Of a stretch of DNA of 64,000 nt, positions 1 to 64,000 are shown piece by piece. Position 1 is the stretch's first letter, and each line of letters opens with the position of its first letter. Source of the DNA: Lunularia cruciata (Eukaryota > Streptophyta > Marchantiopsida > Lunulariales > Lunulariaceae). The position numbers and the translations under genes were made by a program. The DNA is taken from assembly GCA_948567375.1 (NCBI GenBank), contig OX419762.1, forward strand, positions 54,702,841-54,766,840. The letters are read 5' to 3'. The notes under the pieces are model-generated. The model did not search any database. It saw nothing but the letters and a program-made list of their open reading frames with translations, and was not told the origin of the DNA.

Positions 1-408
1 GTACACTCAATACCATATACCAATTGAAATGGAGAATATCTGGTAGAAGTCTTCATGGTTGTCCTATACTCCCACAAAACTGCATGAATCCTCTTGTCCT
101 TATGATGTTTGGACTCCTCCATTTCTGCATCTTTGGCCAATATCATGCACAAGGTCTGATTGGTTCTCTCTGCCAAGCCATTGGAATTTGGCTTATATGA
201 TGTAGTTACCCTATGTGTGATAGAGAAATGTCGTAGCATGGCTGTAGTAATGCTTCCTATAAACTCTCCTCCTCTATAAAAAACCAACTCTAAAGAGCAT
301 CCAAACCTAGTGAAAATGCGTTCATAAAGAAATCTACCCACTTCATCTTCATGCTTGTCCCTCAATGGTCTAGCCGCAACCCACTTGGTAAGATAATCAA
401 TAACTACT
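1..408 (-). pseudogene. LTR2-family integrase fragment
   Basis: The minus strand encodes part of a Ty3/gypsy integrase and the stretch after its core. It closely matches the better preserved minus-strand copies at 57160-57510 and 48193-48574, including the region around the last catalytic glutamate (a VERTNQT-like motif). The reading frame is broken, so it is a remnant. The match ends where LTR1 copy A begins at 409, which shows that A inserted into this integrase. The rest of the element lies to the left, outside the window. Confidence 0.75.
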
Positions 409-2893
409 TGTGTTACCCACAGTTTTTGTTTTTTTCAAAATGGAGAAGAAGAAGTGTATAGAGAAGTTGGATTGCTCATGTTTGGCCAAAGAAGCCAAAG
501 AAAAGAGTCTTTGAGATGAAACCTGAGGAATGTGGCTTTGGGTCATAAGGCAAAGTACTCAGACTTGCCCTGTCGGCATACAACCCAAAGTAAGAAGTCT
601 TTGTATCGAGGGGTGCTCAACTCGAGGCAAAGATAGTGTAACAACTTTCCTTTGGAGTGAGAATTTCAAGAAGAGACTGTTCAAAAACCGGCGATCATAC
701 GCATGAAGGACAGTTGACAGTGACAGGAGCATGCAAGAGGTGTGATTTCTTGGTAGAAACTCGAATGGAAGAGCAACAAAGAAGGCACGACTCTATAAAA
801 ATTGGGCTAATAATGAAGTAATGTCAAGCAATTTTCCTTTGCCGTTGAAGAGTCGTCCTGCAAGAGATTGTAGGAAGGGAAGTAGAGTCAAAGATGCGCT
901 ATTGTGTAGAGGAGAATTCGAGAGAGCTAATCCGAGAGATAGTGAGAAAGAAAGAAAGATGGGAGGAGGCAAGAAGAAGAAGAAAGAAACTCCAAATTTG
1001 TAGTGAGAAATCATGCAATTTGGAGGTTAGATGTGATCACAAGAATCAAAGTCTTGAGCCAACTTTGGATCACATTCTTGGCGCGGAACTGGAATGTGAG
1101 CTTTCCAAGATTCATGACCAAGATAATTGAGAGTAAATGTCTTGATGGCCCCAAGGAAGAGAGGAAGAGAGGAATCCGGATCGTTGGATGCAGTCGGATT
1201 GGAGATTAGTACTTGGAAGAGAGGCAGGCACGGAGTAGGTTGCCACATTCTTGGAGAAGGGAGAGGTAGCCAAAGAAACCCAACAAGTGAGGGATGCATT
1301 CTCTTTGAAGCGTACACAGAATGGGTACAAAGTTGAGAGTTACAAGGATCTTGTCAAGAGAGGGATCGTGAGTGCTCTCATGGCAATCTTGAAGCCGGAG
1401 AGAACAACTTATGTGATGAAGCACCAAGCGGTGTTCTTCCATAAGATGTTTGTAAGAGAGCCAATTAACTAGGCGAGGTGCTTCCATGGGCAAACAAGAC
1501 AGATGGTGTGGAAATTGCGAGATAAATCACCTCCACATTACATTGTGCCGTTTGTAGCACATTTCTATCTGGGGCTAAATCTGCTCAATGCGGCAAAACG
1601 CAACAGAATGGTGTTGCATTTTCATCCCGACTTAAGAAAGGAGGTCGACACGGAGGAGCAGCAATACATTTTTCAGATTTGAAGCAGCAATGAGTACTAC
1701 GTGTAGATGGGGAAGAGTGTGCGGGTGGACGTGAGTAGTTCAAAGTTGAAGAAGAAGAGTCAACAAGGAGAAGGCAAAGATGTTGAGAGAAAAAGAGCTT
1801 GAAAGACCAAAAGGGTAAACCCAAGGAAAGGTATGGTAGTAATCGCATCGTCGGAAGAAGAATCAAAAGGCAAAGCTGAGTGCAAGTCTGAAGACTCAGA
1901 ATGCAAGGAAGAATCCAAGCTCACACTACAGAGTGGAGACACAAGTAGTGACAACAACAAAGGTGGAGAGATGATGTTGGTACTCACAGCAGAAGAGGAA
2001 GTCAGGATGGAGCTTGAGGAGGAAGGTAACGTGAAGTTAGAAGACAAAGTGGCAGAGCAAAAGGGGAGAAATGTTACCATTCAAAGAGGAGTTTGGTCCT
2101 GGCAAAAGGCAAAGTGTGAAGTGGGTCCAAGCAAGGTAAGGGAAGAGGAAAATGCCAGTTTGGGGAGTGAAGCGTCTATTCCGATATGATGACTGCAGCA
2201 AAGAAAGTGAGTATCAAGAGAAGAAGAGGTGAAGAAGGAGATCACTCCGCAAGTTGAAGAAGCCGCAAGTGACAGAGTGGAGTACATGCACAAAGTTGTG
2301 TGTCCTTTGTTGGTGAAATTGGAACACAAGAAGAAAGAGATGCAGTCAAAGTGTCTGGGGGTGAAGACTGTGTTGCAGGTGTTAGCTCCATTGGAAGAAG
2401 AGGACTCGGAATTGAAGAGGAGTATAATCCAAGGAGAGGAGGAACGGGAAGTACTACGAGTAGAGGCAGTAGTACAGAATCAAGTGATAGAGAACTTGAG
2501 AAGAGAAGCAAGGAATAGAGAGGAACTTGTGAAGCAGAGTGACATAGCAAGGGAGAGACAAGTAGTTGAGAATGAGATCTTGAAGCAACAGTTTGATGAT
2601 TTGAGATTAGAGATTATCCATGCTATGGCAAGAATAGCCAAGAAGGAACAAGAGCTCAATAGGGTGATGGAGAGTGTAGAAGAGAAGAAGTAGTTGTGGC
2701 AACGAGAGTTGACAGTGAGATATAGAGAAGAAGAGAGGTTGCGAGAGTTACTTCATAATCAGGAGGAGAAGATTGTACAAAAGGAGAAGGAGAAGGAAGT
2801 TGTGAAAGCTGAGTTTGAGGCAGAATTAGCAATGTACCGAGAGGTGTGGCTTGCAGATCAGGAACGGGAGAGGAAAATGAGGCTGGAGCCCTT
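409..2893 (+). repeat. LTR1 copy A, 3' truncated
   Basis: This copy starts with a variant of the family terminus (TGTGTTACCCACA followed by a T-run) and runs through the A-rich leader and the LTR1 reading frame. Readable pieces of that frame include 894-1016 (CVEENSREL), 1251-1472 (KNGYKVESYKD-like, QAVFFHKMF), 1833-2189 (acidic/basic linker) and 2229-2893 (coiled coil with VVCPLLVKLEHKKKEM). The copy stops abruptly at about 2893, inside the coiled coil. Beyond that point lies the gag of an oppositely oriented element, so the TATA region and 3' end are missing. Frames shift several times, so it is a decayed copy. Confidence 0.8.
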
Positions 2894-3981
2894 GATCTGC
2901 CAAATGTTGGGGCCTTCCTTTTGTCTTTAGCCCCAATGATCTGGATCTTGAAATCCAAAAACTCCTTGATGAGGGCGTCCAGCTTGGTATCCGCCTTATG
3001 TACACTCTTTGCTGGAGGAGTCATTGGTTTCTTACCCCTACGTCTTCTTACTGGTCTTGGCTTTGATTCTTTTTCAGATTCCAAAGAAGAGCTTGAAGAT
3101 GTGGAGGATTCCTCCAAAGAAGAGGATATACTGCGAGAAGCTCTACTTCTAGGCTTCTTGCCTTTCTTCTCCCAGTTTCTTTGATTGCCGGCAAAGTGAG
3201 AGTGAGCCGCCTTGTAACAAGCGACATGTTTGAGTACCTTATCAAGGGAAGTTATGTTCCTCTCCCTTGCAAAGATCCGAATCTCTACTGAAAGTCCTCT
3301 CAAGAACCAGGTAATGGCTTGGGCATCAAAGTAACCCACCACACCCAATTGCTTCGAGACTTGGTTCAAGAGCGCCATGAACCGCTCAGAGTAGTCTCTC
3401 AACTTCCCCTTCTTTCCTCGGTCTAAATCGTTGAGTGCCGCAAAGACAATCGTATCATAATCAACCTCCCGGAATCGTTCCAAGAAGTTGTTTCTCAAGT
3501 CTGCCCAGTCCGCCGGTACAAACCTCTTCTGGGTCACATGGGTGTACCAGCTCCGAGCTTTCTTTTGGAGCAGACTTGGAAAAATTCACAGTCAATCCAC
3601 CAAGTCATGCTCCTTGTTAGCAAAGGAGATGACTTCAAATTCTTCAATGAATTCATCGGGGTCTTTGTCTTGTTCTATCTCCTTATACTTTTGATAGGCG
3701 TGTCGGATGACAGGCAATGAAGTCATTGTTCAATTTGATGGGATTGGTCGGGGTAAATTTGAACTTGTTGGAATCAAGGAACTGGCTGGAATTGACGCCG
3801 TGTTGTCAGCCCAAGGGTTGCAATTTGTCAAATTCAAGGTAGGGTCTTCTTTGACAATTTCTTCTCTGAGGGTGTCGACTTCAACTAGGTTGGAAGACTC
3901 AAGCTCAACACCTTCAATGCATTCTTCAAAATTCCTTTGGGACAACCAAGGAATCGTTCATAGAAGATGTTGACACTCTTC
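2894..3981 (-). pseudogene. Gag of an LTR1-family gypsy element
   Basis: The minus strand encodes a retrotransposon Gag core. Around 3300-3560 it reads WADLRNNFLERFRE, LRDYSERFMALLNQ and ITWFLRGL, the pattern of the plant Retrotrans_gag domain. A serine-rich and then basic tail follows (about 3050-3180), then a lysine-rich stretch near 2900. The N-terminal part (3720-3945) is in another frame and carries stops. The primer-binding site and an LTR1 lie directly upstream (4382-6955), so this is the internal region of an LTR1 element read leftwards. No zinc knuckle, protease or polymerase remains, because the element is cut off at 2893 by copy A. This is the only stretch of LTR1-family internal coding sequence in the window. 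Confidence 0.8.
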
Positions 3982-4381
3982 TTTTGTCAGTGTATGCGTT
4001 GTCTTTTCTTGAACAAAGTTCTTTAAGGATGCGACTTCCTTTACAGCTCTAGGAGAAGTCGGTGTACTAGGCCGTAATGCATATGTCTGGCCACTCAAGT
4101 CTTTTTTCTCCTTGGATGAAGTAGGGGATGCAAAGTAGCCTTGCCAACCACCTTCGTGTTTCTTGTGGTCAAGTTCTCATAGGGCTTCTTGCACTTCATG
4201 AAGGAGTTGAAAGTCCAATGTCTCTTGTTCGGTTTTGTCAAAAGTGGATTGGATCTTTGTCTTCTTCATGATCCAATGCTCATCTTTGAACTCTTTCTTC
4301 CCATTGTTCTCTCAATGTAGAAATTCATATTGCTTCAATACCCAGTTTCAAATTTGGCTTTGTATTCTTCCACTTCCAAGA
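3982..4381 (-). other. 5' leader of the LTR1-family element
   Basis: This 400-base stretch lies between the primer-binding site and the recognisable gag of the minus-strand element. It is rich in CTT/GAA and probably contained the 5' untranslated leader and the start of gag. I see no uninterrupted frame, RNA gene or second element in it. Confidence 0.45.
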
Positions 4382-4404
4382 TTTGTATCCCCGGCAATGG
4401 TGCC
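4382..4404 (-). promoter_or_regulatory. tRNA-Asp-type primer-binding site
   Basis: On the minus strand, six bases after the LTR ends in ...GTTGTCACA, the sequence reads TGGCACCATTGCCGGGGAT. This matches the complement of the plant tRNA-Asp 3' end (TGGCGCCGTTGCCGGGGAT) with two mismatches. A primer-binding site immediately 3' of the unit at 4413-6955 is the best evidence that the TGTGG...CACA units in this window are LTRs and not independent elements. Confidence 0.85.
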
Positions 4405-4412
4405 AAAAATCA

Positions 4413-6955
4413 TGTGACAACCTGGCAAATATCACTTTTGCGGTAATCAGTTAAGTAAAGTTCATTCCCGTAGAGATACGAGTCAAAATTGGTCAAATAT
4501 GAAGCAAATAGCAACAATGTAGTTCTTCTTGAGTTCTTCTTTAGTCTCTCAGGTAGAAACTACACCCAGAAGAGAGTAACAAGCATTGATTTGTAGTCTT
4601 GTCACAAATTCACACTTCTTAATCACAACTCCATCAAATCTTTCCAAACAATCTTGATTGTGATGATTCACGCTCTCCCAAAAACATCACTTCACTGCAA
4701 AACGACTTTGCCTCAAAATTGTGTTCCACCCCTCCACTGAAGGCACAACTTCCTTGATCAAAATTGCTTCACATCAACTTCACGCTGCACTCACAAATGC
4801 AGAATACTACCAACACTACAATTCCTCTAGATCTATCAAGGCATTACTTTGATTGCACTTCATTGAGGATCAAACACGCAGAATGAAGATCAAGGCTACG
4901 GAATCCAACATCCAACAAACGCTCTAACTTGCACTTCAAATTTCTCCACACACTCACAAACATAATCACAATGTTGATACTCGGAATCAAGCTCAAGCGA
5001 CGAGCACTACTTCACAACACTTTGTTTTATCTATTCTCAGAAATAATGAGCACTAAACAACATAAGACTGCAAATGCCACTCTTAAATAGAAGCAATCGA
5101 TAGTTATTTTCCTAATGTACCTCTTCCTAACAACTCTACAAACCTGCAAATCCGAAATGACAATGCACCTCTTCAAATCTGCCTCTTCAAATCTCAAATC
5201 TCAAATCTCGCAACCTCTCTTCTTCTCTATATCTCATTGTCAACTCTCATTGCCACATCTACTTCTTCTCTTCTACACTCTCCATCACCTTATTGAGCTC
5301 TTGTTCCTTCTTGGCTATTCTTGCCATAGCATGGAGAATCTCTAATCTTGGATTAGCAAACTGCTGCTTCAAGATCTCATTCTCAACTACTTGTCTCTCC
5401 CGTGCTATGTCACTCTGCTTCACAAGTTCCTCTTGATTCCTTGCTTCTCTCCTCAAGTTTTCTATCACTTGACTTTGTACTACTGCCTCTACTCATAGTA
5501 CCTCTTGTTCCTCCTCTCCACAGATTATACTCCTCTTCAATTTTGAGTTCTCTTCTTCCAATCGGGCTAACACCTGCAACACAGTCCGAACACTTTGACT
5601 ACATCTCTTTCTTCTTGTGTTCCAATTTCACCAATAGAAGACATACAACTTTGCGCAGGTACTCCACTCCGTTGCTCACAACTACTTCAACTTGCAGAGT
5701 GATCTCCTTCTTTACCTCTTCTTCTCTTGATACTCGCCTTCTTTGCTATAGTTGTCGTATTGGAATGGACGCTTCACTCCCCAAACTGGCATTATCCTCT
5801 TCTCTTACCTTGCTTGGACTAGCTTCACACTTCACCTTTTGCCTAGACCAAACTCCTCTTTGAATGGTAACCTTCCCCTCCTCCTGCTCCGGCACTTTGT
5901 CTACTAACTTCACGTTACCTTCCTCCTCGAGTTCCATCTTGACTTCTTCTTCTTCTATGGGAACCAACGTCATCTCCCCGCCTTCATTGCTATCACTACT
6001 TGTGTCTCCACTGTGTAGTGTGAGCTCAGGTTCTTCCTTGCATTCTGAGTCTTTGGACTTGCACTCGGCTTTGCCTTTTGAGTCTTCTTCCAACGACGTG
6101 ATTACTACCATACCTTTCCTCGGATTTATCCTTCTGGTCTTTTGAAATCTTGTTCTCTTGATGTCTTTGCCTTCTCCTTTTCGACTCCTCTTCTTTGACT
6201 TCGGAGAACTCACGTCCACCTGCACACTCTTTCCCGTCTGCACATAGTACTCATCGCTGCTTCTGATCAGAAGAATGTACTACTGCTCCTCCGCATCGAC
6301 CTCCTTTCTTAAGTCGGGATGAAAATGCGACACCATTCTGTTGCACTCCACCGCATTGAGCAGATTCAGCCCCATATAGAAATGTGCTACAAACGGCACA
6401 ATGTAATGTGGAGGCAATTTATCCCACAAGTTCCACACCATTTTTGTTGTTCGCCCATGGAAGCACCTTGCCCAATTACTTGCTCTCCTGCAAACATCTT
6501 ATGGAAGAACACCGCTTGGTGCTTCATCACATAAGGTCTTGACATTGTTTTGTTGTTAGCCCAATTTTTATAGAGTCGCACCTTCTTTGTCGCTCTTCAA
6601 TTTGAGTTTCTTCCAAGAAATCACACCTCTTGCATGCTCCTATCAATGTCAAGTGTCCTTCACGAATATGACCACCAGTTTTTGAACGGTCCTTCTAGAA
6701 TTTCTCGCCCCATAGAAAAGTTGTTACACTGTCCTTGCCTTGGGTTGAGCATCCCCCAATACAAAGACTTCTTACTTCAGGTTGTATGCTGACAGGGCAA
6801 GTCCGAGTACTTTGCCTTATGAACCAAAGCCACGTTACCTTGGGTTTCATCCCGAAGACTCTTTTCTTTGCCTTCTTCGGCCATACAAGCACAATCCGAC
6901 TTCTCTATACACTTCTTCTTCCTCGTTTCAAAAAAAAACAAAAAATGTGGGTACC
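4413..6955 (-). repeat. LTR1 copy B (5' LTR of minus-strand element)
   Basis: Read on the minus strand, this unit begins with GGTACCCACATTTTTTG at 6955 (the outer TGT is lost) and ends ...GGTTGTCACA at 4413, directly followed by the primer-binding site. It contains the LTR1 frame in pieces: 5746-6243 (acidic/basic linker) and 5259-5468 (coiled coil). A TATA-like stretch follows near 5085, then the R/U5 part. At 2.5 kb it is shorter than the 3.77 kb full LTRs, so an internal piece is missing; the stretch between the coiled-coil start and the TATA region is the candidate. It abuts the plus-strand copy C, forming an inverted pair. Confidence 0.8.
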
Positions 6956-8616
6956 CTAAAGAGGGAGAGAAATGCAGCATCAAGCCAAAGAGTTGAAGGA
7001 GTAGACAATGTTGTTGACTAAGATGAAAGAAGAAGTCAGTGAAGCGTGCATCAAGAGTATTCATGTGAACGCGATGGCCGCAATGATGGAGCAAGAGTTA
7101 GAAAGCTTGAGGAAGAGTGCAGCCGGGAAGGATCAAGCATGGCAGAGAGAGTTGGCAGTCAGACATCAAGCAGAAGAAAGATTGCATGAGTTGGTATGAA
7201 GTGTGGAGTTTTTGAGTTCTCGGTATGCGGAGGAGAAGAAGATGCTTGCTGTTGGGTACAAAGACAAATTGAAGATGTACCGAGAAGAGTTGAAGGTAGA
7301 GCGATCTCCAGGGTATGAGTCGGAATCAGTAGGAGAAGTTGTGGGAAAGTTGCAAGCAATGTTGAGCACAGAGACTGAAGGGAGATTGGAAGAAGCACGC
7401 CTACACAAGTTAAAGTTGCTTGTGTAGGAAATTGGGAAGAAGAAGGCCTAAGATGTGGATATGAATACTTTACTGATCCGATTGAGGGAGCGGGTGGATT
7501 GGATTTAAAAGTAGGAGATAATGTCAATCTCAAATTAGATTTAGTGAATTAGGAGTAGTGTGACAAAGGAGAGAAAGTCCAATGTTGCAGAAGTAGAAAC
7601 TCAAGTGTCATCAGACTTATCATTAGAGACATTAGAGAAGAGTGGGTCGGGAGATGAGGAGATAGAAGGGTTACCCTTGATCTCAATTGTAGTTCATAGT
7701 GAAGAAGTTGTAGAAGTAGTGAAGGATTTGATAGTTGTAGATATACCCAAAGAAGGAGAAGTAATAAGAAGATCATTGGGTTTGGAAGCCAATGAAGTGA
7801 TTGACATCGAATCAGAGTAGTAATAGATTTGAGATTTGAAGAGGCAAATATGAAGAGTTGTATTGTTAGTTTGGATTTGTAAGTTAGAAGAGTTGTTATA
7901 GAATGGTATATTTGTTAGTAACTGTCGATTGCTTCAATATTTAAATGGAGCATTCACAGTGAAATGTTGTTCAGTATTCATATTTCTGAAGATAGATAAA
8001 GCAAAGTGCTGATTTGGTGCTTGCCGCTTGAGCTTAATTCCAAGTGTCAACACAGTGTGTGTGTTTGTAAGTGTTGGGAGAATTCTGAAGTGCAAGTTAG
8101 TGTGCTGGTTGGATGTTGGATTTTGTAGCCTTGATCTTTATTTTGTGTGTTTGATCTTGAGTGAAGTGCAATCGGAGCAATGCCTTGATAGATCTGAGAG
8201 GAATTGTAGGGTTGGTAGTATTCTACATTTGTGAGTGCAGTGCAATGTTGATGTGAAGCAACTTTGATCAACAAAGTTGTGCCTTCAGTGGAGGGGTAAA
8301 ACACAATTTTGAGGCAAAGTCATTTTGCAGTGAAGTGTCGTCTTTGGGAGAATCTGAATCATCACAATCAAGATTTGTTTGGACAAAATTTGCTATGTTG
8401 TGATTATGGGTGTGTGTATTTGTGATAAGTTGTCAAGATTGTGAGGCTGTTACTCTCTTCTGGGTGTAGTTGCTACCTGAGAGATTAAAGAGGAACCCAA
8501 GAAGAACTACATGTTACTATTTGACTTCATATTTGACCAATTATGACTTGTATCTCTATTGGAACGAACTTTATGTACCTGATTACCACAAAAGTGATAT
8601 TTGCCGGGTTGTCACA
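6956..8616 (+). repeat. LTR1 copy C, 5' truncated
   Basis: This is the 3' part of an LTR1 of a divergent subfamily. The coiled-coil frame is readable at 7008-7199 and 7203-7427 (EEVSEACIKSIH, QELESLRKS, MYREELK, RLEEARLHKLKLLV). The C-terminal tail ends at a stop codon at 7820 after EVIDIESE. A TATA-like TATTTAAATG lies near 7950 and the unit ends GTTGTCACA at 8616. The first half is absent where copy B abuts. Copy C lies inside the R/U5 part of copy D, which resumes at 8617. Confidence 0.8.
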
Positions 8617-10183
8617 ACTTCACTCAAGATCAAACACATAGAATGACAATCACGGTTGTGGAATCCAACATCCAACAAGCACACTGACTTGTTTTTTATA
8701 ATTCTCTCAACACTCACAAGCACACACACATAATTGATACTTGGATTTAAGCTCAAGTGACAAGTACTACTTCACAACACTTTGCTTTATCTATTCTCAA
8801 GAAAATGAATACTAAACAACATCAAACTACAAATGCCTCTTTTAAATTGTAGAGCAATCAACATTTAATAACAAAAATATAGTTCTACAATAACTTTACC
8901 AACCTGCAAATCTGAAATGACAATGCATCTCTTCATATCTTAAATAAATTTGTTACTTATCTAATCCGATGTCAACCTTGACTTTGGCTTCCAAACCCAA
9001 TGTTCTTTCACATATTTCTCCTTCTTTGGTTCTTCTAAATTCCACTCCTAACTCTTCTATTTCTTTGATTTCATTACTTCTAACTACAATTGCACTCTAT
9101 CTGCTCTACCTACATCATTATTTGCTGATCCATTCCTTCCTATTGTCTTAGGTAACTCACCCAAAGACACTTGCACTCCTACTTCTACTACCTTAAACTT
9201 CCTTGGTAATTTACTTCACTATGAAGTTGATCCAAGTCTGTTCTAACAAGATCTTATCTAAGACAAACATTGTCTCCTACCTCTAACATTTTCCTATCTA
9301 CATGATCTTGCACACAAATCAACAAATTTTTCAACTCCATGTCCTTTGCCTTCCTCTTCCTTGTCTCCTGGACCAAAAACTTCAACTTGTGCAGTCTGGC
9401 TTCTTCCAACTTCCCTTTGACTTCAGTACTAAGCAGCGCCTTCATCTTGCTAACCACTGCCCCCACTACATCCAATTCCACCTGTGGCTCTACCTCCTCT
9501 TTCTTTCTTTCCTCCTCCAACTCATTGCAATACATCTAGAACTCGTCCTCAAACTCAGCCTTCATTGCTTCCTTCTCTTGTTGATTCAACACAAGTTGAT
9601 CTTCTACCACCCTCAACAAACCTTGCAATAGTTCTTCCTCCAGACTATGCTTTGTTAATTCCCACTGCCAAGCTTGATCTTTTTTGGCCGCTTTCTTCCT
9701 TAGACTCTCCAATTCTTGATCCATCACTACTACACTTGCCTTTGAATGTATCAACTCCACTTGTGCATCAACAATTTCACTCTTCAGCACCTTGACCAAT
9801 GCCATCTTCTCCTTTACTTCCTCCCAACACTTCACCAAATCCTCTCTCATTGCTTCTAAGCGCTTACTCCAAAGAATTTCCTCCACCCAAAGTTCTTTGG
9901 CTTCCATTTCCACTAGCATTAACTTACTTCTCAACAGTGGGGTTTTTGCACTCTACTTTGTCATGATTGCTAACTTGTCCTTCACATCTAGGTTAGCATT
10001 CACCATCTTTGCTTTCTCCAACTGCAAAAGAAACCAATAAGGGACATACTACCTTTGACAGATTTTCCACTCCACCATACTGCCTGTCATAGGCTTTGAT
10101 GTCTTTGCCCTCTACAAGTAACTCCACAAGTGCCTTGCCCCAAAGATGTTGTCATTGGAAAAATATTCCACACGTACCGTTTT
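8617..10183 (-). repeat. LTR1 copy D, left segment
   Basis: The sequence resumes inside the R/U5 part of an LTR1 (ACTTCACTCAAGATC) and continues leftward-reading through a TATA-like region near 8850. Coiled-coil coding stretches on the minus strand follow: 9254-9535 (KLEEARLHKLKFLVQETRKRKAKD) and 9536-9934 (ELWVEEILW, ESLRKKAAKKDQAWQ). This subfamily resembles copy N at 44847. The frame is interrupted at about 10184 by a 2.36 kb LTR3 insertion and resumes at 12542. Confidence 0.75.
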
Positions 10184-12541
10184 TGCCATTTAGTGTGAGA
10201 GTTTGCTTTTTTTTCCTCTTCTTATGTTACAAGGAACTTGGCAAATTTCATGTCATTGTGTCTCAGGAGTCATTTTATGCTACCTTCTCTTGGAAATAAT
10301 TTCTATGTTATTGTAAAGCCCAGAAGTAGCTTTGTGTTGTTGTAAGCTCAAGAGTTCTTTTAATTTTGCTTGGGCCGGGAGTTTCTTTGATATTCAAAAA
10401 CTTGGGAGTTTATGTGTGTCATAAGCTGAAGGTTGAAAGGGAAAGTTGGAGCATTGAGGAAGGTCTGAATAGGACTACGAGAAAAGAAGGTTTAGGATTT
10501 AAAGGAGGAGGGCTTGATGGAAAGGAGAATTTTTTGAGGAGAAAAGTGCAAAGGGCAGGATAGAAAGAGAAGGAGATTCTTTGAATGGAGACTTAGGGCA
10601 TGACAGAATCAGAAGGAGATTCTTCTTTTTTTGGAATGATCTTGTGGTCTGGCTAGACAGGGGAAAAGGGCATTCAAAGAGGGGAGTGATAAGACAAGAG
10701 GAAGGAAATCCATTGAAGGGGCAAAGGAGAAAGGGAAGGGAAAGGGAATCAAATGTGAGGAGTTTTTGGAAAAGGGTTGCATGGAAGAAATTTTTTCTCA
10801 AAGGGAAGATCAAAATGTGCAGGTTCTGTGACAAGAGAAGACAAAGAGGAAGAATTTGAGAAGAGGTTTGCCTTGGTTTGTGACAGCTGAGAAGGGGAGA
10901 GGAAGAGCTTTGAAGGTTTGCGTTTGTTCAGGAACAGGAAGGATTCTTTGCCAAATTGATAGGGCAAAAGGGCTTTGAAGAATGCTCCAAGAGATTAGAG
11001 AGGAACCTTTGGTAGAGAATGGAAACTTAAGGGTTTAGGGAGAGGCTTTGAGTGAATAGGAAGGACTCTTTGCCAATTGATAGGGCAGAAGGGCTTTGAA
11101 GAATGCTTCAAGAGATCAAAGAGGAGACTTTGGCAGAGAATGGACACTTAAGGGTTTAGGGGGAGGCTTCGAGTGAACAGGAAGGACTCTTTGCCAATTG
11201 ATAGAGCAGAATTGCTTTGAAGAATGCTTTGAGAGATCAAAGAGAAGCCTTTGACATAGAATGGACACTTAAGGGTTTAGGGAGAGGCTTTGAGTGAACA
11301 AGAAGGACTCTTTGCCAATTGATAGGGCAGAAGGGCTTTGAAGAATGCTTTGATAGATTAGAGAGGAGTCTTTGGCAAAGAATGGACACTTAAGGGTTTA
11401 AGGAGAGGCTTCAAGTGAACAAGAAGGACACTTTGCCAATTGATAGGGCAGAAGGGCTTTGAAGAATGATTTGAGAGATAAAAAGGAGCCTTTGGCAGAG
11501 AATGGACACTTAAGGGTTTAGGGAGAGGCTTTGAGTGAACAGAAAGGACTCTTTGCCAATGGATAGGGCAAAAGAGATCAGAGAGGAGTCTTTGGCAGTG
11601 AATGGACACTTAAGGGTTTAAAGAATGCTTTGAGAAATCAGAGAGGAGTCTTTGGCAGTGAATGGAGATTTAAAGGTTTGGGGAGAAGCTTAGAGTGGTA
11701 AGGAAGGAGGTCTTTGGCTGTAGTAAGGCCAGAGAGGATTCAAGGTATGTCTTAAGAGGCTGTTTGCTGAGGACTGAAAAATAGTGGTTTAAGGAATGCA
11801 TCGGAGGGGATTTGGCAATGGCTGGACCAGGAGTAAGAGTTCAGGAGGATGCTTCAAAGGATGCCCTTTGGTTATGAGAGACCAGTAAAATGTTGAAAAA
11901 TGTTGTTGAAGAGACCCTTGGCTGATGACAGAAGAGAAGGAGTTGAGTGAGGATACTTTGAGTGGACAGAGGAGATCTCTAGCTGATGATAGAAAAGTAA
12001 AGGTTTGGGAAGAGTTTCAAGTGACCAGGAGGGCTTAAGGGATGCTCAAAGGAGGTCCTTGGCTGTAACAAGGCCAGAGAGGCTGCAAAGGAGAGAAATC
12101 TTGGAAGGAAGGCAATTGGCTGTGCAAAAGCAAAGGGAGAGAAGAATTTCTTGTTTTTTTAAACAGGCTGAAGGGTTATGGCGGAGAACTTCAAAGGTGA
12201 GAGATATTGCTTGTATGAGTAGAGAGAAGGAAAAGAGATGATGCATCAAATGGGAAAGTGAGATCCAGACAGGGGAATTCTCAAGAAGAAAGTCTGGGCA
12301 GAAGAAAGAGAGAAATGTTTGGTTGTGCTAGGGCAGAGAAGACCAACAAATTTTCTAGAGTGATTTTGTCTTGACTGTGATAGGGCATAGAAGAGAAGAG
12401 GTTGAGGAAATTGGTTGTCTATGATTGGACAAGGATTGGAAACAACCTGCCTTATTAGGGACAAGATTGCCAACCATACCGGAGTAAGAGAGAGAGTGTA
12501 TAGAAAGTCTCAAGTCATTGACAATAAGAGCAATCTAAGCA
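10184..12541 (+). repeat. LTR3 (plus-strand solo LTR), purine-rich
   Basis: This unit interrupts the LTR1 D frame. It begins TGCCATTTAGTGTGAGAG and ends GAGCAATCTAAGCA. The same two ends, with small changes, bound the minus-strand LTR3 at 16105-42852, which is how I placed the borders. The plus strand is strongly purine-rich. It holds a tandem array of about 121-bp units and no convincing coding sequence; the ORFs seen here are short and unrelated to any family I recognise. A target duplication could not be identified, so the exact borders are uncertain by some bases. Confidence 0.55.
10938..11640 (+). repeat. Minisatellite, period about 121 bp
   Basis: A unit containing GAAGGACTCTTTGCC, then GATAGGGCAGAAGG, then GAATGGACACTTAAGGG recurs at 10938, 11060, 11181, 11302, 11423 and 11542, followed by a shortened and more diverged copy. 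Spacing is 119-122 bases. Units differ by scattered substitutions, so the array is not freshly amplified. It lies wholly inside LTR3. Confidence 0.85.
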
Positions 12542-13928
12542 ATTGCCTTTTGCAACTTATGTAGCTATATTGATGCCATTTTTGCTTTGAGTTTATCTCT
12601 CTTTTGTGGCTTGGGGATGTTGACTGCTACAATCATCTCCTTTCCAATCTTCTTGTAATACTCATCTCCTTCTTGAACCCACTCCATGTAATACCGTTCA
12701 TCTGCATCTACCTCCTTGCACAAATCTAGATGAAAGTGTGACCATGTTCTATTTTTCTCCTCTAAAGTCAGCAAATTCAGCCCAAAGTAGAAGTTAGCTG
12801 GATAGGGTACAAAGTAGTGTGGTTGGATATCCATTTTCCAACTTGTAATTATCTACCCCACTTGCTGATGCATACACTTTGCCCAATCCACTGCTTCTCT
12901 TGCAAACATCTCATGAAAGAAAATTGTCTACTACGTTGTGACATAGGTGGTTTGCTCTAGCTTGAACATCACCATCATTGCACTCAAAATCCTTCTTTGC
13001 ATTGGGTCTCTATAACTATCCACCTTATACCCGTTCTTGGTGCAAGGTCAATTAAAAGAATTCCTCACTTTGGCAATCTCTTTTGATGCATCACAACTTT
13101 TGATAGAAGGTGGTACCCCCTACCTCTCCGGCTTTCCCTCTCCAAGACTAATCTTTAATCCAACTTAGTCTACTAAGCCAAACTTGCTCTCTTCCCTTTG
13201 TGCTTTGGCCCGTCATTGCAATCACTCATGGCAATCTCTGCCATGAAACCTGGAAAACTAAAATTCCAATTCTAGGCCAAAAACATGATAGAAAGTCTCG
13301 ATAAGACCTCAATCCTTGCCACTACATCTAATCTATGCATTTCAAGACCCCTCATTGCAATTTGATTACCCACTTTTGGGGCCATCATGTGTTTTCTCGC
13401 TCTCTTCTTGTGAAAGATCATACCTGAGATTCTAACCCACTCTTCTTCTTACATATTCAAAATTTACATTGATTTGGGTCAACTCTGAATAGGAATAGTG
13501 TATCATCTGGACATTGCAATGGTTCCTTGTGGAAATCTCAATTATATATTCCTTTGCAGATTGGTCATTCTTCAGTCATTGCTCCATGCCACTCACCGAT
13601 TCTGTGAAGTTGTTTCTTGTTACTATCAAGAACCCTTGGTCCCAAAGTAGTCACTTTCTTCCCATGTACTTTCTTGATTGGAAGACCCCAAAGAAGTTTG
13701 TTATAGGTTCTTTGGATCAGGTTGTGCTACTTGATACAAAGTCCTCATCTTCATATTTCTCTCTTATTTACCTTGATTCTTTGGACTTGACCCGAGGTCA
13801 ACTTCAAGTTTATGCCAAACACATAATTCTTCCCATTTCTTCCTTGTTTAGCCCTCCTTTGGCTTTACCAACATACGTCTTCTTCAAAGCTTTAACAAAA
13901 CAAACCAAAAAAATATGTGGGTACCACA
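12542..13928 (-). repeat. LTR1 copy D, right segment
   Basis: This is the 5' half of copy D on the minus strand. It ends at 13928 with the complement of TGTGGTACCCACATATTTTTTT. The N-terminal domain of the LTR1 frame is readable at 12565-12834 (HYFVPYPANFYFGLNLL, DADERYYMEW). The stretch 13340-13928 is the A/T-rich leader of the LTR, which holds only chance open frames on the plus strand. To the right the sequence is ACATGCTTAG, part of an LTR2, so D inserted into an LTR2. Confidence 0.75.
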
Positions 13929-14263
13929 ACATGCTTAGGAGAATATTCTCATGAGTATGGATGTTCCTTTAGCTTTATGACTTTATTTGACTTTTAGCCT
14001 AGTAACTTGAGTTACTCTAGTAATGAGTAACTTTGGTGTGTAACTATTTCACAAGTTTATAAACTAGGCGTGAGGAGGTACATGATCCTTTCATTTGCAA
14101 CTATCTCTCTCATTGAGCTTTCTAGTGAGCAATAATTTGAGTCTTGGAGTGTTAGCCTTTGAGGAGTATGATGGAGTTGGGGTTCCTTGCCTTCTTAGTC
14201 CATGGTACGGTCCCATAATAGCCATCAGATATTCATCTTGAGTGAGAGATAAGCCAACTCATA
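13929..14263 (+). repeat. LTR2, 3' half
   Basis: This stretch matches the second half of the LTR2 copies at 26670 and 48575: the CATGCTTAG(A)GGAATAT region, the TAACTTGAGTTACTCTAGTAA block, the CACAAGTTTATAAAC promoter region and the end ...AGCCAACTCATA. The first half is missing because LTR1 copy D ends inside it. No primer-binding site follows. Confidence 0.75.
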
Positions 14264-14649
14264 GTCCATTCCTTGATTCAAGAATTGGAGAAGGAATAGC
14301 CATGTTAACAAAGGTGAAGCTAGAAGCAGACCAACAGCTATTGCAAGTAATATTGGAACCCTTGGAGGAGATAAAAGTCAACTTAGCTAACTCCAAAGAC
14401 CCAAGGAAGTTGACACTCCTAATGTTGTAACATCTAGTGTAGCAATACAAGGTGATAGAGCACTTTCCAAGTTAGTGCTTGGGGCACCCAAAAAAGCTGA
14501 CCATCAACTACATCAAACTAATGACCTTCCATGCTCCAAACAGCAAAGGAATACAAATATCAAAAACCACTAAAGGAAATTACTTTTTATATCACTTAAT
14601 CTTATGAACGGAATAGAACTACACAATAAAACCAACATGTTGGAGGTCC
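14264..14649. other. Unassigned 386-bp spacer
   Basis: This interval sits between an LTR2 3' half and the LTR2 3' LTR at 14650. A short plus-strand frame (14242-14430) encodes a Leu/Glu-rich peptide containing KVKLEADQQLLQVILE. I recognise no domain, RNA gene or repeat family. It could be an LTR2 internal fragment or a remnant of pre-insertion DNA. Confidence 0.4.
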
Positions 14650-15331
14650 TATGAGCCGGTCTGTCTCTTACTCAAGATGAACCTCTATTGGCTATGAAGG
14701 TAGCGCATCATGGACTAAGAAGGCAAAGAACCCTAACTTCATCACACTTTTCCATGGATAGAGCTCCAAGGCACCTCCAAGACTCAAGACATTGCTCACT
14801 AGAGACTACAATGAGAGAGAGAGAGATGATGAAAGGATAATGAATACCTTATCACCCTTAGCTTATATACTTATGCAAAGGTTACACACCAAAGTTACTA
14901 ATTACCAAAGTAACTCTAGTTACTAGGCTAAAAGTCCAAAGGAATATCCAAGCACATGATAATAATCCTATGAATAGGTAGTCTTATACTCACCTACCAA
15001 CTAAGTCAAGGATTCCTTCATATGGGCTAACCTTGGACTTAAGAAAATTCCACACCAACAAGGCTTGTGTGCTCAAGAGTTCTCAACTCTTTCCTCAAAG
15101 TCAAATAACCAAGAATAATACCAAGTCAATCCACTAGAAGAAAAAATAATGGTGCTCATGCTTTTTCCTTCCTCTAGAATAAGGTAATCTTTATCTTAGC
15201 TAGGACTAACTCTAGCTAATCATAACTAATATAGAAGCTAAGCTTAACTCCCTATAGATAATATTTCTCCACAACTTGCAATACTAAACTTAATATCCCT
15301 ATAGAGTATACATGCACTAACAAATGTTACT
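14650..15331 (-). repeat. LTR2 element R, 3' LTR
   Basis: Read on the minus strand this is a diverged LTR2. It ends with the complement of ...CCGGCTCATA at 14650 and starts near CAAATG at about 15331, where TGTAACACCC has been altered. The internal blocks match the 48575 LTR in order. Integrase-side sequence follows at 15332 in the correct orientation, so this is a 3' LTR and not a solo LTR. Confidence 0.7.
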
Positions 15332-15463
15332 TTTTACCTCTGGACTAAGATTTCACTTTGTGCTTGGGGTGAAGGTACCTTTACCTTTTATGCTACAATT
15401 TTAACTTATGATGTTTAACATTATCAAAGTATCTCCTTGCAACTCCTTGAGATCATAGGTGTA
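15332..15463 (-). pseudogene. LTR2 element R, 3' end of internal region
   Basis: The minus strand matches 56699-56830, the sequence between the integrase tail and the 3' LTR (GACTTTGAT-like, CTTGAGATCATAGG). It is cut at 15463, where LTR1 copy Q begins, and the same pol resumes at 44007 (ATTGCCTCACACC against ATTGCCTAACACC in the intact copy at 56830). Joining these two points shows that everything between 15464 and 44001 is one nested insertion. Confidence 0.75.
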
Positions 15464-16104
15464 TGTGTCAACCCAACAAGTATCACTTTTGCGGTAATCA
15501 AGTAAATAAAGTTTGTTCCCACAAAGATATGAAACAAAAATGGTCAAATACAAAGAAAAACATAACATTTCAGTTTCTCTTGGCTGCATCTTTAATCTCT
15601 TAGGTAAAAACCACACCCAAAAAAGAGTAACATACATTGATTACAATCTTGTCACAAATGACACATTCATAATCACGATACTATCCAATCTTTCCAAACT
15701 AACTTTGATTGTGATGATTCAGATTCTTGTGAAGATGGCTACTTCATTGCAAAGTAAATTTGTCGCAAAATTGCATTCCACCCCTCCATTGAAGGCACAA
15801 CTTCCTTGATCAAAATTGATTCACATCAAACTCACATTGCACACACAAATGCAAAATACTACCAACACTACAATTCCTCTCAAATCTATCAAGGCATTGC
15901 TTTGATTGCACTTCACTTAGGATCAAACATATTAAAAAAATATCAAGGCTATAGAATCCAACAATTAATAAGCTCATTGACTAGCACTTCAAAATTCTCC
16001 AACCACTCACAAACACACACACAAACTGGATACCCGGAATTAAGCTTAAGCAATGTCACATGGATTGTTTAGTCTTGAAAATGCACCGGGCGCCTGGCTG
16101 CTTG
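15464..16104 (-). repeat. LTR1 copy Q, left segment
   Basis: On the minus strand this is the R/U5 end of an LTR1, with terminus TGTGTCAACCC for the usual TGTGACAACC. GTGTA lies just outside (15459-15463) and GTTTA just outside the other end (44002-44006), a five-base target duplication with one change. The LTR1 match fades near 16050. The last 50 bases, which include CGGGCGCCTGG, directly precede the LTR3 that interrupts Q and may be the flank of that insertion. Confidence 0.7.
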
Positions 16105-16540
16105 TGCTTAGATTGCTCTATTTGTCAATGACTCAAAAGCTTCTTGTTGTCTGACTTTATCTCTACTCTTGCCAGGATGGCAATCTCCTTCTTGTTGGAG
16201 CAACTTGGATGTGATTTCTCCCGATTTTAAGCCCTTTTTAATAGTTTTCATGTTGAGTTTCTTGGGATAATGTTGATCCTCAAGTTTCACTAGCTACTAT
16301 TCAGTTTCCGTTAATATTGGGTTTGTATTGTATGGGGTTGGTGGATCTTGTTAATAGGTCACAAGTTTTTTGACCAGATTCAGATCAATGCAACCAGGTC
16401 AATGACAAGATCTGTCTGCATAAATTGGATTGGGGCTCCAAGAATGGAGTTCCATTCCTTGACTCTTGTCACAAAATACAATGGAATCATTTGCTCACAA
16501 AGCACCACATACCGTTCACCACAATTTAAAGCTTCACAAT
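16105..16540 (-). repeat. LTR3 (minus), segment 1
   Basis: The segment starts with the complement of the LTR3 end (TGCTTAGATTGCTC), matching the plus-strand LTR3 end at 12528-12541 almost base for base. It is interrupted at 16541 by LTR1 copy E and resumes at 24159. No coding sequence is visible. Confidence 0.6.
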
Positions 16541-18854
16541 TGTGACAACTTGGCAAATATCACTTTTGCGGTAATCAGGTAAGTAAAGTTTGTTGTCATA
16601 GAGATACTGGTCAGAAATGTCCAAATACAAAGCAAAGTGACTAAATTAGTTCTTCTTGGGTTCTTCTTTAATCTCTCAAGCAGAAACTACACCTAGAAGA
16701 GAGTAACAAGCACTGATGTGCAGTCTTGTTATGAATTAACACTCCTAATCACAAATCCATCAAATCTTTCCAACAATCTTGATTGTGATGATTCAGTCTC
16801 TCCCAAAAATGGCTTCTTTGCTGTAAAACAACTTTGCCTCAGAATTGGGTTCCACCCTTCCAATGAAGGCACAAATTGCTTGATTGAAATTGCTTCACAT
16901 CAACACTGCACTGCACTCACAATTGTAGAACACTACAAACACTACAATTCCTCTCAAATCTATCAAGGCATTACTCCAATTGCACTTCACTCAGGATCAA
17001 ACATACAGAATGAAGATCAAGGCTGCAGAATCCAACATCCAACAAACACACTAACTTGCACTTTAGAATTCTCCAAACACTCACAACTACAAACACAACG
17101 TTGATACTTGAAATTAAGCTCAAGTGACGAGCACTACTTCATAGCACTTCACTTTATCTATTCTCATAATTATGAGCACTGAGCAACAACATACCACAAG
17201 TGCCTCCTTTAAATAGGCAAAGCTCTTTAGTACTTATCTAACTTCATAAACTGCTTCCTAACTACCTCTAACAACCTGCAGATCCAAAATGACAATGCAC
17301 TCCTTCATCTCTGTCTCTTTTGATCTCAAAATTGGTCCAAATCTGGTCCGATGTCTACCTCTACTTTGGCTTCCAAACCCCCAAAGTAACTGCACGTACT
17401 ACTCTATCCTCTTGTCATTGGGTTCTACAATGGGTAAGTCCTCTACCGAGTCTAACATTTCTTTACTTTGATCTACAATTAACCTTTTAGGTAATCTTTG
17501 TACCTCCCTATCTCACAACCCTCTCTTCTCTAAAGTGTCAAGTGTCAAATCCAAAGACACTTGCACTCCTACCTCTCTTACTTTGGGTCTGATATACATA
17601 GTATTACAAAGACCTTCTAACTATAACTTGATCAACCCAAGTCTAATAGAAATGTTATTCTCTATATCTATCATCTTCCTATCAACCCAAGTCCTAAGAC
17701 TGATCGGCAAGGCATTCAAATCCTTGTTCTTTGCATTCTTACTATGAGTCTCCTGCATGAAAAATCATAATTTGTGTAACCATGATTCTTCCATTCTCAC
17801 CTTGGCTTCCATGGTTAACTTCACCTTCAATTCCACGATTGCTCCTTCAAGTGAGTCCTTTGATTGCTTACACTGTGATTCTTCCTCTATCATAGCTTTG
17901 CTTACTTTCAACTCCTACTCATACTCAGCTGTACAGTCCTCCAATTCCTTCCCATACTGATCAATCTTTGCTTCTAACATTTGCACCAGATCTCTCAGCC
18001 TTCCTTCTTCTTGATCTTGCTTAGCAAATTTTGGCTGCCAGGCTCTTGTCTTCTCTTCTACCTTTTGTTGAAACACATTGAACTCTTCTTCCTTAGCTCC
18101 TATCATTTCCTTGGCCTTCTCTTGCTCCACCTTCACTTTGCATTGTAACTTCTCCACCTGAAATCTTTCTTGCATAACCTCCTTCAATTTGATTGCCAAC
18201 TCTCTTCCTTGCTTCTCAAACTTCTCTTGCAAATTCTTGTTTCTCTTCTTCTGCAACTTTGCATCAACTCGCAAGATTTTCCTTTCCTCTTCTCCTCTAC
18301 TTAGGTTCTCATGCAACTTCAGATTCTCCATCTCTAATCTCTCCAGCACTTGCAACACCATCTGTCCATTGGGATGTCTGCATTGCATCTCCTTCTTCTT
18401 CTTCCCCATCTGCAATAATAGCGGATATACTACATCCCAAAGATACTCTATGCACTTGCATCATGCTTCTTCTACCACCTTCTCTTCAGTGACTACAGCA
18501 ATTGGTTGCCTTTCTTCCGAGCCCAAGGTCTCAATACGAAGTCAGGATCTTCATATTGTCAGTGACTCCTTGTCTACCAAACTCTCATCATCATCCAAAT
18601 TGATGATCTGCCAGGCCACCTACATCCCTTCTTCTTTTGATGTGTACTGCCTTGGCTCTACCACCAGTCCTTCTTCTGCCTCAATTGCTAACTCGGCCAT
18701 AATTTCTTCTTTTGCATCCTGCCACTTGATTTCTTCTTGTAGAGACATCCTTTTCCTGACCTTGCTGTACCTTGGGTTCACCCTTGCTCTCTTCAATGGA
18801 TTCTTTGCTTTGCAAGGTCGGCTCTACCTCTTCTTCCTCCAATCTTTCCAACAC

Positions 18855-18974
18855 CGACTCTTCTTCTTCTTCTTTTGAGTCAACTTCCTCTACAGGCACG
18901 AATGGTTGGACTTGCTTCCCTTCTCTTTACCAGACTCTTGTTGATTTTTGGGGCTGCACTAGTGAGCTCTCCAG
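18855..18974 (+). repeat. Left arm of perfect 120-bp inverted repeat
   Basis: Bases 18855-18974 are the exact reverse complement of 19117-19236, with a spacer of 142 bases. I aligned the two arms base by base and found no mismatch. This arm lies in the acidic-linker part of the LTR1 E frame. Confidence 0.95.
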
Positions 18975-19116
18975 CTTGGGTCTACTTCTCTTCTTCTTGC
19001 TTGGTAGGGGCAAAACCATCTTCCAATCCTATCCCGTTCTTGCATTATGTCGTTACTTCTTAATTGCCAAATGTACTAACACTCCTCATCATTGGCTTCT
19101 TGTCATAGATTGGAGA

Positions 19117-19236
19117 CTGGAGAGCTCACTAGTGCAGCCCCAAAAATCAACAAGAGTCTGGTAAAGAGAAGGGAAGCAAGTCCAACCATTCGTGCCTGTA
19201 GAGGAAGTTGACTCAAAAGAAGAAGAAGAAGAGTCG
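19117..19236 (-). repeat. Right arm of perfect 120-bp inverted repeat
   Basis: This arm begins CTGGAGAGCTCACTAGTG and ends AAGAAGAGTCG. It replaces part of the normal LTR1 frame: sequence encoding PFVAHFY sits directly beside it. It is therefore a secondary, inverted copy of 18855-18974 placed inside the same LTR. Confidence 0.95.
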
Positions 19237-20061
19237 ACTCAAGGTAGAAGTGTGCTACAAATGGCACAAAGTAATTTAGCACCATCTGCCTTGTTTGTTG
19301 ATAGAATCACTTTGCCCAGTTGATTGGTTCCCCAACAAACATCTTGTGGAAGAACACCGCCTATTGCTTTGTCACTTAGGTGGTGCGTTTGGATTTGAAC
19401 ATGGCCATCATCACACCTATGATACTTCTTTGCATCGGGTCTTGATATGTCTCCACCTTGTATCCATTCTTTGTGCACTTTGAGGTGAAAGACTCTTTGA
19501 TCTCTTGGGTTTCTTCTGCTACTTCTCCCTTCCCCAAGAACATGGCCATATGCTCATCTCCATTCTCTCTTCCTAACACCAACTTCCAATCTGACTCTAT
19601 CCATTGAGCCGGATTGCCTCTCTTCTCCATTGTTGCAGGCCCATCTACACATTTACTGTCTGTGATCTCTGTGGTACACACATTTTTGTTTTTTTTGGAT
19701 TTCTGAAGAAGAAGTAAAATTGTGCTTGTGTAGCAGAAGGAAAAGAAAAGTGTCCTTGGGGTGTAACCCAAGGTAAAGCAACTTTGTGTCAGAAGGCAAG
19801 GTACTCGGTAGCCCTGTCGGCATACAACCCAAAGTAAGACTTTGTTGTGGGTGTGCTCAACCCAAGGCGAGGACAATGTAACAACTTTACTTTGGGGCAA
19901 GATATTCAAGAAGGAACCATTTACAAAAACGGCGGTCATACGCGTGGAGGACAATTGATAGTGACAGGAGCATGCAGGAGATGTGATTTCTTGGTAGAAA
20001 CTTGAAGTGAAGAAAGACAGAGAAGGTGCGTCACTATAAAATTTAGGCTAGAAACGAAGCA

Positions 20062-22646
20062 ATGACAAGCAATTTTCCATCGCCATTAAGAAGTCATCAT
20101 GCTAGAGATTGTGGGAAGGGAAGTGCAGTCAAAGATGCGCTGGTGTGTCAAGAGGAAGTCGAGAGAGTTAATCCAAGAATCAATAGGAAGAATAGTCCCC
20201 AACTTAGAGTGGAAGAGAGAAAGATAGGAGGTGGGAACAAGAACTCCAAATTCATAGTGAGAAATCATTCATTTCAGAGGTTAGATGTGATCACAAGAAT
20301 TGAGGTCCTGAGCAGGCTTTGGATCACATTCTTGGCATGGAACTAGAATGTTAGTTTTCCAGGTTTCATGACTAAGATCATTGAGAGTAAGTGTCTTGAT
20401 GGCCCTAAAGAAGAAGGGAAGAGAGGAAATCCGGCTTGATGGATAGAGTTAGATTGGAGATTAGTATTTGGGAAAGAAGCACGCATAGAGGATGGTGCCA
20501 CGTTCTTGGGGAAGGGAGATGTAGCCGAAGAAACCCAAGAAGTGAGAGATGCCTTCTCTTCGAAGCGCATGAAGAATGGCTACAAAGTGGAGAGCTATAA
20601 GGATCCTATCAAGAGGAGGATTGTGAGTGCTCTAATGGCAATCCTGAAGCCGCAGAGAACAACTTATGTGATGAAGCACCAAGCGGTGTTCTTCCATAAG
20701 ATGTTTGTAGGAGAGCCAATTAACTAGGCAAAGTGTTTCCATCAAAGGACGAGATAGATGATGTGGAATTTGTGAGAGAAGTAACCTCTACATTACATTG
20801 TGCCATTTGCAGCCTACTTCTATCTGGGGCTGAATTTGCTCAATGCGGCGGAGAGACACAAGATGGTGTCCCATTTCCACCTTGACTTGAGAAGAGATGT
20901 TGATGTAGAGGAGCAATAGTACATCTTGCAAATCTAGAGTAGCGATGAGTACTACGAGCAGACAAGACAGAGTGTGCAAGTGAAGGTGAGTACTCCGAAG
21001 TTGAAAAAGAAGAGATGACAAGGAGAAGAAGAAGAAGTAGAGAAGGTGAGACCTTGGAAAGCTAGAAAGATGAACTCGAGGAAAGAGCTGGTGATAATCG
21101 TGTCGTTGGACAAAGAGTTGGAAGGGGAGGCTGAGTGCAAGTCCGAAGACTCAAAGAAGGAGGAAGAACTCAAGTTCACGCTTCAAAATGGGGACACAAG
21201 TAGTGCTAGTGATGACGGAGTAGAGATGCAGTCGGTACCTGAAGAGGAGAAAGCCAAGATGGAGATGGAGGAGAAAAGTAACTTGAAACTAGAGGATGAA
21301 GTTCTAGAGCAGGAGGAAAAGAGAGTTACAATTCAGAAGGGAGTCCATCCTAGACATAGGGCGAAGTAGGAAGTGGGGCTGAGTAAGGTGAGAGAAGTGG
21401 AGAGTGGAAGTTTGGGGAGCAACAAATTCATTCCTATAAGGTGATTGCGGCTAAGAAGGCAAGAGTCAGTTGAGGAAGAGAAGAAGAAGGAGATAAGTCC
21501 GCAAGCCAGGATAATTCTGAGTGAGGGAGTAGATTATCTGCAGGAGGTTGTGTGCACGTTGTTGGTGAAGTTAGAGCACAAGAAGAAGGAGATGCAGTCA
21601 AAGTGTCCAAAGGTGAAGATTGTAGTGCAGGTGTTAGCTTGATTGGAAGAAGAAAACTCAGAGTTGAAGAAGAGTGTAACCCGAGGTGAGAAGGAAAGAG
21701 AAGTGCTATGAGTAGATGTAGTAGTACTGAATCAAGTGATCCAGAATCTGAAGAGAGAAGCGAGGAGTAGAGAGACTCTCATAGAGCAGAGTGACATAGC
21801 AAAGGAAAGGCAAGTAGCAGAGTATGAAATCTTGAAGTAGCAGTTTGTTGATTTAAGATTAGAAATTATCCATGCTATGGCGAGAGGAGTAGAGAAAGAG
21901 AAAGAGCTTGATAGAGTGATGGAGAGTGTAGAAGAGAAGAAGCAGCTCTGGCAAAGAGAGTTGACAATGAGATATAGAGAGGAAGAGAGATTAGGAGAGT
22001 TACTTTGCAATCAGGAGGAGAAGATTGTGCAAAAGGAGAAGGAGACAGAAACTTTGAAAGCAGAGTTCAAAGCAAAATTGGCAATATATCGAGAGGATTG
22101 GCTTGCAAATCAAGAATGGGAGAGAAAAATGAGACTAGAGCCATTGAAGGAGCTCATGATCAAGATGAACGTGATGCTGAGTACAGAAGCCAACTTGTGA
22201 ATTGAAGAAACAAGACTTCACGAGTTGAAGTTGTTGGTGCAGGAGACGAGGAGGAGAAATACAAAGGACAAAGATTTGAATGCTTTACTTATCAGTCTCA
22301 GAACTTGTGTAGATAGGAAGATATTAGAAGTGGAAGAAAATATCACGATTAGATTAGACTTAGTGAAATTAGAGATAGATAAACCTTGGAAGGATGCAAA
22401 AGCAAAACCCAAGTAGATGACATTTGAGTGTAGATATCTTTGGAATTACTATTGGAGATATTATAGAAGAGTGGGTTGGGAGATAGAGATTTAGAAGGAT
22501 TAACTATGATAGAAATTGTAAAGTTGTACGAAGAAGTGTTAGAATTGGTAGAGGAATTAGGAGTTGTGAAACCCAAGGATAGAGTTGTAAGTGAAGTTAC
22601 TTTGGGATCAGAAGCCGAGGAAGAAGTAGACATCGGATTGGAGTAG
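20062..22646 (+). pseudogene. LTR1-borne ORF, copy F (conserved domain + coiled coil)
   Basis: About 860 codons, broken by several stops and frameshifts, lie wholly inside the LTR upstream of its TATA box. In order: an N-terminal stretch (20062-20346, ending WITFLAWN); a conserved domain of about 200 residues (20506-20950; KNGYKVESYKDP, ALMAILKPQRTTYVMKHQ, AVFFHKMF); an acidic/basic linker (21046-21369); a long coiled coil (21445-22416; VVCTLLVKLEHKKKEMQ, RYREEERLGELL, RLDLVKLEIDK). The tail ends EVDIGLE and a stop at 22644-22646. The same tail and stop position recur in copies C, G and P, which supports a real ancestral coding sequence. I do not recognise the N-terminal domain; the coiled coil suggests a structural or oligomerising protein. 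Confidence 0.7.
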
Positions 22647-22758
22647 AAACAAATTTGAGATTTGAAGAGGTAGATATGAAGAGGTGCATTGTCATTTCTG
22701 ATCTGTAGGTTAGAAGAGTTGTAGGAAACTGTATAGTTGTTAGCAACTGTCATTTGCT

Positions 22759-22770
22759 TCACTATTTAAG
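22759..22770 (+). promoter_or_regulatory. LTR1 TATA-like box (copy F)
   Basis: TTCACTATTTAAG lies about 115 bases after the ORF stop. The same spot reads CACTATATAAAGG in copy P (25874-25883) and TATTTAAATGG in copy C (about 7950). Conservation of position among diverged copies fits the U3 promoter, so transcription would start shortly downstream, near the AATAGATAAAGC block. Confidence 0.65.
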
Positions 22771-23438
22771 AGTGGCATTCACAATAAAATGTTGTTCAAT
22801 GCTCATTATTTCAGAGAATAGATAAAGCAAAGTGTTGTGAAGAAGTGCTTGTCGTTTGAGCTTAATTCCAAGTATCAATGTTGTGATTGTGTTTGTGAGT
22901 GTTGGGAGAATTTTGAAGTGCAAGTTAGTGTCTTTATTGGATGTTGGATTCTACAGCCTTGATCTTTACTCTGTGTGTTTGATCCTGAGTGAATTGCAAT
23001 CGGAGCCATGCCTTGACAGATTTGAGAGAAATTGTAGTGTTGGTAGTATTCTACATTTGTGAGTACAACGCAGTGTTGATGTGAAGCAATTTTGATTGAG
23101 GAAGTTGTGACTTCAGTGGAGGGGTAGAACACAATTCTAAGGCAAATTTTTTTACAATGAAGTGCTATTTTTTGGAGAGCCTGAATCATCACAATCAAGA
23201 TTGGTTGGAAAGATTTGATGGAGTTGTGATTAAGTAAGAAAAATTGTCATGACAAGACTGCAAGTCAATGTTACTCTCTTATGGGTGTGGTTTCTACCTA
23301 AGAGATTAAAGAAGAACTCAAGAAGAACTTCATTGTGACATTTGACTTTGTATTTGACCAATTCTGACTAGTATCTTTGCGGGAACTTTACTTAACTTAC
23401 ATGATTACTGCAAAAGTGATATTTTCCGGGTTGTCACA

Positions 23439-24158
23439 ATCTCTACCATGAAATTTGGAAAACTCAAGTTCCAATTCCACACTAGGAAAGAAATGCAAAG
23501 TTTACTCTGAACTTCAATGAAAGCCATCACATCTAAACTCCTAATCATTGGGTTTTGTGTCACCAATGTAGGACACTTCTTGATTCCAATCATTCTACTC
23601 TCCTTCATGATGTGCTTTGCAAGACAATTCTACTATCCCTTGGACATGCAACTCTCAAGTCCTCTAAATTCTTCACAACTTCACTCACTACCACTCCTCT
23701 ACCCTGGTCTCCCTCAGGTCAACCCCGCAAAGGCAAAGGAAATTTACTTATCATTCATCTTGTTCTTGATTTGAAACTTGACTTTATAGTTTGAATTTTC
23801 TCAATCATTCTTTGAAAAATTGTCTACCAAGAAATCACACCTTTTGCATGCACTTCTCCTGTAACTATCAATTTTTTGTGCAATACCGTTCTTGAATTTC
23901 CAACCCAAAGGAAATCTATTACACTATCTTTGCATTGGGTTGATCACCCCAAGGTGAAGTCTCTTTACTTTGGGTTCAATGATGGCAGATCTGATTTGAG
24001 TACTTTGCATCTAACACAAAGTCACTTTTCTTTGGGTTACAAAGCAAAGTCACAATTCTTCTCCTTCCAATGCTATTTTGGGTTCAATACAACTTCATCT
24101 GTACACTTCTTCAAAATCAAACAAAACTAAAAAAATAAAATAAAATATGGGTACCACA
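23439..24158 (-). repeat. LTR1 copy E, right segment
   Basis: The LTR1 E frame resumes after F: the minus strand at 23405-23608 reads CISFLVWNWNLSFPNFM, the N-terminal domain. It then runs into the A/T-rich leader and the complement of TGTGGTACCCATATTTT at 24158. The bases ACAAT occur at both outer borders (16536-16540 and 24156-24160, the latter overlapping the terminal CACA). This may be the target duplication with a small end deletion. Confidence 0.7.
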
Positions 24159-24671
24159 ATAGTTTATAAACCAACTTGAGGTGTCAAACAGCTCCAGACC
24201 ATACAATGACCACACCTAAAATTCTCCAACTATTCAAGCAAGAAAAGAGAATAAATCAAATCAAACCAAGTTCTAATCGCTCTTCCTTACAACATTTCAT
24301 CTCTTTTCTTTGCTGCAACTCTCTTTGAGTTTCCCTTGCAACCTTTTCACAATTCTCCTTCCTATCTTGTCACAGATCAAAGGCAAAGCCCTTCTCTCAA
24401 AGCACTTCTTCTCTTCTTTGCCCTATCACAGTCAAAGCAAAACTCTTTCTAAAAAATTTCTGCCTCTTCTCTATCCTGTCACAATCAAAACAAAACTCTC
24501 CCTCAAAAGTTTTTGCCTCTTCTGTCTTGTCACAATCAAACCAAACTCTTTCTTGAAATTTTTTTGTCTCTTCTATGTCTTGTCATCGTCAAAACCAAAC
24601 TCTTTCTCAAAAAGTTTCTGCCTCTACTCTCTTTATCTACTCCAGACCTAAACTCTATTCAGTCCAGATAA
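24159..24671 (-). repeat. LTR3 (minus), segment 2, with about 52-bp tandem repeat
   Basis: A pyrimidine-rich plus strand continues the LTR3 interrupted by E. Between about 24420 and 24640 a unit of 51-53 bases (TCAAA-CAAACTCTTTCT ... TCTGCCTCTTCT) occurs four times, starting near 24431, 24484, 24535 and 24588. No coding sequence is supported; the plus-strand open frames are low-complexity Phe/Ser/Leu peptides. Confidence 0.55.
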
Positions 24672-26557
24672 CCTTGTTGAAACCAAATTGAAACCAAATG
24701 GAGAAGAAATAAGTGAAAACCTGTGTTTTGATCAAGCTTGAGAAAGTTGATTTTTTATTGGAGGAAGAAGGACTTGGATTGGATCAAACCTAAAGAAGAT
24801 TACTTCGTATCAAAGGAGGAAGAAGAAGAAGAAGAAGAAGAAGGAGGTCAGACGCAGGAAGAGGGTACTTCACATTGGAATGAAGGTTACAGGTCAAGAT
24901 TATTGTGGAGGCTTTATCTCAATAAAGAAAGGTCCAAATCATGAGTGCTATATTTTGTTGGAAGCGTCCTGTCTAGGGCTTTTTGTTGCCACCAAAATCG
25001 CAAAGATTGGAGGTTTGTAGCAAAAGCTACAAGCATTTGAATTTTTGGGAGTAGATGTACAAAGTAGTTTAGTGTCTTCGGGTTGGTGTCTTTGGGTCTA
25101 TAAGACTTCAGACTTCAGACTTAAGACTTCAAGTTTACATGACTTTGGGTCTAAAGACTTTGCCTCAAGACAAATATGATTCAACCTGAGGTAGTCGGAC
25201 CTCGGAAGTGTAGTGAAGGTGACTTGAGGAATCTTACGAGAGGTATAAGAAGAAGTTAGAGTAAGGAAAGAAGATATTTACAATACCTATGACTTAAATT
25301 TCAGTTCTAATTGAAGATATGATAGAATTAGAAGAGAAATAGCACTAGTGAATGAACCCAAAGTGCAAGATCAAATAGTAAGTGTCTTTGGGTTAGTAAC
25401 ATGAGTGATTAGGGGAAAGTGGGTAGCAAATTGAATGCATAGATATTGTACCCATGCTTTCAATTACAATTCTTGATAAGGACATAGTAAATTTAGTAAA
25501 GGAATTGATGGTAGTTAGACCCAAAGTAAGAGATATAGGAGTGCAGGTTCTTTGGATTTGACATTTGATACTTTAGAGAAGAGTGGGTCAGGAGATAGAG
25601 ATTTAGAAGAAATAACTATGACAGGAATTGTAGATCAGAGTGAAGAAGTAGTAGAATTGGTCAAGGAATTAGTAGTTGTGAAACCCGAGGACAGAGTAGT
25701 AAGTGAAGTTACTTTGGGATTGGAAGCCGAGGAAGAAGTAGACATTGGATTGGAGTAGAAACAAATTTGAGATAAGAAGAGGCAGATATGAAGAGGTGCA
25801 TTGTCATTTTGGATCTGCAGGTAGGAAGAGTTGTTGTAGAACGATATAGTTGTTAGTAATTGTTGTTTGCTTCACTATATAAAGGAGGCATTCACAATCA
25901 TATGTTGTTCAATGCTCATAATTTCTAAGAATAGATAAAGCAAAGTGTTGTGAAGTAGAGCTCGTCATTTGAGCTTAATTTTGAGTATCAACATTGTGTG
26001 TGTGTTTAAGAGTGTTGGGAGAATTTCAAAGTGCAAGTCAGTGTGCTTGTTAGATGTTGGATTCCATAGCCTTGGTCTTCATTATGTGTGTTTGATCCTA
26101 AGTGAAGTGCAATCGGAGCAATGCCTTGATAGATCTGAGAGGAATTGTAGTGTTGGTAATATTCTGCATTTGTGAGTGCAGTGTATAGTTGATGTGAAGC
26201 AATTTTGATCAAGGAAGTTGTGCCTTCAATGGAGGGGTGGAAGACAATTTTGAGGTGAAGTCATTTTGCAATGAAGTGCCTTGTTTGGGAGAATGTGAAT
26301 CATCACAATCAAGATTTGTCTGGACATAAATTTGCTAAGTTGTGATTATGGTGTCTGAATTTGTGACAAGTTGTCAAGATTGTAAGCTTGTTACTCTCTA
26401 CAGGGTGTAGTTGCTACTTGAGAGATTAAAGAAGAAATCAAGAAGAACTACATGTTATTGTTTGACTTCCTATTTGGACATTTCTGACTAGTATCTTTGC
26501 GAGAACAAACTTTACTTACCTGATTAACGCAAAAGTGATATTTGCCGAGTTGTCACA
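24672..26557 (+). repeat. LTR1 copy P (short subfamily), 5' truncated
   Basis: The start (CCTTGTTGAAACCAAATTG) corresponds to base 48 of copy H at 53004, so the first 47 bases are missing. It lacks most of the coiled-coil ORF but keeps its C-terminal tail at 25552-25758 (TLEKSGSGDRDLEE to EVDIGLE and stop). It also has the TATA-like CTATATAAAG at 25874-25883 and the R/U5 end ...GAGTTGTCACA at 26557. A GAA microsatellite lies near 24820-24843. It interrupts the minus-strand LTR3, which resumes at 26558. Confidence 0.75.
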
Positions 26558-26669
26558 AATTTCCTCTCTTCTCTTACCTCTATTTTTGTCTAAGCCAGAC
26601 CACTTCAAAATTTCTGCCTTGTCTCTCTTTGTGCAGTCCAGATCTTCCCCTCAAGGGTTTGTCCAATCC
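26558..26669 (-). repeat. LTR3 (minus), segment 3
   Basis: A 112-base pyrimidine-rich piece (CTCTTCTCTTACCTC, CAAAATTTCTGCC) of the same character as segments 2 and 4. It is bounded by LTR1 P on the left and an LTR2 on the right. Confidence 0.5.
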
Positions 26670-27359
26670 TATAACACCCATTTGTGCATGTGTGTGGTAT
26701 TGTGATATTTAGCTTGGTATTACAAGTACTTGAGAGATATTATTTATATAGAAATAAAGGATAGTTCTATATTAGTCATGATTAGCTAAAGTTAGTCATA
26801 GCTAAGATAGAGGGGACCTTACTTTAGAGGAAGTGGAAAAGATAAGCACCACTATTTTGGATTCTAGTGTGTTGACTTGGTATTATTCCTAGGTGTTTGG
26901 CTTTGAGGAAAGAGTTGAAAACTCTTGGGCCCGCAAGCCTTTTTGTTTTGAATTCTTCTATAGTCCAAGGATAGCCCATGTGAAGGAATCCTTGACTTAG
27001 TGGTTGGGTCAAGATAAGATCACATGCTTAGAGGAATATGCCCATGTGAATGGATATTCCTTTCTACTTTTTGACTTTACTTGACTTTTATCCTAGTAAC
27101 TTGAGTAACTCTAGTAATTAGTAACTTTGGTATATAACTATTTCACAAGTATATAAACAAGGGGTGAGGAGGTACTCATCATCCTTTCATTTGCAATTAT
27201 CTCTCTCATTGAGTTCTTTGGTGAGCAATGCCTTGAGTCTTGGAGTGTTAGCCTTGGAGGATTATGATGGAGTTGGGGTTCCTTCCCTTCTTAGTCCATG
27301 GTGCAGTACCATAATAGCCATCTGAGGTTCATCTTGAGTGAGAGACAGGCCGGTTCATA
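26670..27359 (+). repeat. LTR2 solo LTR
   Basis: A 690-bp unit starting TATAACACCCATTTG and ending CCGGTTCATA, matching the 5' LTR at 48575-49261 throughout. The promoter region reads CAAGTATATAAACAAGG at about 27148-27162. No primer-binding site or internal sequence follows. GTCCA occurs just right of the unit and also on its left, four bases outside the apparent start, a possible target duplication. It lies inside the minus-strand LTR3. Confidence 0.8.
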
Positions 27360-27934
27360 GTCCAGACCTCACTTTGAGATTTCTTCCTGCTTGTACCTCT
27401 TGCACAAAACCTCCGTTTTCATTCCTATCCTTTTCTAGTTCAAAGACAAAACCTTCTTCCTCTCAAAACCTTCTCTCTCCTCACTATTTGTCTGTCCAAG
27501 CAGCAAGCTCCATCTCCTTCAAAAATCTCTCTCTCTATCTTGGCAGTCTCCAAATCCAAACCTTCTTTCTCTCAAAGCCTTCTCCTTTGTCTCTGCTAGG
27601 CCCCTACCTTTCTTCAAAACTCTCTCTCTCTTGATGCTTTTCTCCTTCCTTTCCTATCACAAAACCCCTATAGAGCTTTCTCTTGTCAAAACCCCTATTT
27701 CCTCACAAGAATTTTCTTGACCAGACCCTAATCCCCTTTGAGAGTTCCTCCTTTGACACTTCACACCCTTGTCACTCAAAATCCTCAATTCCTTATCTTC
27801 TGCACTCTCAAAAAGCCCTCCATGTCTCCCTTCCAATTTCTTCTTGTGTTTGTGAAAACCCTTCTTGTGAAAACCCTTCCTCACTTGACATTTTCCAAGA
27901 ATTCACCTCTACCAAGACCTTTGAAATCTCTCTT
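27360..27934 (-). repeat. LTR3 (minus), segment 4
   Basis: A pyrimidine-rich stretch with many TTCTCTCAAA-type repeats. It continues after LTR1 copy G at 41616 with the same composition. No gene is supported; the open frames on either strand are low-complexity. Confidence 0.5.
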
Positions 27935-29927
27935 TGTGACAACCTAGCAAATATCACTTTTGCGGTAATCACGTAAGTAAAGTTTGTTCCCATTGAGATA
28001 CGAGTCAGAAATGTCTAAATACAGAGTCAAACAATAACAATGTAGTTCTTCTTGAGTTCTTCTTTAATCTCTCAGGTAGAAACCACACCTAGAAGAGAGT
28101 AACAAGCACTGATTCACAATCTTGTCACAGATTAACACTCCTTAATCACAACACCTTCAATTCTTTCCAAACAATCATGATTGTGATGATTTGGGCTCTC
28201 CCAAAAATGGCACTTCATAGCAAAACAACTAAGCCTCAGAATTGTGTTCCACCCTTCCATTGAAGGCACAACTTCCTCGATCTAAATTGCTTCACATCAA
28301 CTTCGCATTGCACTCACAAATGCATAATACTACCAACACTACAATTCCTCTCAGATTTGTCAAGGCATTGCTTTGATTGCACTTCACTCAGGATCAAACA
28401 CACAGAGTAAAGATCAAGGTTGCGGAATCCAACATCCAACAAGCACACTGACTTGCACTTCAAATTTCTCCACACATTCACAAGCACAAACACAAAGTTG
28501 ATACTCCAAATCAAGCTCAAGCAATGAGCACTGCTTCATAGCACTTTGCTTTATCTATTCTCAAAAATTATGAGCACTGAACAACAATTTCATGCAAATG
28601 CCATTGTTAAATAGTGAAGCAAATGATAGTTCTAACAGAAATACTGTTTCCTAACAACTCTACAAACTTGCATATCCAAAATGACAATGCACCTATTCCT
28701 CTCTACCTCTTCCTATCTCAAATCTGTTACTAATCCGAACCGATGTCTACTTTATCATTGGCTTTCAAACCCAATCCCAAAGTAACTTCACTTCCTACTA
28801 CTCTTTCCTTGGGTTTCATAACTCCTACATCTTCTACCAAATCTAATAGTTCTCTTTCTTGATCTGAAATTTCACTAGTGGGCAATCTATCTAACTCCTT
28901 ATCTCCGGACCAACTCTTCTCTAATGTCTCCAATGGTAACTCCAAAGACATTTGTTCTCCTTTGTCTACTTTGGGTTTTGCTCTAACATCTTTCCGAAGT
29001 TTATCTATCTCTCATTTTACTAAGTCTAATCTGATTGTGATATTGTCTTCTACCTCTAATATCTTCCTATCTACACGAGTTCTGAGACTAATAAACAACG
29101 CGTTCAAATCGGTGTTCTTCACATGTCTCTTCCTTGTCTCTTGCACCAACAACTTCAACTTGTGCAACCTTGTCTCCTCAATACGCACACTGGCCTTTGT
29201 ACTCAACATTGCATTCATCCTAATTACAATTTCCTTCAATGGCTCTAGTCTCATCTTCCTTTCTCGCTCCTGATCTGCAAGCCAATCCTCTCGGTACATT
29301 GCCAATTTTGCTTCAAGCTTGGCTTTCACAACTTCCTTCTCCTTCTCCTTCTATACAATTTTGTCCTCCTGATTACAAAGTAACTCTCGCAATCTGTCTT
29401 CCTCTCTATATCTCACTGTCAACTCTCTTTGCCACAGTTGCTTCTTCTCTTCTACACTCTCAATCACCCTATTGAGCTCTTGTTCCTTCTCTACTACTCT
29501 TGCCATAGCATGAATAATTTCTAGTCTCGAATCAGCAAATTGCTGCTTCAAGATCTCATATTCAGCAATTTGTCTCTCCTTTGCTATGGCACTCTGCTTC
29601 ACAAGTTCCTCTCAATACCTTGCTTCTCTCCTCAAGTTTTCTACCACTTGACTCTACACTACTGCATCCACTTGTAGTACTTCCCTTTCCTCCTCACCTC
29701 GGATTATACTCTTCTTCAACTCCGAGTTCTCTTCTTCTAATTGTGCTAACACCTGCAATACAATCTTCACCTCCGGACACTTTAACTGCATCTCCTTCTT
29801 CTTGTGTTCCAATTTCACCAACAAAGGACACACAACTTCGCACAAGTACTCCACTCCGTCACTCGTGACTACTTCAACTTGCGGAGTGATCTCCTTCTTT
29901 ACCTCTTCTTCTCTCGGTACTTGCCTT
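27935..29927 (-). repeat. LTR1 copy G, left segment
   Basis: This is the 3' half of a minus-strand LTR1 ending TGTGACAACC (complement) at 27935. CTCTT at 27930-27934 matches CTCTT at 41616-41620 exactly. It is interrupted at 29928 by the methyltransferase retrotransposon and resumes at 39832, giving a total LTR length of about 3.77 kb, equal to copy F. Confidence 0.9.
28730..29854 (-). pseudogene. LTR1-borne ORF, copy G, coiled-coil half
   Basis: Three long minus-strand pieces (29654-29854, 29351-29602, 29012-29329) encode the coiled coil: VVCPLLVKLEHKKKEMQLK, then ILKQQFADSRLEIIHAMARV, then LADQERERKMRLEPLKEIV and KLLVQETRKRHVKNTDLNAL. The tail at 28730-28951 ends KVDIGSD and a stop. Charged heptad-like sequence with few Pro/Gly residues supports an extended coiled coil. 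Small frame breaks separate the pieces. The N-terminal half is at 40108-41136, on the far side of the inserted element. Confidence 0.75.
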
Positions 29928-30376
29928 TGTCACGCCATTTGTAGTTCCGCATCTAGATGCTCGGACATTGGAGTTCCAATGATGGTAGTTAGAGTTATTC
30001 TAGCTGTTTCTCAGGGACTACTTTCCGACGGTTAGATTTCATGTTTGGGGTACTGACTTCACGGTGGGGCCCACCGTCACTTTGCACCGTTTGCACCATC
30101 GAGTGTGCTGTCAGCGGGACCGTTAGGGTTTCAGGGCTAGCTCGAGTCCAGGGGGTATAGTTTTGAAGTGAGCTCTAGAGAGCTCACTTCTCTGATGTTG
30201 AGCCTTCGAGTTCCTGGCTATGGTGGACAGAGGCCGGCAAGCGTCACCTGGATTCTCTATGCTTGAGTGGGTGTGGCTTGACTGTAATCAGTGCCCAGTT
30301 GTTGGCAGTTTATAGAGTGACAGATCAAGTACTGATCTGAGTTGAGTTGAGTTGAGAGTGTTAAGCAATCTGATTA
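29928..30376 (+). repeat. Terminal repeat segment B, left copy
   Basis: This segment starts TGTCACGCCATTTG and ends GCAATCTGATTA. It matches 39276-39724 without gaps (constant offset 9348). It contains two hairpin-forming sequences: ACGGTGGG-G-CCCACCGT near 30060 and a 12-bp inverted repeat with a 2-base spacer at 30167-30192. The A segment, which precedes B at the right end, is absent here. Confidence 0.9.
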
Positions 30377-31666
30377 CATCAGAGAAGTGAAGTCAGGGGG
30401 AAATCGGGTGCAAGAACGTTGAGTGTTGGTGGTATCTCCAAGCTCGGTGGATCGTGGTAGCTCGATTCAGGTTCTGTGTTTCCCTAGTGTGCAGAAGCTC
30501 GTGTAGTTGATGCAAATTTGGCAGTTAGGCGGACGGTGTGCGGAAGCGTTGGCCAAATTTCGAGCAAAGAAGGAGCAATTTTCGAGCAGTGTTGTGATTT
30601 TGAGCTCAGGAGGTGAAGGCAAGACCAATTTGCTACGAGTTGGGCTCAGAAAGTGAAATTGAAGGTGGAGTTGGAAAGCTCTTCTCATGAAATTGTGATT
30701 TGGAAAAACCCGTTTTGTCAATTTGGCTCGAGTGGAAAGTTAGCGGGGGATTTGGCGGACATCCATCTTTAGGGTTTACGTCAGATTTTACGCCAGATTT
30801 ACATCAGATTCTGGGCCAGAATTGGAGGAGTTTCGCTGTTTGGCCAGATTTGGAGAAGTTTCGCTAGTTTGGAGGAGTTTCGTAGATTTGGAGAAGTTTC
30901 ACCAATTTTGGAGGAGGTTCGAAGTGGCAACAAGAAAGGCCTCATTTGGCTTTTAGAGGCTTCGAGGCATAGGGCTGTGGGCTATGAGAGGCTACGAAGG
31001 CCTAGAAGGGCCAGCAAGCCAGCTTGCTGGCGTGAGGCTAGCTAGTTTAGTGTAGATCTTGGTCATTGGTTGGCAAAATCTGCCTTTCTTGCTAGATTGT
31101 GCGCAACAGGGTTTGACCCCTAGATCTCTTGTTCATAGACTGGTGCCCTAGCCAACTGGTCCACCCTCACTTGTTGTCATAGTGACTGTGCCACTGTTAT
31201 CTATACACATGTAACTTTGGCTAGGAGAGGCAGTTTGATCCCATTCTTGGTGATCCTGGTAGCTTAGGACTTAGATACAAACTACTCTTATGTCAAATGC
31301 CAAATGGTGGCAGAGTCAGTCCCGTGTTATGTTATGAGATGGAGGGTTTTTGTTTAGATTTCTTGTGATTGGATCCCCTCCATTCTCTACTTCCTGTTTG
31401 TGCACCACGTTTGTGTGAGGTGCCTTGACTTTTGAGCGTTGGTGCTCTGGTGTGCTCTCGATGGTGAGGCTGGAGTGATGACCAGTCAGACTACCTTTGT
31501 TTCTCTTCGGTGAGGCAAGAAGTGATGACCTGCAGACCGTGAGAGTGCGTGTTATGATGGCAGGTTACAGGTTGCCTTCCCCTAGTGTAGTTATCTCGGT
31601 TAGAGTTACATTAGTGGGTGGTGTCTAGTTGGTGTTGGCACTTGGTGGGGCACTTGCAGTTGCGAC
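30377..31666 (+). other. 5' leader of the methyltransferase element
   Basis: About 1.3 kb without a convincing coding sequence. A TGGTATCTCCAAGCTC at about 30428 shares its first seven bases with the initiator-Met tRNA primer-binding site (TGGTATCAGAGC) and then diverges, so a primer-binding site is possible but unproven. A block of TTTGGAGAAGTTTCG-like repeats lies near 30820-30920. A tRNA-like stretch on the minus strand lies near 31100-31166. Confidence 0.6.
31100..31166 (-). other. tRNA-like sequence in the element's leader
   Basis: Read on the minus strand this stretch has an A-box-like TGGACCAGTTGGC (31151-31163) and a B-box-like AGGGGTCAAACCCT (31108-31121) at a tRNA-like distance. 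Between them lies CTATGAAC, resembling an anticodon loop. I could not fold a clean anticodon stem or acceptor stem, so it is more likely a tRNA-derived fragment or an internal pol III promoter relic than a functional tRNA. Confidence 0.4.
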
Positions 31667-32710
31667 TTGCGGTTGCAGTTGGTGGTTCGGGTTTGTTGTT
31701 GCAGCTACGTGGTCACGACGGAGTTCTTTGGAGATTCTAGAGGAGTTAGCCCTGCAATACGCAGTGGGTTTACTCGGAGTGGTGCTCGGTATCAGCCTGT
31801 ATCTCAGGTCCCAGTGAGGGAGGAGATTGACTCTGAGTTGGAGTTTGACACAGGAGTTGATTCAGTTGAGAGTGCACTTGGTGTGTCCGCACCGTTGTTG
31901 TGGGACATGGACGAGATTTATGGGGCCTCCAAAGGGCCTAGGCGTTACTCTGGTATAGTGGGTACTATTGAGTTGGATGATTTCATCCAGGAGTTCGATA
32001 GTTGGTGTGATCTGCAGCAAATGCGGAACCCGACTTTGTTCACACCCTTCATGGCATGGAAGGGGTTGTTTCAGCACTTGGAGGGTCCACCGATGGACGA
32101 CTACCATGAGTTCAAGAGAGCTCATTTGGAGGAGATTGAGTTATGGAGACAGTATTGGTCTCCTCAATATGTCTCCATCACTTCAGGCTCGGTGGCCAGG
32201 AGTAGATCGGCTGTACCTATGAGTTCTAGCTCGAGTAGTGTGGGTGGAGCTACTGGAGGTGCACTAGCTGGAGATAGTGCTACTACGAGTGGAGGTACCG
32301 CTGCAGGAGGTGGTGTGGTATCGGGGTTTAACCCCATGGTTGAGTTCTTCCTATGTTTGAGGCAGAACTACCAGGGAGTGCGGACTGACAAGCTGAGGAG
32401 CTTGCAGGAGTTCCAGCGGAAGGCTGGAGAGAGCCTACGCGAGGCATACACTCACATGAGGCGGCTGATCAGTTTCACTCAGGGAGTTACTGAGGCCCAG
32501 GCAGTCCAGTTTTGGTATGGGATACTGGACAGGGAGTTGCGACGTAGAATTTGTGATGCTACGTTGTTGCAGGCTACTTTGCCCACTTTGGCGGTAGTCT
32601 TTGGTTTGGCTGAGCGTATTGAGCTCAACATGGTGGAGGAGAGAGTGGTGACAGCTGGATTTGGTAGAGAGACCTCATCCACGGTTGTGACTTCTTCTAG
32701 AGTGCAGTAG
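31667..32710 (+). pseudogene. Gag of the methyltransferase element
   Basis: The frame is open from 31667 to the TAG at 32708-32710. The first in-frame ATG is at 31907 (MDEIYG); the original start may lie upstream and have decayed. After an acidic N-terminal part, a Ser/Gly-rich linker (about 32220-32320) leads to the gag core at 32335-32660. That core reads LRSLQEFQRKAGESLREAY, RRLISFTQGVTEAQAV and FGLAERIELNMVEER, typical of the capsid region of gypsy polyproteins. The same frame continues past three stops (32708, 32735, 32750) into the zinc knuckles at 32846, so Gag and Pol formed one long frame. Confidence 0.8.
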
Positions 32711-34593
32711 AGTGCACCACGCCCAGTTGGTTTTTGAGGACAGGGTGGATAGCCCAGATCCTATGGAGCGAGTGGAGGGCCTAGTGGAGTTAGACCCTTA
32801 CCCTCATTTTCGGGTCAGCAGCAGCCAGTGAGTGGTGGTGTTGCTTGTTGGACTTGTGGTGGACCTCACCATAGGAGAGAGTGTACTCAGGGCAGCGGAC
32901 CTGATACCTCTGGTGCATCACAGCCAGCACAGAGGCAGTGTGAGCACTGCCACAGATTTGGTCACACTAGTGACCGGTGTTTTGACCTACACCCGGAGTT
33001 ACGGAGTGGTAGGGCTGCTATGGCAGGTAGTAGAGGAGCTCCAGTTCATGGAGGACAAGGTGGTAGAGGTGGTGGTAGAGGATCTACACCTAGTAGGGGT
33101 GCAGTACCTGCCCTTACTTCTGACACAGCTATGGCTACTCGGATTGAGCAGTTGGAGCAGAGATTGGCTAGTATGGCTATTGCTCATAGGAGATCAGATT
33201 CAGGTGCTGAGGCTTCCACCTCATATGCTGGTGATAGAGATGCTTTGGACTTCATGTGCGGAGCAGCACAGGTGGATGCATCTGCAGCAGTGACTAGGAG
33301 TGCAGTACGTGCTCCAGAGCCTAGAGGAGCATCAGTGGAGTTGGACCCACAGAGAGGAGAGGTTGGGAGACAGGTCAGACTTCCCCAGTCTTTCACGCTA
33401 TCTGAGGCATTGCAGACAACATCCATGGTTCCTAGACGTCCCAATGCAGGTGTGGTAGGTGGTGATGGAGTACCTGCTAGTCAGCCACCTGCTACTACAC
33501 AGACTGAGTCTAGCATGATGTTGGGGGCGGCTCAGCTGATTATGCAGCATCCTTTATTTTCAGCCAGTGACATGTTTACATTGGGAGTTGACCCAGCCCC
33601 AGTGTTCCGGTTGGCTGCCACGTTGTGTGAGAGTAGGGATGGTGCAGTTCCTACTACTAGAGCAGAGGTGGTTGGTAGTGGAGCTGACTTGGTTGAGGAG
33701 CATGGGATCCGTTCAGCGACCAGTGGTTTATGGCTGGCAGCAGCGGCTAGACTGGAGGAGTTGCCAGCTAGACCGGCCTTTGAGAGAGCGCGGTTTACAC
33801 CTGGTGTTGTCCTATTGGATAACCAAAGGGGGATCTTTCGTTTGGTAGGACCTTCAGGGAAGGTCTATACACCACAGAGAGTCTTGTTAGACTCTGGTGC
33901 GCAGCCCCTTATGTTGGGGAAGGCTGCAGTTGTTGGTCTGGAGTTACAGAAGACCGATGTGGAGAGGTGTCCATTTCAGATCCAGACATCTCTTGGTGGT
34001 GGTTCGACACAGTACATCACACATGGAGAGCTTGTTGTCCAGGTTCAGCCTGGTCATCCGACTGATAGCTCGGTGGTGAGAGCTCAGGCTATTGCGACGA
34101 TAGCTGAGTCCTATGATGTGCTAGTTGGGGGAGCAGTGTTATACCCTATGGGTTTCAGTATTGACTATTGGGAGGAGACAACCTCTTATAGACCTGGTTG
34201 GCAGTCTGGTGAGGGACGGGTATGTCGCCTACCAATACGCTTTAGTAGTGGCAGTCTTGGCTCACTACAGTCCGGGACCATGGCAACATCAGTTTTGGCT
34301 TTCAGCGGTGCAGTTACTTGGCCTGGTGACTTGTTGGAGGGGAACGCCCATGCAGAGGATACTCCAGTACCAGAGGAGATCACTCGGCTATGGAGTACGA
34401 GTGGGATTGTTCCATCCACCTTGGATGTTCCATTGTGGAGTTCAGAGGAGGCATTGCAGCAGCATGCAGATCAGTTGGTGCAGCAGGCTTGGAGTGGAGC
34501 CTTCGTACCATCAGGGGATGAGTGTGAGGATGAGCCTCCAGAGGCGATTGCTTTGACACCTCTGGATACCACACTCATTGCTTGGCAGTACCC
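32711..34593 (+). pseudogene. Nucleocapsid knuckles and aspartic protease
   Basis: From 32828 the frame is open. Two zinc knuckles follow each other: CWTCGGPHHRREC at about 32846 (slightly irregular spacing) and CEHCHRFGHTSDRC at 32939-32980, a canonical CX2CX4HX4C. These bind the genomic RNA during packaging. A low-complexity Gly/Ser/Ala linker follows, then the aspartic protease with LLDSGAQPLMLG (DSGA codons at 33890-33901) and the later MGFSIDYWEE region. The protease would process the polyprotein. The frame continues without a stop into the methyltransferase, so the two were translated as one chain. Confidence 0.85.
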
Positions 34594-35590
34594 AGTAGAG
34601 GGGATATGTCTATTGGAGTTGTTTGGTGGGATCAGCACCGGACTAGCTGCGGTGTTACAGGCGGGTATCCGAGTACAGAGGTACTTGTATGTAGAGAGAG
34701 ATGAGACTGCTAGGCGAGTCTCTCTACATCATGTGGCACACTTGGCCTATCGGTATCCGGAGTTATTACCAATGTCAGCAGTCAGAGGTTACCAGAAGGC
34801 CTTACCAGGAGACATTTCCTTACTGGGGGCGCATGACCTAGAGAGACATGGGCCTATTCACTTGGTGATTTCTGGATGGCCATGTCAGGGACATACACAT
34901 GCGGGCCGCGGTTTGGGTCTTCAGGATCCTTGTTTTGGTGTGTTTTGGGAGATGTACGGATATTACGACATCTCCAGGTTCATCAGTCTGTTCCTCCAGC
35001 TTACCTTTTGGAGAACGTTCCATTGATGGGTGATTCTCGCACTAGAGTGGTGGCGAGTACACATCAGGTCCATTCTTGGATGGGACCTGCTGTATTGTTA
35101 GATGCAGCCAGAGTGGGATCACAGGCTTATCGTCTTCGTCTTTGGTGGACGAACCTTTTACCCAGAGAGGTTCTACAGCGTAGTTATGATGGGATTCAGC
35201 GACTAGACCACATTCTTGTTGATGATATCTTGGATGCTGGACGTCAGTCTCAGACAATGGTAGTGGCTGATAGGTCACCTATGGCAGTGGTGAACCTAGT
35301 TGGACAGCCTAGAGCTGCATTTCCCACACTCATGAGTTTCCCAAGCTCTCATGCTTTTCAAGAGGGAGGACCTGGACTTGTTTGGGACTCACAGTTACAG
35401 CAGTTGGTGGAGCCCAATGCTGATGAGAGAGAGCGGGCGATGGGTTTTCGCACCGGTATTACCGCTGTTCCAGCAGTGTCAGAGGCATCCAGGCGTCAGG
35501 TGTTAGGTCAGGCTATGGACCTGAACTATTTGACCTGGATTGTGAGCCTTGGTTTGGCAGAGCAGCGTAGGATGCGCTTGATAGGCATCA
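34594..35590 (+). pseudogene. Cytosine-5 DNA methyltransferase, DNMT3-like, within pol
   Basis: All main motifs occur in linear order. Motif I (AdoMet binding): LLELFGGISTGLAAVLQAGI at about 34609. Motif II: YVERDETARR. Motif IV: LVISGWPCQG, with the catalytic Cys codon at 34883-34885. Motif VI: LLENVPLMG, with ENV at 35011-35019. Motif VIII: YRLRLWWTNLL at about 35128. A target-recognition region with FPTLMSFPSSHAF. Motif IX: DERERAMGF at about 35430. Motif X: RRQVLGQAMDLNYLTW at about 35490. Motif I through X order and the end of the domain resemble DNMT3 rather than the permuted plant DRM type; PCQ resembles DNMT1/CMT. It would transfer methyl from AdoMet to cytosine C5. One single-base frameshift near 34955-34962 splits the domain; there is no premature stop inside it. 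It is fused in frame between protease and reverse transcriptase. About 330 residues is a full-length catalytic domain. Confidence 0.92.
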
Positions 35591-35886
35591 TCACTCGGAC
35601 ACTTGTGAGCCCTGTGCCTATCAAGACAATTCAGGCACATGCTGGGGGCGATGGACCGAGTGGACATGGTATTCTTGGGACACATCCAGTAGCTACTAGG
35701 GAGAGTGGTCTACTTGGAGTCCATCCAGGTGAGCATGGGCTACTTGGATTACACCCTTGGTCCACATGGGATGCAGCCAGAGGACGTATGGAGCTTGCAG
35801 CCAGAGTGGAGGGAGTTTTTCACACAGAGGTTGGGACCTCTAGTGGTCGGGAGCATGATACCATTGCTCCCAAGGGCCCAGTGTAG
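35591..35886 (+). pseudogene. Linker after the methyltransferase with GLLGxHP repeats
   Basis: A linker of about 100 codons joins the methyltransferase to the reverse transcriptase. It contains three degenerate copies of a seven-residue motif, GILGTHP, GLLGVHP and GLLGLHP, between about 35664 and 35757. The frame meets TAG at 35884-35886 and then continues open into the reverse transcriptase. I recognise no domain; it may be a spacer holding protease cleavage sites. Confidence 0.6.
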
Positions 35887-37380
35887 CAGCCAGTCAGTAC
35901 GTCTTCCACTCCTACTACAGTTTCAGAGGATACTTGGGAGCCAGATCTTGAACCCAAGCTTACTGGAGAGGAAAGACGGAGGGTTTGGAGGTTCTTGAGG
36001 AGTCACACAAGTTGTTTTGCCTTCAGTATGAAGGATTTGGGTGCTCTGAAGGGACCTGGTATACGGATTGAGCTGACTAGCGACACACCTATTTTCCGAC
36101 GTCCTTATCGATATAGTGAGATGGAGAGGACATTGATTCAGAGCCGGAGTAGTGACCTTTTTGAGGCTGGTTTGGTGGAGATTTCACATGGAGAGTATGC
36201 ATCAGCGATAGTGATGCCAGCCAAGAAGGATATGCATGGCAACTATACAGATAGGCGGATGTGTGGAGATTACCGTCCTATCAACCGACAGACCAGGGCT
36301 GATCGGTATGCCATGCCTACACCGGAGGAGATTTTTGATGCGATTGGGCATGCAAAGGTCTTCAGTACTTTGGATCTTTGAGCGGGATATCATCAGTTGC
36401 CGATCAAGGAGGAAGATAAGTCCAAGACAGCATTTTGGGCTATTGATCCTCACGGCAAGGATGTGTTATATCAGTGGAGGTTCTTACCATTTGGGTTGAA
36501 GAACGCTCCTGCTGAGTTCCAGAGGGTCATGGATAGGATCCTAGCTGGACTGGATTTTGCTCGGTGCTATATTGATGACATTTTGGTGTATAGCACTACT
36601 GTGGAGGAGCATGAGCGACACTTGTTGGAGGTGTTTGAGAGGTTGAGATCTCATGGACTCAAACTACATCTTGGGAAGTGTAGGTTCTTCCACGAGCAGG
36701 TTGAGTATTTGGGTCACACTATCTACCCCGGAGGACTTGGTGTCCAGCAGACCAAGGTGGAGGCTATTGCACGTATTCCTCGGCCTACGGATGTGAGCAG
36801 AGTGCGAGCATTCCTTGGGTTGGCGAACTTCTATCGCCGCTATGTTAGAGGATTTAGCGCCATTGCCAAGGCCTTGACAAAGCTGACCAAGCTTACACAG
36901 GAGTGGTGTTGGGGAGATGAGCAGGAGAGAGCTTTTGTAGAGCTCAAGGAGAGGTTGACATCTGCTCCTATTTTGAGGAGACCGATCAGGGGACGACCAT
37001 TTCAGGTTCACACTGATTGGAGTATGTTGGGGCTTGGAGCGGTGCTCACCCAGCATGATGATGAGGAGAAGGAGTTTGTGGTGGCCTATGCTAGTCGCTC
37101 CAACAATTCAGCGGAGGCAAAGTATAGTTCATATGAGGAAGAGTGCTTGGCAGCAGTTTGGGGAGTAGCACATTTCCGATGTTACCTATTTGGTAACCCC
37201 TTCACTCTCATCACTGATCATCAGCCGCTGAAGTGGTTGATGGAGTCCGACAAGCTTTCAGGGAAGCTTGCACGATGGGCTCTGATTTTACAGGAGTATG
37301 ATTTCACGGTTGTTCACAGACCTGGAGTGGTGAACCGTGATGCAGATGGGTTGAGTAGAAACCCATGTCCCAGCCAGCAG
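35887..37380 (+). pseudogene. Reverse transcriptase and RNase H
   Basis: The reverse transcriptase runs in the same frame as the second half of the methyltransferase. Visible motifs are MCGDYRPINRQT, FSTLDL followed by a TGA at 36379-36381 and then AGYHQL, LPFGLKNAPAEFQRVMD, and the catalytic CYIDDILVY (YIDD codons 36568-36579). VEYLGHTI and FLGLANFYRRYV follow. RNase H follows with VHTDWSMLGLGAVL, EECLAAVWGVAHFRCYL and TDHQPLKWL. These copy the genomic RNA into DNA and remove the RNA strand. A typical residue at the TGA is Arg (CGA). Family length is normal. Confidence 0.93.
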
Positions 37381-38837
37381 GATCAGACCGGAGCACGTTG
37401 GCATGGTGAGACAGATGAGGAGATGGTGCCAGGTTGGCATGCATCGGCCTTTCTGTGTATATTTGCAGAGACTTTGGTGGTATCTCTCTCAGCGCATACA
37501 GGAGGAGTTATTGAGGTCACAGATCCAGAGAGTGAAGATATTGGTACAATTCAGCGAGACATTCATGATGATGTCTTAGTGATGGACTATCTTTGCACTG
37601 GTGTTGTGGGTGGCACAATTGGGGCCAAGGAGAGAGACCGTGTTCTTCAGCGAGCCAGACGGTTCAGATTGGAGGGTAGACACCTTTTGCGTGTATGGGA
37701 GGATGGTAGAGTGCGAGTAGTACCACTTCCATCACAGAGACCACAGTTGGTCCGTCATGCTCATGAGGAGCTAGGACATTTTGGAGTAAAGCGTACATAT
37801 AGCTTACTCCAGAGTCATTATTGGTGGCGCGGTATGCAGACCGAGGTATAGCAGTTTGTTGCCAGATGTGTGGTTTGTGACCGAGTTAGAGCATCATTCA
37901 ATGCTCCTACGCCACAATTACACCCATTACCTATCATGGGATTGGGTTACCGTTGGAGTTTGGACTTTGCTGGACCTTTACCGCTGACTGTGAGACATCA
38001 TCGGTATGTTTTGGTGATGGTGGAGCACTTCTCCAAGTGGATTGAGTTGGTGGCACTTCCTGACAAGTCTAGTGAAGGGACAGCTTACTCGTTCCTGGAT
38101 CGAGTTCTTAGTCATTTTGGTGCACCAGCTGAGGTTTTGACTGATCAGGGTACAGAGTTCTTGGAGAGTTTCAGGTCTTATGTGACAAGGCTTTGATTGA
38201 TCATCGTACTACATCCTGAGATCACCCTGAGGCAGATGGCTTAGCAGAGAGAGTGGTTCAGACGGTGAAGAGAGGATTGCGAAAGTATGGTTTGCAGAGA
38301 GGCCACTTGGGAGATTGGGATCTCCAGTTACCTTGGTTGGCCATGGGCTATCGGTTCAGCCGGCAAGCCTCCTTAGCATCCTTCTCTCCATACTTTCTAC
38401 TCTATGGACGAGATCTAGATTTACCTGCAGCCATTCGTCAAGATGCTACTGTAGTTTTGGACTTGGATGACCCCGATGTATGGATGAGCGCATGTTCTCA
38501 GCGGGCAGAGATCTTTCGGAGAGTGATGCCGATGGCCTTTGAGAACTTGGCGATTGCTCAGCATAGAGATACTTTACGCTATGCTACCATTCAAGGAGGA
38601 GGTTATAGACCCTCGATCCGTCGATTTCATCCCGGCGACTATGTATATCTACAGCAAACAGCACCGACGACACTTGATGTTTCTACAGGCCGCACTATCT
38701 TGAGAGTGCGCGAGGTTTTGCCATCTGGAGTCCTTGTGTTAGAAGGACGTGATGGTGTTATTTGGAAGGATCATGTGCGCAATTGTGCGCCATGCCACCT
38801 CCCAAACATTGATGGTACTATGGACCCAAGCTTGGCA
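37381..38837 (+). pseudogene. Integrase with C-terminal domain
   Basis: A zinc-binding HHCC region is present: RHAHEELGHFGVKR near 37750, then CVVCD at 37867-37881, separated by a TAG at 37849-37851. The DDE core has WSLDFAGPLPL, VLTDQGTEF and ADGLAERVVQ. A frameshift falls near 38180 and a TGA at 38217-38219 follows, inside the core. The C-terminal domain contains FHPGDYVYLQ and GRTILRVREVLPSG, the SH3-like fold of gypsy integrases. There is no chromodomain; a PHD finger follows. Integrase would insert the cDNA; the CCTT duplication is its expected trace. Confidence 0.9.
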
Positions 38838-38999
38838 CTTGTACGTGCAGGCTTGAGGTGTATGTTATTTGGCTCTTCTGGTGGAGCTGCTACTATGTTA
38901 GTGTGTGATAGCTGTTCGAGAGGATGGCATATGGCATGTATGACTCCTCCCCTCACGGTGGTTCCTCAGGGACAGTGGCTATGTCCTAGATGTACTTGA
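38838..38999 (+). pseudogene. PHD-type zinc finger at the integrase C-terminus
   Basis: The last 50 or so residues read RCMLFGSSGGAATMLVCDSC, then SRGWHMACMTPPL, then GQWLCPRCT and the stop at 38997-38999. The spacing CDSC-x4-H-x2-C-x15-CPRC, with Trp before His and the WxC pattern, is that of a PHD finger. The first zinc ligand pair is incomplete: only one Cys is seen where C-x2-C is expected. PHD fingers bind histone tails, often H3K4, so here it may direct integration to particular chromatin. This domain has no stop or frameshift of its own. Confidence 0.8.
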
Positions 39000-39168
39000 C
39001 CTATAGCTAGTTCATTCTTTATATGGTATAGATTGCAGACAGGCGACTAATGATGGGGCTCCATAGCACCCGGCCTCCTGATCTTTGCCCATTAGAGGGT
39101 ATACCATATACTTAGAGTAGATGGCTATCTGGAGTTAGAGGGACCTAACCGCCAGCTAGGGGGGCGAT
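39000..39168 (+). promoter_or_regulatory. 3' untranslated region and polypurine tract
   Basis: The 3' untranslated region ends in AGGGGGGCGAT (39158-39168), a polypurine tract directly before TGTGGCAC at 39169. In a normal element the 3' LTR starts right after this tract, so by this criterion the LTR begins with segment A and not with segment B. Confidence 0.75.
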
Positions 39169-39273
39169 TGTGGCACTTTAGAGTCTATGTATGACTTATG
39201 TGTGAGTTGTGCTTTTATAGTGTATGATGTTGACAGCGATGTATGTTGTGTAGCGATGTATATACGCACGACA
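39169..39273 (+). repeat. Terminal repeat segment A, first copy
   Basis: A 105-bp segment from TGTGGCACTTTAGAG to TATACGCACGACA, identical by eye to 39727-39831. It contains a TATA-like CTTTTATAGTG. It is followed by GC and then by segment B. Confidence 0.9.
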
Positions 39274-39275
39274 GC

Positions 39276-39724
39276 TATCACGCCATTTGTAGTTCCGCAT
39301 CTAGATGCTCGGACACTGGAGTTCCAGTGATGGTAGTTAGAGTTATTCTAGCTGTTTCTCAGGGACTACTTTCCGACGGTTAGATTTCATGTTTGGGGTA
39401 CTGACTTCACGGTGGGGCCCACCGTCACTTTGCACCGTTTGCACCGTCGAGTGTGCCATCAGCGGGACCGTTAGGGTTTCAGGGCTAGCTCGAGTCCAGG
39501 GGGTATAGTTTCGAAGTGAGCTCTAGAGAGCTCACTTCTCTGATGTTGAGCCTTCGAGTTCCTGGCTATGGTGGACAGAGGCCGGCGAGCGTCACCTGGA
39601 TTCTCTATGCTTGAGTGGGTGTGGCTTGACTGTAATCAGTGCCCAGTTGTTGGCAGTTTATAGAGTGACAGATCAAGTACTGATCTGAGTTGAGTTGAGT
39701 TGAGAGTGTTAAGCAATCTGATTA
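39276..39724 (+). repeat. Terminal repeat segment B, right copy
   Basis: Gap-free match to 29928-30376 with about eight transitions. It begins TATCACGCC, against TGTCACGCC at the left end. It is followed by AT and then by the second segment A. Confidence 0.9.
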
Positions 39725-39726
39725 AT

Positions 39727-39831
39727 TGTGGCACTTTAGAGTCTATGTATGACTTATGTGTGAGTTGTGCTTTTATAGTGTATGATGTTGACAGCGATGT
39801 ATGTTGTGTAGCGATGTATATACGCACGACA
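39727..39831 (+). repeat. Terminal repeat segment A, second copy
   Basis: Identical to 39169-39273 and likewise preceded by AT. It forms the right end of the element (GCACGACA), followed directly by the CCTT duplication and LTR1 copy G. Confidence 0.9.
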
Positions 39832-41615
39832 CCTTCTTCGCTGCAGTCTTCATATTGGAATGGACGCTTCACTCCCCAAACTGGCATTCTCCTCTTCCCT
39901 TACCTTGCTCGGACCCATGTCACACTTTGCCTTTTGCCTAGACCAAACTCCTCTTTAATTGGTAACCTTCTTCTCCTCTTGCTCTGGCACTTCGTCTTCT
40001 ATCTTCATGTTACCTTCCTCCTCAAGCTCAATCCTGACTTCTTCTTCTGTTGTGGGAATCAATGTCATCTCCCCGCCTTCATTGTTGTTACTACTCGTGT
40101 CTCCACTCTATAGTGTGAGCTCGGGTTCTTCCTTGCATTCTGAGTCTTTGGACTTACACTCGGCTTCGCCTTTCGAGTCTTTTTCTGATGATGCGATTAC
40201 CACCATACCTTTCCTCACGTTTACTCTTCTGGTCTTCCGAGGTCTCATTCTCTTGACATCTTCACCTTCTCCTTGTTGACTCCTCTTCTTCAACTTCAGA
40301 GTACTTACATCCACCTGTGCACTCTTCCCTGTCTGCGCGTAGTACTCATTGCTGCTTCTGATCTGAAGAATGAACTGCTGCTTCTCTATGTTGACCTCCT
40401 TTCTTAAGTCGGGATAAAAATACAACACCATTTTGTTGTGCTCCACTGTAATGAGCAGATTCAGCCCCAGGTAGAAATGTGCTTCAAATGACACAATGTA
40501 ATGTGGAGGTGATTTATCTCGCAAGTTCCACACCATCTGTCTCGTTTGCCCATAGAAGCACCTCGCCCAGTTAATTGGCTCTCCTGCAAACATCTTATGG
40601 AAGAACACCGCTTGGTGCTTCATCACATAAGTCGTTCTCTCCGGCTTTAGGATTGCCATGAGAGCACTCATGATCCTCCTCTTGACCGGATCCTTGTAAC
40701 TCTCTACTTTGTACCCATTCTTCGTACGCTTTGAAGAGAATGCATCCCTCACTTCTTGGGTTTCTTTGGCTACCTCTCCCTTCCCCAAGAACGTGGCACC
40801 CTGGTCCATGCCTGCCTCTCTTCTGAGTACTAATCTCCAATCCAACTCCGTCTAGCAAGCCGGATTTCCTCTCTTCCCCTCTTCCTCAAGGCGATCGAGA
40901 CATTAACTCTTGATTATCTCGATCATGAATCTTGGAAAACTCAAATTCCAGTTCCACGCCAAGAATGTGATCCGAAGTCGGCTCAAGACTTTGATTCTTG
41001 CAATCACATCTAACCTCTGAATCGCATGATTTCTCACTATGAATCTTGGAGTTCTTCTTTCCTCCTCCCATCTTTCTTTCTTCCTCACTGTCTCTTGGAT
41101 TAGCTCTCTTGAATTCTCCTCTACACACCAGTGCATCTTTTACTTCCCTTCCCACAATCTCCTGCAGGACAACTCCTCAACGGCAAAGGAAAATTGCTTG
41201 ACATTGCTTTGTTAGCCCAATTTTTATAGAGTCGCGCCTTCTTTGTTGCTCTTCAATTTGAGTTTCTACCAAGAAATCACACTTCTTGCATGCTCTTGTC
41301 ACTGTCAAGTGTCCTTCATGCGTATGACCGCCGGTTTTTGAATGGTCCCTTCTTGAATTTCTCACCCCGAAGAAAAGTTGTTACATTGTCCTCACCTCGG
41401 GTTGAGCACCCCCCCAATACAAAGACTTCTTACTTTGGGTTGTTTGCTGACAGGGCAAGTCCGAGTACTTTGCCTTATGACCCAAAGCCACGTTACCTCG
41501 GGTTTCATCCTGAAGGCTCTTTTCTTCACCTTCTTCAGCCATACAGGCGCAATCCAACTTCTCTATACACTTCTTCTTCTTCATTTCAAAAAAAGCAAAA
41601 AATGTGGGTACCACA
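39832..41615 (-). repeat. LTR1 copy G, right segment
   Basis: This is the 5' half of copy G on the minus strand, ending at 41615 with the complement of TGTGGTACCCACATTTTTTG and followed by the CTCTT duplication. It contains the N-terminal half of the LTR1 frame and the leader (about 41180-41615). Confidence 0.9.
40108..41136 (-). pseudogene. LTR1-borne ORF, copy G, N-terminal half
   Basis: The best preserved N-terminal part in the window. 40903-41136 encodes HWCVEENSRELIQETVRKK to ITFLAWNWNLSFPRFM. 40108-40845 is open for 245 codons and encodes the conserved domain (LVLRREAGMDQGATFLGKGE, KNGYKVESYKDPVKRR, KHQAVFFHKMFAGEPINWA, PPHYIVSFEAHFYLGLNLL) and then a Lys/Arg- and Glu-rich linker. The same residues recur in copies A, B, D, F, J and N, while other positions vary. 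That pattern suggests past protein-level constraint. I do not recognise the fold. Confidence 0.75.
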
Positions 41616-42852
41616 CTCTTCCCTCTACCACAACCTTCATCACAAATCTCCTATCATGTCCCTTCTTCCTCCTTGAGAATTCTTCTTCCTTGCAAGACAA
41701 TTTTGAGATCTCTTTTGTCCTATCTAGTCTTGCTCTCAATTTTCACTACTCTCCCAACACTCTCCTTTGTTCAGCAAAAGCCCTTGATACATCTTCTTCT
41801 CTCTATTTCTCCCATACCTGTCCAGTCCTGCTTTAATTCTCAATTCTTTGCCTTCAAGATTTGCTTCCTTCCCCTATTTCTCCCCCTCTACCTTCCGTTT
41901 GATTCATTTTGATTTCTTGTCTTTGATCCTCCCTCTCCTGATTTCTTTTTGATCCCTCCCAAGAGAAAAAAGCTCTTCTTGTCCTCAGTCCTCCCTCTCC
42001 TAATTTCTTTTCAATTTCTCACAAAACCCCTCTTGTCTTTGATCCTCACTCTTCTGATTTCTTTTTGATTCCTCCTTCATTCTTGCCCTCCTTTGTCTCT
42101 TCCTTTTGATGCCTCAAAACCCTCTCCTTTCCTTCCTTTTGATTCCTCTCTAACCTCCTTTTTTTTTTGTCCTTGCCCTCCTTTGCTTTCTGTCCTCTTT
42201 TCTCTCCTGATTTTTTCCTCAATTCTTCTTTCAAAACTTCAACAACAACCTTTCCCCATTTTTTCTCCTCTCTTTGATCCTTCTGATGCCTTTTTCTCTT
42301 GCACAATTTTCCCCCAATTCTCCTTCTCCTCTTGTCCCTCCCTTCTCTCCTTTTGATAGTTCTCTCCCTCATTTGTTACAAAAGCCCCCCTTCTAGAAAT
42401 TTCTCTCTTCCCTCTTTTGTCAACAAAAACCTCTCAAGAGTTCAGCTGACTCTTCTTCTTGTCTTGTCCCAATGGGTTGATACTGAACAAAGGCTTCCTT
42501 CCTCCAACTTTGGTGACTCTTCCTTGTCCTATCCAAGCTGCTAACATTGAATGAAGGCCTCTCTCCAGTGGCTACCAAATCCCGCCTTTTCTTTTCTTCT
42601 TCAAATTCTCTCCTCTATATAGGCACAAGGCTTTTTCTCCTCCAAGGTTTTCTCCATCTTTGTATGTCTAGGTCAACCTTCTTCTCAAAAATCCCTTTGA
42701 GAAATTCTCCCCTTGCTGCCACCAATAACATAAAAAAATACTCTTGAGCTTACAATAGCACAAAATTATTTTGAGCTAACAGTAACATAATTCTTCCAAG
42801 TTCACAGTAACATGAAAAGTAAAAAATAAATAAAAAATCACACCAAATGGCA
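41616..42852 (-). repeat. LTR3 (minus), segment 5
   Basis: The pyrimidine-rich LTR3 continues after copy G and ends at 42852 with the complement of TGCCATTTGGTGTGA. This is nearly the same as the plus-strand LTR3 start at 10184. AACATAA/ACAGTAACAT repeats near 42725-42815 correspond to the TGTTATTGTAAG region at 10305-10350. No coding sequence is supported. Confidence 0.55.
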
Positions 42853-44001
42853 CTAATGTATCATGTAGATTATTTTCTTGACAACAACAACAAGCACTAA
42901 GATCCAACACTTCAGTTTATCTATCTTTAGATATTATGAATACTAAATAACATAAGACATGCAAATGCATCCTTTAAATAGGAAGAGCTTTTTGACAATT
43001 AGCTAACTAATGTATTGTTCTATAACAACTATACCAACCCGTAGATCCAAAATGACAATGCATCTCTTCATATCTGCCTCTTCAAATCTCAAAATTGTTA
43101 CTACTCCAATCCAATGTCAAGCTCGACTTCAACTTCCAAACCCGATTCTACTTCAAGTATTTCCCCTTCTTTAAGTCTACCTTATACTACTACTTCATTC
43201 ACAATTTCTACTACCTCTTCTGGCCCAATTTAAATTGGAATGAGAGCTAACCTATTTGATTCCTCAATTGCTAACCCACTCTTCTCTACTATCTCAAGTA
43301 ATTGATCCAAAGACACATATTATCTGATCCTGCATTTTGGGTTCATTCATTACTGTTACTTCTCCTTCAATTTTTATCTTATCTTCAATCAGAGCTGAAA
43401 TTAAAGTCATGGGTATCTTAACTATCTCTTCTTTCTTTATCCTTACTATTTCAGACACTTCATATATTTGACCCAAAGACTCCTACATGTGATGTTTGAC
43501 TATATCAGACTGGATCACCTTTGTCCTAAGGCAAAGTCTCTTGACTCAAAGTTTTGTAAACCTAAAGTCATGTAAGTCCAAATTTGTATAAACACAAAGA
43601 ACCCAACCCAAAGTCAATCAACTACTCCATACATTTACTATAGAAACTTCAAATACTTGTAACTTTTGATACAAACCTCCAAACTTTAAAATTTGATTGC
43701 AACAAAAAGCCCCAAAAAAAGACGCTTCTAATGAGACATGGCACGCACAATTTGGACATGTGGTCATTGAGATACAGGCCCCACACTAATCCTTCCCTCC
43801 AACTTTCATTCCTCGGTGAAGTATCCTTACTATCCTTCCAATCCAATCTGAATCCTTCTTCCTTCTAACATGAAATCTACCTCCTTGGGTCAGATCAAAA
43901 CACACAATTCTCTTTGATTCTTTTCTATTTGGGTTTAATTTGGTTTCAATAATGCACTTCTTCTTTAAAACTTGTTCAAAATGAAAAATGTAGGTACCAT
44001 A
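42853..44001 (-). repeat. LTR1 copy Q, right segment
   Basis: The LTR1 Q sequence resumes with the CAGTTTATCTATC and TTTAAATAGG (TATA-like) block. It then follows the short subfamily of copies H and P, with only traces of the ORF tail, and ends with the complement of TATGGTACCTACATTTTTC at 44001. GTTTA follows as the probable target duplication. Confidence 0.7.
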
Positions 44002-44006
44002 GTTTA

Positions 44007-44846
44007 ATTGCCTCACACCTTCTTCATTATGAAAGGTCCAAATTACTTAAGCAAGAACTTGTTTTTTACCTTCTTGAATCAATTTAAAATCAAGCAATAT
44101 TACCCAATCACCTTCTTTGAAGTGCTCTATCTTCTTCTTGCCTTGCCTCTTGTCATAGTTCTCCTTTTGTTTCCTTAAGGCTTGCTCTACTCAAACCATA
44201 GACATTGCTCTTGCCTCTTCTAATTCCGTGAGTTGCTCCTTGCTTGACTTCTTTGCATCACCTTCATATGCCTTCTTCAATTTCTCATGAACGCTTTGAA
44301 AAGTAAGAAGGTCAAAGTGAATAGGTAAATTAGACTCAAGACCATATACCAAATGAAATGGAGAATGTCCAATGGATGTCTTCATGAATGTGCATGCCGC
44401 ATGAATCCTTTTGTCCCAATGATGTTTTGCCTCCTCCATTTTTTCATCTTTAGTCAACATCATGCGCATGGTTTGGTTGGCTCTCTCTACCAAGCGATTG
44501 GAGTTTAGCTTATAAAAGGCAATCGCTCTATGTATGATAGAGAAATGTTGTAGCATGGTGGTAGTGATACCTCGTGTAAACTCTCCTCCTCTATCAAAAA
44601 CCAACTCCAAAGAGCACTCAAACCTAGTGATGATGTGTTCATAAAGAAATCTTCAAATTTCAGATTCATTATTGTCTCTTAATAGTCTAGCCTCACCCAC
44701 TTGGTAGGTAATTGGTAAATACCACAATGTACCAATTTTTCCTTGGGCTTCTATTAAAAGGACCTACAAAATCAATTCCCTACTTCTCAATAACTCAACA
44801 AAATTGATCTAAGCATGGAGTAGTAGTAGAATTCTTTGCAAAAGCT
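44007..44846 (-). pseudogene. LTR2 element R integrase
   Basis: The minus strand continues the pol interrupted at 15463. 44191-44610 is open for 139 codons and encodes the second half of the integrase core (LVFDRGGEFTRG, then NRLVERANQTMRMML, then SPFHLVYGLES). Its end, FQSVHEKLKKAYEG to TELEEARAM, matches copies at 48193 and 57012. Upstream, 44611-44846 carries decayed core sequence. It is interrupted at 44847 by LTR1 copy N. Confidence 0.8.
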
Positions 44847-47134
44847 TGTGGTACCCACATTTTTTGGTTTTGGATAGTTTCAAGGAAATTTGGAAGAAGA
44901 AGTACGTTAGACAAGCCAAAGGAGGGCTAAATGGGAAAGAAATAAGAAGAAGCACATGTTTGGAGCCAAACCCAAAGTCAACCTCAGGTCAAGACCAAAG
45001 GACTCAGGATAGACAAGAGAGGAAGACGAAGAAGGGGACTTTGTACCCGGTAGTGTAGTCTGATCCAAAGAACCTATAACAAACTTCTTTGGAGTCTGCC
45101 AATCAAGAAGGTACGCGGGAAGAAAGTAATGACCTTGGGGTCAAGAAGTTCTTGATAGTGATAGGAAACAACTCCACAGAATCAGTGACTGGAGCGTAGA
45201 AACAATTGAAGACTATAAAATCAAGAGTTTTGTGAGGGAGTAGCGCAATGTCTAGACACTACCCTGCACCTATTCAGAGTTGATACAAAGTAATGCAAAT
45301 TGCAAATCCATAGGAAGAAGAGTGGGTTAGGATCTTGGGACGATCTTCCACAAGAAGAGGGTGAAGAAACACATGATGGCCCCAAAAGTGAGTAAGCAAA
45401 GTGTGGTGAAGGGATTTGAAATTTGTAGATTAGAAGTAGTAGTGCAGATTGAAGTCTTGTGAAGACTTTGTATCACATTCTTGGCTTGGAATTGGAACTT
45501 TAGTTTTCCAAATTTCATGGTATAAATTGCAACAAGCAATTGCAAGGATGGGCTGAAGCACAAGGGGAAGAGAGGAAATCTGGCTCAATGGATGAATTTG
45601 GATAGGAGAATAGTCTTGGGGAGAGAAGCATGAGAGGAAGGAGGTACCACCTTCTATCGGAAGTGTGATGCTTCAGAGGACACTACCAAAGTGAGAAACT
45701 TGTTCAATCAACCTTGCACCAAGAATGGGTATAAGGTGGATAATTATAGAGACCGTGAGAGGAGAGGGATTGTAAGCACAATGATTGCAATGTTCAAGCC
45801 AGAGCAAACCACCTATGTAACAATGCAACAAGCGGTGTTCTTTCACCAAATGTTTGCAAGAGAGGTAGTAGATTGGGTGAATGTTTGCACCAGCGAGTAG
45901 GGCAGATGATTTTGGGTTGGAGAATGGATATACCACCGCATTCTTTTGTGCCCTTTGCAGCTCATTTTCATTTTGGGTTGAACTTGCTGATTGCGGAAGA
46001 AAGAAATCAAATGTGCTTGCACTTTCATCTGGATCTATGGAAAGAGGCGGATGTGGATGAACAATATTATATGGAGAGGGTGCAAGATGGGGATGAGTAC
46101 TACAAGAAAAATGGGAAGGAGAGAATTGTAGCAATTGAGATCCTAAGGGCTAGAAAGGAAACCAAGCCAAAAAGTTGCATGGCGACAGTTTAGCCACAAA
46201 AGGTGCAAAAGCTTAGCCCAACGGTAGTGATGGTGAAAAGGAAGGAATCAATGCCGGAGTCCAAAGAAATGCCCAAAGGAGAAACCAGATTGAAGGCAGA
46301 AGCATCAGGAGAAGAAGAAGAGTTCACCCTATGAAGTGAAGAATTGAGTAATGGCAGTGAAGGTGAGGCAGAGGTTCAGCAAACCTAGAGGCAGATGGTG
46401 GATACCGGGAAGCCGAGTCCAAAAGTCTCTACGATTGAACGGGGTGGTGAGAAGAAGGAGGAAGAAGTCGGGGCATGACCACGGACTGCCAGAGGGAAGA
46501 ACAGTGTGCACGCAGCCAAGGTGGGGCCCTGTAAAGTTGTCATGAAAGAGGAGGAGAGCTCAAATGGAGAAACCTTGAAAGTACAAAGATCATGACTTTG
46601 GAGTAAGGTGCAAGGAGGAGTGTTGCCTAAAGAGGAAGACAAAGGCCAAGCCAATGACAAGAAATGTGATGGAGTAGAATATCTATCAAATGTCGTGTGT
46701 CCACTGTTAGTGCTTTTACAGCAAAAGAAAGTAAAGATGGTGAGTGCCAATCTTGATGTGCATGATGAGTTAGCAGTAGTAAATAAGTGGAGTGCGAAAA
46801 CCTCATTGTTAAGAGGTAAGCTAACGAGAGTAGAGATGGAAGCCATAAAACTTTGGGTTGAGGAGATTCTTTGGAGAAAGCACTTTGAAGTAATGAGGGG
46901 GGATTTAGTAAAGTGTCGCGAGGAGGCCAAGGAGATGACCACAGTTGTTGCAGTGATGAAGGGAGAAATCGCTGGTGCCCGAGTAGATTTCAAACACTCA
47001 AAGGCAAGTACAACGGTAGTGGAGCAAGAGCTAGAAAGTCTCAAGAAGAAGGTCGTTGAGAAAGACAAGCTTGGCAGTGAGAGTTAGCCAAGTGCGATAT
47101 AGCAAAAGATCAATTGTGAAGATTGGTGAGGATG
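44847..47134 (+). repeat. LTR1 copy N, 3' truncated, divergent subfamily
   Basis: Starts TGTGGTACCCACATTTTTTGG inside the integrase of element R. The LTR1 frame is readable in pieces: 45691-45900 (CTKNGYKVDNYRD, TMQQAVFFHQMF), 45873-46193 (HSFVPFAAHFHFGLNLL, DEQYYMERVQDGDEYY) and 46608-47087 (VEYLSNVVCPLLVLLQQKK, IKLWVEEILWRKHF, QELESLKKKV). The subfamily matches copy D. It stops where another LTR1 start appears at 47135, so its TATA and R/U5 are missing. Confidence 0.75.
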
Positions 47135-47243
47135 TGTGATCCCCACATTTTTCATTTTGGACTAATGTTGAAGAAGAAGTGCCTTGTTGAAACCAAATTG
47201 AAACCAAATGGAGAAGAAATGAGAGGAAACCTATGTTTTGATC
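47135..47243 (+). repeat. LTR1 fragment O
   Basis: The first 109 bases of a short-subfamily LTR1 (TGTGATCCCCACATTTTTC, then GCCTTGTTGAAACCAAATTG), matching the start of copy H. It is cut at 47244 by an LTR2. Confidence 0.75.
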
Positions 47244-47877
47244 TATGAGCCAGCCTATCTCTCACTCAGGATGAACCTCTAGTGGCCATCATGGTAGTGC
47301 ACCATGGACTAAGAAGGTAAGGAACCCCAACTCTATCATACTCCTCCAAGGCTAACACTCCAAGACTCAAGACATTGCTCACTAGAGAACACTATGAGAG
47401 AGAGATAGTTGCAAATGAAAGGATGATGAGTACCTCCTCACCCCTTGTTTATATACTTGTGAAATAGTTACGCACTGAAGTTACTAATTACCATAGTAAC
47501 TCAAGTGACTAGACTTAAGGTCAATTAAAGTCAAAAAGTAGAAAGGAATATCCTTGACTAAGTGATTGGGTCATGATAAGATCACATGCTAGTGGAATAT
47601 GCCCATGTGATCTTATCATGACCCAATCACTTAGTCAAGGATTCCTTCACATGGGCTATCCTTGGACTATAGAAGAATCCAAAACAAAAAGGCTTGGGAG
47701 CCCAAGAGTTCTCAACTCTTTCCTCAAAGCCAAGCATCTAGGAATAATACCAAGTCAACACACTAGAATCCAAAATAGTGGTGCTCATCTTTTCCACTTC
47801 CTCTAAAGTAAGGTCTCCTCTATCTTAGCTATGACTAACTTTAGCTATACTACACACATGCACAAATGGGTGTTACA
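47244..47877 (-). repeat. LTR2 element S, 3' LTR with palindrome
   Basis: A minus-strand LTR2, from the complement of CCAGCTCATA-like sequence at 47244 to GGGTGTTACA at 47877. It is shorter than the others (634 bases) and carries a perfect 39-bp inverted duplication at 47550-47642. Integrase-side sequence follows on the right, so it is the 3' LTR of element S. Confidence 0.8.
47550..47642. repeat. Perfect palindrome, 39-bp arms, 15-base loop
   Basis: Arms 47550-47588 and 47604-47642 are exact reverse complements (ATCCTTGACTAAGTGATTGG... on the left), with loop CTAGTGGAATATGCC. Other LTR2 copies have only the right arm at this place, so the left arm is an added inverted copy that replaced about 25 bases of LTR2. 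Confidence 0.95.
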
Positions 47878-48574
47878 TTTACACACAGACTAAGTTTTCA
47901 CTTTATCCTCAAAGTGAAGGTCTCTCTAACTTCTATGATATATCTTCAACTTATCATGGTTAATCCTATCAAAGTGTCTTCCTCCCAACTCCTTGAGATC
48001 ATAGGTATAATTGCCCAACACCTTCTCCACCATGAAAGTTCCAAAGTACTTAGGCAAAAACTTCTTTTGCTTTCACTTGAATCAAATAAAATCAAACAAC
48101 ATTACCCTATCACCTTCTTTGAAAGGCTCCACCTTCTTCTTGCCTTGACTCTTGTCATAGCTCTCCTTTTGTTTCCTTTGGGCTTGCTCCATTCAAACCA
48201 TAGCAACTGCTCTTGCCTCTTCCAACTCCATGAGTTGTTCCTTCCTTGACTTCTCTGCATCACCTCCTTGTGCTTTCTTCAATCTCCTATGAATGCTTTG
48301 GAAGGTAGGAAGATCAAAGTGAATAGGTAGGGTAGACTCAATACCATATACCAATTGAAATAGAGAATATCTGGTGAAAGTCTTCATGGTTATCCTATAC
48401 TCCCACAAAACTGCATGAATCCTCTTGTCCCAATGATGTTTAGGCCCCTCCATTTCTGCATCTTTGGCCAACATCATGCACAAGGTCTGATTGGTTCTCT
48501 CTACCAAGCCATTGGAATTTGGCTTATAGGATGTAGTTAATCTATGTGTGATAGAGAAATGTTGTAGCATGGCT
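47878..48574 (-). pseudogene. LTR2 element S integrase C-terminal part
   Basis: 48193-48574 on the minus strand encodes HFSITHRLTTSYKPNSNGLV, ERTNQTLCMML and SLFQLVYGIES, the end of an integrase core. A decayed C-terminal region and the polypurine side follow at 47878-48190. The frame is cut at 48574 by the 5' LTR of element M. The four minus-strand LTR2 integrases in the window match each other closely. Confidence 0.8.
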
Positions 48575-49261
48575 TGTAACACCCATTTGTGCATGTGTGT
48601 GGTATTGTGATATTTAGCTTGGTATTACAAGTACTTGAGAGATATTATTTATATAGAGATAACGGATGGTTCTACATTAGTCATGATTAGCTAAAGTTAG
48701 TCATAGCTAAGATAGAGGGGACCTTACTTTAGAGGAGTGGAAAAGATGAGCACCACTATTTTGGATTCTAGTGTGTTGACTTTGTATTATTCCTAGGTGT
48801 TTGGCTTTGAGGAAAGAGTTGAGAATTCTTGGGCCCGCAAGCCTTTTTGTTTTGAATTCTTTTAGAGTCCAAGGAAAGCCCATGTGAAGGAATCCTTGAC
48901 TTAGTGGTTGGGTCGAGATAAGATCACCTATTAGTGGAGTATGCCCATGTGAATGGATATTCCTTTTTACTTTTTGACTTTACTTGAATTTAAGTCTAGT
49001 AACTTGAGTTACTACGGTAATTAGTAACTTTGGTATGTATCTATTTTACAAGTATATAAAAAGGGGTGAGGAGGTACTCATCATCCTTTCATTTGCAACT
49101 ATCTTTCTCATTGAGTTCTCTAGTGAGCAATGTCTTGATTCTTGGAGTGTTAGCCTTGGAGGAGTATGATGGAGTTGGGGTTTCTTGCCTTCTAAGTCCA
49201 TGGTGCGCTACCATAAAAGCCATCAGAGGTTCATCCTGAGTGAGAGTCAGGCCGGCTCACA
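48575..49261 (+). repeat. LTR2 element M, 5' LTR
   Basis: Starts TGTAACACCCATTTGTGC and ends CCGGCTCACA. The promoter-like AAGTATATAAAAAGGGG lies at about 49050-49066. It is inserted in the integrase of element S. It serves as the reference LTR2 for the other copies. Confidence 0.9.
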
Positions 49262-49264
49262 TTT

Positions 49265-49280
49265 TGGTTCCATTGCCGGG
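49265..49280 (+). promoter_or_regulatory. Primer-binding site of element M
   Basis: Directly after the LTR, the sequence TTTTGGTTCCATTGCCGGGA matches the tRNA-Asp complement TTTTGGCGCCGTTGCCGGGG-type site with a few mismatches. The position, three to four bases after the terminal CA, is as expected. Confidence 0.7.
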
Positions 49281-50169
49281 ACCTCTCTAGAAGGCAAGAT
49301 AATGTTCCGCGTTCAATTTTACATTAGGCAGAAGGAGGCTATGAGAGTTCACTTGGAGAGAACATTAGGAGAGGAGAGGGTTGAACTTATGTTAGAAAAC
49401 CAAGATCTATCTGTTAACCTTGTAGTTGATTATGATGTCTTTGAAGTGATTTTGTGCATCTTGTACACATTAGAGGATTTGGAGAGATTGTGTGAGGTGG
49501 ATTGCAGATTTTGGGGATTAAGGTGATTTTGGGCAAAATCTCAAGTTTAAGATTTGGACTTGAAATTTCTACAAATGATAGCTTGGAATATCTTCCAGTT
49601 AGCACACTTTGAATTATTTTGAGAGCTTCTATGCACACAAGGGTAGAACCTTTGGTAGGGTAAACTACTCCCGCAACTTCATGCTCTCTAGAAAATTGTA
49701 CAGAGTATGCCATTTTTTCAATTTTCAATGGATTGTTTTGAAATTTTTCAAAATACTTAAATACATTATATTCTACCTGGTGATGCAAAAATTAGAGAGA
49801 GACCATTCTTGCACATGGAGAAATGAGTTTTTGAATTGAGGGGGGTGGTTTCCGGACCAAATCTGAAATATGTATGCTGAATAGAAAGATGTCTAGGCCA
49901 AATAGCTCAATGAAAAGATCTGAAATTTTGCGAGGAGGGACGCCCTTAAGCTGTGATCACGTGTGAAAAATTTTAGAGGACTATCACATACAGGTTGAGA
50001 GATTTGAGTGACAGTGTGAGGAAAGGTCCATTCTGCAGAGTTGAGATCTCATGCATGAGGAGTTTGAGAGCAACACAAAGCATGTTTGAGTGTTTAGATT
50101 CATCTTGGGAACATGGAGGGTCATCAAGAGTGGAAATTGAGACTAGGCAAGATTCCCCAATAGTTTAAG
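49281..50169 (+). other. Leader region of element M
   Basis: About 0.9 kb with one open stretch (49185-49526; VRVHLERTLGEERVELML-like) and then AT-rich, stop-filled sequence that includes SYAHKGRTFGRV-like fragments in other frames. It may be the decayed N-terminal part of the zinc-knuckle protein that follows. No RNA gene or other repeat is evident. Confidence 0.45.
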
Positions 50170-50616
50170 GTGATTGTGGGGGTGGATTTGAGGAAAATAG
50201 AGTTTACAATAGAATTTGAAGAGAATATTGAGAGGATCCAAAAACCTACACCACTTGGAGGAAAGAGTGAGTCTAAGTGTTTTCTATGTAGAGAGAAGGG
50301 ACATAAGGCAAGTTCATGTCCATTGACCTTTGAGAGCAAGAGGTCAAGGGAAAGGAGAGGCTTACTTGACTTGGGTTTGCATGTTGGACCTTTTTCACCA
50401 AGATTGGAAGGGAGAAGATCTAAGAACAAGGAGTTATGTGAGGTTTGTGGAGTTGAAGGACTTCCAAAAGGACACGAGTGTAGAGGAGTAAAATCACTAT
50501 TGGAGACTCTGGTGAAGGATCTTGGAAAGATCTTAGTACAGCTACAGAAATACTACCACCTTCATCAGCTAGTTCTCAAGATTAGTGATGGAGATAATCT
50601 TTCAATTTATGGATAA
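50170..50616 (+). CDS. Extra CCHC zinc-knuckle protein upstream of gag
   Basis: Open for 148 codons. After VGVDLRKIEFTIEFEENIER comes a canonical knuckle, CFLCREKGHKASSC (CX2CX4HX4C), then a basic stretch and a second Cys/His cluster CEVCGVEGLPKGHEC. The order, a beta-rich lead followed by a knuckle, recalls plant DUF4283/zf-CCHC proteins found in retroelements, but I am not certain. It lies between the primer-binding site and gag, where gypsy elements normally have no gene. Gag has its own knuckle, so this is an additional nucleic-acid-binding protein. The upstream part may be decayed. Confidence 0.55.
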   Translation: MIVGVDLRKIEFTIEFEENIERIQKPTPLGGKSESKCFLCREKGHKASSCPLTFESKRSRERRGLLDLGLHVGPFSPRLEGRRSKNKELCEVCGVEGLPKGHECRGVKSLLETLVKDLGKILVQLQKYYHLHQLVLKISDGDNLSIYG

Positions 50617-50925
50617 CTATCCATGAGGGTTTGGTTAATATGCACTTTAGGATTTGATGTTTCTATAGAAATCCTAGAGCAACCTGAACCTTTTGTGTTC
50701 CTTAGGGTGGATTACTCTCAAATAATGTTAGTCATGTACACTCTCTATTAGTTATAGAGTGAGAGAAAAGAAAATAAAAAGAAAAATTTAGAGAAAAGAA
50801 AGATAGTGAGAGGTTAAGATGGGAAAACTTTAGGTTTTCTTTGACAAGGATGGAGAAGATGTGGGGGCCTTTGTGAGAGACTTCAAGAGAGCTTGCATAG
50901 GAAACAATGAGAGGAGGAAGAATGA

Positions 50926-51519
50926 GTGGGCCTCATTATACCAAATTTGTTTGAGGATGTAACACTTACATGGTATGAGTCAGAATACCAAAAGAGAGAG
51001 AGGAGAGATGGGCAAGAAGAGTTTTGGGAGACTTTGACTTCAGCACTCATTGAGACCTTTCTTCCTGATGAGAGTTATGAGAGATTGATGAGTGAGGTTT
51101 CCTTTCTCAAGCAAGGAGATGGAGAGAAAGTGAGGCTCTATGTGGAAAGAGTGGAAAAGTTAGAGTCTAGATTTTGCATAGTGTTGAGAAAGGGTGGGGA
51201 TGATGTGGAGACTACTATGATTGGCATAGGGGCCATGCTCACCAAGAATTTTGTGGGAGGGTTGAGATCACAAATTAGAAGCAAGGTGAGAAATGAGAAA
51301 CCTTCTTCCAAGGTTGAAGCTATCAAGACTGCAATTTGTATGGAGGAAAGTTTGGAAGGGGATGAGAGTGATTTGGTGGTGAAGGAGGTTGTGCATCCTC
51401 CTCAAGGTTACAAGTATGGTGGAACTTCTGATACTTTGGTGGCAAGGGTTGCACCACAAGTAGTAGTTGCTCCAATTCTTGCATCTCTACCAAAGGATTC
51501 ACTTCAAACTATCACATAA
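50926..51519 (+). pseudogene. Gag of element M
   Basis: Open for about 197 codons with a typical Retrotrans_gag core: VTLTWYESEYQKRERRDG, EFWETLTSALIETFLPDESY, VRLYVERVEKLESRF and MLTKNFVGGLRSQIRSKV. The natural start lies upstream, around 50820-50925, in a damaged stretch. The frame ends at 51519 and continues in a shifted frame to the zinc knuckle at 51662-51703. Confidence 0.85.
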
Positions 51520-51554
51520 CAACTTGCGGATCTCAAGATCAATGTGGTGCAACT

Positions 51555-51812
51555 ATGGGAGAAGAGAGAGGTGGATCAGAATGTAGGGAGAGGGGCCTAG
51601 GAGTTATGGAAACTATCCATATAGAGGAGGCCAACCAGCCAACAATGTCAATGATAGAAATTGTTTTGGTTGTGGAGGAAGATGCCATATCCAAAGGAAT
51701 TGCCCAAATTCCACTTTCCATGGAGGAAGAGGTTATGAGGGAGCCAATAGAGGGAAAGAGGGAGGAAGTGAAAACCAAGTGGCTCCTTATCCAAAAAAAG
51801 GTAAGTAGATAG
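51555..51812 (+). pseudogene. Nucleocapsid zinc knuckle of element M
   Basis: In one frame the sequence encodes NCFGCGGRCHIQRNCPNS, a CX2CX4HX4C knuckle with codons at 51662-51703, in a Gly/Asn/Arg-rich setting (RGGSECR- and GGRGYEGANR-like parts). It is separated from the Gag core by a frameshift. Confidence 0.75.
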
Positions 51813-52073
51813 CATCCATAGATGTGATTGAGAGCAAGTATGAGAATGGAGAGTGCTCAGACTCCAAGGGTCTTAATTCAGAGCTTTTGGCACAAGAGAA
51901 GAAGAGAGCTCGTTCCGCAAAGGATGTTCACTCTTCTCAAGGATTTACTCCAAGCAAGGATACTCCTATGTCTACTAGGACCACTCGTACCTCAACACTA
52001 TCGACAACAAAGACTCCAAGGAAGAAGTTGGGGATGGAGGATTTCTTGATTTCAAAGCAACAATGGAACTACA

Positions 52074-52682
52074 ATGTGTTGGAAGATGTTGGTAGGTCAC
52101 AAGGCTAACATCACAGTGGGCCAATTGATTGCTTTGAACCCTACCTTGAGAAAGGAGCTGAGAGGTGGTTTGAGTTTTACAAGGAGCAAGAGGAAGAAGA
52201 AGGCAAAAGCTCCAGTATCAATGGGGGTGGTGGATGCCAAGCTAGCACCATGGGAGGCTTGTGAATATGCCTCCAAGATTGATGTGAGAATGAATGGTCA
52301 CGACATCAAGGATGCATTGGTTGATGGAAGATCAATAGTGAATGCCATGTCAGAAAGGTTGATGAAGAAGTTGGGTATGATACCCTCAAGACCTTCAACA
52401 TTTGTTGTGAGCATGGCAAACAAACAACAAGTTTAACCAGTAGGGATGATAGAAAGGTGGTAGTTTCAGTTATGGGAGTTCAAAAATCTCATGACTTTCC
52501 AAGTCTTGAAGGATTCAAGCTATGACTTACTTATTGGGAGGCCATGGTTGAGAACAACACGTAAAACTGATCGATGGCACAAAGGGAACTTGAGGATTTG
52601 GCCGTCAAACCATAAGGTCATAGAACCTGTGACTAACACCACCAACACTTCACATTCAGATACACCATCTTTTGATTATTAG
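52074..52682 (+). pseudogene. Aspartic protease of element M
   Basis: The stretch 52230-52436 reads DVRMNGHDIKDALVDGRSIV and NAMSERLMKKLGM. This aligns with the retropepsin active-site region, except that the usual DSG/DGG-A/S triad is DGRS. The second hallmark, DLLIGRPWLRT, is at about 52523 in a different frame. The missing Gly and the frameshift mean this protease is not functional. Confidence 0.75.
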
Positions 52683-53003
52683 GAATCAGATTCTCAAGAA
52701 GGAGCTTCAGGTGTGGACACAAGCATGGAGGAGGAGACTTCCACAAAGGAAGATGAATCTGAATTGGATTCAGATTCATGTGTATCTATTGTGCACTATG
52801 GATTTTTCACTTAAGCCAGAAGTTTTGAAGGACCCAGATAAATCACCATTGACACTTGAGGAGGTAGAGAGAAGGTTAACTACCCTCAAGTATGGCCCAA
52901 ATATTACCAAGGACGAGAAAGTGAGATTTGAGGAGATTTTCCGCAAGTTCATCCATGTGTTTGCTTTTAGTTACAAGGATTTGGAGGAAGTCACCTTGGA
53001 GGA
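52683..53003 (+). pseudogene. N-terminal part of element M reverse transcriptase
   Basis: Encodes TLEEVERRLTTLKYGPNITK and FRKFIHVFAFSYKDLEEVTL, the connection and first part of a gypsy RT. It ends at 53003 with the target duplication GAGGA, where LTR1 copy H is inserted. The chain resumes at 54011. Confidence 0.85.
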
Positions 53004-54010
53004 TGTGGTACCCACATTTTTAATTTTGGATGAGTTCTGAAGAAGAAGTGCCTTGTTGAAACCAAATTGAAACCAAATGGAAAAGAAATGAGTAGAAACC
53101 TATGTTTTGATCAAGCCTAAGGAAGTCAACTTCATATTGGAAGAAGAAGGACTTGGATTGGATCAAACCTGAAGAAGCTTACTTCGTATCAAAGGAGGAA
53201 GAAGAAGAAGAGAAGAAGAAGGAGGTCAAACGCCGGAATAGGGTACTTCGCATCAGAATGAAGGTTATAGGTCAAGATTCTTGCGAGTACTATATTTCAA
53301 TGACAAAAGGTCTAAATTATGCATGCTATATCTCATTGGAAGCATCTCATCTAGGGATTTCTTTTGCCACCATAACCGCAAAAATTGGAGGTCTAGCAAA
53401 AGTTACAAGCATTTGAAGTTTTGGGAGTAGATGTAGAGAGTAGGTTAGTGTCTTTGGGTTAGTGTCTTTGGATTTTGGACTTCGGACTTTGGACTTTGGG
53501 TCTACGGACTTAGCCTCAAGACAAATATTATTCAACCCAAGGTAGTCTGACCTTGGAGTGCAATGAATATGACTTCTGGAATCTTGCTAGAGGCGTTAGA
53601 GGAAGTTAGAGTAAGGAAAGAAGATATTTAGGATACTCATGACTTCAATGTCAATTCTGATTGAATATGGGATAGAATTTGAAGGAATAATAGAAGGAGC
53701 GAATGAATCAAAAGTGCAAGATCAGATAGTAAGTGTCTTCAGGTCAGTTACATGAGTGATTAGGAGGAAGTGGGTTGCAAATTGAAGGTGTAGATAGTGT
53801 ACCCATGCTTTCAATTAAAATTCTTGATGAGGACATAGTAGAATTAGTAAAGGAATTGATAGTTGTTAGACCCAAAGTAAGAGAGATTAAAGAAGAACTC
53901 AAGAAGAACTACATTGTGACATTTGACTTTGTATTTGGACATTTTTGACCTATGGGAACGACCTTTACTTACTTGAGTACCGCAAAAGTAATATTTGTCG
54001 GGTTGTCATA
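53004..54010 (+). repeat. LTR1 copy H, 1.0-kb solo LTR
   Basis: Begins TGTGGTACCCACATTTTT and ends GGGTTGTCATA. An exact GAGGA duplication flanks it at 52999-53003 and 54011-54015, inside the RT gene of element M. It lacks the coiled-coil ORF and much of the R/U5 part, so it is an internally deleted or short-subfamily LTR. A GAA microsatellite lies at about 53193-53222. This copy gives the cleanest proof of LTR1 ends and its five-base duplication. Confidence 0.92.
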
Positions 54011-56017
54011 GAGGAGCACAAGATAGAGGTGGAGTCACATGCAAGACCAATCCGCCAAAAGAAATATCACATTAGCCCACCAATATATTTGGTTGTGAAG
54101 GAGGAGATTGATAAGCTCAAGGAAGCTGGATTTATCTTTGAGGTGTAGAATTCAGAATGGGTGTCTCCAATTGTCATTGTGAAGAAAAAGAATGGCAAGT
54201 TTTGAGAATGTGTGGATTACAAGAAGCTCAATGTTGTTACCAAGAAGGACTAGTACCCATTGTCATTCATTGATGAGATCTTGGAGGAGGTTGCAGGTCA
54301 TGAGAGATACAGTTTTGGAGATGTTTATAGTGGATATAACCAAATCAAGATTGCACCAGAGCATCAACAACTCAACACATTCACCACACCTTGGGGAACT
54401 TATGCTTTCAAGGTCATGCCTTTTGAGCTTTGCAATGCTCCAACTACATTCCAACGGTTCATGAACAAGGTATTTGAACCTTTCATTGGGAAATTTGTGA
54501 GAGACCTCATTGATGACTTTTGTGTCTATGGAAGCAAGAAGGAGCACTTTGGGCACCTAATCAAGGTCTTGCAATGCTTGGATGAGGCAAATGCATCACT
54601 CAATCCAAAGAAGTGCATTTTTGGATGTGAAGAAGGTTTACTTTTGGGGCATATCATCTCCAAGGATGGAATAGCAGTTGATCTTGAGAAGGTGAGGAAA
54701 ATCTCAGGCCTTTCATTCCCTTCAAGCTTGACAAAGTTATGCCAATTCTTGGGGATGGTTGGGTACTATAGGAGGTTCATCTTCTCATTTTCCAACACGG
54801 CTTATGCAATGACCATCTACATGAAGAAGGGTGTAGATTACATGGTGATTTTCGAGGACAAGGAGGCTCTCAAAGCTTTTGAGGAGCTCAAGCAATCCCT
54901 TGTTGTAGATCCAATTCTTGCTAAACCTGATTGGAGTAAGCCTTTCATCCTCTACACTCATGCTTCTTATGTAGCTATAGGATGCACTCTTAGTCAATTA
55001 GACCAAGATGTGCATGATCATCTAATCGCTTATGCTAGTAGGCAGATGGTTTCAGCAAAAAAGAACTACTCTATCGTGGAGAGAGAAGGGTTGGCAGTGA
55101 TCTTTGGTCTCAAGAAGTTTAGACACTACTTGATTGGAGGGAAAGCCACCATTGTCACGGATCACAAGGCTTTGAAGTACATTTTCAACAAGCCTAATGT
55201 TGAAGGGAGACTATCAAGGAGGATGATACTCTTGTCTGAGTATGACTACATCATTGAGGATAGGCCAGAAAAGAAACATGCAAATGCTGATTTGCTATCT
55301 AAAGCCTATGATCATGATGGAGATGAGCTAGTGGATGATTCTTTCCCAGATGAGGAGCTCATGACAATCTCAGTCACTCAAGAGGTTCCAATGGAGTACA
55401 AGGAGATTGTGGATTTTGTGACAAGAGGTAACTATCCAGAAGGGATGCATGCTAGGGAGAGGAAGGCCCTTGCAGCAAGATCTAGACCTTACACAATGGT
55501 GGAGGATATTCTTTTTTGCCAAGCAGCAGATGGTCTACTTCGAAGAGTAGTGGGTAAGGAAGAGTCTTTCTTACTCATAAAGGAGTTTCATGAAGGTTTA
55601 GTGTGTGGAGTACACTTTGTAGGAAAGGTGGCTGCTTTCAAGATTCTAGATGCAGATTACTATTGGAGAGGGATTTTTGAGGAGTGTCTTGATTATTGCA
55701 AAACTTGTCATGTTTGTCAAGCTTTTGCTCAAAAATCCACTTCCACTCCACCACTTAGATCATTTCCATTGCTAGGACCTTTTGAGAAGTGGAGAATTGA
55801 TTTTGTAGGTCCTCTCAATAGAACCCCAAGGAACAATTGGTATATTGTGGTAGTTACTGATTATCTTACCAAGTGGGTTGAGGCTTGACCATTGAGGGAC
55901 AAGAATGAAGATGAAGTTGGTTGATTTCTTTATGAACGCATTATCACTAGGTTTGGATGCCCTTTGGAGTTAGTTTTTGATAGAGGAGGAGAGTTTACAA
56001 GAAGCATTACTATAGCT
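54011..56017 (+). pseudogene. Reverse transcriptase, RNase H and integrase of element M
   Basis: RT motifs: EEHKIEVESHARPIRQKKYH, SEWVSPIVIVKKKNGKF, YSFGDVYSGYNQIKIAP, VMPFELCNAPTTFQRFMNKV and the catalytic DLIDDFCVYG (IDD at about 54509-54517). RNase H: AIGCTLSQLDQ, EREGLAVIFGLKKFRHYL and TDHKALKYI. Integrase: a YCKTCHVCQ zinc pair near 55700, WRIDFVGPLNRTPRNN, VVVTDYLTKWVEA and LVFDRGGEFTRS. The frame from 54260 to 55888 is open for 542 codons. Stops before and after (54148, 54206, 54252, 55888, 55922) are TAG or TGA. Integrase ends at 56017 before its last catalytic Glu. Confidence 0.93.
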
Positions 56018-56698
56018 TGTGAGCCGGCCTATCTCTCACTCAGGATGAACCTCTGATGGCTATTATGGTCGCCCACCATGGACTAAGGAACCCCAACTCC
56101 ATCATACTCCTCTAAGGCTAACACTCCAAGACTCAAGACATTGCTCACTAGAGAACTCAATGAGAGAGATAGTTGCAAATGAAAGGATGATGAGTACTTC
56201 CTCATCCCTTGTTTACATACTTGTGAAATAGTTACGTACCAAAGTTACTAATTACCATAGTAACTCAAGTTACCAGACTAAAAGTCAAGTAAAGTCAAAA
56301 CATAGAAAGGAAAAACCATTGACATGTGCATATTCCACTAGGATATGATCTTTTCTTGACCCAACCACTAAGTCAAGGATTCCTTCACATGGGCTATCCT
56401 TGGAGTATAGAAGACTCCAAAACAAAAAGGCTTACGGGCCTAAGAGTTCTCAACTCTTTCCTCAAAGCCAAACACCTAGGAATAATACCAAGTCAACACA
56501 CTAGAATCCAAAATAGTGGTGCTCATCTTTCCCACTTCCTCTAAAGTAAGGTCCCTTCTATCTTAGCTATGACTAACTTTAGCTAATCATTACGAATGTA
56601 GAATCATCTTTTATCTCTATATAAATAATATCTCTCAAGTACTTGTAATACCAAGCTAAATATCACAATACTACACGCATGCAAAAATGGGTGTTATA
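56018..56698 (-). repeat. LTR2 element T, 3' LTR
   Basis: A minus-strand LTR2 of 681 bases, from the complement of CCGGCTCACA (56018) to TATAACACCC (56698). It is inserted in the integrase of element M and followed on the right by the 3' end of a minus-strand pol, so it is the 3' LTR of element T. Confidence 0.88.
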
Positions 56699-56715
56699 TT
56701 TACCCCTCGATTAAG
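56699..56715 (-). promoter_or_regulatory. Polypurine tract of element T
   Basis: On the minus strand the sequence directly before the 3' LTR reads CTTAATCGAGGGGTAAA. The GAGGGG core at the LTR border is a typical plus-strand primer site. The equivalent spot in elements R and S is more diverged. Confidence 0.65.
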
Positions 56716-57820
56716 TTTTCACTTTGTCCTCAAAGTGAGGTCTCTCTACCTTCTATGATATATCTTCAACTTATCATGGTTAATCCTATCAAAGTGTCTT
56801 CCTCCCGACTCCTTGAGATCATAGGTGTAATTGCCTAACACCTTCTCCACTATGAAAGGTCCAAAATACTTAGGCAAACACTTCTTTTGTACTCTCTTGA
56901 TCGAATAAAATCAAACAACATTACCCAATCATCTTCTTTGAAAAGCTCCACCTTCTTCTTGCCTTGCCTCTTGTCATAGCTCTCTTTTTGTTTCCTTTGG
57001 GCTTGCTCCACTCAAACCATAGCAACTTCTCTTACCTCTTCCAACTCCATGAGTTGTTCCTTCCTTGACTTCTCTATATCACCTCCTTGTGCTTTCTTCA
57101 ATCTCCTTTGAATGCTTTGGAAGGTAGGAAGATCAAAGTGAATTAGTAGGGTAGACTCAATACCATATACCAATTGAAATAGAGAATATCCGGTGGAAGT
57201 CTTCATGGTTGTGCTATACTCCCACAAAAATGCATGAATCCTCTTGTCCCAATGATGTTTAGCCCCCTCCCTTTCTGCATCTTTGGCCAACATCATGCAC
57301 AATGTCTGATTGGTTCTCTCTGCCAAGCCATTGGAATTTAGCTTATAGGATGTAGTTACTCTATGTGTGATAGAGAAATGTCGTAGCATGGCTATAGTAA
57401 TGCTTCCTATAAACTCTCCTCCTCTTTCATAAACCAACTCTTAAGGGCATCCAAAACTAGTGATAATGCATTCATAAAGAAATCTACCCACTTGGTAAGG
57501 TTATCAATAACTACCTCAATGTACCAATTTTTCCTTGGGTTTCTATTGAGAGGACCTACAAAATCAATTCCCCACTTCTAAAAAGGTCCTAGCAATGGAA
57601 TTGATCTAAGTGGTGGAGTGGATGTAGACTTTCTAGCAAAAGCTTGACAAACATGACAAGTTTTGCAATAATCAAGACAATCTTTGAAAATCACTCTCCA
57701 ATAGTAACCTGCATCTAGAATCTTGAAAGTAGTCACCTTTCATGCAAAGTGTCCTCCACACACTAAACCTTCATGAAACTCCTTTATGAGTAAGAAAGAC
57801 TCTTCCTTACCCACTACTCT
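56716..57820 (-). pseudogene. Element T integrase
   Basis: 57012-57437 is open for 141 codons and encodes VYERGGEFIGSITIAMLRHF, SNGLAERTNQTLCMMLAKDA and a C-terminal QRRLKKAQGGD to LEEVREVAMV. The zinc-binding and first-Asp part lies in 57438-57820 in broken frames (CHVCQ-like and DFVGPLNR-like). The decayed tail between 56716 and 57011 leads to the polypurine tract. Confidence 0.82.
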
Positions 57821-59070
57821 TCAAAGTAGACCATCTATTGCTTGGTGAAAAAGAATATCTTCCACCATTGTGTAAGGTCTAGATCTTGCTGCAAGGGCCT
57901 TCCTCTCCCTAGCATGCATCCCTTCTGGATAGTTACCTCTTGTCACAAAATCCACAATCTCCTTGTACTCCATTGGAACCTCTTGAGTGACTGAGATTGT
58001 CATGAGCTCCTCATCTAGGAAGGAATCATCCACTGGCCCATCTCCATCATGATCATAGGCCCTAGATAACAAATCAGCATTTGCATGTTTCTTTCCTGGC
58101 CTATCCTCAATGGTGAAGTCATACTCAGACAAGAGTATCATCCACCTTCCTAGTCTCCCTTCAACATTAGGCTTGTTGAAGATGTACTTCAAAGCCTTGT
58201 GATCAGTGACAATGGTACTTTCCCTCCAATCAAGTAGTGTCTAAACTTCTTGAGACCAAAGATCACTGCCAACCCTTCTCTCTCCATGATAAAGTAGTTC
58301 TTTTCTGCTGAAACCATCTGCCTACTAGCATAAGTGATTGGATAATCATGCCCATCTTGGTCTAATTGACTAAGAGTGCATCCTATAGCTACATTAGAAG
58401 CATGAGTGTAGAGGATGAAGTGCTTACTCCAATCAGGTTTAGCAAGAATTGGATCTACAACAAGGGATTGCTTGAGCTCCTCAAAAGCTTTGAGAGCCTT
58501 CTTGTCCTCCAAAATCACCATGTAATCTACACCCTTCTTCATGTAGATGGTCAATGCATAAGCCTTGTTGGAAAATGAGAAGATGAACCTCCTATAGTAC
58601 CGAACTATCCCCAAGAATTGGCATAACTTTGTCAAGCTTGAAGGGAATAGAGGGTCTGAGATTTGCCTCACCTTCTTAGAATCAACTGCTATTCCATCCT
58701 TGGAGATGATGTGCCCCAAAAGTAGACCTTCTTGACATCCAATAATGCACTCCTCTGGGTTGAATGATGCATTTGTCTCATCCAAGCATTGCAAGACCTT
58801 GATTAGGTGCCCAAAGTGCTCCTCCTTGCTCCCATAGACACAAAAGTCATCAATGAAGTCTCTCACAAATTTCCCAATGAAAGGTTCAAATACCTTGTTC
58901 ATGAACAATTGGAATGTGGTTGGAGCATTGCAAAGCCCAAAGGGCATGACCTTGAAAGCATAAGTTCCCCAAGGTGTGGTGAACGTGGTGAGTTGTTGAT
59001 GCATTGGTGCAATCTTGATTTGGTTATATCCACTATAACCATCTCCAAAACTGTACCTCTCATAACCTGC
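57821..59070 (-). pseudogene. Element T reverse transcriptase and RNase H
   Basis: Two long minus-strand frames, 58189 upward to the LTR1 J border (about 59070) and 57821-58192, encode the RT and RNase H: YSGYNQIKIAPMHQQLTTFT, VMPFGLCNAPTTFQLFMNKV, DFIDDFCVYG, TLSQLDQDGHDYPITYASRQ and KYIFNKPNVEGRLGRWMILL. It is close to element M and keeps residues M has lost (PFGLCN, DFIDD). A one-base shift near 58190 separates the two frames. It is cut at 59071 by LTR1 copy J. Confidence 0.9.
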
Positions 59071-62000
59071 TGTGACAACCTGGCAAATATCACTTTTGCA
59101 GTAATTGGGTAAGTAAAGTTTGTTCCCATAGAGATACAATTCAAAATTGGTCAAATACAAAGTCAAACAAGAACTTGTTGTTCTTCTTGATTTCTTCTTT
59201 AATCTCTCAGGTAGAAACTACACCCAAAAGAGAGTAACAAGCTCACAATCTTGACAATTTGTCACAACTACACACTCATAATCACAACATAGCAAATTCT
59301 GTCCAAACAACTCTTTATTGTGATGATTCAAATTCTCCCAAAGACGGCACTTCACTACGAAGAATGATTTTGCCTCAAAATTGTGTTCCACCCCTCCACT
59401 GAAGGCACAACTTCCTCGACCAAAATTGCTTCACATCAACTTCGTGCTGCACTCACAAATGAAGAATACTACCAACACTACAATTCTTCTCAGATCTGTC
59501 AAGGCATTGCTCTAATGCACTTCACTTAGGATCAAACACACAGAATGAAGATCAAGGCTGCACAATCCAACATCCACAGACACACTAACTTGCACTTTAG
59601 AATTCTCCACACACTCACAAACACACACACAAAATTGACAATTGGAATTAAGCTCAAGTGACGAGCATTGAAAACAACACTTCACTTTATCTATCTTTAG
59701 AAATTTGAATTCTAAACAACATAGTACTGCAAATGCTCCCCTTAAATACTAAAGCAAACAGTAGTTCTTCCTACCTATGTACCGCTTCCTAACATCTCTT
59801 CCTACCTATAGATCCAAACAGACAATCCATCTCTTCATATCTACCTCTTCCTATCTCAAAATTGTTACTTACCCTGATCTAATGTCTACCTCATCATCGG
59901 CTTCCAAACCCGATGATCTTCCTACTACTTCTCCTTCTTTGGGTATATCTAATTCTACCAATTCCTACACTAATTCTACTACTTCTACACTAGGAACTAT
60001 GATTGCACTAAGGAGTGACTTATCTATCTCTTTATCTCTTGACCCACTCCTCCCTAATGTGTCAAATAACAAGTCCGATGAAACCTAAATTCCTACTTTT
60101 GCAACATCAGACTTCCTCTCTGCTGTTACACTATTCTAAATTTTCTCTAACTCTGAATCGACTAAATCTAATCTGAGACTAACATTGTCTTCTACTTCTA
60201 ACATCTTCCAATCTACTCGCTCCCTTAATCGGATCAGCAAAGTGTTCATATCCACATCTTTGGCTTTTCTTGTCCGAGTTTCTTGCACAAGCAACTTTAA
60301 CTCATGTAGACGTGCTTCTTCCAATCTCTCTTTAGCCTTCGTGCTCAAGATTGCTCGCAACTTTCTTGCAACTTCTCCTACTGATTCTAACTCATACCCT
60401 TGAGATCGCTTTGCCTTCAACTCTTTGCGGTACATCTTCATAATCAACAGCAAGCATCTTCTTCTCCTCCGCATACTATGCACTTTGTAACTCAGCACTT
60501 CGTACCAGCTCTCATAATCGTCTTTCTTCTTCATGCTTGACTTCTAACTCCCTCTGCCATGATTGATCCTTCCCAGCTGCACTCTTCTTCAAGCTGTCCA
60601 ACTCCTACTCCATTATTGCTGCCGTTGCCTTCCAATGAATATTCTCAATGCGCACATCACTCACTTCCTCCTTCATTTTGCTCAGCCACATTGCCTGCTC
60701 CTTCAAATCCCCTACTTGCTTCTGCAGTTCTTTCCTTCTTGACTTGCAACTCTCTTGTAACATCTCAATAGCCTTCTTCTTCAAGACATCCTCTCTCCAA
60801 AGTTCTCCAATTTCTTCATTTCTTTGGACTTGTTGCTCCTGCAACCCCTTCACTTCACTCAATAAATCCTTCACCACTTGCAACTCATTTATCACCTTTC
60901 TACGATCTTGGGGAATTACTTTCTGATGCTCCTTTAGTAGCTCTAGCAACGGTATGACAACCTTTGTTAGATACAGTATTCCACTAAAGTTATCTTTATC
61001 TTTGTTGCCATCTTCATCTTCATTCTTCGGCTCCTTCATTGTCTCCTTCTGCCAAAGTCACAATCTTCATATCTTTAGAGACACCGCTTTTGAACTCTCT
61101 TCTCCTTTACCGATTGAACTCGGCCCCGCAAGATACTCCTCCTTTTCCTCTGGTCCCTGCTTATTCACCACTAGGGCTACACAATGACTCGTTGTTCTAA
61201 GTACTCTATCAATCATTGCATGACAAGCTTCATTGACTCCCACCGCTTGCTGAACCTTAGGTTCTCCCTCACTCTCACTTCCAGACTCCTCAGTTTGTAA
61301 GGTGAGTTAATCCTCTTCTGATTCCTCTCCTTGCAACTCTGTTTCTTCTTTAGACTTTGATTCTGATGATGCTTCTCTCACCATCTTCTTACTCTGCACA
61401 ACCAGTCTTTGAGTCTTCCTTTGAGCTAGAGGTGACTTTGCTTCTTTTGGTTTACTACACTTCTTCTTCTTTGGACTTGTGACTTCTTCCATCTTCCATT
61501 GTCTTGTCTTTAAGAAGTGTTCATCATTGGCTCGCAGGTGTGTCATATATTGTCGCTCTTCTTCATCCGCTTCCCGTCTTAAATTAGGATGGAAATGGGA
61601 ACCATGCAATGCTGCTCCTCCATTGTTAGCAAATTCAACCCAAAGTAGAAGTGTGCAACAAATGGTGCAAAATAATGGGGAGGCAAACTTGTCCACCAAT
61701 TGATCACCATTTGCCTTGTTTGGTGGTGAAAACACTTTGCCCAATTCACCTTTACCCCTACAAACATCTGATGGAAGAAGACCGCTTGTTGCATGTTCAT
61801 GTAAGTTGTTCATTCTGGCTTGAACATGGCCATTATTGCCCCCACAATACTTCTCCTAATCGGATCCCGATAGGACTCCACCTTGTAGCTATTTGTGGTT
61901 CTCGGAGCAAAGAAAGAGTTTCAGAATTCCGCCGTCTCTTCTGCATCATCACACTTCTGATAGAAGGTGATCCCGTCAGTTTCTCTTGCTTCCTTCCCCA

Positions 62001-62809
62001 ACACTAACCTTCAATCCAACTCAGTCCATCAAGCCGGATTTCCTCTCTTCCCTTCAACTTCGGGACCCTCCTCACAATTACTGGCAACTATCTCTGCCAT
62101 CACTCTTGGGAAACTGAAAATCTAGTTCCATGCTAAAAGTGTAATACGAAGTCTATTCAACACCTCGATTCTGGCTACCACATCAAACCTACAAATTGTG
62201 AAACTTCACACCGCCAAAGCATTTGTGACCTTCTTCACCATGATCTGCTCTCTTGTTCTTTGGCACTAAAAGATGATACACTCTCCTGGACAAGACATTC
62301 TAACCCCTTCTGGATTTTGGAAAATTGCACTCTCAATTGGCTTCCGGACACACATTACTACAGGACGACTACTCAAAGGAATTGGAAATTTACTTAGCAT
62401 ATTCAACTTGTCCCTGTGCAATTGCAATTTTATATTACCCCGAATTGCAGTCATTCTTCAGTTGATTTCAAATTCGACTTCCCCTCTTCTGCATGTTGAT
62501 GTCTTGTCACTATTAAGACATGCTTCTTTTGCCTCTGCCATTTCTTGAAGTGTACTTTCTTGCCATGTACCAAGGTTGTTAGACGGTCTTTGTATCACCT
62601 GTGTTTTCTGACCCAAAGATGATACTCTTCAGACTTTTTTCCATCATACCTCTCTTTTGAGTACCTCCATCATTGGATCCAATCTCACCTTCTTTGAATT
62701 TCCTCCAAGGTCACTTCCATCCATTCTTCTTTTGCAATTCAGCTTTCCGTGCTTTCTTCTTCCCTTGAATGCTAATAAATAGAAAAAACCAAAAAATGTG
62801 TGCACCATA
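59071..62809 (-). repeat. LTR1 copy J, full-length divergent subfamily
   Basis: A 3.74-kb LTR1 on the minus strand, from the complement of GGTTGTCACA at 59071 to that of TATGGTGCACACATTTTTTGG at 62809. The length equals copies F and G. The subfamily matches copy C. The RT of element T does not resume on the right, and no target duplication is seen, so a deletion or rearrangement has affected its right flank. Confidence 0.8.
60136..62260 (-). pseudogene. LTR1-borne ORF, copy J
   Basis: Minus-strand pieces in order: N-terminal region (about 61800-62260, broken), the conserved domain at 61579-61800 (MNMQQAVFFHQMFVGVKVNW, HYFAPFVAHFYFGLNLLTME), the linker at 61307-61813 in another frame (RREADEEERQYMTHLRANDE), the coiled coil at 60605-61039 (ILYLTKVVIPLLELLKEHQK, EIGELWREDVLKKKAIEML) and its end at 60136-60534 (RLEEARLHELKLLVQETRTR, VSLRLDLVDSEL). 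Sequence differs widely from F and G, yet the order of blocks and their charge pattern are the same. Confidence 0.7.
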
Positions 62810-62902
62810 TATACCTCCTTCCTCAAATGTGAGCGTCCCCGCAAACACCAACAACCGGTTCTTTATACAAAGTCGGGTTCGGGGATCCAATATTTTCTAA
62901 CA
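62810..62902. other. Short spacer between LTR1 copies J and K
   Basis: A 93-base stretch containing GAGCGTCCCCGCAAACACC and TCGGGTTCGGGGATCC. It is more GC-rich than its surroundings. I cannot assign it; it does not match the tRNA-Asp primer-binding site seen beside copy B. Confidence 0.4.
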
Positions 62903-64000
62903 TGTGACAACCTGGCAAATATCACTTGTGGGGTAATCAGGTAAGTAAAGGTTGTTCTCGCAGAGATACAAGTCGGAAATGTCCAAATACAAAGCACATA
63001 GTAACAATGTAGTTCTTCTTGAGTTCTTCTTTAATCTCTCAGGTAGAAACCACACCCAGAGGAGAGTAACAAGTACTGATTCGTAGTCTTGTCACAAATT
63101 AACCCTCCTTAATCACAACTCCATCAAATCTTTCCAAACAATCTTGATTGTGATGATTCAGGCTCTCCCAAAAATGGCACTTCATTGCAAAACAACTTTG
63201 CCTCTGAATTGTATTCCATCCCTCCACTGAAGGTACAACTTCCTTGATCAAAATTGCTTCACATCCACTTCGTATTGCATTCACAAATGCAGAATACTAC
63301 CAACACTACAATTCCTCTCAGATCTGTCAAGGCATTGCTTTGATTGCACTTCACTCAGGATCAAACGCACAAAATGAAGATCAAGGTTGCGGAATCCAAC
63401 ATCCAACAAACACACCGACTTGCACTTTGAATTTCACCACACACTCACAAACACAATTGCAAAGCTGATACTCAAAATCAAGCTCAAGCGGCAAGCAATG
63501 CTTCACAACACTTCGCTTTATCTATTCTCAAAAATAATGAGCATTGAACAACATAAGACTGCAAATGTCACTCTTAAATAGTGAAGCAATCTACAGTTAT
63601 CTTCCTTATGCACGTCTTCTTAACAACTTTACAAACTTGCAATTCCGAAATGACAATGCACCTCTTCATATCTACCTCTTCAAATCTCAATTCTGTTACT
63701 AATCCAATCCAATGTTCATATTTCTTCTTTGGCTTTCAAACTTGATCCCGAAGTAACTTCACTTCCTACTACTCTATCCTCGTGTTTCACAACTCTTATT
63801 TCCTTTACCAATTCTACTAATTCTCCACTCTAATCTACAATTCCTATCACAAGTTATCCTTCTAAATCTTTATCTCCCGACCCACTCTTCTCTAAAGTGT
63901 CAAATGTCAAATCCGAAGACACCTACACTCTTATCTCTCTTACTTTGGGTTTAACTACTATCAATTACTTTACTAATTCTAATGTGTCATCATCAAGAAT
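62903..64000 (-). repeat. LTR1 copy K, cut by the window end
   Basis: On the minus strand this is the R/U5 part ending GGTTGTCACA at 62903, with a TATA-like TATTTAAGAG near 63575-63585. From about 63700 it shows the C-terminal tail of the LTR1 frame (TLEKSGSGDKDLE-like, minus strand). It continues beyond 64000. Confidence 0.8.

What the first reader, a model, noticed from the sequence alone, without database searches (positions are those of the whole stretch)
34594..35590. A Ty3/gypsy retrotransposon carries a complete DNMT3-like cytosine-5 DNA methyltransferase
Seen: motifs I, II, IV (PCQ), VI (ENV), VIII, IX and X occur in linear order inside one pol chain. Known: such enzymes methylate DNA cytosines; methyltransferase-bearing retrotransposons were reported in dinoflagellates and a charophyte alga (de Mendoza and colleagues 2018, from memory). 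Inference: the element methylated DNA on arrival, perhaps its own cDNA or its target, which could hide it, tame it to the host's benefit, or silence competitors. The linear motif order separates it from plant DRM enzymes; PCQ and the DNMT3-like end make its origin an open question.
Basis: partly seen in the sequence, partly recalled or inferred. Interest (0 to 1): 0.95.

Follow-up and report, generated by a model that had tools for sequence, protein, structure and literature searches.

The report
Retrotransposon family carrying a DNA methyltransferase
A many-copy jumping element in a plant genome, probably a liverwort, carries its own DNMT3-like DNA-methylating enzyme, appears to make it together with its coat protein, and inserts with an odd rearranged repeat layout, so it may methylate its own DNA before inserting.

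Summary
The domain is real and belongs to an element family, not to a chance insertion. The window holds one Ty3/Gypsy-type insertion (29928-39831) with a perfect 4-bp target duplication, encoding Gag, zinc knuckles, protease, a DNMT3-type cytosine methyltransferase (34589-35574), RT, RNase H, DDE integrase and a PHD finger. This copy is dead: a frameshift splits the methyltransferase and there are further stops. Of 59 copies scored in the same genome (window included), 21 have the domain open full-length, with signs of purifying selection in shared variants. Relatives occur in Marchantia, Calypogeia, Sphagnum, Closterium and unnamed metagenomes. Sequence and predicted fold both point to DNMT3. 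Two further points seem new. (1) The enzyme lies upstream of an in-frame UAG-CARYYA stop (58 of 58 copies with that region, plus a divergent relative), so it should be made at Gag levels while RT and integrase need readthrough. (2) The repeats are split as in DIRS elements (A1...B1-GC-A2-B2), yet 17 of 18 copies with both ends read have 4-bp duplications beside TGTC...GACA ends. That suggests a circle opened by the integrase at the palindrome GACAGCTGTC. The closest published element is KnitGypsy-Dnmt3 of Klebsormidium.

The parts
29924..29927 (.). left target-site duplication CCTT
   Evidence: equal to 39832-39835; three other copies of the host repeat in the window align without gaps through the joined flanks
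29928..30375 (+). repeat A1, begins TGTC
   Evidence: 438 of 446 compared positions identical to A2; same start in genomic copies
31604..32707 (+). gag frame
   Evidence: continuous with PR-MT in P0001 and, across the circular join, in L081; here interrupted by stops at 32708, 32735, 32750
32753..34588 (+). zinc knuckles (CCHC) and aspartic protease region
   Evidence: homology to P0001, 54% identity over 96% of the 757-aa frame; PR and CCHC located in relatives
34589..34954 (+). methyltransferase, N-terminal part: motifs I to IV (LFGG, WPCQ)
   Evidence: blastp to P0002, 74% over 122 aa
34930..35574 (+). methyltransferase, C-terminal part in another frame: motifs VI (ENV), VIII (decayed), X
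   Evidence: blastp to P0002, 63% over 241 aa, running on to 35649; motif table
35884..35886 (+). in-frame TAG followed by CAGCCA: proposed readthrough stop between Gag-PR-MT and RT-RH-INT-PHD
   Evidence: same frame on both sides; same place and UAG-CARYYA context in L081 and in 58 of 58 copies with the region, window included
35887..37299 (+). reverse transcriptase and RNase H (stop at 36379)
   Evidence: Pfam RVT_1 2.6e-26, RT_RNaseH 1.2e-36
37729..38181 (+). integrase: H2C2 zinc domain and DDE core (stop at 37849)
   Evidence: Pfam Integrase_H2C2 7.9e-12, rve 4.7e-12
38220..38996 (+). integrase C-terminal part and PHD finger (38883-38993), another frame
   Evidence: Pfam PHD 5.5e-10; in L081 and in 8 of 8 listed relatives that run past the integrase
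39157..39166 (+). polypurine tract TAGGGGGGCG, directly before repeat B1
   Evidence: 113 nt from TAGGGGGG to the palindrome here and in L081
39167..39273 (+). repeat B1, ends GACA
   Evidence: 106 of 106 compared positions identical to B2
39270..39279 (+). junction GACA-GC-TATC joining B1 to A2, one base from the palindrome GACAGCTGTC
   Evidence: GACAGCTGTC in L081 and in 10 of 16 fetched copies
39276..39724 (+). repeat A2
39725..39831 (+). repeat B2, ends GACA; right end of the element
39832..39835 (.). right target-site duplication CCTT

Best explanation
Shown: a Ty3/Gypsy-type retrotransposon family, about 9.9 kb, whose first frame is Gag-zinc knuckle-protease-DNMT3-type methyltransferase and whose second, in frame after a UAG, is RT-RNase H-integrase-PHD. 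Shown: copies end in TGTC...GACA, have 4-bp target duplications and carry split direct repeats A1...B1-GC-A2-B2. Inferred: UAG-CARYYA is a programmed readthrough stop, so every translated genome yields methyltransferase along with Gag and only a minority yields RT and integrase; many enzyme molecules enter each particle. Inferred: cDNA becomes a circle in which B and A meet at the palindrome GACAGCTGTC; the integrase nicks both strands after CA, leaving GC overhangs, and joins the opened circle to the target. Inferred, weakest: the enzyme methylates the new DNA de novo in the particle or before integration, so that it arrives marked like host chromatin, and the PHD finger (perhaps reading H3 tails, as the ADD domain does for host DNMT3) guides integration.
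For: Homologs: 41 and 67 proteins in two searches. DNMT3 kinship: PDB profile search, AlphaFold model with 30 of 34 ten-residue blocks of the domain at pLDDT 80 or more, the 50 Foldseek rows listed all DNMT3 chains (TM up to 0.84 by target length, about 0.34 by the longer query). Catalytic Cys present in 51 of 52 full-length relatives (the other has a gap), motif VI Glu in 52 of 52. Domain open in 21 of 59 copies; pN/pS 0.70 for singletons against 0.28 for variants shared by 3 or more copies (Fisher p 0.02; open copies only, 0.77 against 0.15, p 0.003). Stop context: window TAG CAGCCA, L081 TAG CAATCA, while 60 nt on either side match, ungapped, at only 19 and 20 of 60; CARYYA stands at 14 of 4376 in-frame positions. 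Of 33 tree rows labelled PR-MT, 27 end 54-141 aa after the domain. Termini: 15 of 16 copies, L176 and the window have perfect 4-bp duplications: 17 of 18. Junction: best match of the window's 16-mer in L081 noncoding DNA is 15 of 16; 0 of 500 shuffles reach 15. Empty site shown.
Against: No enzyme activity was tested; the K. nitens element's isolated domain gave no methylation in yeast, which its authors call inconclusive (PMC5890265 section 10). The genomic copies are recent and related, so the stop context rests on two divergent elements. The stop is not universal: nine listed proteins outside the RT-RH-MT form run from MT into RT, RNase H or integrase (P0012, P0015, P0027, P0031, P0066, P0070, P0073, P0079, P0085), though six of them are named gene models in which an intron may skip it. 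Folding downstream of the stop gives no shared structure (z +1.1 window, -4.0 L081). One stop inside the domain, a transversion, is shared by three copies, and one frameshift by two neighbouring copies, so copies with a broken enzyme may have multiplied, perhaps helped in trans. No circle was seen directly: L081's circular contig can be an assembly effect of repeats. A linear intermediate made in an unknown way is not excluded. No classical TGG primer-binding site was seen after A1 (by eye only).
Confidence: 0.55

Rival explanations
1. The methyltransferase acts on host chromatin or on competing elements rather than on the element's own DNA, silencing insertion sites or rivals.
For: A PHD finger fused behind the integrase could bring the enzyme to chromatin; DNMT3 kin act on chromatin.
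Against: It is encoded with Gag and protease, which points to particles rather than free nuclear protein.
Confidence: 0.2
2. The domain is kept for a non-DNA role: RNA methylation, or nucleic-acid binding as a Gag helper.
For: Gag-frame position; lack of activity of the K. nitens domain in yeast.
Against: Catalytic residues of motifs IV, VI and VIII are nearly invariant over 52 relatives; closest kin are DNA enzymes.
Confidence: 0.15
3. The UAG is an ordinary terminator and RT-integrase is expressed some other way, for example by reinitiation or a spliced RNA.
For: No shared downstream structure; only two divergent elements bear on the context; gene models of relatives that pass the stop site.
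Against: Same frame on both sides and UAG-CARYYA in both divergent elements, although the flanking bases do not match.
Confidence: 0.15
4. The split repeats are a secondary rearrangement of a normal LTR element, or an assembly error.
For: Ordinary Gypsy elements have full LTRs at both ends (recalled).
Against: Same layout and clean 4-bp duplications at separate places on six contigs, an empty site, same junction and spacing in L081.
Confidence: 0.05
5. A one-off chance insertion of a methyltransferase into one element copy.
For: None found.
Against: 59 of 59 scored copies carry the domain at least in part (a sample biased by the query), and so do relatives in several plant lineages.
Confidence: 0.01

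Closest known systems
KnitGypsy-Dnmt3 of Klebsormidium nitens (de Mendoza et al. 2018, PMC5890265)
   Same: Gypsy domains, unrearranged Dnmt3-type domain, intronless, purifying selection, and repeats that the Fig. 4 legend calls the same as in DIRS elements (section 9 read)
   Different: Different host lineage. What I read (sections 9, 10, 11, 15 and a term search of the main text) mentions no PHD finger, no readthrough and no Marchantia. Figures and supplements were not seen. Sequences could not be compared: no named K. nitens sequence came up here.
SymbioDIRS-Dnmt3 and SymbioLINE-Dnmt (dinoflagellates, same paper)
   Same: retrotransposon-borne cytosine methyltransferase; the DIRS ones methylate CG de novo in yeast
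   Different: different element classes, described as unrelated acquisitions
DIRS/PAT-type tyrosine recombinase elements
   Same: split direct repeats A1...B1-A2-B2 (layout recalled)
   Different: DDE integrase (Pfam rve), no tyrosine recombinase hit, 4-bp target duplications
DNMT3A/3B methyltransferase domain
   Same: linear motif order, closest sequence and fold match
   Different: PCQ in place of PCN in motif IV, no ADD or PWWP domain found, embedded in a Gag-protease polyprotein
Chromoviruses (Gypsy with a chromodomain behind the integrase; recalled)
   Same: chromatin-reader-like module at the end of Pol
   Different: PHD finger rather than chromodomain; methyltransferase present

Membership tests
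KnitGypsy-Dnmt3-like elements | Gypsy-type RT, RNase H and integrase | tested here: met
   Pfam hits
KnitGypsy-Dnmt3-like elements | unrearranged Dnmt3-type methyltransferase in the coding region | tested here: met
KnitGypsy-Dnmt3-like elements | DIRS-like split repeats | tested here: met
KnitGypsy-Dnmt3-like elements | purifying selection on the methyltransferase | tested here: met
   pN/pS 0.28 for variants shared by 3 or more copies against 0.70 for singletons (p 0.02); with variants seen twice added, p 0.08
KnitGypsy-Dnmt3-like elements | sequence clade with the K. nitens copies | not tested
   no named K. nitens sequence came up
DNMT3 methyltransferases | closest match DNMT3 among DNMT classes, linear motif order | tested here: met
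   no phylogeny with DNMT1, CMT, DRM and DNMT5 was run
DNMT3 methyltransferases | DNA methylation activity | not testable with these tools
   no assay
DRM methyltransferases | rearranged motif order | tested here: not met
   motif order I, IV, VI, VIII, X; DRM chains match only the motif I-IV stretch
DIRS order | tyrosine recombinase | tested here: not met
   Pfam found rve and no recombinase in the seven frames scanned
DIRS order | split direct repeats | tested here: met
Ty3/Gypsy LTR elements | full-length LTRs at both ends | tested here: not met
   the left end carries A only; 16 of 20 fetched copies show B1, A2 and B2 at the right
Ty3/Gypsy LTR elements | DDE integrase with a short target duplication and TG...CA ends | tested here: met
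   4 bp in 17 of 18 copies with both ends read
UAG-CARYYA readthrough class | UAG followed by CARYYA, same frame downstream | tested here: met
   the consensus is recalled, not looked up
UAG-CARYYA readthrough class | readthrough product | not testable with these tools
   no assay

The most novel reading that the evidence does not exclude
A DDE-integrase retrotransposon family that integrates from a circle, opened by its integrase at a 10-bp palindrome, with a DIRS-like repeat cycle; and it packs a de novo DNA methyltransferase at Gag stoichiometry (upstream of a readthrough stop) so that the circle is methylated before insertion. In a sister branch the same enzyme sits between RNase H and integrase, so its dose relative to Gag was changed in evolution.
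Probability: 0.4. Interest if true: 0.9.

Novelty: new variant of a known kind. Interest (0 to 1): 0.74.

Why it matters
Cytosine methylation is a main way that plants silence transposons, so an element that carries its own de novo methyltransferase turns the usual arms race around. Here the family has many copies, some with the domain intact, in a plant genome (probably a liverwort), and relatives in Marchantia, where genetics is easy, so the 2018 question (what is the enzyme for?) becomes testable. The placement with Gag predicts dose and location. The split-repeat layout with clean 4-bp duplications gives a concrete way to ask whether a DDE integrase can use a circular substrate.

Tried and rejected
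One-off insertion: rejected. DRM origin: rejected on motif order. Bacterial or viral donor: the 80 viral loci kept of 109 match at 22-48% identity, and 79 of the 80 prokaryote-collection loci kept of 86 at 21-42%, mostly over part of the domain; the exception, L081, is an element copy binned into a cyanobacterial MAG. No donor was sought beyond that. A shared-frameshift subfamily: suspected; each domain frameshift is private except one shared by L173 and L175, which lie about 70 kb apart on one contig. Nine of the ten split copies have their indel near the window's own, probably because the query ran past it and favoured such copies. Shared stops: ten codon positions carry a stop in two or more of 48 copies; most are C-to-T or G-to-A changes in different sets of copies, which I read as repeated deamination, but one is a transversion shared by three copies (L188, L241, L256) and looks inherited. 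Palindrome 16-mer in viral contigs: 8 matches, about what chance gives by my rough estimate, none with a hit to L081's proteins. Conserved structure after the stop: none. tRNA gene scan: none. Host name: not found; liverwort is an inference from the tree (window rows in a starred set of 13 with Marchantia, Calypogeia and unnamed rows).

Not done: a tree with DNMT1, CMT, DRM and DNMT5; expression; methylation data; a genome-wide copy count (one search scored 59 of 20385 first-look candidates; the pattern count never ran).

Full report
OBSERVATION. Stop-to-stop frames on the + strand between 31604 and 38999 carry an LTR-retrotransposon coding region. Pfam finds RVT_1 (2.6e-26), RNase H (1.2e-36), the integrase zinc domain (7.9e-12), rve (4.7e-12) and a PHD finger (5.5e-10), but nothing on the two frames that hold the methyltransferase. 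A protein search with the 757-aa frame finds 41 homologs, best Marchantia polymorpha at 54% identity over 96%, many with PF00145 precomputed. Against the intact relative P0002, the window's domain splits into 34589-34954 (74% over 122 aa) and 34930-35649 (63% over 241 aa, which runs about 75 nt past the domain end at 35574) in two frames. Intact copies of the domain exist in the same genome.

WHAT THE DOMAIN IS. Of 86 proteins, 52 gave a full-length single-stretch domain and were used; 34 partial or split ones, or ones without the domain, were left out. Among the 52 the motif IV cysteine is present in 51 (the other row has a gap) and the motif VI glutamate in 52. phmmer of P0001 against the PDB gives DNMT3A first (1.7e-8); a profile of eight domains gives DNMT3A 3.9e-25, DRM 6.4e-15, HhaI 2.1e-10. 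DRM chains match only the motif I-IV stretch, as expected if DRM is rearranged and this is not. An AlphaFold model of Calypogeia P0018 (mean pLDDT 65.4 overall; 30 of 34 ten-residue blocks of the domain at 80 or more) has only DNMT3 chains among the 50 Foldseek rows listed, the best with TM about 0.8 by target length and 0.34 by query length, the query being much longer than the domain. Best reading: a DNMT3-type enzyme. No tree with all DNMT classes was run.

THE FAMILY. A second search, with the domain alone, adds Closterium sp. NIES-54 and many unnamed metagenome proteins (67 hits). Domain order in relatives comes in two forms: CCHC-protease-MT, then RT (window, liverworts, mosses, Closterium), and RT-RNase H-MT-integrase-PHD (P0068 and others). 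In the MT tree (quick method, 54 rows) the second form is one clade (11 rows, 97*; two of them, P0067 and P0075, show no other domain). In a small RT tree (11 rows, window in two pieces) the family stands apart from two other Gypsy elements of the same window (100/100), with P0068 and P0077 of the second form together (99/99). One capture followed by one relocation within the polyprotein is the simplest reading; the roots are not firm. A PHD finger ends 8 of the 8 listed proteins that run past the integrase. The window's rows fall with Marchantia and Calypogeia (99*, 13 rows), which suggests a liverwort host; the genome (565.8 Mb, 74 contigs) is unnamed.

COPIES IN THE SAME GENOME. The genome search scored 59 copies, the window's own included, out of 20385 first-look candidates: a lower bound, and a sample drawn towards the query, which held part of the domain. 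Nine of the 59 list an open frame of at least 1400 aa with no stop inside the match. The methyltransferase is open full-length in 21 of 59; 28 have in-frame stops and ten are split by indels. In the 48 ungapped rows (11 dropped, and 6 codon variants with more than one change set aside), singletons have pN/pS 0.70 (75 N, 35 S), variants shared by three or more copies 0.28 (19 N, 22 S) (Fisher p 0.02; with variants seen twice added, p 0.08). Among open copies uncorrected dN/dS is 0.39 over 210 pairs. 74-87% of changes are C-to-T or G-to-A, as expected from deamination of methylated cytosine (inference). Against a strict need for the enzyme: stops at ten codon positions occur in two or more copies. 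Most fall in different sets of copies at CAG, CGA or TGG codons and look recurrent, but one transversion stop is shared by three copies, and L173 and L175 share a frameshift, so broken copies may have multiplied with help in trans or by local duplication. On balance the source copies seem to have been selected for a working enzyme, while individual insertions decay.

THE STOP. L081, a 9285-nt contig filed in a cyanobacterial MAG but plainly an element of this family (MT 49% identical to P0001; 50% to the window's C-terminal half), has one open frame Gag-CCHC-PR-MT (continuous across the circular join), then TAG, then in the same frame RT-RNase H-integrase-PHD. The stop contexts are TAG CAA TCA (L081) and TAG CAG CCA (window): both fit UAG-CAR-YYA, the tobacco-mosaic-virus-type readthrough signal (recalled; the paper searches timed out). 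The 60 nt before and after match, ungapped, at only 19 and 20 of 60. CARYYA occurs at 14 of 4376 in-frame positions of the two elements, and none of the window's seven other listed stops has it, though the one at 37849 is one base off. It is present in 58 of the 58 copies in which the region could be read, window included (57, L249; L178 lacks the region). Of 33 tree rows labelled PR-MT, 27 end 54-141 aa after the domain; some of these ends may be contig ends or gene-model ends. Against: nine listed proteins outside the second form run from MT into RT, RNase H or integrase, six of them named gene models; and no shared RNA structure follows the stop. If readthrough operates, the enzyme is made in Gag amounts and RT and integrase in much smaller amounts.

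THE REPEATS. The element runs from TGTC at 29928 to GACA at 39831, flanked by CCTT on both sides; three other copies of the interrupted host repeat align without gaps over 299-300 nt through the joined flanks (72-89% identity). Repeat A (about 447 nt) stands at the left end alone; the right end reads B1-GC-A2-B2. A1/A2 differ at 8 of 446 positions, all transitions; B1/B2 are identical over 106. Of 20 further copies fetched at both ends, 16 show B1, A2 and B2 (B2 of L174 lacks its first 42 nt). 16 had both boundaries read, 15 of them with a perfect 4-bp duplication; L172 has three of four bases. L176, whose right part is deleted, also has a perfect one; with the window that is 17 of 18. Not counted: L178 and L182 (right end not found, also with longer stretches) and L188 (left end not found). 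The joint between B1 and A2 reads GACAGCTGTC in 10 of 16; the other six differ from it by one to two bases but keep GC. L180 is A-internal-B with a perfect duplication and no second A: either a one-repeat circle product or a later B1 x B2 recombination. The A2|B2 junction is the same in 15 of 16 fetched copies; L174 has a deletion and the window one extra base. A1/A2 mismatches range from 1 to 25 of about 440 over 15 copies, so insertions differ in age; no rate was applied.

MECHANISM. The polypurine tract lies before B1, not before the TG end, and the tract-to-palindrome distance is 113 nt in both the window and L081. Reverse transcription should therefore define B-GC-A as the repeat unit, and A2|B2 joins the two ends that such a cDNA would have. 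The integrated ends lie inside that unit, at GACA|GC|TGTC. The simplest path is a two-unit circle cut once at the palindrome: cleavage after CA on both strands leaves GC overhangs at both ends, as in normal 3' processing (recalled), and joining to a 4-bp staggered target gives the observed insertion. A DIRS-type bridged circle gives the same product. L081 assembled as a circle (127-nt identical ends), but repeats alone can cause that. Circle detection is the missing step.

FUNCTION. Inferred: the enzyme is packed with Gag and methylates the element's own DNA before or at insertion. The 2018 authors proposed cDNA self-methylation for the dinoflagellate DIRS elements (section 11) and showed de novo CG methylation by those, not by the Klebsormidium one (section 10). 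What is added here: position in the Gag frame, a many-copy, partly intact family in another host, two positions of the enzyme, a recurring PHD finger, and the 4-bp duplications.

LITERATURE. PMC5890265: outline, sections 9, 10, 11, 15 and term passages. PMC12344493, PMC6453930, PMC5784723, PMC9516144, PMC11244446: passages only. PMC12344493 says only that some DNMT3 members are embedded in retrotransposons, as reported in streptophytes and dinoflagellates. The four answered searches listed no paper whose title or shown abstract describes bryophyte methyltransferase-Gypsy elements, their readthrough stop or their target duplications; the other searches timed out, so novelty is provisional.

Noticed in passing
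L081 (CADCWO010000201.1, 1-9285): A contig filed in a Synechococcales cyanobacterium MAG (AVDCRST_MAG81) is a retrotransposon of this family, perhaps from a soil-crust alga; its ends overlap by 127 identical nt.
   Followed up: yes
window 54254-55888 and 58189-59217: Two other Gypsy elements, in frames with no methyltransferase seen, closely related to each other; used as outgroup.
   Followed up: partly
window 2054-2353, 5591-5889, 21306-21605 and the element's flanks: A host repeat encoding a coiled-coil-like frame recurs at least four times in the window; the element landed in one copy.
   Followed up: partly
window 26001-28488: Large inverted repeat: arms of 316, 107 and 68 nt, 85-90% complementary.
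   Followed up: no
L270: An older element copy (72-87% identity in the matched pieces) on the other strand keeps the B-A-B order, which hints at long use of this layout.
   Followed up: no
P0068, P0070: Motif IV reads WECQ instead of WPCQ in a few relatives (E in 5 of 52 rows), catalytic Cys kept.
   Followed up: no
window 38883-38993: The window's PHD finger seems to have lost one zinc-binding cysteine that L081 and relatives have.
   Followed up: no
L173 and L175 (G000 contig C10, about 26.65 and 26.72 Mb): Two copies about 70 kb apart share the same methyltransferase frameshift: local duplication, or spread of a broken copy.
   Followed up: no
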